From NCBI GenBank assembly GCA_016841185.1, contig JAENZQ010000006.1:94717-134304 (forward strand): a DNA stretch of 39,588 bases, given 5' to 3'. The number at the start of each line of letters is the position of its first letter. The first letter of the stretch is position 1. The notes under the pieces are model-generated. The model did not search any database. It was not told the DNA's origin and saw only the letters and a program-made list of their open reading frames with translations. The translations under genes were made by a program, and so were the position numbers. Positions 1 through 39,588 of the stretch are shown here, one piece after another. Source of the DNA: Anaerovorax odorimutans. GTDB lineage: Bacteria; Bacillota; Clostridia; Peptostreptococcales; JAAYPU01.

Positions 1-2
1 AG

Positions 3-755
3 TCCGAGCTTTTTGGCTATGAAGGAGGTGCTTTTACCGGTGCCAACAGCCGCGGGAAACCGGGGCTTATTGAAATGGCCAATAAAGGAAGCCTATTTCT
101 GGACGAAATAGGTTCCATGCCTTTGAATCTACAGGTTAAATTGCTTCAGGTTATTCAGAACCGCCAGATTATTCGTGTAGGCGGGACTGAGCCTATCAAA
201 GTGGATATTCGTATTATTGCTGCTTCCAATAAAGATATCAAGTTGCTTGTTAAACGGGGGAAATTCAGAGAAGACCTTTATTATCGATTAAACGTCATTC
301 CAATCCATATAGAACCGATCCGGAAAAGAAAAGAGGATATCATTCCTTTAACAAGACATTTTCTTGATAAATACAATACTAAATATAAAAAGAAAATAGA
401 ATTTTCCACGGATGCTTATGAAGAAATGGTTGCTCATAACTGGCCGGGAAACATAAGAGAGATAGAAAATTTTACCGAAAGAATGGTTGTGACAAATAAT
501 AGCGGGACCATCGGTAAAAAACAGATAGAAAATAATTTTATAGAAAAAGAAGCATTAAACGTGCAGCCTGTCAGCATAAGCCGGATCATGCCACTAAAAG
601 AAGCTTTTTATGAAGCAGAACGTATATTAACGATTATGGCCTACAAAAATAACCCAAACAGCTATAAAATGGCAAAACTATTAGGAATAAGCCAATCAAC
701 CGCACACAGAAAAATACAGGAACACATCTATAAGAACAATTCATCAATGGGTTAA
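3..755 (+). CDS. Sigma-54-dependent transcriptional activator, C-terminal part (5' end outside window)
   Basis: The frame is open from base 3, so the sensory domain and Walker A lie upstream of the window. Visible parts are the GAFTGA loop (codons 27-44) that contacts sigma-54, the Walker B motif FLDEIG, the FREDLYYRLNVIP segment typical of the AAA+ sensor/arginine-finger region, and a C-terminal helix-turn-helix (KMAKLLGISQSTAHRKIQ) of the Fis/TyrR type. These proteins hydrolyse ATP to remodel sigma-54 RNA polymerase. The next operon has a sigma-54 promoter (896-911), so this protein is very probably its activator, perhaps sensing a fatty acid or acetoacetate as AtoC-like regulators do. That target is inferred from position. 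Confidence 0.95.
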   Translation, partial: SELFGYEGGAFTGANSRGKPGLIEMANKGSLFLDEIGSMPLNLQVKLLQVIQNRQIIRVGGTEPIKVDIRIIAASNKDIKLLVKRGKFREDLYYRLNVIPIHIEPIRKRKEDIIPLTRHFLDKYNTKYKKKIEFSTDAYEEMVAHNWPGNIREIENFTERMVVTNNSGTIGKKQIENNFIEKEALNVQPVSISRIMPLKEAFYEAERILTIMAYKNNPNSYKMAKLLGISQSTAHRKIQEHIYKNNSSMG

Positions 756-773
756 GCAACCCGTTGATGAATT
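738..773 (+). terminator. 16-bp hairpin over the stop codon of the activator gene
   Basis: Ten pairs (AATTCATCAA with TTGATGAATT), one T-G pair and five more pairs (GGGTT with AACCC) close on a four-base AAGC loop. The TAA stop at 753-755 lies inside. No T-run follows, so it may protect the mRNA end or act together with the next hairpin. Confidence 0.5.
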
Positions 774-809
774 AAGAGAATAATCATGAGATATTGAAGG
801 TATATTGTT

Positions 810-859
810 AAAGGCTCTGAAGCATTAACCCATTTTTGGGTTAATGCTTCAGAGCCTTT
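810..859 (+). terminator. Long perfect hairpin between the activator gene and atoE
   Basis: A 23-bp perfect stem (810-832 with 837-859) with a TTTT loop. The T-run after it is short on either strand, so it may work as a weak or bidirectional terminator that separates the activator gene from the sigma-54 promoter. Confidence 0.6.
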
Positions 860-895
860 CATATCAAATGACGGAATTGCAACTGTTCGGCAGTT

Positions 896-911
896 TGGTA
901 TCAGTTTTGCA
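896..911 (+). promoter_or_regulatory. Sigma-54 (-24/-12) promoter of the ato-like operon
   Basis: TGGTATCAGTTTTGCA matches the consensus TGGCAC-N5-TTGCA at the invariant GG (897-898) and GC (909-910) with the required ten bases between them. Transcription would start near 922, about 55 bases before the atoE start. The upstream neighbour encodes a sigma-54 activator. The motif GCGGAATTG or ACGGAATTG occurs on both sides (about 871-879 and 932-940); whether the activator binds it is unknown. Confidence 0.85.
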
Positions 912-976
912 ATAAACTAAAATGGTATATGGCGGAATTGTATTTACTAAAAACCATTTAAAAAGGAGGAATTATT

Positions 977-2287
977 TTGTTTAACAAACTTGCAAATGCA
1001 ATGTCAGCGTTTGTTAGAAAGTTTTTACCGGATGCGTTTGTAATTGCAATCGGCTTAACCTTACTGACAATGATTTTAGGCATTGTCGTTGAAGGTAAAA
1101 GCATTGTAGAAATGGTTGATTTCTGGGGAGGCGGATTTTGGGCATTCTTAAGCTTCTCCATGCAGATGGCTTTGGTATTGGTCACCGGTATCGTATTGGC
1201 AGATATACCGATTATTCACAAGATACTCGATAAAATAGCCTCTTTACCAAAGACACCGGCTCAGGCTTATATCATGACTTTTCTCGTATCTGCGGCAGCT
1301 TACTACATTAATTGGGGGCTGGCTGTGGTAGTAGGCGCTATTTTTGCCCGGGCTGTTCATAAGCGGATGAAAAATATTGATTTTCCATTGTTGATCGCAG
1401 CTGCTTATGTAGCTACTGCAACTTTTCCGGGAGGCTTATCCAGTTCAATACCTCTTTTGATTGCAACACCGGGACATTTTTTAGAAGAGACCATTGGATT
1501 AGTGCCGACAAGTGAAACCATTTTCCATTCTTCAAATATCATTATACTTGCAGGAATCATCATTACGACTGTTGCAGCGATTAAATTAATGTCGCCAAAA
1601 GAGGTGACAGTCATTGACAGTGCCGAGCCAACTGAAGAAAAAGCAATACAAAATGAGACAATCTCTACGCCGGCACAAAAAATAGAAAACAGTTTTATAT
1701 TAGCTTTATTAATAGGATTAGCCGGTCTCTTTTATGTCATTAAGTATTTTGCTGACGGCGGAGGGTTGAATCTTAATATTATCAATATGGCTTTTCTATG
1801 CCTGGGCATCATTCTCCACGGTTCACCTATAAAAGTTGCCAATGCATTTAAAGAGGCAGGGTTCGTTGTAACACCCATCATGCTCCAGTTTCCGTTTTAT
1901 GCAGGGATCATGGGAATGTTATCAGGATCAGGGCTTGCAGCTACTTTAGCCAGCGGATTTGTTGCTTTTGCATCGGCAAAAACCTTTCCAATCTTTACTT
2001 ATTGGTCGGCAGGATTGGTCAATATATTGGCACCTTCAGCCGGAGGCCAGTGGGGAATACAGGGACCGCTCCAGATTGCAGCCGGATTAGAACTTGGTGT
2101 TAAGCCTTCTGCTGTAGCCATGGCAGTTGCCTGGGGAGACGCTTGGACCAATACTATTCAACCTTTCTGGGCACTTCCTATCTTATCTTTGGCAGGGTTA
2201 AAGATCAGAGATATTATGGGGTATTGCATTGTAATTGGATTATCCATCGGCGTTATAACAAGTATACTCATGTACTTTGTATATTAG
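977..2287 (+). CDS. atoE: Short-chain fatty acid transporter, AtoE family
   Basis: A 436-residue, strongly hydrophobic protein of the length and pattern of the AtoE/SCFA_trans family (short-chain fatty acid or acetoacetate carriers of the inner membrane). It has many membrane segments and glycine-rich stretches such as SAGGQWGIQGPLQIAAGLELG and a WGDAWTN motif near the C-terminus. The start is TTG, placed by AAGGAGG at 962-968. It is the first gene after the sigma-54 promoter and is followed by CoA-transferase genes, so it probably imports the substrate that those enzymes activate. Exact substrate (butyrate, acetoacetate or similar) cannot be read from the sequence. Confidence 0.9.
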   Translation: MFNKLANAMSAFVRKFLPDAFVIAIGLTLLTMILGIVVEGKSIVEMVDFWGGGFWAFLSFSMQMALVLVTGIVLADIPIIHKILDKIASLPKTPAQAYIMTFLVSAAAYYINWGLAVVVGAIFARAVHKRMKNIDFPLLIAAAYVATATFPGGLSSSIPLLIATPGHFLEETIGLVPTSETIFHSSNIIILAGIIITTVAAIKLMSPKEVTVIDSAEPTEEKAIQNETISTPAQKIENSFILALLIGLAGLFYVIKYFADGGGLNLNIINMAFLCLGIILHGSPIKVANAFKEAGFVVTPIMLQFPFYAGIMGMLSGSGLAATLASGFVAFASAKTFPIFTYWSAGLVNILAPSAGGQWGIQGPLQIAAGLELGVKPSAVAMAVAWGDAWTNTIQPFWALPILSLAGLKIRDIMGYCIVIGLSIGVITSILMYFVY

Positions 2288-2306
2288 ATAACGAAATATT
2301 TAACGC

Positions 2307-2343
2307 AGACTTCCGGTGGAGTATCATGCTCCATCTGAAGTCT
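2307..2343 (+). other. Intercistronic hairpin between atoE and the CoA-transferase genes
   Basis: AGACTTC (2307-2313) pairs with GAAGTCT (2337-2343), enclosing a second stem GGAG/CTCC. Only TTTA follows. It probably stabilises or attenuates mRNA inside the operon. Confidence 0.45.
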
Positions 2344-2408
2344 TTATAAACATGTAGAACAGAGAATATTTTTTTTCTATAAAGATTTCAATATGGGGAG
2401 ATGGTGAA

Positions 2409-3113
2409 TTGGCAATCGAGAATGTATTTGGAAAAATAAAAGAAGTGGATGAGGCAATGACACATATCAACGACCACACAGTATTGATGTATGGTGGGTT
2501 TGGAGGTGTTGGGACATCCCCTCTCTTAATAAATGAAATAGTTAAAAAAAATGTAAAAGACCTGACGCTTATAGGAAATGATTCAGGGTTCCCGCAAATA
2601 GGAATTGGCAGAGTGATATGTAATGGGCAGGCTAAAAAAATGATTACAACGCATATTGGTTCAAATCCTGTTGCAGGACAGCTTATGACAGAAGGAAAAT
2701 TAGAAATTGAATTCAGTCCTCAAGGCACTTTGGCGGAAAGGGTCCGTGCAGGCGGCACAGGGCTTGGCGGTGTATTAATCAATGTTGGTTTGGGGACGGT
2801 TATTGAAAAAGGAAAAGAAACAATAAAAGTAGACGGAAAAACATATTTACTGGAAAAACCTCTGAGAGCAGACGTCGGGATTATTTACGCTAAAGCTGCA
2901 GATCCTTTCGGAAACCTGATTTATGATAAAACAGCGAGGAATTTTAATCCTTTGGTGGCAATGGCATCCGATGTTACCATTGTACATGCGGAAGAAATCG
3001 TACCTCTTGGAGAATTAGACCCGGAAGAGATCATAACACCAGGTGTATATGTAGATATTATTGTTACAGGAGAAGGAGGTAAATGGAAATGGGTTTGGGA
3101 GCAAGAGAATTAA
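2409..3113 (+). CDS. atoD: Class I CoA-transferase, subunit A (acetoacetate/butyrate type)
   Basis: The 234-residue alpha subunit of a class I CoA-transferase. It has the GGFGGVGTSP segment near residue 28, which forms the CoA/oxyanion site, and the family's GTLAERVRAGGTGLGGV region. With subunit B it moves CoA from acetyl-CoA or another acyl-CoA onto a free acid such as acetoacetate or butyrate. The start is TTG with a GGGGAGATGG ribosome site just upstream. Its end overlaps the start of subunit B, which favours coupled translation of the two partners. Confidence 0.92.
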   Translation: MAIENVFGKIKEVDEAMTHINDHTVLMYGGFGGVGTSPLLINEIVKKNVKDLTLIGNDSGFPQIGIGRVICNGQAKKMITTHIGSNPVAGQLMTEGKLEIEFSPQGTLAERVRAGGTGLGGVLINVGLGTVIEKGKETIKVDGKTYLLEKPLRADVGIIYAKAADPFGNLIYDKTARNFNPLVAMASDVTIVHAEEIVPLGELDPEEIITPGVYVDIIVTGEGGKWKWVWEQEN

Positions 3114-3751
3114 TGGCAAAACGTGCTGCAGAAGAAATATCCAATGGAAACATTGTAAATTTGGGAATCGGAATACCCACTTTGGTTTCTGATTTCATAA
3201 GCAGTGGTATTCATGTTTTTCTTCATTCTGAAAACGGATTGTTAGGGATAGGACCTAAACCAAAATATGGAAAAGAGGATGAAAATCTCATTAATGCAGG
3301 AGGATTTCCATGTACGGCTGTACAGGGTGCATCTTATTTTGACAGTGCAGAATCCTTTGCAATTATTAGAAGCGGTAAATTGGATATTACCATATTAGGT
3401 GCACTGGAAGTAGATGAAAAAGGAAATCTTGCCAACTGGATCGTTCCAGGAAAACGTGTTCCCGGGATGGGTGGAGGAATGGATCTGGCTGAGAATGCTA
3501 AAAAAGTAGTGATTGTGACTACCCATACCAATAAAGACGGAAGCTCTAAAATCAAAAAGAAATGTTCTCTGCCGCTTACGGCAAAAGAATGTGTTTCATT
3601 GATTATTACCGAATTAGCGGTTATGGAAGTTACTAAAGAGGGATTGGTATTAAAAGAATTATTTGAAGGTACGACAGTTCATGAAGTGATATCGAAAACA
3701 GAAGCCGGTTTAATAGTCAGCGATACTTTAAGAATGATCAGATATGAATGA
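3089..3751 (+). CDS. atoA: Class I CoA-transferase, subunit B
   Basis: The beta subunit. It carries the SENG motif (HSENGLLGIG) whose glutamate, residue 48 with the start chosen here, forms the covalent glutamyl-CoA intermediate. An ATG at 3083 is also in frame but lies only two bases after AAGGAGGT. The ATG at 3089 has normal spacing and gives the usual N-terminus MGLGARELMAKRAAEE. The gene overlaps the 3' end of subunit A by 25 bases. The AtoD-AtoA pair beside a thiolase is the classic arrangement for acetoacetate/butyrate activation. Confidence 0.92.
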   Translation: MGLGARELMAKRAAEEISNGNIVNLGIGIPTLVSDFISSGIHVFLHSENGLLGIGPKPKYGKEDENLINAGGFPCTAVQGASYFDSAESFAIIRSGKLDITILGALEVDEKGNLANWIVPGKRVPGMGGGMDLAENAKKVVIVTTHTNKDGSSKIKKKCSLPLTAKECVSLIITELAVMEVTKEGLVLKELFEGTTVHEVISKTEAGLIVSDTLRMIRYE

Positions 3752-3761
3752 AGGTGATTTT

Positions 3762-4931
3762 TTGAATAGAGAAGCAGTTATAGCATCTGCCGTAAGAACT
3801 CCCATAGGCAAATATGGCGGAATGCTTTCAATATATAAAGATTATGAAATAGGCGCTATGGTAATACAAGAAGCCGTAAAACGAAGCGGAATCAATCCAA
3901 AAGAAATTCAGGATGTATATTTCGGCAATTTATTAGGACTGCCCGGCAACGTTGCAAAAGTTGCAGCAATGAAAGCCGGTCTGCCTGAGAATATTTCCGC
4001 AGTCTCCATTGACAGGCAATGTGCATCAGGACTTGAAGCCATATGCATTGCATCTGCCATGATACAAAGCGGTGCCGGAGACCTTTACATTGCAGGGGGA
4101 ACTGAAAGCATGACAAACAGGCCCTTTTATCTTGAAAAAGCAAAAAAGATTTATTCAATGACACCCCCCAAGTTTTTAAATGCAATGCTCGCACCTCCCG
4201 AAAGCGAAGATCCTTCCATGGGAGAAACTGCAGAAAATGTTCTGAAACATTATAAAATTTCAAGAGAAGAAATGGATAAATTTGCTTTAAGGAGCCATAA
4301 ATTAGCTTTAAAAGCAATAGAAGACGGAAGATTTGAACAACAGATCCTGCCTGTTAAGATAAGAAAGGGAAAAGAAGAAACCATTACAAAGACAGACGAA
4401 TGCCCCAGACGGGAGACAAATTTAGAAAAGCTGTCCAAACTTCCGGCGCTGTTCAGACAAAATGGAAGCGTTACTGCGGGAAACAGTTGTCCCATGAATG
4501 ACGGCGCATCGGCAGCGGTTATTATGAGCAGAGAAAAAGCGGAAAAAGAAGGCTGCTCATATATGGGAGTTGTAAGAGGTTTTGCATCTGTCGGAGTAGA
4601 TCATAAAGTAATGGGGCTTGGTCCTATTTATGCTGTCAGAAGACTTCTGGAAAAAACAAAGATGCGTATTGAAGATATAGATCTTTTCGAATTGAACGAA
4701 GCCTTTGCATCACAATCCATTGCCTGTATAAGAGAATTGAATCTGGACATAGAAAAAGTCAATATAAATGGAGGCGCCATAGCGATAGGGCATCCTCTTG
4801 GTGCTACAGGTACCATCCTTACGACAAAACTTCTTTATGCCATGAAACAAAAAAATGCCAGATTTGGCATCGTCACCATGTGTGTAGGCGGAGGGCAGGG
4901 TTCTGCTCTGCTTATAGAGAATGTAGCATAA
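3762..4931 (+). CDS. atoB: Acetyl-CoA acetyltransferase (thiolase)
   Basis: A 389-residue thiolase. The acylated cysteine is C87 (DRQCASG), and the C-terminal half has the conserved NGGAIAIGHPLGATG loop with H344 and the second catalytic cysteine C374 (CVGGGQG). It would cleave acetoacetyl-CoA made by the adjacent CoA-transferase into two acetyl-CoA, or run in reverse. TTG at 3762, five bases after AAGGTG, gives the usual N-terminus (NREAVIASAVRTPIG). An in-frame ATG at 3744 overlaps the previous gene and lacks a good ribosome site. The symbol rests on function and context. Confidence 0.92.
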   Translation: MNREAVIASAVRTPIGKYGGMLSIYKDYEIGAMVIQEAVKRSGINPKEIQDVYFGNLLGLPGNVAKVAAMKAGLPENISAVSIDRQCASGLEAICIASAMIQSGAGDLYIAGGTESMTNRPFYLEKAKKIYSMTPPKFLNAMLAPPESEDPSMGETAENVLKHYKISREEMDKFALRSHKLALKAIEDGRFEQQILPVKIRKGKEETITKTDECPRRETNLEKLSKLPALFRQNGSVTAGNSCPMNDGASAAVIMSREKAEKEGCSYMGVVRGFASVGVDHKVMGLGPIYAVRRLLEKTKMRIEDIDLFELNEAFASQSIACIRELNLDIEKVNINGGAIAIGHPLGATGTILTTKLLYAMKQKNARFGIVTMCVGGGQGSALLIENVA

Positions 4932-4961
4932 GTGTAAAAAGAGGTTCGATTATAGCTGCAG

Positions 4962-4982
4962 GGACAGCCCTTGCGGCTGTCC
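4962..4982 (+). repeat. Small GC-rich hairpin, copy 1 of a dispersed pair
   Basis: GGACAGCC and GGCTGTCC enclose the loop CTTGC. A sibling with the same loop but a covarying stem lies at 10671-10691. It sits in the thiolase-M20 spacer with no T-run, so it is more like a dispersed palindrome than a terminator. Confidence 0.4.
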
Positions 4983-5019
4983 GAATCAAGTAAAATATAT
5001 TGTGGCGGGAGGTGTTATT

Positions 5020-6282
5020 TTGGATGTAAAAAAAGCAATAGATGAAAAAATCGAACAAATGCGGGAAGAAATCATAGAATTTACCAGTAATCTGATAAAG
5101 TTTCCGTCTGAACAGGGAAAAGAAAAAAATGCCCAGTTGTTCTTTGCCGATTCCCTTAAAAAACTGGGCTGTCAGGTGGATATCTTTAATCCGGATGCAG
5201 AAACCTTGAGAAAATATGAAGACCTAATGATTACAAGAGAAGATTTCTGTAAAAGCCCTGATGTGGTTGGTTTATTAAAAGGAACAGGCGGCGGGAAATC
5301 CATTATCCTTAATTCTCATATGGATGTGGTGCCGGCGGGAGACCAGGATTGGAAAGAAAGCCCCTGGAGCGGTAAAATAGAAAATGGCAAAATATTTGGA
5401 AGAGGTACGTCGGATATGAAGGGCGGCGCCGCTGCAAATTTTTATGCCCTTAAGGCCATTATAGAGGCCGGAATAAAATTAAAAGGCGATGTTATCGTCG
5501 AAAGTGTTGTGGATGAAGAAACCGGGGGAGCAGGAACCGCCGCAGCTTTGCTCAGAGGATATACTGCAGAGGCGGCAATTATTTCCGAACCCACCGACAT
5601 GAAAGTTTACCCTGCCTGCATGGGGTCTATGTGGTTCAGGATAAAGGTAAAAGGAAAAGCAGCCCATGGCGCTACAGCTTATATGGGAGTAAATGCCATT
5701 GAAAAGGCACAAATTATTTATAATGCACTAAAAAAGCTGGAAGGAGTCAGAAAAGAAACAAAAAATCATAGTCTATACAGCCATTTGGAAATTCCGTTCT
5801 GTATCAACATTGGAAAGTTTTCCGGAGGCAATTGGCCGTCCAGTGTACCTGATGAGGCTGTTATGGAGGGAAGAATGGGTGTATCTCCTGATGAAAGCAT
5901 CAGTGAAGCAAGAAAAGAGCTTGAAGATGCGGTTCGGGATGCGGCCGCTTCGGATTCCTGGATCAGTAAAAACCCTCCGAAGATTGAATGGTTCGGTTCA
6001 TGCTGGGTAGGAGGTGCCGTCAGCAAAGACCATCCAATTGTTCAAAATATTGTCCGGAATCATTTTGATGTTTTGAGACGGGAGCCTGTTGTCTCCGGGG
6101 CCCCATGGGCCACTGATGCAGGTGTTTTAATCCGGTACGGCAATATTCCTACTGTAATATATGGTCCGGGTATAGGCAGTACGGCACATCAGGCCAATGA
6201 ATATATTCTTATTGAAGATGTTATCAAGGCAACGAAAGTAATTTCAAATAGTATATTGGACTGGTGTTTATACCAGAATTAA
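5020..6282 (+). CDS. M20 family metallo-amidohydrolase (ArgE/DapE-like)
   Basis: About 420 residues with the full M20 metal site: H100 and D102 in NSHMDVVPAGD, D132 in RGTSDMKGG, the catalytic pair E166-E167 in VVDEETGG, SEPT further on, and the late histidine in GSTAHQANEY. Such enzymes remove acyl groups from amino acids (ArgE, DapE) or cut small peptides. The TTG at 5020, preceded by GGGAGGTG, is preferred over the GTG at 5002. It ends the operon that starts at the sigma-54 promoter. One possible role is releasing a short acyl group from an N-acyl amino acid for the CoA-transferase, but that is inference. Confidence 0.85.
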   Translation: MDVKKAIDEKIEQMREEIIEFTSNLIKFPSEQGKEKNAQLFFADSLKKLGCQVDIFNPDAETLRKYEDLMITREDFCKSPDVVGLLKGTGGGKSIILNSHMDVVPAGDQDWKESPWSGKIENGKIFGRGTSDMKGGAAANFYALKAIIEAGIKLKGDVIVESVVDEETGGAGTAAALLRGYTAEAAIISEPTDMKVYPACMGSMWFRIKVKGKAAHGATAYMGVNAIEKAQIIYNALKKLEGVRKETKNHSLYSHLEIPFCINIGKFSGGNWPSSVPDEAVMEGRMGVSPDESISEARKELEDAVRDAAASDSWISKNPPKIEWFGSCWVGGAVSKDHPIVQNIVRNHFDVLRREPVVSGAPWATDAGVLIRYGNIPTVIYGPGIGSTAHQANEYILIEDVIKATKVISNSILDWCLYQN

Positions 6283-6306
6283 ATATCAAATTTTGTTATA
6301 TTTTAT

Positions 6307-6360
6307 AAAAAGCTGAAGTTCAAACAACAATAACAAGAACTTTGGCTTTTTTTTATTTTA
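6307..6360 (+). terminator. Terminator of the ato-like operon
   Basis: AAAAGCTGAAGTTC pairs with GAACTTTGGCTTTT (two G-T pairs) across a 15-base loop, followed by TTTTATTTTA. Confidence 0.75.
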
Positions 6361-6570
6361 TTTCCCCTTGGAATTTGAACATTTATGAAGATAATATACA
6401 GCATAAGCCCTTAATTGGAAGCATATGTAAGTATATGATCTATAAAAAGCTCTAATCCATTATATCAACATGTCATGTACGATGGATAAGGCTCCTCATA
6501 TTTTTAATTAAGACACAATTATGGTAAAATTAGATGATCATGTAATTTAACATTTGTATAAGAAATATTT

Positions 6571-6621
6571 GCCCCTCTCAAGAATTCTAATAATATGAAT
6601 AGAAAAAGGGGCTTTTTTATT
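6571..6621 (+). terminator. Terminator-like hairpin in the leader before opuCA
   Basis: GCCCCT (6571-6576) pairs with AGGGGC (6607-6612) and is followed directly by TTTTTTATTTATT. It stands 70-120 bases before the opuCA start. The 330-base spacer 6361-6689 is AT-rich, with a possible -10 (TAAAAT) at 6525-6530 and a small hairpin at 6627-6646. If transcription starts upstream of the hairpin, it would act as an attenuator or end a short leader RNA. I recognise no known riboswitch. Confidence 0.55.
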
Positions 6622-6689
6622 TATTGAACTCAGACAAAAATGAGTTATTTGTTTTTAATTATACTTTCTGTAGAAAGGATTATAAAAAG

Positions 6690-7826
6690 ATGATAAAGAT
6701 AGAAAATGTGGTAAAAAAATATCCCGGAATGGAAAGGCCTGCAGTTGAAAATTTATCAATGGAAATTGGTGAAGGGGAGATATGTGTTTTTGTCGGGCCG
6801 TCGGGTTGTGGCAAAACCACAACATTAAAAATGATCAACAGGATCATAGAGCCGACCTCAGGTGCCATTTATGTAAATGATGTCAATGTTTTAAAACAAA
6901 ATCCGGATAAACTTCGGCAGAATATCGGATATGTTATTCAACAGATCGGGTTGTTCCCGCATATGACGGTACATGAAAATATTTCCATTGTTCCTAAGCT
7001 TCTTGATTGGAAAGAGGACAGAATCAAAAAAAGAGTAGACGAATTACTGGAAATCGTAGGACTTGATCCGGAAGAAAACCGTTCAAAATATCCTAAAGCC
7101 TTATCCGGTGGACAAAGGCAAAGGGTAGGTGTTGCAAGGGCATTAGCGGTCAATCCGCCGATCATGCTGATGGACGAGCCTTTTGGAGCAGTGGATCCTG
7201 TAACTCGAAGCCAGCTGCAGAATGAGTTTCTGAGATTACAGAAGAAAATAAAAAAGACCATTTGTTTTGTTACCCATGATATAGATGAAGCCATAAAAAT
7301 GGGAGATAAAATAGCCATTATGGAGCAGGGAAATCTGATACAATACGATTCACCGGAAAACCTGTTATTTAATCCTAACAACGAATTTGTAGAGGATTTT
7401 GTAGGTTCTGACCGTTCACTTAAAGTGCTTAATCTATTACGGATCGATACGGTTTTGAAAAAAGACGTTAAAACAGTAGCGACCAATAACGATATCAGCG
7501 CATTACATCAATTTTTTGAAAACAACAGAAAGAAACGCGCCATTATCGTAGATGAAACCAACAAAGTAGTGGGATATGTTGCACGAAATGACGTTCCCAA
7601 AGGCTCCAGTTCAAAAGGCTGGAACAGCATTATAAAACCTATTCCTGCTACACTTCCTTTGCAGGCAACTTTAAGAGACGCTTTGGCACAGATGCTCCAA
7701 TATGATCTTGGTGCAGTTCCTGTCGTTGAAGAAGATAATTCTCTTCTTGGAGTAGTTGATTTGGATGAAATTCGTTCACATATAGGAGAAGCCTATCACG
7801 AATTTGGACAGGATGAAGCGGGGTGA
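6690..7826 (+). CDS. opuCA: Osmolyte ABC transporter ATP-binding protein (OpuCA/ProV-like) with CBS domains
   Basis: The ATPase of a type I ABC importer for compatible solutes such as glycine betaine, carnitine or choline. Walker A is GPSGCGKTT (residues 36-44). Q-loop (IQQIGLF), signature LSGGQRQRVGVARAL and Walker B LMDEPFGAVDP follow. The last ~120 residues form two CBS domains, which in this family sense ionic strength or c-di-AMP. The ATG at 6690 has AAAGGA upstream and gives 378 residues, close to known OpuCA. An upstream TTG at 6624 adds 22 residues without family likeness. It heads a tight four-gene operon with both permeases and the binding protein. Confidence 0.93.
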   Translation: MIKIENVVKKYPGMERPAVENLSMEIGEGEICVFVGPSGCGKTTTLKMINRIIEPTSGAIYVNDVNVLKQNPDKLRQNIGYVIQQIGLFPHMTVHENISIVPKLLDWKEDRIKKRVDELLEIVGLDPEENRSKYPKALSGGQRQRVGVARALAVNPPIMLMDEPFGAVDPVTRSQLQNEFLRLQKKIKKTICFVTHDIDEAIKMGDKIAIMEQGNLIQYDSPENLLFNPNNEFVEDFVGSDRSLKVLNLLRIDTVLKKDVKTVATNNDISALHQFFENNRKKRAIIVDETNKVVGYVARNDVPKGSSSKGWNSIIKPIPATLPLQATLRDALAQMLQYDLGAVPVVEEDNSLLGVVDLDEIRSHIGEAYHEFGQDEAG

Positions 7827-7830
7827 TGAT

Positions 7831-8523
7831 ATGGGTATTATAGATTTTTTCTTGAATATTGCCGAATACTTCATTAAGCATATTGATAAGATTTCTACAT
7901 ACACCATCGAGCATTTTATACTGATTATCATTGCAATCATTCTTTCACTGCTTATCTGGCTGACAGTCGGTATTGCCATTCGGAATAATCTTGGGCTTGC
8001 AAAAGGTGTGCTTGGCATAGGAAGCTTTATTATGTCAGTGCCAAGTATTGCGCTATATGGCATACTTGTCAGTGTCCCCGGATTTGGCCTGAATAGAAGG
8101 AGTGCAGTATTTGGATTAATTCTTTATGCCATGCTGCCCATTGTCAGAAACGTATATGTCTCTTTAAATCAGGTAGATGAAAATATCATGGAGGCTGCAA
8201 AAGGTATGGGTTTGTCACCTCGGCAAGTATTATTCAAAGTACAGTTACCCCTTGCGGTTCCGGTTATATTAGCAGGAATAAGGGTTGCGCTGGTAATGAT
8301 GGTTGGAATTGCCACCCTTGCTGTTTACATTGGAGAAAGAAATTTAGGAAGTCTGATCCAACAGGGGATTGTCCGTACTCATGACGATATGATTATCGTT
8401 GGCGCCATACTTGTTTCGGTGATGGCTTTCCTTGTGGATTATATAATGGGGAAGATACAGAAAGCGATTGTTTCTCCCGGATTGATCACAGATGATAGTA
8501 CGTCTAAGAAAGAGGTGGCATAA
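7831..8523 (+). CDS. opuCB: Osmolyte ABC transporter permease (OpuCB-like)
   Basis: A 230-residue permease with about five or six membrane segments and the EAA loop (EAAKGMGLSPRQVLFKVQLPLAVP) that docks on the ATPase. ATG at 7831 follows GGGGTGATG and lies four bases after the opuCA stop. The earlier in-frame ATG at 7804 overlaps opuCA and adds only nine residues. The transporter takes up betaine-type solutes in osmotic stress. Confidence 0.88.
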   Translation: MGIIDFFLNIAEYFIKHIDKISTYTIEHFILIIIAIILSLLIWLTVGIAIRNNLGLAKGVLGIGSFIMSVPSIALYGILVSVPGFGLNRRSAVFGLILYAMLPIVRNVYVSLNQVDENIMEAAKGMGLSPRQVLFKVQLPLAVPVILAGIRVALVMMVGIATLAVYIGERNLGSLIQQGIVRTHDDMIIVGAILVSVMAFLVDYIMGKIQKAIVSPGLITDDSTSKKEVA

Positions 8524-9162
8524 ATGGATATCCATGAAGCCATTGAGGTTTTGAATGAGCAGGGATGGAAACTCCTTGCACAACACTTAAAATTAGTAGG
8601 TATTTCCCTTTCCCTATCGATAATTATTGCTTTAGTTCTGGGAATTGCTGTAACAAGACATCCTTTTAACAGATGGATGCCGCAGGTTGTATCATTTTTA
8701 AATGCGGCTCAGGGTGTTCCCAGTCTTGCGGTCGTAGCCATATTTCTTCCAATAATGGGAGTAGGTGTTCTTCCTGCAATCGTTGCATTGACTTTATACG
8801 GGCTGTTGCCCATAGCAAGGAATACCATAGCCGGTATAGAAGGCATAGACCCGGATATATTGGAAGCAGCAAGAGGGATGGGCATGCCGTCACGGGATGT
8901 TTTTTGGAAGGTAGAATTTCCTTTGGCGTTGCCTGTTATCATTGCAGGTATTCAGACATCTGCAGTCCTGATAGTGGGGACTGCAATCATTGCGGACCTT
9001 ATTGGAGCGGGAGGGCTTGGAAGATTGATTTTTACAGGAATCAACCATTACAAACCCCTTATCACCCTGATAGGCTCTTTAATGGCCGCAGGCATTGCAA
9101 TTATATTAGATCAGGGAATAGGATTTATCCAGCGCAGATTGACTTCTGCGTATAGAGATTAA
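8524..9162 (+). CDS. opuCD: Osmolyte ABC transporter permease (OpuCD-like)
   Basis: The second permease, 212 residues, with its own EAA loop (EAARGMGMPSRDVFWKVEFPLALP) and hydrophobic segments throughout. It starts directly after the stop of the first permease, with AAAGAGG as ribosome site. The two permeases are related but distinct, as expected for the heterodimeric channel of OpuC. Gene order here is ATPase, permease, permease, binding protein, whereas Bacillus opuC has the binding protein between the permeases. Confidence 0.86.
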   Translation: MDIHEAIEVLNEQGWKLLAQHLKLVGISLSLSIIIALVLGIAVTRHPFNRWMPQVVSFLNAAQGVPSLAVVAIFLPIMGVGVLPAIVALTLYGLLPIARNTIAGIEGIDPDILEAARGMGMPSRDVFWKVEFPLALPVIIAGIQTSAVLIVGTAIIADLIGAGGLGRLIFTGINHYKPLITLIGSLMAAGIAIILDQGIGFIQRRLTSAYRD

Positions 9163-9183
9163 AGAAATGGGGAGGAAAGAATT

Positions 9184-10149
9184 ATGAAGAGTTGGAAAAA
9201 ATTCAGAAAAACAATAAGTATTGTACTGGTCTTTGCTTTACTCTTTGCATTTGCCGGATGCGGAAGCCCGGCGGAAGAAGCGGAAGGTGCAGGAGAAGGA
9301 GAAGAAATCACAGAAGGTCCGACAATCAGGATTGCTTCAAAAGCTTGGACGGAGCAACTGATTCTTGGAAGCATGCTGCTTCAATTACTGGAAGCCAACG
9401 GCTATCCGGTTGAGGACAGAACAGGATTGGGAGAAACACCGGTCATAACACCGGCGCTGCATGCAGGAGAAGTCGATATTTATTGGGAATACACCGGAAC
9501 AACTTTGATGACACTCATGGGCCACGAACAGGTAGCAGAACCTGATGAAGCCTATAATTTGGTAAAAGAATGGGACAAGAATGAAAACGATATTGTGTGG
9601 TTGGATTATGCACCGGCTAATAATACTTATACCTTGATGATGCGTGGTGAACATGCACAGGAACTGGGCATAGAGTCTATTTCAGATTTAGCTGCCTATA
9701 TTAATGAAAAACCGGATGCCATTACTCTGGCAACAGATGTGGAATTTCTTGAAAGAGTTGACGGTATTCCGGGACTCGAAGAGATGTATGGTTTCGAATT
9801 TAACAGAGACAAAGTTATAACCATGGCAATAGGATTAACATACGGTGCTTTGCGAGACGAAAAAGTAGATGTGGCCATGGGATTTGGAACAGATGGAAGA
9901 ATACCTGCTTTTGGATTTATCAATCTTGAGGATGATAAAGGCTTCTTCCCGGTCTATAACCCGGCGCCATTGGTAAGGCAGGAGATTTTGGATGCTTATC
10001 CGGATTTGGCAGAATTAATAAACCAACTTCCGCCGCTGCTGGATAATGAGACACTTGCAAACTTGAATAAAACAGTAGATGTTGACCAGAATGAACCGGA
10101 AGATGTAGCAAGACAATTCCTGATTGATAATGGATTAATTGAAGAATAG
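9184..10149 (+). CDS. opuCC: Osmolyte-binding lipoprotein (OpuCC/ProX-like)
   Basis: 321 residues with a lipoprotein signal: a basic N-terminus, a hydrophobic core and the lipobox FAGC with the modified cysteine at position 26, followed by an acidic flexible linker. The mature part has the family segment RTGLGETPVITPALHAGEVD and the YWEYTGT motif of betaine/carnitine/choline-binding proteins. It captures solute outside the membrane and delivers it to the two permeases. A strong GGGGAGGAAAG site precedes the ATG, suiting higher synthesis of the binding protein. The exact ligand is not readable here. Confidence 0.9.
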   Translation: MKSWKKFRKTISIVLVFALLFAFAGCGSPAEEAEGAGEGEEITEGPTIRIASKAWTEQLILGSMLLQLLEANGYPVEDRTGLGETPVITPALHAGEVDIYWEYTGTTLMTLMGHEQVAEPDEAYNLVKEWDKNENDIVWLDYAPANNTYTLMMRGEHAQELGIESISDLAAYINEKPDAITLATDVEFLERVDGIPGLEEMYGFEFNRDKVITMAIGLTYGALRDEKVDVAMGFGTDGRIPAFGFINLEDDKGFFPVYNPAPLVRQEILDAYPDLAELINQLPPLLDNETLANLNKTVDVDQNEPEDVARQFLIDNGLIEE

Positions 10150-10210
10150 AGATTTAAATATCCAAATAAAAATTTAAGAAGCCTCCTTTTTTCTTTATAT
10201 TTTATATGAA

Positions 10211-10241
10211 TTGGTAAAAAATATCATTAGTATTGTATAAT
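10211..10241 (+). promoter_or_regulatory. Probable sigma-A promoter of ridA
   Basis: A perfect TATAAT (10236-10241) has TTGGTA (10211-10216) upstream, with a long 19-base spacer. It lies about 30 bases before the ridA start and after the opuC operon. Confidence 0.55.
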
Positions 10242-10271
10242 GAGTAAAGAAAGAAAAAAGGAGGTATTCTT

Positions 10272-10652
10272 ATGAATAAAAAAATTATTGCAACCAATAA
10301 AGCTCCGGCTGCCATAGGCCCGTATTCACAAGGCGCACAGAAAGGAAACCTGCTGTTTGTTTCCGGCCAGCTGCCCATTGACCCGTCGACAGGTACCATG
10401 CCTGAAGGCATAGAAGCGCAGACAAGACAATCCTTGGAAAATGTCAAATCCATCATTGAAGCAGCAGGCGGCACGCTAAGCGATGTTTTAAAATGCACGG
10501 TATTTTTAAAAGACATGAATGAATTTGCCGAAATGAACAAAATTTATGCTGAGTATTTTACCGACGAATATCCGGCCCGCGCTGCCGTGGAAGTTGCAAG
10601 GCTGCCAAAAGATGCAAATGTGGAAATAGAAGCCATTGTGATGATCGAATAA
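10272..10652 (+). CDS. ridA: RidA family 2-iminobutanoate/2-iminopropanoate deaminase
   Basis: 126 residues, the normal RidA length, with the family landmarks [25 protein letters not shown] near the N-terminus, the arginine in [13 protein letters not shown] that binds the substrate carboxylate, and the end [10 protein letters not shown]. RidA hydrolyses reactive imines, such as 2-aminoacrylate, released by PLP enzymes. AAAAGGAGG precedes the ATG. It has its own promoter and is likely monocistronic. Confidence 0.95.
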
Positions 10653-10670
10653 AATAAGAGAAGATTGTAC

Positions 10671-10691
10671 GGACAGGGCTTGCCCCTGTCC
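10671..10691 (+). repeat. Small GC-rich hairpin, copy 2 of a dispersed pair
   Basis: GGACAGGG and CCCTGTCC enclose CTTGC, the same loop as at 4962-4982, with the inner two pairs changed on both sides. It follows ridA and may help end that transcript, although its T-run is weak. Confidence 0.45.
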
Positions 10692-10719
10692 ACATCTTGT
10701 TTCTTGCATCTTTTGCCGG

Positions 10720-10748
10720 TTGACACAAAAACGATTTCACTGTAATAT
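10720..10748 (+). promoter_or_regulatory. Promoter of tRNA-Arg
   Basis: A perfect TTGACA (10720-10725), a 17-base spacer and TAATAT (10743-10748) end 14 bases before the tRNA. Confidence 0.85.
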
Positions 10749-10762
10749 ATATAGTGCGATAT

Positions 10763-10838
10763 GCTCCCGTAGCTCAGGGGATAGAGCGTCGGTTTCCTAA
10801 ACCGTGCGTCGGACGTTCGAATCGTCTCGGGAGTACCA
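10763..10838 (+). tRNA. tRNA-Arg, anticodon CCU
   Basis: A full cloverleaf can be drawn: acceptor stem GCTCCCG with CGGGAGT, D stem GCTC/GAGC, anticodon loop TTCCTAA with CCT at 10796-10798, T loop TTCGAAT, discriminator A and encoded CCA. It is the insertion target of the element to its right, and its 3' 45 bases are repeated at 29470-29514. The gene remains whole because the element carries an identical 3' half. Confidence 0.95.
10794..10838 (+). repeat. attL: 3' end of tRNA-Arg
   Basis: 45 bases from the anticodon loop through CCA, identical to attR at 29470-29514. Identity stops exactly after CCA on the right (A versus T) and at 10793 on the left. Confidence 0.92.
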
Positions 10839-10847
10839 AAGAATATA

Positions 10848-10880
10848 GGTGTTGCAACGGTTTGCAGCATCTATTTTTAT
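10848..10880 (+). terminator. Terminator after tRNA-Arg
   Basis: A 10-bp stem (10848-10857 with 10862-10871, two G-T pairs), loop CGGT, then TATTTTTAT. It lies inside the element, so insertion supplied this terminator. Confidence 0.6.
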
Positions 10881-10902
10881 ACAAAAAACTGTATAGTTAT
10901 GA

Positions 10903-10925
10903 TTTGGGGACTATTTGGGGACTAT
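10903..10925 (+). repeat. Arm-type repeats near attL
   Basis: Two tandem copies of TTTGGGGACTA stand between attL and the integrase gene. The same pair recurs at the other end (29322-29342). They are likely integrase arm-binding sites. Confidence 0.6.
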
Positions 10926-10947
10926 TGGGTAAAAAAAGAGCAGGTTT

Positions 10948-12366
10948 TTACGCCTGCTTTGATATGCTTTCTTTATTCTTGTTGAAGAGATTTTCAAGCT
11001 TTTGAGCCGCTTCTTCATCTGGCTTTTTTAAAAAGTGAGAATATATATTTGTGGTAGTAGTCGGTTTAGTATGTCCTAGTCTTTTGGCTATTGTCTGAAC
11101 ATCTACACCTTGACTAATTAATATTGATGCATTTGTATGTCGTAAGCCATGAAACTTTAGTTCCGGTAAATTATTTTTTTCTCTAAACTTCCTAAACCAA
11201 TTTGAAGGTGTTGTAGGATATATAGGCTTTCCGTTCCATTGTGTAAAAACAAAATATCTTGATTCAGCATTTTCATGTTCTTTATTTTCTTCCCATAAAG
11301 TGTCCAGTTTAAGTCTTTTTTCATTCTGCCATTTTTTATATTCTTTTAATACTTCCATAACCATAGGAGGCATTGAGATTATTCGCTTACTTCCTTCGTT
11401 CTTAGGAGGTTTTTGAAATGTACCCTTGCCGGGGATATACTGAGAAGCTTGCCTTATTCTAATTAAGTTATTTTCAAAATTTATATCGTTCCATTCAAGT
11501 CCAGACAGTTCCCCTAAACGACATCCAGTAAACATAGTTAAATAGATCATGGCTTTGTATTTTATATGCTCTTTATCAAGTAAATAAAGGATCTTCTCGA
11601 CTGTGCTTTCATCATAGTGTGCTGCTTCTGTAGTCTCTACTTTTGGAGGTTTTACTCTTTCAGCAGGATTGGAAGGGATAAGCTGCCATTGCACAGCACA
11701 AGTTAAAATAGAGCTTATAAGCCTATGGTGATGTAGGATTGTCCTGTTGCAAAGTGTTTCCGTTCTTTGCTTTGGAATAAAAGCCTCGTTAAGCTTTATA
11801 TTCAGTGCTTTACTTATTGATTCAGCATTCCTTGTTGGATTGCCAGATAAAATACTATCAACTGTTCTTTTATTAATTCCTGCTTTTTCCGCTAATTCTA
11901 TTCGTGATATTTTCTTAGTTTCAATTATCTTTTTTAATTCTGATTTTGCAATATAAGATACATCTTCACGCAATCCTGATTCAGATAAGTTGTTATAAAA
12001 TTTGATTAAATGTGAAGGTTGAAGCTTATTAAGTTTAATATGTCCAATGGCCGGAAGTATTCTATTAAGTAATCCCTCGTATCGAAATAACGTCTTAGGA
12101 GCCAATTGTTTTTCTGCATAATCAGTACGCCATCTTTTTACAAAGTCAGCAAAGGTTATTTTACTGCTATCCAAATATAAGCCTTTTGAAACCTCTTCCT
12201 CAAACAGTACAGCGATTCTTTGAAGTTCTTTTTCTGCCTGTTTAGGGGTTAAATTAGGATCGAGTTTGACAGTCTTAGGATACCTTATTTTTTTACCATG
12301 CATATCATAGCCATCAGATACAACGATTTTATAAGTATTATCGCCTCGCTTTTCAATACTTGCCAT
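10948..12366 (-). CDS. int: Tyrosine site-specific integrase with an inserted helix-turn-helix
   Basis: 472 residues. An N-terminal arm-binding domain (1-60) is followed by the SAM-like core-binding domain and the catalytic domain with R283 (GCRLGEL), H406-x-x-R409 (HGLRHTNAS), H432 (GHTKPT) and nucleophile Y442 (NIYSHF). All needed residues are present. Unusually, an XRE-like HTH (about residues 138-195, including RIELAEKAGINKRTVDSIL) interrupts the core-binding domain. The ATG at 12366 has AAAGGAAG upstream; the GTG at 12375 is less likely. It points toward attL, the usual position for this class, and would catalyse integration at tRNA-Arg. The inserted HTH might add DNA binding or self-regulation (inference). 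Confidence 0.93.
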   Translation of the reverse strand: MASIEKRGDNTYKIVVSDGYDMHGKKIRYPKTVKLDPNLTPKQAEKELQRIAVLFEEEVSKGLYLDSSKITFADFVKRWRTDYAEKQLAPKTLFRYEGLLNRILPAIGHIKLNKLQPSHLIKFYNNLSESGLREDVSYIAKSELKKIIETKKISRIELAEKAGINKRTVDSILSGNPTRNAESISKALNIKLNEAFIPKQRTETLCNRTILHHHRLISSILTCAVQWQLIPSNPAERVKPPKVETTEAAHYDESTVEKILYLLDKEHIKYKAMIYLTMFTGCRLGELSGLEWNDINFENNLIRIRQASQYIPGKGTFQKPPKNEGSKRIISMPPMVMEVLKEYKKWQNEKRLKLDTLWEENKEHENAESRYFVFTQWNGKPIYPTTPSNWFRKFREKNNLPELKFHGLRHTNASILISQGVDVQTIAKRLGHTKPTTTTNIYSHFLKKPDEEAAQKLENLFNKNKESISKQA

Positions 12367-12455
12367 TAAGTACACTTCCTTTCGTGCAGTATATTATAAA
12401 CTGCCATGAATAACCGTTTTTGTCTTGTTTAGATATCCTTTCTTTACCTGACATA

Positions 12456-13412
12456 TTATTTAACCTTCTTTCTTTTAGGTATTCCGTTTTTTTCGTTATA
12501 TTGCTTCTGCCAATTTATAAACTGTTCAAGCCCATTTGGATTATTTAAATACTCATCACGTTTAAGAGATGCTTCATAATTCCATTTATCAAAATCATCC
12601 TGATCATATTCTTTACCATTTATTTTACGGCCATAATCTTTCCATGAAAATCTTTTTTTATATTCTTTATAAAACTCTTTGTATACTGGATTAGATTTAA
12701 TTACTTTTTGATGTTTTCTTGTTGCCCCAATTTCACGGCATGTCTTTTTTTGAGGATTTGGTTCAGGCGCAATTCTTAAACAGGTTTTAATATCTTTACG
12801 ACCTTCTGGAATAAAATATTTTTCGCAGCAATGGCATTGTTTTATAATAATCTTTTTTCTAATTGAATTAATCAATTCAAGGTACAAAATTTCAGTCAAT
12901 GAAGTAAACCAATAATGTTCAGAAAAATCGAGAGACAAATCAGAATCACCATAACAAACAATTGATAACCTTAAATTAATATTTAGGTTTTCTTCTAAAT
13001 TAGAGTTTTGTTTTTGGTATTCTGAGAATTTCTTATAGATGTTTTTAGAAGATTGATTATTGCTAAAACAAACATCCATTATTTCTTTAAATATTTTTTG
13101 GAGGCCTTGATATTCAGTTAATAGCATAGTTTCTATATAACTTCCAAAATAATCAAAAATAAATCTGTATCGCATAAGAAAAGAATAATAATCGAGTTCA
13201 ATAAAATTAATAAGTAATTCTCCTGTTCTTAAAGGGTACTGACTTTTAAAAGGAAAGGTAAGCCACATTGTCTTATAATCTTTTGAAATGCTAATTAATG
13301 ATGTTCGCTGTAATTTATCTATTGCATTACTTTTTGTCAGCTCATTACCGGAATCAATCATTTCTTTACTTAAAGGAAAAGAATTCAAGGGACCATAAAT
13401 AATATCGTTCAT
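12456..13412 (-). CDS. Element protein with a cysteine-rich zinc motif (DUF6076-like)
   Basis: 318 residues on the same strand as the integrase and upstream of it. The N-terminal two thirds are mixed helices without a motif I know. Around residues 195-230 is a probable zinc site: CHCCEKYF, then a cysteine in DIKTC and one in KKTCREIG, similar to CGNR/DUF6076-type ribbons seen in Firmicute mobile elements. The C-terminus is very basic (GIPKRKKVK). Zinc binding and DNA contact are likely but not proven. It faces away from the rightward regulator genes, so the 143-base gap 13413-13555 is a divergent control region. Confidence 0.6.
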   Translation of the reverse strand: MNDIIYGPLNSFPLSKEMIDSGNELTKSNAIDKLQRTSLISISKDYKTMWLTFPFKSQYPLRTGELLINFIELDYYSFLMRYRFIFDYFGSYIETMLLTEYQGLQKIFKEIMDVCFSNNQSSKNIYKKFSEYQKQNSNLEENLNINLRLSIVCYGDSDLSLDFSEHYWFTSLTEILYLELINSIRKKIIIKQCHCCEKYFIPEGRKDIKTCLRIAPEPNPQKKTCREIGATRKHQKVIKSNPVYKEFYKEYKKRFSWKDYGRKINGKEYDQDDFDKWNYEASLKRDEYLNNPNGLEQFINWQKQYNEKNGIPKRKKVK

Positions 13413-13555
13413 ATTTTTTATCTCCTTTTCAGAAAATAAATAAGCTCAGAAAATAATTTAATTATTATTCATTTTCTATTTAATTATATTGTGTCATAAT
13501 CGAATTAAGAAGTCAACAACAAAAGCAATAATCTTAATAAGAAAGGAGAATCAAA

Positions 13556-13747
13556 GTGAAAATTACCAATATAGATATTCGAAAAAAGGCTGAAAGTTCT
13601 GAGGTAAAGCTTTGGCAAATAGCAGAAAAGTTAGGCATAAATGATGGAAATTTTTCAAGAAAGCTTAGAAAAGAACTTTCTAAAAGTGAAAAGCAGAAAA
13701 TATTTAACATTATTGAACAAATAAAGGTTGACAACGGGAGGAGTTAA
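13556..13747 (+). CDS. Small helix-turn-helix regulator
   Basis: 63 residues, GTG start, with AGAAAGGAGA as ribosome site. LWQIAEKLGINDGNFSRKLRKEL reads as an HTH. It is the first rightward gene, opposite the integrase side, where phages and satellites carry Cro-like early regulators. Its end overlaps no other gene, but the next start follows four bases later. Confidence 0.65.
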   Translation: MKITNIDIRKKAESSEVKLWQIAEKLGINDGNFSRKLRKELSKSEKQKIFNIIEQIKVDNGRS

Positions 13748-13751
13748 AAGA

Positions 13752-14009
13752 ATGGATAATAGAGGGAAAACATTACTAACAATCGATAAAACAGTTGAAA
13801 AACTGAGAACGGAACATGGTATGGACACTTCAACTTACGCAATTCGTGGAGGCGTACAACGAAAGGAAGTACCACACATAAAACTTGGTGGAAAGTATTT
13901 CATTATTTTCGAGGACTTATTAAAGGTTTTTGAAATGAAATCGGAAAACAGTATAAAGCAATCTGAACCCGAACAACCGGAATTCGGAAAATTACGCAAA
14001 ATATATTAG
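13752..14009 (+). CDS. Small DNA-binding protein, excisionase/MerR-like
   Basis: 85 residues. The segment STYAIRGGVQRKEVPHIKLGGKYFIIFEDLLKVFE resembles the short winged HTH of excisionase-like proteins (helix, then a K-x-G-x-K/R-Y-x-I wing). ATG at 13752 follows GGGAGGAG. It could be an excisionase or an early regulator; a second such gene lies at 24888. Confidence 0.5.
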   Translation: MDNRGKTLLTIDKTVEKLRTEHGMDTSTYAIRGGVQRKEVPHIKLGGKYFIIFEDLLKVFEMKSENSIKQSEPEQPEFGKLRKIY

Positions 14010-14022
14010 GCGGTGAGGGGTA

Positions 14023-14211
14023 ATGGGTTTTGATGATTTCGTAAGAAAACATGGCAGCCGGGAAGTTTATCTAATATCTACATTCAAGGATTTTCCTATA
14101 AAAGGAGACTGGAGAAGCCTTAAAATCTTTATCAATTCACATAGATTTGAGGAAAACGCTAATTCAGAACTTGAAGATTTACGTGATAGATTTTGGATAG
14201 AAAGCGGTTAA
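14023..14211 (+). CDS. Small hypothetical protein (possibly YozE-like)
   Basis: 62 residues after GGCGGTGAGG. The stretch STFKDFPIKGDWRSLKIFI recalls the YozE SAM-like fold found in Firmicute phages, but the match is weak. It is part of the early operon between the regulators and the replication genes. Confidence 0.55.
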   Translation: MGFDDFVRKHGSREVYLISTFKDFPIKGDWRSLKIFINSHRFEENANSELEDLRDRFWIESG

Positions 14212-14224
14212 GCAGGTGATAGGG

Positions 14225-15013
14225 ATGCCGGATATAGGATACATAAAGCTATATAGATCAATAACTATAAATGACATTTATTCTTTGCCTCCATTATATT
14301 GGAGGATATTTGAAAGACTTATCATAGAAGCAAATCACCAAGATATTGAAATACCGTATAAAAAAAATGGTATTACTACTAAAAAAACAATAAAACGAGG
14401 AGAAAAATTAACTTCTATAAGGCAAATATCTAAATGGGTTGGATGGTATGAAAGAGGAATATTTAAAGAACCTAACCCAAAATTAGTAAAGGAAGTATTG
14501 GATTATCTCGTAAAAGAAAACATGATTTTTATATACGATAAAGGTAACAGAATGGAAACGCACTACAAGATAGTAAATTACGAGGTTTACCAAGATAAAG
14601 AAGATATGAAAGTAACAGAACAGAAACGACTTGCACCATCAAACAATAATGATAAGAATGATAAAAAAAATAAATATCCTTCATCCGAAAAATTTTCTTC
14701 GGACACCGTCGAGTATAAATTATCCTTATTACTCCGTGATGGTATATTAAAAAACTATCCTAAAACAAAAGTACCTGATGATGATAGTTTACATAAATGG
14801 GCGGTACATATTGACAGAATGATACGCCTTGACAACAGAACTCCGGAAGAAATTGAAAAGGTTATTGAGTTTTCTTTAAAAGATAACTTCTGGCAGCAGA
14901 ACATATTATCAACGGAGAAGCTTAGAAAGCAATTTAACACTCTTGCGATTAAGGCAGCTTCTACGGGAATAAAACAAGATCAGTCAGATAAATATGCTGA
15001 TGTAATAGTTTAG
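14225..15013 (+). CDS. Phage-type replisome organiser / replication initiator
   Basis: About 262 residues. The N-terminus (GYIKLYRSITINDIYSLPP, then KLTSIRQISKWVGW and VLDYLVKENMIFIYD) matches the winged-helix domain of phage replisome organisers. A lysine-rich linker around residue 140 leads to a C-terminal helical domain (RTPEEIEKVIEFSLKDNFWQQNILSTEKLRKQF) typical of helicase loaders. It would bind the element's origin and recruit the helicase encoded next. The ATG at 14225 lies six bases after AGGTGA. Confidence 0.8.
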   Translation: MPDIGYIKLYRSITINDIYSLPPLYWRIFERLIIEANHQDIEIPYKKNGITTKKTIKRGEKLTSIRQISKWVGWYERGIFKEPNPKLVKEVLDYLVKENMIFIYDKGNRMETHYKIVNYEVYQDKEDMKVTEQKRLAPSNNNDKNDKKNKYPSSEKFSSDTVEYKLSLLLRDGILKNYPKTKVPDDDSLHKWAVHIDRMIRLDNRTPEEIEKVIEFSLKDNFWQQNILSTEKLRKQFNTLAIKAASTGIKQDQSDKYADVIV

Positions 15014-15024
15014 GTGGTGGAATT

Positions 15025-16803
15025 ATGAATGTTTATGAATTTGCAAGAAGATACTTAGAACCATATACGATAAAAGGGAATGAAATTATACCTAAACACT
15101 GCCCCTATTGTCAAGGAGGGCAGCACAGAGATAAAGAGACATTCGCTTTAAACATAGATAAACAGACATTTAACTGTAAGCGTGGAACATGTGGTAAGAC
15201 AGGGACCTTTTATCAGTTATGTAAAGACTTTGGAGAGGAAGCGGATAAAGTGAGTTATTACGGAACAATCGGAAGTACAAAGCAATATAAAAAGCCTGAG
15301 ACAAAAATTAAGACAATTACCAATCGAGCAGAAGCATACCTACAGAAAAGAAAAATCAGTAAGGCAACAATAGAAGCTTTTCAAATAGGTTGTGACGATA
15401 AAGACAATATTATATTTCCGTTCTTCAACGATAAAGGCGAACTTGAATTTATAAAATTCAGACCTTCCCACAAAGTTGGGAAAGGAGAACGTAAAGCATG
15501 GCGTGAAGCTGATACAAAACCGATTCTGTTCGGAATGAATCTCTGTAACCCTGAGTATCCCTTATGTATCTTTGAGGGTGAGATAGATTCTATGAGCGGA
15601 CATGAAGCAGGAATTCATAATTGCGTTAGCGTACCTTCCGGTACAGAAGATATGACCTGGATAGATACATGTTTTGACTGGCTAAAGCAATTCAATACTA
15701 TTTACCTCTTTGGAGACAATGACGAACCGGGAAGAGAAATGACAGGTAAGCTAAAGACTAAGCTTTCCAACCATAGACTTTACATAGTTGAACATAAGTA
15801 TAAAGACGCTAACGAACTACTCTATAGAGAAGGCGAAGAAGCCGTAAGAAAAGCCTATGAAGAGGCAAAAGAAGTACCTGTATACGGATTGATCGACCTT
15901 TCAGATGTCAAGGCATTAGATATTAAAAAAATTCCAAGTGTTAAAAGTGGAATCAAAGAACTTGATGCTAAATTAGGCGGTTTTTTGATGGGCGATCTAA
16001 GCATATGGACCGGTAAAAGAGGAGAAGGCAAAAGTACTTTTTTAGGACAGATCATGCTTGAATCCATTAATAACGGTTATAAAGTATGTGTTTATTCAGG
16101 AGAACTCCGGGCTGAGCGTTTTCAGTATTGGGTGAACCTTCAGGCTGCAGGAAAGGAAAATATAAAAAGCTATTATGACATAGATAAAGGCAGAGAAGTC
16201 TTTTATATAGATAAATCCATAGATGAAAAAATCCGAACATGGTACAAGGGTAAGTTTTGGCTCTATGACAATTCAATAGCTGAATCAAGCGAAGAAACAA
16301 GTATTTTAAAGATATTTGAGTATGCAGCTAAAAGATACGATTGTAAAGTATTTTTCATAGATAATCTGATGACCGCAAAATATAACGCAGACACTGAAAG
16401 CAATTATTACCGAGCCCAGAGTAACTTTGTTGGTCAATTAGTAGAATTTGCGAATAAATATAATGTTCACGTTCACCTTGTAGCGCATCCACGAAAGACA
16501 AGTAACAGCCTTGATAATGATGACATATCAGGAACAGCAGACATAACCAACCGAGCAGCAAATGTATTTTCTCTTGAAAAACTGAAAGACGAAGACAGGA
16601 CAAAACAGGGTTATGACGTACTGTTATCTATTCTGAAAAACAGATGGGAAGGCTATACTGGGAAATTTGGTTTAAATTATTGCCATACTTCCAGAAGGCT
16701 ATATGCTCCAAGCGTAGGCAATAAACGTATATATGGATGGCAAAAACTTGGAAAACAATTTGATTGGGTAGAGGAAATAGCCGACAAGGATTCATTATTT
16801 TAA
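15025..16803 (+). CDS. Primase-helicase (zinc ribbon, TOPRIM, DnaB-type ATPase)
   Basis: 592 residues with three parts. A zinc ribbon has cysteines at 26, 29, 51 and 56 (CPYC, CKRGTC). A TOPRIM fold has E185 in IFEGEID and D231/D233 in FGDNDEPGRE. A RecA-like helicase domain has Walker A TGKRGEGKST at 329-338 and a Walker B-like VFFIDNLM. The layout matches T7 gp4-type primase-helicases of phages and satellites. The upstream initiator would load it on the origin. This shows the element can replicate itself after excision. Confidence 0.9.
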   Translation: MNVYEFARRYLEPYTIKGNEIIPKHCPYCQGGQHRDKETFALNIDKQTFNCKRGTCGKTGTFYQLCKDFGEEADKVSYYGTIGSTKQYKKPETKIKTITNRAEAYLQKRKISKATIEAFQIGCDDKDNIIFPFFNDKGELEFIKFRPSHKVGKGERKAWREADTKPILFGMNLCNPEYPLCIFEGEIDSMSGHEAGIHNCVSVPSGTEDMTWIDTCFDWLKQFNTIYLFGDNDEPGREMTGKLKTKLSNHRLYIVEHKYKDANELLYREGEEAVRKAYEEAKEVPVYGLIDLSDVKALDIKKIPSVKSGIKELDAKLGGFLMGDLSIWTGKRGEGKSTFLGQIMLESINNGYKVCVYSGELRAERFQYWVNLQAAGKENIKSYYDIDKGREVFYIDKSIDEKIRTWYKGKFWLYDNSIAESSEETSILKIFEYAAKRYDCKVFFIDNLMTAKYNADTESNYYRAQSNFVGQLVEFANKYNVHVHLVAHPRKTSNSLDNDDISGTADITNRAANVFSLEKLKDEDRTKQGYDVLLSILKNRWEGYTGKFGLNYCHTSRRLYAPSVGNKRIYGWQKLGKQFDWVEEIADKDSLF

Positions 16804-16815
16804 GGAGTGATTAGA

Positions 16816-17085
16816 TTGAGACTATCGGAAACGGTAACACCTACAACGGAAGTAATAGACGAACTTAAAAAGAGATTTATAACAGTGAATATGCGAATGG
16901 ATGAAGCTATAAAATCTCTTGATGATAATAGGATCCCAAAAGAAGAAAGAGAAAAACATTTACTTACATTCCAGGTTGAGGTTGTACAGGTATTAGAAAC
17001 CTATCTGGAAGTAATAAAAGATTGGAAGGTTGAAATCACAGAAGAAGAACTTAAAGGCGGTTATTTCAAGGAGGTGAGAATATGA
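16816..17085 (+). CDS. Small hypothetical protein in the replication operon
   Basis: 89 residues from TTG at 16816, nine bases after AAGGAG. The GTG at 16807 is too close to that site. It is mostly helical and charged (RFITVNMRMDEAIKSL). I do not recognise it. Its last codons overlap the next start by four bases (ATGA). Confidence 0.6.
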   Translation: MRLSETVTPTTEVIDELKKRFITVNMRMDEAIKSLDDNRIPKEEREKHLLTFQVEVVQVLETYLEVIKDWKVEITEEELKGGYFKEVRI

Positions 17086-17219
17086 CCGAAAAAGAAATAA
17101 AAACAGAACTATTAAAGCTCTCTAAAGAAGAACTTATCAATCAAATGCTGATAAGAAACAGAACGATTGAAAAGCTTTCAAAAGAAATAGATAAATTAGA
17201 ATCTAAAAATAAAAATTAA
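17082..17219 (+). CDS. 45-residue coiled-coil protein
   Basis: The ATG overlaps the previous stop (ATGA) and has AAGGAGGTG upstream, so translation is probably coupled. The product is helical with leucine/isoleucine heptads (ELLKLSKEELINQML, IEKLSKEIDKLE). No function is known. Confidence 0.65.
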   Translation: MTEKEIKTELLKLSKEELINQMLIRNRTIEKLSKEIDKLESKNKN

Positions 17220-17240
17220 AAAAGTAAGGGAGTAAAAACA

Positions 17241-17750
17241 ATGAAAAATGTAAATGAGATTTTAACAATAGAAGATGCTATGGAGTATGTCAGTATATAT
17301 CCAAAATTAAAAACTGCTTATGAAACGTTGGCAAGAATTGAGGCATTAGAAAGCGAGGCAGTAAATGAGGATGATGACATCCAAAGAGAATGTTTGTTGC
17401 AGAGGATCAGAGTTGCAAATAATTGTTTTAGAAAAAATATACTTGAATTTATGACAGAACATGATCAAGAAACTTTAAAAAAGTATGACGATCTTTCTAA
17501 TCGTTATGAGGCAATAGTAACTAAACTGCAAGATGCTCTTAAAAAAGAACGAGAAGAAAATGGACAAATATTAACAGGTCTAACACTTGCTATAATAGAT
17601 AATCCCAATGAAACAATACAGAGCATGCTCAATATGCTAAAACGAAATATCGATATAGAAAATCCGGGTGATGGTTGGAAATATTCTCTTGAATTTGGAT
17701 TAATAGCACGTCTTAAGATGGCGTATAAGATTATATTTGGAATGCGGTAA
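17241..17750 (+). CDS. Hypothetical helical protein
   Basis: 169 residues, acidic and largely helical with a coiled-coil-like middle (DDLSNRYEAIVTKLQDALKK). It follows AAGTAAGGGAG and lies in the same direction as the replication genes. I see no catalytic motif and do not recognise it. Confidence 0.65.
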   Translation: MKNVNEILTIEDAMEYVSIYPKLKTAYETLARIEALESEAVNEDDDIQRECLLQRIRVANNCFRKNILEFMTEHDQETLKKYDDLSNRYEAIVTKLQDALKKEREENGQILTGLTLAIIDNPNETIQSMLNMLKRNIDIENPGDGWKYSLEFGLIARLKMAYKIIFGMR

Positions 17751-17767
17751 AGTGAAGGGAGTTAACT

Positions 17768-18058
17768 ATGAAACTGACTAAGGAAGAAATGGAAACCATT
17801 ATTCGCTTTGATGAATCAAGTCAGACAGCAACAGTATATACATGTAGCCGGGCATGGAAAACAAAGTTTAGAAAATTAGCAGAACAGAACAAGGCTTTTA
17901 AATTAATAGATCAAGATGCTGAATCAGTTACTTTTGAATTTCCGAAAAGTCTAATTACGATAAGAAGTAGAAAAGTTAAAAGAGAACTGACGGAGGAAGA
18001 AAGACAAAAATTAAGCGAGAGAATGAAGCAGAATATCGCAAATAATCCGTCAAACTAA
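17768..18058 (+). CDS. Small phage-type hypothetical protein
   Basis: 96 residues. The pattern FDESSQTATVYTCSRAWKTKFRKLAEQ, then TFEFPKSLITIRSRK and a basic tail, resembles a small protein common in replication regions of Firmicute phages, with no known function. It closes the replication operon, and a 143-base gap follows. Confidence 0.65.
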   Translation: MKLTKEEMETIIRFDESSQTATVYTCSRAWKTKFRKLAEQNKAFKLIDQDAESVTFEFPKSLITIRSRKVKRELTEEERQKLSERMKQNIANNPSN

Positions 18059-18201
18059 TGTCGCTAACTGTAAATCTCAAAATAGAATACAAAGGTAATA
18101 GTAAGACATTATAAGAGGTCTAAATTTTTAAAATAACAATAAGGAAACCATGAATAAACATTCTTGTAAATAAAAAAGCCTTATTGCTAAGGAGGTATAC
18201 C

Positions 18202-18735
18202 ATGAAAGGTAAAAAAACTACAGAAGAAAAGAAAGAAGAAGTAAAGGCATTACTATATATAAATCCCTATATCTCACAAAGAGAAATATCAAGGCAGACA
18301 AATATACCTTTGACTACTGTACATGAGATACAGAAAACTATTGTGAATACTGATGAATTTGAACAAGTGCGAACACAAAAAAAGCAAGAGTTCATAGATA
18401 AAGCTTGGAATGTAGTCCAGAAAGCCCTTGTATTGACTGAAAAAAGGTTTGATAAGGCATTAGAGAATGAAGCAGAATTTGACCTTCTCTTAGACAAAAT
18501 AAACGATTCTGAAATGACGCTTAAAGAAAAGTCTGCCCTCCTCAGTAAACTCAAAGCCATTGAAATGACTAATATCAGAGACATAGCTATTACTTTAGGC
18601 ACGATCTACGACAAGCAAGCTTTAGCTTCTGGCGAACCGATTACAATATCAGAGACTACAGAACCCACTCCGGTATTAATAGAAGAATTAGAAGCAAAGA
18701 TGAAACAACTTAAACAGTTAATATCAAAACAGTAA
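18202..18735 (+). CDS. HTH protein, possible small terminase subunit
   Basis: 177 residues. An N-terminal HTH (SQREISRQTNIPLTTVHEIQ) is followed by a helical body and the segment NIRDIAITLGTIYDKQALASGEP, which I associate with phage proteins near or at the small-terminase position. If so, it would recognise DNA for packaging into a helper phage. A transposase-like or regulatory HTH role is also possible. ATG at 18202 follows AAGGAGGT. Before it lies a 7-codon reading frame (18150-18173), and CCTTA/TAAGG around 18183-18192 covers part of the ribosome site. Confidence 0.55.
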   Translation: MKGKKTTEEKKEEVKALLYINPYISQREISRQTNIPLTTVHEIQKTIVNTDEFEQVRTQKKQEFIDKAWNVVQKALVLTEKRFDKALENEAEFDLLLDKINDSEMTLKEKSALLSKLKAIEMTNIRDIAITLGTIYDKQALASGEPITISETTEPTPVLIEELEAKMKQLKQLISKQ

Positions 18736-18767
18736 CTGTTCCCTAAATGTATTTCTTGGGAACAGTT
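18734..18767 (+). other. 10-bp perfect hairpin at the end of the HTH gene
   Basis: AACTGTTCCC pairs with GGGAACAGTT and overlaps the TAA stop. No T-run follows, so it may be an mRNA end stabiliser or a protein site. Confidence 0.5.
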
Positions 18768-19027
18768 GAAAAAGAATGAGTATTTGCAACGCTTTCAAGA
18801 TTCGTAAAAACCGATTCCCTTTTGATATGCATCATTTATGCATTACATACACTATTTATACAGTGTTTATGCACGTCACGACAGCCCTATTATTAACGAT
18901 AAAACTAATAGGGGGAGGGTACACCCCTATAGCCATAAAACAATGGGGGTGGGTATGTGTATATATATCCCACACATACCCCGAACATAACAAAATGCCA
19001 TTAAAAAAACAAGAAAGGAAGAGAAGA
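18768..19027 (+). other. Non-coding stretch with a chain of palindromes (origin or cis-site candidate)
   Basis: No convincing gene. Palindromes are TGCAT/ATGCA (18828-18842), ACACT/AGTGT (18849-18866), CCCTATTA/TAATAGGG (18885-18913), a competing ATAGGGG/CCCCTAT (18908-18930), and a 10-bp stem GGGTATGTGT/ACACATACCC (18951-18981). The density of inverted repeats next to the replication and possible packaging genes fits an origin or a packaging/recognition site. This is inference. Confidence 0.45.
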
Positions 19028-19183
19028 ATGAGTATTAATAAACAAATATTAGAAGAGGTTGAAAAGAAAATTAAAGAGATTAAGGAAAATCCAAATTTAG
19101 ACAAGCTACCAATAGCTACAATAGTATCTATAGACAGTCAAGCAGTATCTGCGTTACATTCTCTTGATTTATACAGAGATTAA
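19028..19183 (+). CDS. 51-residue hypothetical protein
   Basis: The ATG at 19028 follows AAAGGAAGAG. The product is helical and charged at the N-terminus (QILEEVEKKIKEIKENP). The frame extends upstream through the palindromic region, but no ribosome site supports an earlier start. Not recognised. Confidence 0.5.
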   Translation: MSINKQILEEVEKKIKEIKENPNLDKLPIATIVSIDSQAVSALHSLDLYRD

Positions 19184-19405
19184 AGTAAAGGGGCTATAAA
19201 ATTATTTTATTTCTTTGTTGAAAGCGTCAATTTGCTTGTAAACGCTTTTGAAAATATTTATAGCATTTTGTTCTATTAAATTTGAATTACTTGAATTTTC
19301 CTTATAATCAAGTTTATTTGTAACAGCAGCCGCTAAAGTAGCAGCCACAATATCTGAGTTATTAATTTTTTCCATACAACACCCCTATAATAGCCCCTTT
19401 ACTTT
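19182..19405. repeat. 16-bp inverted repeats enclosing a small minus-strand gene
   Basis: AAAGTAAAGGGGCTAT (19182-19197) is the exact reverse complement of 19390-19405. The 192 bases between contain one small gene on the minus strand. No target duplication is obvious at the edges. Confidence 0.65.
19202..19375 (-). CDS. 57-residue minus-strand protein inside the inverted repeats
   Basis: Reading leftward from ATG at 19375, preceded by AGGGGTG, the product begins MEKINNSDIVAATLAAAVTN and ends in a helical lysine-rich tail. An alanine-rich first half and amphipathic second half suggest a small helical protein. It is opposite in direction to all genes around it. Not recognised; it is called because the ribosome site, start and composition look real. 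Confidence 0.5.
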   Translation of the reverse strand: MEKINNSDIVAATLAAAVTNKLDYKENSSNSNLIEQNAINIFKSVYKQIDAFNKEIK

Positions 19406-19458
19406 TTACAATATTTTACATCATATGGTAGGAAAAGGGAAGGGAAAAGGAGGTACAT

Positions 19459-19698
19459 ATGAACGTACTAACGATAAAAAACAATTTAACGTTAGACAGC
19501 ATAGAAGTAGCAGAAATGATGATGATTCAACATAAAGAAATTTTAAGAAAACTCGAAGGTGGCAAAGACAGGAAGGGTTACATTGAAATTTTGACTGAGC
19601 ACCAAATGGCGCCGAGCAAATATTTCATTGAAAGTTCATACACGAACTACAGATATTTCAGAACAATTGAACAGAAATTTACAAAGCAAATCGTTTAA
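19459..19698 (+). CDS. Rha-family phage regulatory protein, shortened
   Basis: 79 residues after AAAGGAGGT. LTLDSIEVAEMMMIQHKEILRKL and YFIESSYTN match the N-terminal pRha domain of phage Rha regulators. The usual continuation, where PCYLLTKKG follows the FIESSY strand, is absent: the frame runs into YFRTIEQKFTKQIV and stops. It is either a short form or a truncated copy. Confidence 0.6.
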   Translation: MNVLTIKNNLTLDSIEVAEMMMIQHKEILRKLEGGKDRKGYIEILTEHQMAPSKYFIESSYTNYRYFRTIEQKFTKQIV

Positions 19699-19746
19699 AA
19701 GTTTCTCTAAACAAAATAAAACAAACCATAACCGAGGTGAGAATAT

Positions 19747-21318
19747 TTGAAGAATATACTATTATTGTCTGTAGAAGATGAAGAAAATAACATTTGCATT
19801 AATACATATAAAGATGCTGCTGTCCTTACATTAACAGCATATCTAAAGGAGAAAGGATATAATGTAAAAATAATTGATGAAGATATCAAAGACATAGACT
19901 ATACAGACATAAAGAAGTTTAAGCCTGATGTAATAGGAATACATGGGTATATAAAATCCTTGTTTGATAAAGCATTACCAGAGATTAAAAAGAACAATCC
20001 TGATACATATATTTGTATGGGATTAGGACAACCTGATTTAAACATTAAAGAAGTATTAAAGAAGTATCCTATAATTGACTTTGCTGTATATAATGAAGCA
20101 GAATTAACCTGGTGCAATCTTTTAAAATGCTTAGAAAAAAATGAAAGCCTTGAGAAAGTCAAAGGGCTTATTTATAGAAAAAATGATACCTTCATTGTTA
20201 CTGAACCTGAAGAATTAATAGATATAAACACATTGCCATATATAGCCCTTAATCCAGACCACAAAAAAAGAATGTTAAATATACAAACTTCAAGAGGTTG
20301 CACAAATCATTGTTCATTTTGTACTATGCGGTCACTACAAAGAAAATACCGGATGAAGGATGTTAAAAGAACCGTTGATGAAATAGAATACTTTGTCAGA
20401 GAACACAAAAAAACAAAAGTTCACTTTTCGGATTACAGTTTTGAAGATCCTAATAAAAACAGATTAAAAGCCTTGTTACAGGAAATAATCAATAGAGACC
20501 TTAATGTCATGCTTTCAGGTAATTTTAGACCAAACTTTATTAAGAAGATAGACCATGAGTTATTAGACTTATTATTAAAAGCAGGATTCACAAGGGCTTT
20601 TATAGGAATTGAAGCAGCCAATGAACAAGATTTAATACTTTATAATAAGCAATCTACCGTTCAAGATGCCCATAGAATAATAAATACTTTTAAATGGTCA
20701 GGCATCAATACAGAAATTGGATTTATAAATTTTAATCCCTACTCTACATTAGACAGCTTAAGACAAAATGTTGATTTTCTTGATTGGTACGGATATGCAA
20801 ACTTTTTCAATATTAAATCTACACTGGGAATGTTTAAAGAGACTCCAATATATAACTCTATCGAAAAAGATTTAATGACTACAGATGATTTGGGGAAAAT
20901 AACCTTTAAATTTAAGAATCCTGAGGTTGCTAAAATACACGAATTTATAAATTATTATTTTAACTACCTAAGAAATGAAAAAATTATCCAAGACTATGAA
21001 AAAGAGTTTAATGATATAAAAAATATTTATGAGTTTAGTTTTAAGCTAAAAAGAAAAGGGGATATTGATCCTTCTTTATGTGCTTTAGACTATTATTATC
21101 AAATTAAACATATGTCTGATGCTATGAGTCATTATATAGCAAGTTGGTTTAAAAAACTTTTAGATTTAGCTGATAAAGGGTTTAATTTAGAAGAAGCAAA
21201 ATTAATGTCAGTTAATATATTAAGCCCTGACTTTATCCGGGAAACCACAGAAATAATGAGAGATAAAAGAAAACGGTTTGATAAGACATTTCATTTAGAT
21301 GAGGAAGGTCGGATTTAA
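19747..21318 (+). CDS. Radical SAM enzyme with an N-terminal cobalamin-binding-type domain
   Basis: 523 residues, TTG start after CGAGGTGAG. Residues 1-135 have the Rossmann-like fold of B12-binding domains (ILLLSVED, VKIIDEDIKDID, PDVIGIHGY, YICMGLG), without a clear DxHxxG. Residues 180-400 are a radical SAM barrel with the cluster motif C185-x3-C189-x2-C192 (SRGCTNHCSFC), FSDYSFEDP, and GFTRAFIGIEAANEQDL. The last 120 residues are an unassigned helical region. This is the BchE-like class that does methylations or ring chemistry. The substrate is unknown, and no precursor peptide or biosynthetic partner is adjacent except the tiny ORF at 21400. Such a gene is unexpected cargo in an element this small. 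Confidence 0.88.
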   Translation: MKNILLLSVEDEENNICINTYKDAAVLTLTAYLKEKGYNVKIIDEDIKDIDYTDIKKFKPDVIGIHGYIKSLFDKALPEIKKNNPDTYICMGLGQPDLNIKEVLKKYPIIDFAVYNEAELTWCNLLKCLEKNESLEKVKGLIYRKNDTFIVTEPEELIDINTLPYIALNPDHKKRMLNIQTSRGCTNHCSFCTMRSLQRKYRMKDVKRTVDEIEYFVREHKKTKVHFSDYSFEDPNKNRLKALLQEIINRDLNVMLSGNFRPNFIKKIDHELLDLLLKAGFTRAFIGIEAANEQDLILYNKQSTVQDAHRIINTFKWSGINTEIGFINFNPYSTLDSLRQNVDFLDWYGYANFFNIKSTLGMFKETPIYNSIEKDLMTTDDLGKITFKFKNPEVAKIHEFINYYFNYLRNEKIIQDYEKEFNDIKNIYEFSFKLKRKGDIDPSLCALDYYYQIKHMSDAMSHYIASWFKKLLDLADKGFNLEEAKLMSVNILSPDFIRETTEIMRDKRKRFDKTFHLDEEGRI

Positions 21319-21382
21319 TATCCGGCTTTAATTTTACTAGGGATACTTCCTTTTATTTTGCAGATACTAAAAGATAATAATA

Positions 21383-21432
21383 TAAAAGGAGGTGATTTAA
21401 TGTTCTCCTTTATAATAATTATTATTAAATAA
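21383..21432 (+). other. Micro-ORF of 10 codons with a hairpin-covered ribosome site
   Basis: AAAGGAGGTG precedes ATG at 21400, and the frame MFSFIIIIIK ends at 21432. AAAGGAG (21385-21391) pairs with CTCCTTT (21405-21411), so the ribosome site lies in a hairpin formed with the start of the ORF. It may be a leader peptide, or only a regulatory hairpin. Confidence 0.4.
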
Positions 21433-21600
21433 TTCAACCAAAGAACTTACGGGATAATTATTTGTTTCGTAAGTCATATAGAATAAAATTATAAAATATT
21501 AGCTGTTAGGGCTTTTTTTATTTTTATCTAAAATCCATCCTGAAATATCCTATCAATCATATTCCTTAAAACCATGACAAACTTTTTTAGTTATTTGAAT

Positions 21601-21860
21601 CGTGAGAGTTGTATTAAAAAGGCAACCTTTAAAAACTTGGTTGTCACATCCAAGTATATCTGAACTTTAGAAGCGAATTTTCGCTGATGAAATCTCATGG
21701 CTGATAATTCAGCCGCCAAACCTAAGACGGAAATAGCCTTAAAAGTTTTCTAACCCAATAAGCTAATAGTAAAACAGAAAATAAAATGTCTTTATAAGGG
21801 TTTAGTATGCCTAAGATATTTAAAAATCATTTTTCACGTATTTATGTGTAGTTTTTTTGG
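21601..21860 (+). ncRNA. Candidate structured RNA upstream of the DUF3800 gene
   Basis: The 537 bases 21433-21969 hold no gene. Within them AAGGC (21619-21623) can close on GCCTT (21736-21740), enclosing the hairpins ACTTGG/CCAAGT (21635-21655), AGCGA/TCGCT (21672-21685), ATGA/TCAT (21687-21698) and GGCTGA/TCAGCC (21699-21714). GGCAACC/GGTTGTC is an alternative that excludes the first hairpin. A weak hairpin before GTTTTTTT (21835-21858) could end it. Published DUF3800 RNA motifs exist near genes of this family, but I cannot match this one to any. Confidence 0.4.
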
Positions 21861-21907
21861 ATAGAGATGGAGAAGGGTTTACCCCTGTTTTGATATTTCT
21901 TCTTCAA

Positions 21908-21955
21908 AATATTACAAATTAATACTGTATGTGCTATAATTATTTTTGTAATATT
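21908..21955 (+). promoter_or_regulatory. DUF3800 promoter inside an 11-bp inverted repeat
   Basis: An extended -10 TGCTATAAT (21932-21940) has TTACAA 17 bases upstream. AATATTACAAA (21908-21918) and TTTGTAATATT (21945-21955) flank it as a perfect inverted repeat covering the -35 edge and the start site, as an operator would. Confidence 0.6.
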
Positions 21956-21969
21956 CGGGAGGGCGAGAT

Positions 21970-22650
21970 ATGAATATTTATATAGACGAGTCTGGCAGCA
22001 TGACACATAATATAAACAAAGATGAATTTTTTATAATTACTTTGTTACTCGTTGAAAATCAAAATATACTTAAAAATATATATAATAGATTTATTAGAAA
22101 ATATTATGATGATTTAAAAAATATTTCATGTGAAAACAAAATGTTTGATAAAAATGAAAAATTTCTTGAATTAAAAGGTTCAAGTTTTAATCCGGATATG
22201 AAAAGGAAGTTTATAAATTATTTTTGCAAAAATAATCACTTTAAATTTTTGTATATAAAAGTTGATAATTCAAAAGCTTATAGTAACTTTTACAAAAATA
22301 AAGCAAGGGCTTTTAACTATATCGTAAAGTTAGCATTAGAACATTTGAATAATCGTGGAGTATTAACCGATAGATGTTGGTCTATTTGTGTAGATAATAG
22401 AAATATAAAAACCGGTACAAAGCATCAATTAAAAGAGTTTTTATCAACTGAATTAATTACTGGTAAAGATATTGTTGATGAAATACATGTGGAATATTTC
22501 GATTCATGTAATAATAAGCTTATTCAATTGGCTGATGTGTTTTCAAATTTATTATATTCTAACATTAAAACTGAAGGTAATTATAACGAAGAGATAGAAT
22601 TTTTACAAGATAATGGATATTTAATTGGGTTTTTTAAATTTCCTCTATAG
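21970..22650 (+). CDS. DUF3800 family protein
   Basis: 226 residues. The N-terminus MNIYIDESGS has the YIDESG motif, an acidic residue in CVDNRN lies at two thirds, and KLIQLADVFSNLLYS near the end matches the conserved QLAD helix. DUF3800 proteins are predicted to have an RNase H-like fold with acidic active-site residues, and they are common in mobile elements and near non-coding RNAs. CGGGAGGG precedes the ATG. It has its own promoter in an inverted repeat. Two copies of a structured RNA follow 38 bases after the stop. An activity on RNA or DNA is plausible but untested. Confidence 0.8.
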   Translation: MNIYIDESGSMTHNINKDEFFIITLLLVENQNILKNIYNRFIRKYYDDLKNISCENKMFDKNEKFLELKGSSFNPDMKRKFINYFCKNNHFKFLYIKVDNSKAYSNFYKNKARAFNYIVKLALEHLNNRGVLTDRCWSICVDNRNIKTGTKHQLKEFLSTELITGKDIVDEIHVEYFDSCNNKLIQLADVFSNLLYSNIKTEGNYNEEIEFLQDNGYLIGFFKFPL

Positions 22651-22687
22651 TACATATATTTATTTTTTTCAAATATAATAATATTGT

Positions 22688-22767
22688 AGCGTTAACAGTA
22701 AGTCCTAAACTGTGCCTTAGTCTAGGTAAACACTATGTGTTAGTGTCGCATTTAGGCAATTAACGCT
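22688..22767 (+). ncRNA. Structured RNA element, copy 1
   Basis: An 80-nt element that pairs end to end: AGCGTTAA with TTAACGCT, then CCTAAA with TTTAGG, then ACACTA with TAGTGT around the loop TGTGT. Conserved single strands shared with copy 2 are CAGTAAGT after the first arm and TCTAGGTAA in the middle. TATAAT at 22674-22679 stands eight bases before it, but no good -35 and no terminator are seen, so it could also be part of the DUF3800 mRNA. Confidence 0.6.
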
Positions 22768-22788
22768 CAAAATATTTATCCACATATA

Positions 22789-22817
22789 TTGACAACACAA
22801 TACATATGTTGTATGAT
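22789..22817 (+). promoter_or_regulatory. Strong promoter of the copy-2 RNA
   Basis: TTGACA (22789-22794), 17 bases, TATGAT (22812-22817). The expected start, near 22824, is the first base pair of the copy-2 structure. ACAACA/TGTTGT in the spacer could be an operator. Confidence 0.8.
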
Positions 22818-22822
22818 TAATA

Positions 22823-22951
22823 TACGTTAACAGTAAGTCCTAAAGAAATGCCATTATCTAGGTAAGTGATATGTGTTATCACCATTCTTGGGCAATTAAC
22901 GTAACATATGAATTACGAAGACCTTTGATTAATTTCAGAGGTCTTTTTTTT
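22823..22951 (+). ncRNA. Structured RNA element, copy 2, as a free-standing transcript
   Basis: The element (22823-22903) repeats copy 1 with paired changes: TACGTTAA/TTAACGTA outside, CCTAAAGAA/TTCTTGGG in the middle with one bulge, GTGATA/TATCAC around the same TGTGT loop. A terminator follows at once: AGACCTTTG with CAGAGGTCT (22919-22944) and a run of Ts to 22951. With the promoter at 22789 this defines an RNA of about 127 nt. Covariation in three helices argues for a conserved RNA fold. I cannot assign it to a known class. Confidence 0.7.
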
Positions 22952-22962
22952 ATAAAGGATTT

Positions 22963-23005
22963 TCCCCTTTCATGGAGAATTATGGAAATAAAAAATAAAA
23001 GGGGA
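22963..23005 (+). promoter_or_regulatory. Hairpin covering the ribosome site of the next gene
   Basis: TCCCCTTT (22963-22970) is complementary to AAAGGGGA (22998-23005), which is the likely ribosome site for the gene at 23013. The structure would keep that gene's translation low unless opened. Confidence 0.45.
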
Positions 23006-23012
23006 TGGTAAT

Positions 23013-23459
23013 ATTTTAAAAGATGATTTAAATATAATTCATAATGGTCTTAATGCTATTAACCAACGAATTGAGAAAGAGCGAAAAGAGCAATATGCAG
23101 CACTGGAGAAGAAATTCAAAGAGGAAGAGGATTATAAACAAAAACTATTAGAAGGTGTTCAAGAAACAGCAAGAAATACCGCAGGCTTAATTGAAATAGC
23201 TGCACTCATTAAAAATAATAACGAAAAACAAGAAGAGATAATAGAAATAATAGTTGATATTTTAAATATGTCTAAGGCTATTAGTAAAGAGGAAATAAAA
23301 AGCATTTGGAGAAAGATATTTGATAAAGCAAGCGATACAATAAAAGACGCTGAAACATTTCAGAAAATAATAAGTATAGGCAAGCCTGTTTATGAATTTG
23401 CAATTCAGAATGCTGAAAAGGTTAACCAAGTAATAGACAAAACAAAAGATTGTTTTTAG
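23013..23459 (+). CDS. Coiled-coil element protein with a non-standard or broken start
   Basis: The frame is protein-like from codon 23013 to 23459 (about 148 residues): DDLNIIHNGLNAINQRIEKE, a charged coiled coil, then an amphipathic C-terminal half (IWRKIFDKASDTIKDAETF). The first in-frame ATG is only at 23268, well inside. AAGGGGATGG lies before an ATT at 23013, which could be a rare start. Alternatively, the true start is ATG at 23005, thrown out of frame by one base lost from the T-run at 23014-23017: adding one T gives MVIFLKDDL and restores the whole protein. Not recognised. A small terminator (23458-23479) follows. Confidence 0.6.
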   Translation: MLKDDLNIIHNGLNAINQRIEKERKEQYAALEKKFKEEEDYKQKLLEGVQETARNTAGLIEIAALIKNNNEKQEEIIEIIVDILNMSKAISKEEIKSIWRKIFDKASDTIKDAETFQKIISIGKPVYEFAIQNAEKVNQVIDKTKDCF

Positions 23460-23479
23460 AGCTTAAAGGCTCTTTTTTT
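23458..23479 (+). terminator. Terminator of the coiled-coil gene
   Basis: AGAGC pairs with GCTCT over TTAAAG, followed by TTTTTTA. Confidence 0.65.
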
Positions 23480-23503
23480 ATTAAAAATATTTCCAAAACA
23501 TTC

Positions 23504-23540
23504 TTGACATACGTATATAAATATTATAATATATACGTAT
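23504..23540 (+). promoter_or_regulatory. Promoter with palindromic operator before the RHH gene
   Basis: TTGACA (23504-23509), 17 bases, TAATAT (23527-23532). ATACGTATAT (23509-23518) and ATATACGTAT (23531-23540) form a perfect inverted repeat over the -35 edge and the -10, well placed for repression by the RHH protein encoded next. Confidence 0.75.
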
Positions 23541-23582
23541 ACAAATACATAATCATATAATATAAAATGGAGGTGGTTACAT

Positions 23583-23723
23583 TTGGGTCACAGAGTCCCA
23601 TTTACGACAACTATTGATGGCGAGCTATTAAAAAAACTTAGAATTGTAGCGATTGAAGAAGGTAGAAAAGTAAATGACATCTTAGAGGAAATCATCAATG
23701 AGTATATCAATAAGAAAAAATGA
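23583..23723 (+). CDS. Ribbon-helix-helix (CopG/Arc-type) repressor
   Basis: 46 residues from TTG, seven bases after GGAGGTGG. A beta strand (HRVPFTTTID) is followed by two helices (ELLKKLRIVAIEEGRKVNDILEEIINEYI), the exact plan of RHH dimers that read palindromic operators. The perfect palindrome overlapping its own promoter makes autorepression likely. It may control the small genes at 23871-24516 as well. Its shortness hides it from many gene callers. Confidence 0.75.
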   Translation: MGHRVPFTTTIDGELLKKLRIVAIEEGRKVNDILEEIINEYINKKK

Positions 23724-23725
23724 AA

Positions 23726-23836
23726 AGGAATCCGGACACCTGGACAGTGAAAGCGGATTCCTAACACGAAACAAGCCTGTAAAGGGCTCGCTTTGCATTG
23801 CTATTATAGCATACAAGGTACTGCCCTTCAAGGCTT
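23726..23836 (+). ncRNA. Structured leader between the RHH gene and the next gene
   Basis: AGGAATCCG pairs perfectly with CGGATTCCT (23726-23762). A second nested structure (23773-23836) has AAGCCT/AGGCTT outside, AAGGGC/GCCCTT inside and the tip TGCTA/TAGCA. Only 35 bases separate it from the next start. It could be a cis-acting mRNA control region. Confidence 0.45.
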
Positions 23837-23870
23837 GGGAAAACAAATTATTTATATGGAGGGTATTGAA

Positions 23871-24158
23871 ATGAAAAAGGATAATTTATTTGATGTTACT
23901 AATAAAGTATGCACTGTAGAGTCGGACCTTGAAAAAATAAAAGTATTACTAAGGGAATTAGAGTTAGGGCATTTCAATGTCAACATTGAGAAAGGCATGA
24001 ATGGAATTAAAGACATTGATAACCCATTAGTAAAATTAGCATGGGAACATAACAACCACCGCTTATTATTCGAGATCATGGAAGATTACGTATATTCTAT
24101 TTATGGCCGGATTAATGGATTAAGAAAAGAATTAGAGGGGGAATTAAAATCATGTTAG
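23871..24158 (+). CDS. Small helical element protein
   Basis: 95 residues from ATG at 23871, after GGAGGG. It is helical and acidic (ESDLEKIKVLLRELELG, WEHNNHRLLFEIMEDYVYSIYGRI). The frame continues upstream through the structured leader, but no ribosome site supports an earlier start. It overlaps the next gene by seven bases. Not recognised. Confidence 0.6.
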   Translation: MKKDNLFDVTNKVCTVESDLEKIKVLLRELELGHFNVNIEKGMNGIKDIDNPLVKLAWEHNNHRLLFEIMEDYVYSIYGRINGLRKELEGELKSC

Positions 24159-24454
24159 TAAATATTGATGAAAGAGTGTTAAGTAAAGTTATTGAGGAAA
24201 TTTATCATAATTATGTTGAGAGTTCTGAATATGTTCTCGGACAACAACATCCGGAAGCAGTAAAGTCATTAAGAGATATTCTCGAATATATGCAGGAAAA
24301 CACTTCTAATGCAGTTTGCGTTGAAATTGAGGATATGATAGGCAGTGTAGCTACAGCATATGAAAAAATGGGTTTTCTTAATGGTTTTAAATATGCTGCA
24401 AGTATAATGAGCGATCAGGAGAAAGAACAAACAAAGGAGGACAAAGCATGTTAG
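24152..24454 (+). CDS. Small helical element protein
   Basis: 100 residues, mostly helical (RVLSKVIEEIYHNYVES, EAVKSLRDILEYMQENT). Its start overlaps the previous stop and its own end overlaps a further tiny ORF at 24448 that begins with the same MLVN. Translation of the three is probably coupled. No motif is known to me. Confidence 0.6.
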   Translation: MLVNIDERVLSKVIEEIYHNYVESSEYVLGQQHPEAVKSLRDILEYMQENTSNAVCVEIEDMIGSVATAYEKMGFLNGFKYAASIMSDQEKEQTKEDKAC

Positions 24455-24516
24455 TTAATGAAAAGGTGTTGGAAGAGGAACTGGAAGTAATATTCAATAT
24501 TATTACACACAAATAA
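24448..24516 (+). CDS. 22-residue ORF, truncated sibling of the preceding gene
   Basis: ATG at 24448 with AAAGGAGG upstream; product MLVNEKVLEEELEVIFNIITHK resembles the first 20 residues of the preceding protein (MLVN, RVL, EEI). It may be a fragment left by duplication or a small functional peptide. Confidence 0.4.
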   Translation: MLVNEKVLEEELEVIFNIITHK

Positions 24517-24887
24517 GATTATGGGGGTAACGGAATGTTATCCCCATCTTTGGTTAGACATCAATATATAGATCACAATATCGATTCTGAGGTCAGAAAC
24601 ACTGTACAGTTCTTTATTTTCTGAATGAAACTCGGTTAAGCCATAGTTACCCCTTACCTTGATATATAAAAAATTAATTAGTTAGATTAGAGGGTACTTT
24701 TACCGAGGAAATTTTCCCTTGAGTGAGAAAATTGGATTGAGTAACTTTCGGACCAATGTAAGACCGAAAGTACGTTCAGTAAATTAACCGAATAGATTTG
24801 TACTCCATAAATTTAAACACAGGATTGCGTTTCAAACGTAACCCTTTTAAACTTAAAGAAAAAATGAAATTTATGGAGGTATGAAAA
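24517..24887 (+). other. 370-base non-coding leader with several hairpins before the excisionase-like gene
   Basis: No gene. ATGGGGGTAAC pairs with GTTATCCCCAT (24521-24547), but GTTACCCC at 24646-24653 could pair with the same left arm instead, giving two exclusive folds. ACTTTCGG/CCGAAAGT (24744-24771) follows. CTCCATAAATTT (24803-24814) is the exact complement of AAATTTATGGAG (24867-24878), which contains the ribosome site of the next gene. This looks like a long mRNA leader that controls translation. Confidence 0.5.
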
Positions 24888-25217
24888 ATGAATAACACAA
24901 AGGAAGTAAACGAAAGAATATTAAAAATTACAGAAGAACTAAAAATGATAATGTTAAAAACCACAGAATTAGAAAGCCAAGAAAAAACTCAACAAAAAGA
25001 AAGGATTAAAAAATTAGAAAAACAACTACAGCCGCAACCACAGCCATGTCAATTATTAACACTTTATGAAGTATGCGACATTCTAAGGGTTAAAAGATGG
25101 ACAATCTATAAGTTAGTTGAAAGCGGAAAGCTTAAAGGCTACAAGATGGGCAAAGAGTATAGATTCAAGAAAGAAGATGTAGATGCCTATTTTGAAAGTA
25201 ATCTGATTAAGTATTAA
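24888..25217 (+). CDS. Excisionase-like HTH protein with a coiled-coil N-terminus
   Basis: 109 residues. The first half is a coiled coil (ERILKITEELKMIMLKTTELE) with a PQPQPQP-type linker. The second half is a helix-turn-helix of the HTH_17/excisionase family: LLTLYEVCDILRVKRWTIYKLVESGKL, then KGYKMGKEYRFKKEDVDAYFES. Such proteins bend DNA to favour excision by tyrosine integrases, or act as regulators. Its ribosome site GGAGGT lies in a 12-bp hairpin, so its synthesis appears held back, which would suit an excision factor. A terminator follows. Confidence 0.75.
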   Translation: MNNTKEVNERILKITEELKMIMLKTTELESQEKTQQKERIKKLEKQLQPQPQPCQLLTLYEVCDILRVKRWTIYKLVESGKLKGYKMGKEYRFKKEDVDAYFESNLIKY

Positions 25218-25244
25218 CCAATGCTAAATATGAGGGTGTTATTT

Positions 25245-25278
25245 AGAGGCTTAGAATACCTAAGTCTCTTTTGTTTTG
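25245..25278 (+). terminator. Terminator after the excisionase-like gene
   Basis: AGAGGCTTAG pairs with CTAAGTCTCT (one G-T), loop AATAC, then TTTGTTTT. Confidence 0.7.
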
Positions 25279-25345
25279 AGTAACATGTAAAATCATGGTA
25301 TAGTATAGCTATAAACAAGATAATATAAATGTTTGGAGTGGTTTT

Positions 25346-26179
25346 ATGCTATCTCTTGAAGAATATATTGCTAAAAGAAAAAAAGAAGACAAGATAGATG
25401 AATTTAATATTAAAGAAAAACCTGAGAATATGAGAGTATGTGTGAACTATGTTTTCGAGTATTTTAATAATTATATAAATATTTCAGAGGCTGAAAAAAG
25501 AACAGTATTGGAAAATGAAGCAATAGATAAATACCGGAAACAACTAAGAGACTATGATGAAGAAGTAAGAGAATGGCTTGTAAGCATATATTCTGAATAT
25601 AATAAAAAAATAAAATTATCAATTACTAGTATATTAAAAAAGGATTATTTTTTTTATCTTTATAATTCAGATAAAGAGTTCCGGAGTTTATCGTATGATT
25701 GTTATTCCAAATTAATTAAGAAACATCCATATTTAAAAGAACAAACAGAAATGTTGTTTTTGTTTATAAAAGATTATCAAAGAATTAAAAGTTCGTTCCT
25801 GGAATACGAAAAAATTTATGTCTCTGAGGAAATAAATCAATGGATTGAAGAAACGTGGGAAAGATATCAAATTAATATTGTAAGGTTCGCACATGATTGG
25901 ATTCATTATTTTTATGATAACGATGATTTGTGGCCTGCAAACCATAAGAAAAAAAGCTTTGATGAATATATAGACTATGATTACGATTATAAACAAAAGA
26001 ATAATTTATTTAATATTGATTCTCTATATAGAAGAATGCCTAAAAAGCCATATACTAAGGGAAGAAAACAAGAGTTTGAAATATTGTTTATGTATTATTG
26101 GCTACATTCTGTAGAAGGTGATAATGATTACTGGCAAGAATATTTAGAAAAGACCTTGCCGAGTTTGCAAAGCAAATAA
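25346..26179 (+). CDS. Hypothetical protein rich in aromatic and charged residues
   Basis: 277 residues after TTTGGAGTGG. Soluble and helical, with many tyrosine, lysine and aspartate residues, for example FAHDWIHYFYDNDDLWP and FDEYIDYDYDYKQ. No membrane segment, signal peptide or catalytic motif I know. It is a separate transcription unit between two terminator-like regions, as cargo genes often are. Confidence 0.6.
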   Translation: MLSLEEYIAKRKKEDKIDEFNIKEKPENMRVCVNYVFEYFNNYINISEAEKRTVLENEAIDKYRKQLRDYDEEVREWLVSIYSEYNKKIKLSITSILKKDYFFYLYNSDKEFRSLSYDCYSKLIKKHPYLKEQTEMLFLFIKDYQRIKSSFLEYEKIYVSEEINQWIEETWERYQINIVRFAHDWIHYFYDNDDLWPANHKKKSFDEYIDYDYDYKQKNNLFNIDSLYRRMPKKPYTKGRKQEFEILFMYYWLHSVEGDNDYWQEYLEKTLPSLQSK

Positions 26180-26253
26180 TGTATGAGATAGAAAGAGGCT
26201 TGAAATAAAGTCTTTTTTATTTTGCTAAATTACTACAATAATTTACCATATTT

Positions 26254-26262
26254 TGTTATAAT
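26254..26262 (+). promoter_or_regulatory. Extended -10 promoter of the SLH gene
   Basis: TGTTATAAT matches the TGnTATAAT extended -10 consensus and lies 41 bases before the start. No clear -35. Confidence 0.5.
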
Positions 26263-26302
26263 GAGAAAATAGGGATATTACTTATAACAGAGGGGATTTA
26301 TC

Positions 26303-27652
26303 ATGTTTATAAGAGGGAAAAGCTTATTTATTTTTCTTTTGATTATTGTTTTCTCAACAACTAATGTGTTTGCGGCCAATATTAGCGATGTTGACGATAC
26401 AATCTATCAAGATGCAGTTCATTATTTAATTGATAATGGAATTATGTCTGGTTATCCTGACGGTGATTTTAAACCTAATAATGATATAACAAGAGCTGAA
26501 ATGGCAGCAACTATAGTGAGAGCAATAGGAATAAATTTTGTAGATATTGAAGAAAAAAGCAATTTCAATGATATGACTGGGCATTGGGCGGACAAGTATG
26601 TATCTGTTGCATTTAAAAAGAATATTATTACCGGCTATACTGATGGCACATTTAGACCAGATTCCAAAGTAACATTCCCGGAAGCTATTACATTAGTAGT
26701 TAAAATGGCAGGGCTTTCAAGTGAAGTTAGCACAACTAAAAGTTGGCCGACAAACTATATAAATTATGCCCATGAAAAAGGTATTTTAAAAAACGTAGAA
26801 GTTACCTTAACAGAAACAGCAACAAGAGGCGATGTAGCCATTCTGTTATATAATGCCTTTAATATTTTAAATAGTTATGACAATATAGGTGTTACCAAAG
26901 CGACTGTAAATACCTTCGTAAGTAACGGTATTAATACTGAGGATATAAAATCAGAAAATGATTTTGCTAATAACCTTGATTACTGTATTGGTGTTGAAAC
27001 AACTCTTAGTTATCCAAACTTAAATGAGAGCACTAACATACCAATTAATTATAGGGTTTATTATAGTAATAATATAGTTTATCAAGTCGCTCGGACAGTA
27101 GTATTGGACAAGGATACTACTACCACTACCTTTTATTATCATTTGCCGATAGATGAATTTACCAATAATGAAGATGGACAATATCGAATAGACATTATCT
27201 CAAACCAGAATTTAATAAAAAGCAAAACAATAAATTTATATACCGATTACAGTTACGAAACAGGAATTATTGAAGATATTGAAGTTAAATCATTAAAATT
27301 CTTTTCAAGCAATGGTGACTTTGTTGAAGAAAACCTAAGAATTTATACAAATGAGATTCCGCGTACCTATCAAACAAAATGTATTTGGTGGGAATTAGAA
27401 ATATCATATCCTGATTTAGATAGAACCATTGAATTTCCAATACATTTTAAGTATATAAAGAAAAGTAATGGTTTTGCATATGGAGATCATACTGTGGACT
27501 ATTCATTATATTTAGATAAAAATTCGGATAAGTTTATTGGAGGCATATATTCAGAAAAATTCATAGAATGGCCTACCGGTACATATAAAGTTCAAGTGTA
27601 TTCCTATGATAAATTAATTGCTGAAGAAGATTTCAAGATAGTAGAAGATTAG
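26303..27652 (+). CDS. Secreted S-layer homology (SLH) protein
   Basis: 449 residues. A signal peptide (hydrophobic core FIFLLIIVFSTTNVFAA, cut near VFA-A) is followed by three SLH domains: residues 27-75 (GYPDGDFKPNNDITRAEMAATI), 87-140 (HWADKYVSVAFKK, GYTDGTFRP) and a weaker third to about 195 (TATRGDVAILLYNAF). SLH triads anchor proteins to pyruvylated wall polymers. The C-terminal 250 residues are predicted beta-rich repeats of unknown role, with two related parts near ETTLSYPNLNE and WELEISYPDLDR. A cell-surface protein in this element may alter adhesion or phage reception (inference). Confidence 0.88.
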   Translation: MFIRGKSLFIFLLIIVFSTTNVFAANISDVDDTIYQDAVHYLIDNGIMSGYPDGDFKPNNDITRAEMAATIVRAIGINFVDIEEKSNFNDMTGHWADKYVSVAFKKNIITGYTDGTFRPDSKVTFPEAITLVVKMAGLSSEVSTTKSWPTNYINYAHEKGILKNVEVTLTETATRGDVAILLYNAFNILNSYDNIGVTKATVNTFVSNGINTEDIKSENDFANNLDYCIGVETTLSYPNLNESTNIPINYRVYYSNNIVYQVARTVVLDKDTTTTTFYYHLPIDEFTNNEDGQYRIDIISNQNLIKSKTINLYTDYSYETGIIEDIEVKSLKFFSSNGDFVEENLRIYTNEIPRTYQTKCIWWELEISYPDLDRTIEFPIHFKYIKKSNGFAYGDHTVDYSLYLDKNSDKFIGGIYSEKFIEWPTGTYKVQVYSYDKLIAEEDFKIVED

Positions 27653-27675
27653 GTACATAAAAGAGATGCGTCTTA

Positions 27676-28437
27676 ATGAAAAATGAAATGATTGGTGAAA
27701 GTATGATAAGAAAAGAAATATTATACGAACTCTTTATGGCTGGGCTTGCTATTATAGCTGTTACTTTATCAATATTAGATATAACAGGATATATTAATGT
27801 CAGCACAAACCGAAAGTTTTATTGGGCAGATATCGTTGTCCTAATAATCTTTGCAGCAGATTACTTCATAAGATTATTTTTAACCAACAACAAGAAGAGA
27901 TTCATCAAAGAGAATATATTCGATCTTATAGCAATAATACCGCTTAATTCAGTGTTCAGGGCATTTCGTGTAGTAAGATTATTTAGATTACTACGTTTTT
28001 TTAGAGTCATTGACTTATTTAATAAGTTTACAAAGAATAGTGAAAGGTTCTTAAAGACTAATAATTTTATTTACACTCTATATTTGTGTATTGGAACGAT
28101 AGGGCTTGGCTCTGTAGCAATATACTTTATCGAAAAAGGGAAAACAATTAATAGCTTCGGTGACGCCTTATGGTAGAGCTTTGTTACTACTACTACTGTA
28201 GGATATGGTGATATTTCTCCTTCTACGGGATTAGGAAGAATTGTTGCGGTTATTCTTATGTTAGTAGGCATAGGTTTTATCGGTATGTTAACCGGTACTA
28301 TAGCGACCTATTTTATTAAAGATAAGACAAAAGCTAGCTGTAAAGCTGATGTAAGTAAAGTTATTGATTTATCAGATTTGGATGACAGTAAGTTTGAAGA
28401 AGTTATAAATTTTATTAACTATATTTCTAATAAGTAA
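27676..28437 (+). pseudogene. Voltage-gated-type K+ channel interrupted by an amber codon
   Basis: Six-segment cation channel plan: S1-S3, an S4-like segment with regularly spaced arginines (FRVVRLFRLLRFFRVI), S5, pore and S6. Codon 28174-28176 is TAG just before the selectivity filter TTTTVGYGD; the frame continues without further stop to 28437. In relatives the sequence around here is ALWWSFVTTTTVGYGD, so the lost codon was probably TGG (Trp). As written, translation ends after 166 residues without a pore, so the channel would be dead unless the stop is read through. The gene sits directly upstream of the HEPN gene. Confidence 0.85.
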
Positions 28438-28456
28438 GATAAAAAGGGGTCAAGAA

Positions 28457-29299
28457 ATGAAAAAGTGTTTTAGCATTAACAATGTGAATATTATTAAGCC
28501 AATTTATGAAGTAAATGAGTATATTCTACTAAAGCAGGATCGGGAAGATAAAACCAAAACATGGGTTTATATCAAGGAAAATCAAAATGAATATTATGGC
28601 AATAAGTACTTGTTTTTTTACGCTTTACTACTAGCAGTTCCAAAAGTACATTTTGACATAGGATATAGGGAAAAGGAGAAGGAAGAAAGTATAGATTCAT
28701 ATTATTTATATAAGGATACATTAAATAATATTATAAAAACTCCAATGTTTAACATTTATTTTGATGAAAATATAATTAATTATTCTAGCGACAGTATTAA
28801 TGATGTAATTATCAATAAGATAAAAAATGCACTTGATATAGTTGTTAAACATGCACAGAATCATAATACAACGGGTATAAATAGATGGCACATTGCTTTT
28901 GATAATTATAAAAATGCTTATAGAAGCCTCTCAATAGAAGTAAGCATACAAAACTTAATAACAGCACTAGAAGCCTTATTGTTAAAATATAGTGGCGAGT
29001 TAAGCTTTAGAACTTCGTTATATTCAAGCCTTATTTTTGAAACTGATGTCAGAAAAAGAAAAGCTGTTTTTGATTTGGTTCACGAAATGTACGAAATAAG
29101 AAGTAAATCAGTACATGGAAGTATTTCTGCTACCTACAAGAAGCTTAAAGAAATTGAATATACGAAATATTATAGACTTAAGGAGATTGTATCTGAAATA
29201 TTAATAAAAACTTACGGTATGGAGGAAACTAAAATATTTGATTCTTTAAACAATATGGTCTATACTTGTGTAAAATTTGAAGATTATTTAAAAATATAA
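28457..29299 (+). CDS. HEPN (ApeA-like) domain protein
   Basis: 280 residues after AAAGGGG. The C-terminal half fits the HEPN_ApeA-type domain: SIQNLITALEALLLKYSGELSFR, then SLIFETDVRKRKAVFDLV and the catalytic RxxxxH motif as RSKSVHG. HEPN proteins are metal-free RNases, many in abortive phage defence. The N-terminal half is unassigned. It starts 19 bases after the channel gene and ends about 170 bases before attR, so it is the last cargo gene of the element. Defence is a reasonable guess for a phage-borne island but is not shown. Confidence 0.7.
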   Translation: MKKCFSINNVNIIKPIYEVNEYILLKQDREDKTKTWVYIKENQNEYYGNKYLFFYALLLAVPKVHFDIGYREKEKEESIDSYYLYKDTLNNIIKTPMFNIYFDENIINYSSDSINDVIINKIKNALDIVVKHAQNHNTTGINRWHIAFDNYKNAYRSLSIEVSIQNLITALEALLLKYSGELSFRTSLYSSLIFETDVRKRKAVFDLVHEMYEIRSKSVHGSISATYKKLKEIEYTKYYRLKEIVSEILIKTYGMEETKIFDSLNNMVYTCVKFEDYLKI

Positions 29300-29321
29300 A
29301 TTAACATTTAAGAATTATTTG

Positions 29322-29365
29322 TTGGGGACTATTTGGGGACTAAAGCTTCAAAAACAGTCCCCAAA
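29322..29365 (+). repeat. Arm-type repeats near attR
   Basis: TTGGGGACTATTTGGGGACT matches the left-end pair at 10904-10923, and an inverted copy, AGTCCCCAAA, follows at 29356-29365. Shared repeats at both ends inside the att sites fit integrase arm binding. Confidence 0.6.
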
Positions 29366-29469
29366 ATAATAAAAAATACAATAAGAATCAATAAGCACTA
29401 CATTAAAAATCGTTGAAATTCAAAGGATATCGCAACGTTTCGATAATATACAACAAGCATTAATTCGTA

Positions 29470-29514
29470 TTCCTAAACCGTGCGTCGGACGTTCGAATCG
29501 TCTCGGGAGTACCA
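29470..29514 (+). repeat. attR: duplicate of the tRNA-Arg 3' end
   Basis: 45 bases identical to 10794-10838. There is no tRNA 5' half here, so this copy is only an attachment site. Confidence 0.92.
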
Positions 29515-29554
29515 TAATAATAGAACCACCTCATTTGAGGTGTTTGTAGCAATT

Positions 29555-29630
29555 ACCATAAGTTGTCCGTTTGGACAACTTATGGTTCCACAAAAATCAA
29601 TCCACGTTTCCAATCTAGTAAACGTGGATT
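29555..29630. terminator. Two perfect hairpins between attR and the restriction operon
   Basis: A 14-bp stem (29555-29568 with 29573-29586, loop GTTT) and an 11-bp stem (29599-29609 with 29620-29630). The second, read on the minus strand and followed by TTGATTTTTG, is the probable terminator of hsdR-hsdMS. A weaker hairpin lies at 29527-29542. Confidence 0.65.
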
Positions 29631-29651
29631 TTACTTTAAGCTAAATTTGAA

Positions 29652-32123
29652 TTATTGACTCCATACTTCAGATATCCTATCCTTGATTTTTTTTTCATAA
29701 ATGTTAATCAACTTTTTATTTTGATTTATAATATTCAACTCTTCAAAAAATAGTTTTGCTATTTCATTTTGTATATTTATTGGCACTATAGGTATTTGTA
29801 TTTCTGAGATAAATGATTTTGTCAAATTTCTTTGCCTAGCTCCCATTCTTTGTTTCATATATATCTCTCTGTTATGTGATAAGAATAGATATAAGAATAC
29901 CATATTGATATTTTCATTTGGCTTAATTCCACATATTGCTTGATTAAATGCGGCATCTCTGTCTAGTAACGACATTTTAAACGCTGCAGTATCATACATA
30001 CCTATTAATAACGACCCTTTTTCAAATAATTTTGCACTCGACTCTTTTAGCCCTAACTTTGAAATATAATCATTAGGGTCACTTGTGTATAATTCATTTA
30101 ACTCACCTGATGTATACCACGGTATATATTGCCTGTTCCAATACGCAGGGTTGTTTTTTAGGGGAGTTCCTCCTGATTGGAGCTCACATACTTCTCCCAA
30201 TTTTCCCATTTCCCAACTAGGATCTATTTTTATAGTCGGCTTATAATTCTCCAATATCTGCTTTGCCCCATCAATAATCTTTTGATACCCTTGAATTTCC
30301 TTTACAATTTCTTCTTGAATGTTTAAAGGTGGGAGAGGGATTTTATAGCTTTTGATTTCTGCTGGAGATATATTTCCTTGTGCTCCGCCACCTGCATTAG
30401 CCTGGCAATAATTATAAAATCTTTCATCGAACAATAAATACATCAAGTATTCAGGTTTTATTCTATCTATTTTTGCTTTAATATTTGCTACACGCTGATT
30501 AAGCAGTAAATTATCAGAACCTGAAACAGACACTTTTCCAACAGTCGCACCTGTCATAGCAAGTAAAATATCTTTTTCTTTTATTAGGTATTTTTCTAAG
30601 GATTTATCATACGGAAAATATTGAACATTGGCTATATCTAGCACTGATTTATTATTTAAGTTCCCTATTTTTATAACAGGCAATGAATTCGCAATCATTT
30701 CTGAAAGAAGAGATTCACTTTTAAAAGCATATCCTGTTATAATTTCACAAATTGCGCCCAATTCAACCATAGGGTAACTACAACTTATAGCTACAGTTTC
30801 CTTATATCTTTCCCCAACCAAAATATAATCCTGCTCGGAAATATCTTTTTTAGGTGCTATTGTTACGATGGCGTTATCCGATACATCAAGTCCAGTTTGA
30901 TAATCCTTTACAATTTGAATTATCTCGGGAATATCGCTGTCATTTAATTTTCTTCGTTGTGCGCCTAAATCATAACCATCATTATTAATTTTTACAAATA
31001 GGATATCATCTTTTTGTTTTGCTAAAGTCTTATCTAATAACAAAATACTCGTTTTAACTCCACTGTATGGGTTAAACACACCTGCGGGCAGTGAAATTAC
31101 TGCGTAAAGCAAATCATCTTCAACTAGATATTTTCTTAATGATTTATAAGCATTACCTGATTGAAATACGATACCTTCAGGCACAATAATCCCTGCTTTT
31201 CCTGTAGGATTAAGATGTTCAGCTATGTAATCTACAAAGAGCACTTCTGAACGTTTTGCATCAATTCGATATCTTTTATGAGGATTGATACCGCCCTTTG
31301 GTGTCATAAATGGAGGATTTGCTAGGATAACATCATAAGTCTCATCCCACTTGTCAACACTAGAAAGCGTATCATATTCGCTAATTTGAGGTTTAGTAAA
31401 GTTATGAAGGTACATATTTACTCTTGATAACCTAACCATATCAGGGGAGATATCATACCCTGCAAAGCTTTCTGTCATTCGTTTTCTTTCATCTGCAGAT
31501 AATGTAATGTACTCATCTTTATCCTTATTATTGTTCAAAATATGCTTATATGAGCTAATTAGGAATCCTGCTGTTCCACATGCTGGATCTAATATGCTGT
31601 CTGTTTTCTGTGGATCAACAATTTCAACAATCATATCAATAATATGTCTTGGGGTCCTGAACTGCCCTGCATCACCTTGACTTCCCATAATTGAGAGAAG
31701 AAGTTCAAAGGCATTGCCTAAATCCTCACTATGATCATAGTTAAAGTCATTGATTTCCTTTAAAAACATATTTAAGGTTTCAGCGTCACGATAGGGCACA
31801 TAGGCACCTCTGAAGATATCTCGAAAAAGCTGAGGTGAATGAGGGTTCATGCTCATTTTATCTATGCCTTCTCCATAAAGATTTGCTCTTTGTTGTCCGC
31901 TGTACTCGGATTGCATTATGTTTGACCATGCATACTTTTCATAGTCTTCTTTGAAAAACTGTCTGCTTCCGCCAAACTCTACGCCTTCTAAATCCATGTC
32001 ATCCATAAATTTATATATTAAAGCTATTGTTATTTGTTCAACTTGTGCTTTTGGGTCAGGAACTTTTCCTACTAAAATATCTCTTAAAGTGTTTATCTTC
32101 CTTTTTACGTCGAAGTTTAACAT
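29652..32123 (-). CDS. hsdMS: Type I restriction-modification protein, HsdM-HsdS fusion
   Basis: 823 residues joining two subunits that are normally separate. Residues 1-440 are HsdM: N-terminal helical domain, SAM site DPACGTAGF (179-187) and adenine-methyltransferase motif NPPF (269-272). From about 449 a whole specificity subunit follows, with target-recognition domain 1 (PMVELGAICEIITGYAF), the conserved spacer helix (PLPPLNIQEEIVKEIQ), a second domain from about 638 (WEMGKLGEVCELQSGGTP) and a final helix. It would methylate one adenine on each strand of a bipartite site and guide HsdR. It starts 10 bases after the hsdR stop. HsdMS fusions are known but uncommon. Confidence 0.9.
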   Translation of the reverse strand: MLNFDVKRKINTLRDILVGKVPDPKAQVEQITIALIYKFMDDMDLEGVEFGGSRQFFKEDYEKYAWSNIMQSEYSGQQRANLYGEGIDKMSMNPHSPQLFRDIFRGAYVPYRDAETLNMFLKEINDFNYDHSEDLGNAFELLLSIMGSQGDAGQFRTPRHIIDMIVEIVDPQKTDSILDPACGTAGFLISSYKHILNNNKDKDEYITLSADERKRMTESFAGYDISPDMVRLSRVNMYLHNFTKPQISEYDTLSSVDKWDETYDVILANPPFMTPKGGINPHKRYRIDAKRSEVLFVDYIAEHLNPTGKAGIIVPEGIVFQSGNAYKSLRKYLVEDDLLYAVISLPAGVFNPYSGVKTSILLLDKTLAKQKDDILFVKINNDGYDLGAQRRKLNDSDIPEIIQIVKDYQTGLDVSDNAIVTIAPKKDISEQDYILVGERYKETVAISCSYPMVELGAICEIITGYAFKSESLLSEMIANSLPVIKIGNLNNKSVLDIANVQYFPYDKSLEKYLIKEKDILLAMTGATVGKVSVSGSDNLLLNQRVANIKAKIDRIKPEYLMYLLFDERFYNYCQANAGGGAQGNISPAEIKSYKIPLPPLNIQEEIVKEIQGYQKIIDGAKQILENYKPTIKIDPSWEMGKLGEVCELQSGGTPLKNNPAYWNRQYIPWYTSGELNELYTSDPNDYISKLGLKESSAKLFEKGSLLIGMYDTAAFKMSLLDRDAAFNQAICGIKPNENINMVFLYLFLSHNREIYMKQRMGARQRNLTKSFISEIQIPIVPINIQNEIAKLFFEELNIINQNKKLINIYEKKIKDRISEVWSQ

Positions 32124-32133
32124 TCTGCTCCCC

Positions 32134-34662
32134 CTATGCTATAAACTTTGATACATTAACGTTGTCATTGATATAATCAACGATTTGAGTCATATTATCA
32201 ACACCCAGAGTCTTTAGATCAGACATTGTATATGTACTCACTTCTGTACCTAATAACTGATATTTTTGGTCTTCAATGATTCTTCTAACATCCTTATCCA
32301 TGATATAGGTTTCAAAGAATCTTCTTATTTCATAATATTTGTCAGACGGAATCGGCTTAGTTAATACAAAGCTTTCAAATTCATCTTCTATTAATTCACG
32401 TTTTGACTTAAAAGCAGGTATCGCACCAAAAACTTTATCAAGAATTTCTTTGACAGTGACACGCCTGTCTACACCAATAGAGCGTTTTAGTTTTTCCCAT
32501 GTATAGTACTCAGATGGTTTGTTTAAGATTTCTTTTTCTATATAATGCTGTACAGCCACATAGTTGCCTTGATCATACTGTTCTTTTGCTTTTCTATCTT
32601 GCCTTACAGTACTTTCAAACTTATCAAAGAACATTCGGTCAATTTTCATCCCTTCCAGGCCAACAGCTTTTTCCTCCATAAATTTTAGAGGATCAGGATC
32701 GTAGTTTTCATACCAAGTTCCTCCTGGCGGTGGCTGAGTAGGATCTGTTCCTTTACTCTGTGGCTTAGGTAATGCAATGACTTCATCATAATTAAATTTC
32801 TCTTCAAAATACTCACAGTTACCAAAGAAGTCAAAGAGCTTAAAAGTATCTTTATCGACTTTATGTTCTCTAATTTCATTGACTACCTTTTCTTTATAAG
32901 TAAACTCATATTTTCTTGTACCTCTTCCTTTAATCTGAATAAAATCAGTTGGCGAGAAGATAGGTCTTAGTAATACTATATTAAGTAAATCCTCACAGTC
33001 GTATCCTGTTGTCATCATGCCAACAGTAACACAAACTCTTGTTTTTGAAGATTTATAGTTCTCTAAAAATTTGGTGGTACCGCTTAAGTTGTTATTCTGG
33101 AAGTTGGTAGTATAGGTTTGAGCATTCATGACATCCGATGTAATCTGCATGGCAAAATCGGAATAGTACTTGTCTGGAAACAGTTTATCGGCGAATTCAT
33201 TTAATATCTGAGTAATTTTAGCTGCATGTTTTCTGCTTACACAAAAGATAATACTTTTACCTATTTCACCAGATAAGGGATCTCGTTTGGCATTTTCCAT
33301 AAAGGTTTTCACAAATATACGGTTTGTTTCTTCAGAGAAGAACTTCTTCTCAAAGTCCTTTGCATAATAAATTTCTTCTTCGTCTTCATTATCATCGACT
33401 TGATTTATGACTGCGTATCCCTCATCTGCAAGAAGCTGAGTCGTAATATCCGTTCTAGCATCTACAACGGTAGGGTTTACAAGGTATCCATCTCGTACCC
33501 CGTCCAGCAGGGAATATCTATAAGTAGGTTCTCCACTTTCACAGCCAAAAGTTTTATATGAATCCAAGAGCTGTCTTTTTTCCCATGCTCTAGGGTCATT
33601 AGATTTTAATTTTTCAATATTTACATTTTTAATATAATCTTTTGGTGTTGCCGTTAGGCCCAGTTTATATCCTAAGAAATACTCAAATACTGCCCTACTA
33701 TTACCATTAATCGACCTATGACTTTCATCCACAATAAGAAGAGAAAAGTCAGTTGGCTTAAAGTACTTCTTATACTTATTGTTAAACATTAAGGTCTGCA
33801 CAGTTGAAACTACAACTTCTGCTTTTCTCCAGTCATCGGTGTTTTCTTTAAATATTACAGTGTGATAGTCAGGGGATAGGTAGTTAACAAAGTTCTTTCT
33901 TGCTTGATTTTCCAGTTCAATTCTATCCACTAAAAACAATACCCTATGGGCATTACCGCTCTTTAAAAACAATCTTATAACAGCAGCCGAAGTTAGTGTT
34001 TTGCCTGTTCCTGTTGCCATTTCAAATAAGAAACGTTGGTTACCGCTCATTACAGACTTTTGTAAGGCTTTTATTGCATTAATTTGATATGGTCTTAAGA
34101 ACCTTAAACCGCTGTCTTTAATAAATTTCAACCTTGTTTCAGGGTTTATATATTCAGGAGCTTCCGCATATTTTGAATTCTTGATGACAGCTATGTAATC
34201 ATCTTTAACATCTTCTCTAAAAAGTCTAGCAGGCTCTGCATTGAAAGCCTTGCTTTCTTTTATACTTTCGCATGATGGAAAGCGGGTTATAATTTGGGGG
34301 TTCCCTTTATATATGTTCCAGAAGTAATGTTGGTTTCCATTAGATAATATGACGTACTTGATGTATAGAGATTTTGCATATTCCCTTGCTTGTTCCTTAC
34401 CAACCAAAGGATCTTTATCTTCTGATTTAGCTTCAAGTACGATAAAAGGATGTCCGTTTTCATCGAGCAATAAAAAATCAATAAAGCCATTTTTAACTTT
34501 ATCGAAATTCTCTCCCATATTCTCTACTTGTTTTTGGGATAGCTTAACATTTGGTTCAACCTGAATATTAGCAGGTTTACCATCCTCATCAAAGAATCGC
34601 CATCCTGCTTCTTTAAGAAGTTCATTAATCTTAATCCTTGCTTTAGCTTCCTTTGCCCTCAT
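32134..34662 (-). CDS. hsdR: Type I restriction enzyme, R subunit
   Basis: 842 residues. The N-terminal PD-(D/E)xK nuclease has D62 and E77-A-K79 (VLEAK). The SF2 motor has Walker A ATGTGKT (216-222), DESH (311-314) and GLTATP. The C-terminal part matches the EcoEI-type region that binds the methylase. It translocates and cuts DNA lacking the host methylation. It lies upstream of the HsdMS gene in one operon; the 206-base gap 34663-34868 holds the minus-strand promoter region, with three TATATTATA-like boxes and the short hairpin CCTAAAAC/GTTTTTTAGG. Confidence 0.93.
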   Translation of the reverse strand: MRAKEAKARIKINELLKEAGWRFFDEDGKPANIQVEPNVKLSQKQVENMGENFDKVKNGFIDFLLLDENGHPFIVLEAKSEDKDPLVGKEQAREYAKSLYIKYVILSNGNQHYFWNIYKGNPQIITRFPSCESIKESKAFNAEPARLFREDVKDDYIAVIKNSKYAEAPEYINPETRLKFIKDSGLRFLRPYQINAIKALQKSVMSGNQRFLFEMATGTGKTLTSAAVIRLFLKSGNAHRVLFLVDRIELENQARKNFVNYLSPDYHTVIFKENTDDWRKAEVVVSTVQTLMFNNKYKKYFKPTDFSLLIVDESHRSINGNSRAVFEYFLGYKLGLTATPKDYIKNVNIEKLKSNDPRAWEKRQLLDSYKTFGCESGEPTYRYSLLDGVRDGYLVNPTVVDARTDITTQLLADEGYAVINQVDDNEDEEEIYYAKDFEKKFFSEETNRIFVKTFMENAKRDPLSGEIGKSIIFCVSRKHAAKITQILNEFADKLFPDKYYSDFAMQITSDVMNAQTYTTNFQNNNLSGTTKFLENYKSSKTRVCVTVGMMTTGYDCEDLLNIVLLRPIFSPTDFIQIKGRGTRKYEFTYKEKVVNEIREHKVDKDTFKLFDFFGNCEYFEEKFNYDEVIALPKPQSKGTDPTQPPPGGTWYENYDPDPLKFMEEKAVGLEGMKIDRMFFDKFESTVRQDRKAKEQYDQGNYVAVQHYIEKEILNKPSEYYTWEKLKRSIGVDRRVTVKEILDKVFGAIPAFKSKRELIEDEFESFVLTKPIPSDKYYEIRRFFETYIMDKDVRRIIEDQKYQLLGTEVSTYTMSDLKTLGVDNMTQIVDYINDNVNVSKFIA

Positions 34663-34868
34663 CGCTGTTCCCCCTATATTTCAACATCTTTATATAATAT
34701 ACATTTCATTCCTCAATTCACGGTTCAATAAGAGGGGTATAATATACATCCTAAAAAACTTAATAAATATTGTTTTAGGTATAATATAACACACATAATC
34801 CTTAAAAATATACGTATATAGCAAATTCATTTAGAGATAAAGTTATTTATAGTAAAGTGTTATACCTT

Positions 34869-37565
34869 TTATTCAAGGCCTGATGCTTTTATAATTTTTA
34901 AGTTCGTATCGATTTTATAAAGATTTTTACTTACTAATAAATTAATAACAATTTCATATTGTAAATCTTTGTTTCGGCTAAACTTATTTATATAATCTTT
35001 TGCATCTTTAATAGAAATATCTTGTTTGTCATTTTTAAAGAATTCACCCTTAAAAGAGATTGCTATATCATTACTATTTAAATTATTATTAATAAAATAC
35101 TTTGAGTCCATATTCGACACTATAAGAAAACACTCAGAAATGTCCTTTGATAAACGTTCTCTAATAACAGGTATTTTTATATTCTTAAAATTATAATACT
35201 CACGGTCTTGATTGTCATTATTGTAATGTCTGTAAAATTTATTATGGTGTTTCCAATGGTTTATTGCAATTAGTATTAGATTAGGATAATCTTTTTCATC
35301 AAAGTTTTCATCTATTGCAGTTTCTATATTTGGAGAAATAATTTTAATGCTTGATAACATGTCATTAATAATATATCTTTCTTCCATTTGGTAAAGTTGT
35401 TTTCCAATATTTTCAAAGTTAGATTCCTCACTAAAATAGGATAAATCTGTAAAATACTTTTTTGGTGTATTAAAAAGTATCTTAATAGGCACAGTAACCA
35501 TACTTGTTGTTTGATCTGATTTGCTGATGAGTATAGACTTAGCTATATTATTAAAATATCCTTTTGCAACAGATTCCTTAAAAGAATCAATTCTTATTTC
35601 AAGTAATGGACTTTCGATAAGTTGTTGGTTTTTAAAGAACATTAATTCACTAAGAAACTCATTTAAAGCAGTTTTTGTTTCTGAAACTATTTCATTACTA
35701 GTAACATTCTTCTTTCTAAAAGTGATATGTTTAAGTAAATCAGCAAATTTTTCACTAGAAACTGCTGATATTAAGTTGTTTAAATCGCTCAAAATTATAT
35801 CTAAGTCTTGGTATTTGTAATTACTGTATGAGTTAAAAGAATATTCTGTAAGAAATACATAATTACTTATAATTATTAATAACGCATATGCCATAGTGGT
35901 ATAAAAATCAGAATCATGGTGGTCTTCATAAAAAGAATAATTAAGATTATATTTATGCCCTTCAATCATTTGATAGATAATATCGTTAATTGTTTGGGGT
36001 ATAACTTCGTGTCCAACATAGTGTGCCGAAGTATCATCAGGTTGCTTATAATTTATTAAGTAATTTATAATTTCATACTCTTGTTTAAAAATACAAAATG
36101 ACAATAGATGTACACTCAAGTATTTAATATTTGTAAGAAACATTATACCTTTGGCTTTATTTATTTGAGTATCTATAAATAGATCAATTTCATCTTCATA
36201 GGAAGGATATTCAGTTATTAGAAATTTCTTAAAATCAAAGCATTTTTGAACTAATACGTTGTAATTGGATAAGCAATTTGTTTTACTCATTAGCTTGTCC
36301 ATATTTGAGAACAACTTACTATTATCATTATTATCTAGAAGCCTTCTATAAGCTTCTCTATCTAAATCAATAAGCTTTGAATTAAGAGACCAAAAACCTT
36401 CAAAATATGACGATGTGTGTATTCCATCGTGTAAATCCCTAACAAAGCCCATAATTACGTCAGTGTTACCAGCAGATATTAATATTCGAAGATTTTGGCA
36501 CAAATATTTATTAGAGTAGTCCCAATATTCAAGGCACATAAGTTCGGGTTCTCTATATGCATTGAAATACCATCCATAACAAAATTTGTACATATATGTG
36601 AATTTGCTCATGCGGTCTTTAAATATCTTTGCATTAAAATTATTTAGAGTAAAACTAAGAGGATTTTTGAAGTGTTGTCGAATTACAAAATCTTCAACCA
36701 TTCTGTTTATAAAATAGCAAATTGAGTATGACAGTTCATTGTTATTGTTTTGCAAAGCAATATCATTCAGTTCTAGGAGATTATTTATAAAAGCAATGAA
36801 AATATCATCAAAAATAGTTGAAGTGTATTTAATAGTAGTATTAATAATTACAGTATCTTTTGTAAACACAAAATCATTATTTTCTAGTGCATTTTCATAA
36901 TCGATTTGAGTCATAATAATAGACATTTTTTTAGAAAGATACTTTAATTCTTCTTCAACAACATTAATATTGTTGTTTTTAATTTCAGTTCGCATAATGT
37001 GGCATAGACCTGTTATGTCAGTAATAAGACAATCCTTATTATATTTTACAAACTTAAGAGTGTGAGTGTATTTGTCAATTCTTTTTCTAAAATCTTTAAC
37101 AATAAGATTCGAACTGGTTATGTATATAGTAAAAAATTTTAAATAGCGAAATAATACTATGATTATATAAATAAAGATTATAACTGATAATACTAAAATA
37201 ATGTTATTATGCAAAATATTTTTATTTACAGCCGAATCTTTAAGTAATAATTTCAAAAAAATTAAAATTGGAACAAATAAAAGAATTCTAGTAACTCGTT
37301 TATTTTCGGTGGTATTAGTAAAAATACCTGTCAGGATCTCGGAGTTATACCTATTAGAAAATCGAGTTATTATATCTAGTGACACGGGAAGAAGAATGGT
37401 AATTGACACTCCAGTAATTGTAATAATATCAGTTATTATTGTATTATTTAAAGGATTATTTGACAGGAAATCTAATATGTACTCAAACGAACTTAATACA
37501 GCAATTAAAGCCACATATATTACCATCCAGATTATATCTGAACTCATTTTTTTCAAAAGATTCAT
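34869..37565 (-). CDS. Large membrane-anchored protein of unknown function
   Basis: 898 residues from the ATG at 37565, five bases after GAGGT; an earlier in-frame ATG at 37640 lacks a ribosome site. Four hydrophobic segments lie in the first ~170 residues (IIWMVIYVALIAVLSSF, DIITITGVSITILLPV, ILLFVPILIFLKLLL, IILVLSVIIFIYIIIVL). The remaining ~720 residues are a soluble helical domain of low-complexity Asn/Tyr/Lys type without a motif I know. The membrane part faintly recalls DUF2254. It is codirectional with and upstream of the restriction genes, which suggests membership of the same defence-type island. Confidence 0.75.
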   Translation of the reverse strand: MNLLKKMSSDIIWMVIYVALIAVLSSFEYILDFLSNNPLNNTIITDIITITGVSITILLPVSLDIITRFSNRYNSEILTGIFTNTTENKRVTRILLFVPILIFLKLLLKDSAVNKNILHNNIILVLSVIIFIYIIIVLFRYLKFFTIYITSSNLIVKDFRKRIDKYTHTLKFVKYNKDCLITDITGLCHIMRTEIKNNNINVVEEELKYLSKKMSIIMTQIDYENALENNDFVFTKDTVIINTTIKYTSTIFDDIFIAFINNLLELNDIALQNNNNELSYSICYFINRMVEDFVIRQHFKNPLSFTLNNFNAKIFKDRMSKFTYMYKFCYGWYFNAYREPELMCLEYWDYSNKYLCQNLRILISAGNTDVIMGFVRDLHDGIHTSSYFEGFWSLNSKLIDLDREAYRRLLDNNDNSKLFSNMDKLMSKTNCLSNYNVLVQKCFDFKKFLITEYPSYEDEIDLFIDTQINKAKGIMFLTNIKYLSVHLLSFCIFKQEYEIINYLINYKQPDDTSAHYVGHEVIPQTINDIIYQMIEGHKYNLNYSFYEDHHDSDFYTTMAYALLIIISNYVFLTEYSFNSYSNYKYQDLDIILSDLNNLISAVSSEKFADLLKHITFRKKNVTSNEIVSETKTALNEFLSELMFFKNQQLIESPLLEIRIDSFKESVAKGYFNNIAKSILISKSDQTTSMVTVPIKILFNTPKKYFTDLSYFSEESNFENIGKQLYQMEERYIINDMLSSIKIISPNIETAIDENFDEKDYPNLILIAINHWKHHNKFYRHYNNDNQDREYYNFKNIKIPVIRERLSKDISECFLIVSNMDSKYFINNNLNSNDIAISFKGEFFKNDKQDISIKDAKDYINKFSRNKDLQYEIVINLLVSKNLYKIDTNLKIIKASGLE

Positions 37566-37916
37566 ATATACCTCGTTTCTAGATATTAAATTACTATATA
37601 ATTTATAAGTAAAAAAGTAAGTTTGGATGTAAATTTTCATAAAGCAAAGTGAGAACTCTCTTATACCGTTATTAAATTATCCTTATAAAAAATGACTTCT
37701 ATTCGGACATTTTGAATTATTAATAAAAGGAGCTTATTAAATCTCATAAAAAGACAAAAACCAGCCAACATAAAATAATGTTAAGCTGGTTAATAATCTA
37801 AATATTCCCCCTTGTATATATTCTTATCTCTAGTCCTTACCCTTATATAATTATATGACAAATTATCTATTCAAGCAATAATTTGTAATAATATTGTATT
37901 TTTTAGAAAAAAATAT
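37566..37916. other. Intergenic stretch with a minus-strand terminator hairpin
   Basis: No gene. AACCAGC (37759-37765) pairs with GCTGGTT (37785-37791) with an inner AACAT/ATGTT. On the minus strand it is followed by TTTTTGTCTTTTT, so it would end leftward transcription coming from the right, whose gene is no longer present. The rest is AT-rich with no clear signal. Confidence 0.5.
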
Positions 37917-38752
37917 TTGAAAAATAGCATATTAGTCGAGGAGAAATTTATCATTAGCACAAAACTATACACCCTAAACCTCATAGGCTTAAAGACAGAA
38001 TTAATAGAAAGCCAGACTAGTTATATATCAAGACTAGCAGAAGCTCACTTAGTTAGTGTTGGCTCTCTGCTAGGAAAAGTAGTAGCTCCTGTGATTGGAA
38101 AAGAGTATTTAAATCATGGCAGCAGATTTTATGACCATGCCATAGAACTTAATGCACTTGGTAATCAAGCAGAAGAGTTTTCTAAGGCTATCTCTATGCA
38201 GGTATAGATAATATCAAAGACCTTACCCTTATATCTTGGCAAAATGCATTACCATCAAGAAATTTACTGAGTTCAACTAAGAAATGGTGTTCTAAGTGTC
38301 TTAAAGACTGGCGAAATAGCAATCAGGTTGTTTATGAACCATTAATCTGGTGTTTTAAGGCTGTTAAAATATGTCCAGTTCATAAAGTTAGCCTTCAAAC
38401 AGAATGCCCCAATTGTACTAAGACCATACCGATTTTATCTCGAACATCTAGGAATGGCTTTTGTTCTTATTGTGGTAACTGGCTGGGTACTAATGCGAAT
38501 TCAGACGATAAAAAAAGTATAGAACAAGTTCAGTGGGAGCTTTTTGTCGTAAATAGTATTGGAAGTATACTTAAAATTATAAATGAATCAAAAGCCAATA
38601 TTTCATATAATAATATCTTTACATTTATAGAATCATTAATAGAAAATGCTGGTGGAGTTTGTGCTTTCTCAAGATACTATGATATCCCAAAGTCAACAGT
38701 AAGTTCATGGCGTACAGGCGGATGCTCCAAGGGGAGAAAACCATCGGCGTAG
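37917..38752 (+). pseudogene. TniQ/TnsD-like transposition protein, frameshifted and truncated
   Basis: The N-terminus (SYISRLAEAHLVSVGSLLGKV) ends at a stop near 38207, but the next frame continues from about 38196 (GIDNIKDLTLISWQNALPSRNLL) as the same family, with its zinc-finger cysteines: WCSKCLKDW, then ICPVHKVSLQTECPNC and FCSYCGNWL. A single-base shift explains both. The end (VSSWRTGGC) runs into IS-derived sequence near 38720. TniQ selects target sites in Tn7-like transposons; no tnsA, B or C partner is in the window. It is a relic. Confidence 0.75.
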
Positions 38753-39105
38753 GTTTGAAGTTCTTTTCGTAAGCCTGCAACAAATTTTCTTACTGATCTT
38801 TCACTGGCATCAAATTCATCAGGGTAGAGCTCCTTTAAACGGTCATATACTCTTTTAGCAGTATGCTGCTGTTTGTATGGGGCTCTTTTATCATCGGTAA
38901 GCTACTTCAATACTATGTTCCTGTGCGGAGATAACTTCCCTTGCCGTTTCTTTGTAGGGCGGATTTCATGGTTGAAATCTTCCTTCTGGGCATACTTCTT
39001 TACTGTCGAAAAGTCGTGGCCTGTAATTTCTGATATTCTTCTTAAACTCTTGCCTTCAAATTTCCGCATATTTTTGATACGATATACTTGCTCCATTGTC
39101 AGCAT
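38720..39105 (-). pseudogene. istA: IS21-family transposase istA, 5' fragment with an amber codon
   Basis: From ATG at 39105 (GAAAGG upstream) the N-terminal HTH region reads MLTMEQVYRIKNMRKFEGKS and RRISEITGHDFSTVKKYAQK. A TAG (minus strand, 38904-38902) interrupts it before LTDDKRAPYKQQHTAKRVYD, which continues in frame to FLPLEHP at about 38720. The rest of istA and istB are missing; TniQ sequence is joined at that point. It is a dead fragment. One IS21 end may lie near 39160-39175. Confidence 0.8.
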
Positions 39106-39135
39106 CCTTTCTAATACCCCCTTTAGCATAGACAA

Positions 39136-39541
39136 CTAAAAGGGTATTATTTTTTGAGGGTGCTTGCAATGGAGTTTTTCCATTTTATGCGTGGTTTTTT
39201 AAGTTCCGCTGTGCTCGGTTTTCATTGTACCAAAAACAACCTTTATAGAGAAAAAAAGTCAGTATTGATAAAATATACATATTTAGATATATATCAAGAA
39301 ATTCAAACTGACATTGGATGGATCAAATCGGGATATTTAAAAGATATAAATTAACTTCTAATCTCTTTCTTCTGCTTGTTCAACTGGGTTTGATGTAGAG
39401 AAAACAAAATTCTATTTGATTTAACATCTAATATGTAACCTATATCCTAATTCTTAACTTCAACAATTCTAACACATATTCAGGTGATATTATTAAAAAA
39501 TAGGGATCATATTCTCCAATTTGAGGAGGAGTAATAATAAT
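39136..39541. other. AT-rich stretch with no recognised gene
   Basis: The first ~40 bases may be the end of the IS21 fragment (GGGTGCTTGCAATGGAG). A 66-codon plus-strand frame at 39154-39354 has no ribosome site or family likeness and is probably chance. Confidence 0.4.
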
Positions 39542-39588
39542 ATGGTGAATATTAACGCATATAAAATACAGAGCAAGCTTCCCATTAT
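39542..39588 (+). CDS. Start of a gene cut by the window end
   Basis: ATG at 39542 follows GAGGAGGAG by about twelve bases. The visible product, MVNINAYKIQSKLPI, is too short to identify. Confidence 0.35.
   Translation, partial: MVNINAYKIQSKLPI

What the first reader, a model, noticed from the sequence alone, without database searches (positions are those of the whole stretch)
22688..22951. Tandem, covarying structured RNA with its own promoter and terminator next to a DUF3800 gene
The same ~80-nt element occurs twice, 55 bases apart. Three helices are conserved by paired changes: the terminal pairs of the outer stem (AGCG.. versus TACG..), the middle stem CCTAAA/TTTAGG, and the inner stem ACACTA/TAGTGT versus GTGATA/TATCAC around the fixed loop TGTGT. 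Unpaired CAGTAAGT and TCTAGGTAA are the same in both. Copy 2 starts where a TTGACA-N17-TATGAT promoter would start transcription and ends at a strong terminator. I do not recognise the class. DUF3800 genes are known neighbours of several RNA motifs, so an RNA-protein system, or an RNA by which the element controls itself or its helper phage, is possible.
Basis: partly seen in the sequence, partly recalled or inferred. Interest (0 to 1): 0.8.

Follow-up and report, generated by a model that had tools for sequence, protein, structure and literature searches.

The report
Structured RNA paired with DUF3800 nuclease
A mobile DNA element carries two copies of a folded 80-base RNA beside a gene for an RNase-HII-like enzyme (DUF3800); the same RNA accompanies that enzyme in phages, phage satellites and bacteria of several groups, most likely as the RNA partner that holds the enzyme in check, and it is not in the RNA family catalogue.

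Summary
Two copies of an 80/81-nt RNA lie at 22688-22767 and 22823-22903. Copy 2 has a TTGACA-N17-TATGAT promoter and a terminator; copy 1 has no terminator and no convincing promoter. Homologues from other Clostridia, Spirochaetota, prophages, Streptococcus satellite phages and a Listeria plasmid confirm it: 22 of 26 pairs show compensatory changes in 28 distinct sequences. No Rfam family reaches its threshold; the best, DUF3800-I (24.3 bits, threshold 44.2), is a distant relative. The RNA sits beside one DUF3800 clade wherever testable: 21 of 21 viral loci picked by protein alone. Ten other DUF3800 loci lack it. The protein has a type-2 RNase H fold (Z 10-11) with five acidic residues invariant in 30 clade proteins. 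A few RNAs occur without the gene, including in phage fragments; the reverse was not seen. Best explanation: an RNA antitoxin-like partner controlling a nuclease, working like type III toxin-antitoxin or AbiF-RCd22, carried as mobile cargo. Inhibition and toxicity are inferred, not shown. The two copies are old paralogues kept together in five loci.

The parts
21970..22650 (+). DUF3800 gene, 226 aa; predicted type-2 RNase H fold with acids D6, E7, E67, D142, D189
   Evidence: Pfam PF12686 E 6e-11; AlphaFold2 model pLDDT 88.3; RNase HII/H2 best fold match Z 10-11; residues invariant in 30 clade proteins
22688..22767 (+). RNA copy 1 (type a), no terminator, weak promoter
22789..22794 (+). -35 box TTGACA of copy 2
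22812..22817 (+). -10 box TATGAT of copy 2, spacing 17
22823..22903 (+). RNA copy 2 (type b), predicted to be an independently transcribed small RNA
22917..22951 (+). intrinsic terminator of copy 2: 12-bp hairpin followed by T run
10794..10838 (.). attachment-site repeat, 3' part of tRNA-Arg, left end of the integrated element
   Evidence: 45-bp exact repeat of 29470-29514; tRNA
29470..29514 (.). attachment-site repeat, right end of the integrated element
10948..12375 (-). tyrosine integrase of the element that carries the module
   Evidence: Pfam Phage_integrase E 3.6e-28

Best explanation
The RNA is the obligate partner of the adjacent DUF3800 protein. Shown: a covarying three-way-junction RNA of about 81 nt, present beside every testable member of this DUF3800 clade, usually with a predicted promoter and terminator of its own; the protein has a predicted type-2 RNase H fold with conserved active-site-like acids; the pair travels on phages, satellites and integrated elements. 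Inferred: the RNA binds the nuclease through its conserved unpaired bases (CAGUAAGU, UCUAGGUAA, UGUGU, CAA) and keeps it inactive or limits its amount; when RNA supply fails, for example during phage infection or loss of the element, the freed nuclease cuts nucleic acid. The module would then work like type III toxin-antitoxin or AbiF-RCd22, as element-borne defence or addiction. In the window, copy 2 would supply free RNA; copy 1, in the 3' UTR of the DUF3800 mRNA, may be a binding or cleavage site that ties protein output to activity.
For: RNA: 22/26 pairs covary; unpaired columns are more conserved than paired ones (mean top-base frequency 0.86 versus 0.67), as expected for a protein-bound or tertiary-folded RNA. 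Linkage: of 23 viral loci found by protein alone, 20 carry the RNA with model R2 and one more with R3; the other two contigs end within a few bases of the gene's stop codon. All 8 clade genomes of a 391-genome class scan carry it. Ten other DUF3800 loci, including a second gene in this genome, lack it. Organisation: in L136, L137, L139, L133 the order is promoter-RNA-terminator-SD-gene, as in type III TA (PMC5086642) and AbiF-RCd22 (PMC12373285). Nuclease. Asymmetry: RNA without gene in L132, L138, L163, L140/L141, never gene without RNA in the clade where testable, as expected if losing the RNA is harmful but losing the protein is not. Mobile context: 18.7-kb element, prophage lysis region L157, Streptococcus satellite phages.
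Against: No data on expression, toxicity, binding or phage resistance. In the window and in most viral loci the RNA lies downstream of the gene, not upstream with an intervening terminator, and in L124 it is on the opposite strand. Conserved acids suggest nuclease activity but no substrate is known. Solo RNAs are few: L138 is 167 bases from a contig end, L140/L141 are fragments, and L132 may be decaying. Two more distant DUF3800 genes (L178, L179) that may group with the clade lack a detected RNA. An RNA that activates or scaffolds the nuclease would show the same linkage.
Confidence: 0.55

Rival explanations
1. Activating ribonucleoprotein: the RNA is a cofactor or scaffold that the DUF3800 nuclease needs in order to act, for example as an anti-phage effector. 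It is not an inhibitor.
For: Near-obligate linkage and conserved unpaired bases fit equally well. DUF3800 proteins with an RNase H fold accompany CRISPR types V and VI (PMC10910872, PMC12669027).
Against: RNA-only loci that keep the structure (L138 and L163 differ by compensatory changes) are easier to explain for an antitoxin than for a cofactor without its enzyme.
Confidence: 0.25
2. Autoregulatory element: DUF3800 binds the RNA in its own mRNA leader or 3' UTR to set its expression; the RNA has no separate role.
For: In L136, L137, L139, L133 the RNA and a terminator lie just before the start codon. Copy a of the window, L157, L161 and L181 lies in the 3' UTR, and in L162 before the gene, without a terminator.
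Against: In most loci the RNA is downstream with its own predicted promoter and terminator, in L124 on the other strand, and solo copies exist.
Confidence: 0.13
3. RNA-guided nuclease: the RNA steers the RNase H-fold protein to targets, like an omega-RNA or bridge RNA.
For: RNase H fold and a small linked RNA on mobile elements.
Against: Length is fixed near 81 nt. Variable positions lie in helices and covary, while unpaired segments are nearly invariant, so there is no variable unpaired guide.
Confidence: 0.04
4. Independent riboregulator: a small RNA that controls element or helper-phage genes and happens to lie near DUF3800.
For: Strong predicted promoter and terminator; location in mobile elements.
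Against: It accompanies one DUF3800 clade across Clostridia, Spirochaetota, Streptococcus and Listeria elements whose other genes differ.
Confidence: 0.03

Closest known systems
DUF3800-I RNA (Rfam RF02969)
   Same: Three-way-junction core in the same order: stem, inner stem, short hairpin, UAA linker, hairpin with UGUAA/UGUGU loop. Linked to DUF3800, before the gene in L208 and after it in L209, with a terminator in the model. Model R2 finds the L208 core at E 1.7e-5, R3 at 8.9e-5.
   Different: 24.3 bits against a threshold of 44.2. DUF3800-I has a 5' hairpin where this RNA has a closing outer stem and unpaired CAGUAAGU. The DUF3800-I proteins are far from this clade (27.5 bits or no match to profile A10).
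AbiF-RCd22 (abiF motif RNA, Rfam RF03085)
   Same: About 100-nt RNA, SigA-type promoter, terminator, then the protein gene; two RNA motif copies; found in prophages; the RNA neutralises a toxic protein in cis and in trans (PMC12373285).
   Different: The protein is Abi_2/AbiF, linked to Cas13 ancestors, not DUF3800. In AbiF the two motifs sit in one RNA; here each copy is a full unit. Inhibition is untested here.
Type III toxin-antitoxin (ToxIN, CptIN, TenpIN)
   Same: Structured RNA plus nuclease; promoter-RNA-terminator-gene in some loci; mobile context; phage-borne RNA mimics are known for ToxIN (PMC3475682).
   Different: The toxin fold there is MazF/Kid-like (PMC5086642), here type-2 RNase H. 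The RNA is an 81-nt three-way junction rather than an array of short pseudoknot repeats, and it often follows the gene.
RNase HII / RNase H2
   Same: Fold (Z 10-11 over 148-160 residues) and an N-terminal Asp-Glu motif (IDESG here; DEAGRG in RNase HII is recalled knowledge).
   Different: 7-15% sequence identity; no housekeeping role implied; linked to an RNA; mobile.

Membership tests
DUF3800-I RNA (RF02969) | Score at or above the Rfam gathering threshold of 44.2 bits | tested here: not met
   24.3 bits, E 0.14
DUF3800-I RNA (RF02969) | Three-way-junction core with UAA linker | tested here: met
   Same register in both directions:
DUF3800-I RNA (RF02969) | 5' hairpin before the junction | tested here: not met
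   Replaced by an outer stem closing the junction; 8 of 8 outer-stem pairs covary
DUF3800-I RNA (RF02969) | Neighbouring DUF3800 gene | tested here: met
Type III toxin-antitoxin | RNA upstream of the protein gene with a terminator between them | tested here: not met
   In the window both RNAs follow the gene; the order is met in L136, L137, L139, L133
Type III toxin-antitoxin | Toxin with MazF/Kid-like fold | tested here: not met
   The model covers residues 1-204 as a type-2 RNase H fold
Type III toxin-antitoxin | Array of tandem short antitoxin repeats | tested here: not met
   One or two full 81-nt units per locus
Type III toxin-antitoxin | RNA neutralises a toxic endoribonuclease | not testable with these tools
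   Needs expression experiments
DUF3800 (PF12686) | Profile score above the Pfam cut-off of 21 bits | tested here: met
   43.7 bits, E 6.1e-11
RNA-guided nuclease | Variable unpaired guide segment in the RNA | tested here: not met
   Unpaired columns within the 81 nt are nearly invariant

The most novel reading that the evidence does not exclude
A new kind of RNA-protein toxin-antitoxin or abortive-infection system, spread by phages, prophages and phage satellites across phyla, in which a type-2 RNase H-fold nuclease is restrained by a three-way-junction RNA; some phages carry the RNA alone as a decoy against it; and in one lineage the RNA has split into two maintained paralogues, one in the mRNA and one free.
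Probability: 0.35. Interest if true: 0.87.

Novelty: new variant of a known kind. Interest (0 to 1): 0.72.

Why it matters
DUF3800-associated RNAs are catalogued but have no known function. This work adds a covarying RNA family that Rfam does not detect, shows that it accompanies one DUF3800 clade wherever testable, gives that protein a type-2 RNase H fold with conserved acids, and places the pair on phages and satellites. That turns the question of what these RNAs do into a simple two-gene test. The AbiF RNA, also first catalogued as an Rfam motif without a function, has already proved to be an antitoxin, so the prediction is concrete. If right, it adds a nuclease fold to RNA-restrained toxins and possibly a phage-borne RNA decoy.

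Tried and rejected
First pattern scan of viral contigs, TCTAGGTAAN{5,9}TGTGT, was too loose: 120 rows, almost all chance. Protein look-up in genome contigs with the single window protein found nothing; profile search did. G198/L130, G420/L165 and G750/L166 hits (E 0.03-0.1 in the genome scans) were treated as chance: poor structure, no DUF3800 nearby. Guide-RNA idea rejected on column conservation. Rfam on the 650-bp leader upstream of DUF3800 gave nothing. PADLOC gave only weak homing-endonuclease-type matches, no defence-system call. No solved structure by sequence. No held paper on DUF3800 and phage satellites; the 2017 paper that described DUF3800 RNAs is not held. A scan of 149 genomes of the Treponema order found no further copies. 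The hypergeometric value of 7e-16 for the class scan is not used as evidence, since some profile A10 members were found through the RNA and genomes are related; the viral set is the clean test.

Full report
Observation. Two copies of one RNA element lie at 22688-22767 and 22823-22903, just after a DUF3800 gene (21970-22650). The fold is an 8-bp outer stem, unpaired CAGUAAGU, a stem CCUAA(A)/UU(U)RGG, a further 4-bp stem (UGUG/CGCA or AAUG/CAUU), then a three-way junction with a short CC/GG hairpin, a UAA linker and a 6-bp hairpin with loop UGUGU. Between the two copies 8 of 26 pairs change on both sides. Copy 2 has TTGACA-N17-TATGAT at 22789-22817 and a terminator at 22917-22951; copy 1 has no terminator and only a weak promoter-like site. 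Minimum-energy folding alone gives this fold nearly complete for copy 2, with a shifted register in the middle helices, and a partly different fold for copy 1, at z-scores of -2.1 and -2.3, so the comparative evidence is what establishes the structure.

Homologues. A covariance model of the two copies (R1) found relatives in the order, and next to a DUF3800 gene in G005 (L124). A pattern with 21 specified bases then hit eight stretches in the named genome collection, including Tepidibacter sp., Treponema bryantii and a Spirochaetaceae MAG, and two viral contigs. Model R2, from 11 sequences, found it in 11 of 391 genomes of the class at E 0.1, two of them weak and treated as chance. On MAFFT alignments made without structure, 18 of 26 pairs covary in 10 sequences and 22 of 26 in 28 distinct sequences, with 92.8% of cells paired against 27-42% for slid versions and covariation 0.71 against 0.25 shuffled.

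Link to DUF3800. The cleanest test picks loci by protein only: 23 viral contigs encode relatives of the window protein. R2 finds the RNA beside 20 of them and R3 beside L203; L198 and L201 end within a few bases of the gene's stop codon and cannot be tested. In Streptococcus satellite phages Javan731, Javan555 and Javan276 and in a Listeria plasmid the RNA lies about 40-90 nt after the DUF3800 stop (E 1.7e-8, 1.1e-5, 6.3e-9 with R3, 5.5e-7). In the class scan all 8 genomes with a clade protein carry the RNA, though some of those proteins were found through the RNA. Ten other DUF3800 loci have none: L145 (a second gene in this genome), L146, L149-L154, L178, L179; most of these proteins do not match the clade profile at all, L178 and L179 do weakly. 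A protein tree joins the window with L161, L162 and L181 (support 99/98).

Arrangements. (i) promoter-RNA-terminator-SD-gene: L136, L137, L139, L133 (gene frameshifted); RNA upstream also in L186. (ii) gene-RNA: L158-L160, most viral loci, satellites and Listeria. (iii) gene-RNA a-RNA b: window, L157, L161, L181. (iv) RNA a-gene-RNA b: L162. (v) convergent: L124. Type a copies are 69-80% identical to each other and 54-71% to type b copies; b copies are 75-88% identical to each other. The tree separates them (85/89; 98% of bootstrap trees), on only about 80 columns. All five b copies have a strong promoter-like site and a terminator; no a copy has a terminator or a clear promoter.

Protein. AlphaFold2 (pLDDT 88.3, pTM 0.87, shallow alignment of five) gives a type-2 RNase H fold; the best matches are RNase HII/H2/H3 (Foldseek E 6e-4; VIA Z 10-11, about 3 A). 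D6, E7, E67, D142 and D189 are invariant in all 30 clade proteins compared; D178 is not. Published work also assigns DUF3800 an RNase H fold and notes its CRISPR and ncRNA associations (PMC10910872, PMC12669027).

Mechanism. Shown: the RNA, its linkage, the predicted fold, and the organisation. Inferred: RNA binding, inhibition, toxicity, defence. The inference rests on three things. First, in the upstream-RNA loci the layout matches type III toxin-antitoxin (PMC5086642) and AbiF-RCd22, where an RNA of about 100 nt with promoter and terminator neutralises a toxic protein in cis and trans (PMC12373285). Second, RNA-only loci exist (L132 with no DUF3800 in the genome, L138, L163, L140/L141; also partial copies L134, L135), but no gene-only locus was found in the clade where testable. 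L138 and L163 differ by compensatory changes, so they look maintained. Third, the module rides on mobile DNA: an 18.7-kb element bounded by a 45-bp tRNA-Arg repeat, a prophage lysis region (L157) and satellite phages. L140/L141 lie among virion genes (portal protein E 8e-64), which suggests a phage decoy like the pseudo-ToxI of phage PhiTE (PMC3475682), but these are fragments and no promoter was found there. An activating RNA cofactor remains the main rival.

Known kinds. Rfam has no hit at threshold. DUF3800-I is the best sub-threshold family and the reverse search finds a true DUF3800-I core in the same register. Its loci show the same two gene orders. I therefore call this a new sister family within DUF3800-associated RNAs, not a member of RF02969.

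Limits. E-values of home-made models are rough. Alignments made by the model lean to its structure, so covariation was counted on MAFFT alignments. Nothing here measures expression or activity.

Noticed in passing
window 10794-29514: 45-bp exact repeat of the tRNA-Arg 3' end bounds an 18.7-kb integrated element with tyrosine integrase, primase/helicase-like gene, radical SAM gene and the DUF3800-RNA module.
   Followed up: partly
window 10948-12375 (-): The integrase has an HTH_3 (Cro/CI-type) domain inserted between its N-terminal SAM-like and catalytic domains, which looks unusual for a tyrosine recombinase.
   Followed up: no
window 21640-21780: Structured-looking stretch in the 650-bp gap before DUF3800, with CTGATGA...GAAA; folding z-score -1.7, no Rfam match.
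   Followed up: partly
L163 954-1582: A solo RNA overlaps the start of a SocA_Panacea antitoxin-like gene on the other strand.
   Followed up: no
L140 9413-9493, L141 2421-2501: The RNA occurs between phage virion genes with no DUF3800 in the contig; possible decoy.
   Followed up: partly
L133 3872-4331, L134 790-825: A Spirochaetaceae MAG has a frameshifted DUF3800 gene beside an intact RNA, and a partial RNA copy elsewhere on the contig.
   Followed up: no
L149-L154: Treponema bryantii and the Spirochaetaceae MAG each hold several further DUF3800 genes without this RNA; they may have other RNA partners.
   Followed up: partly
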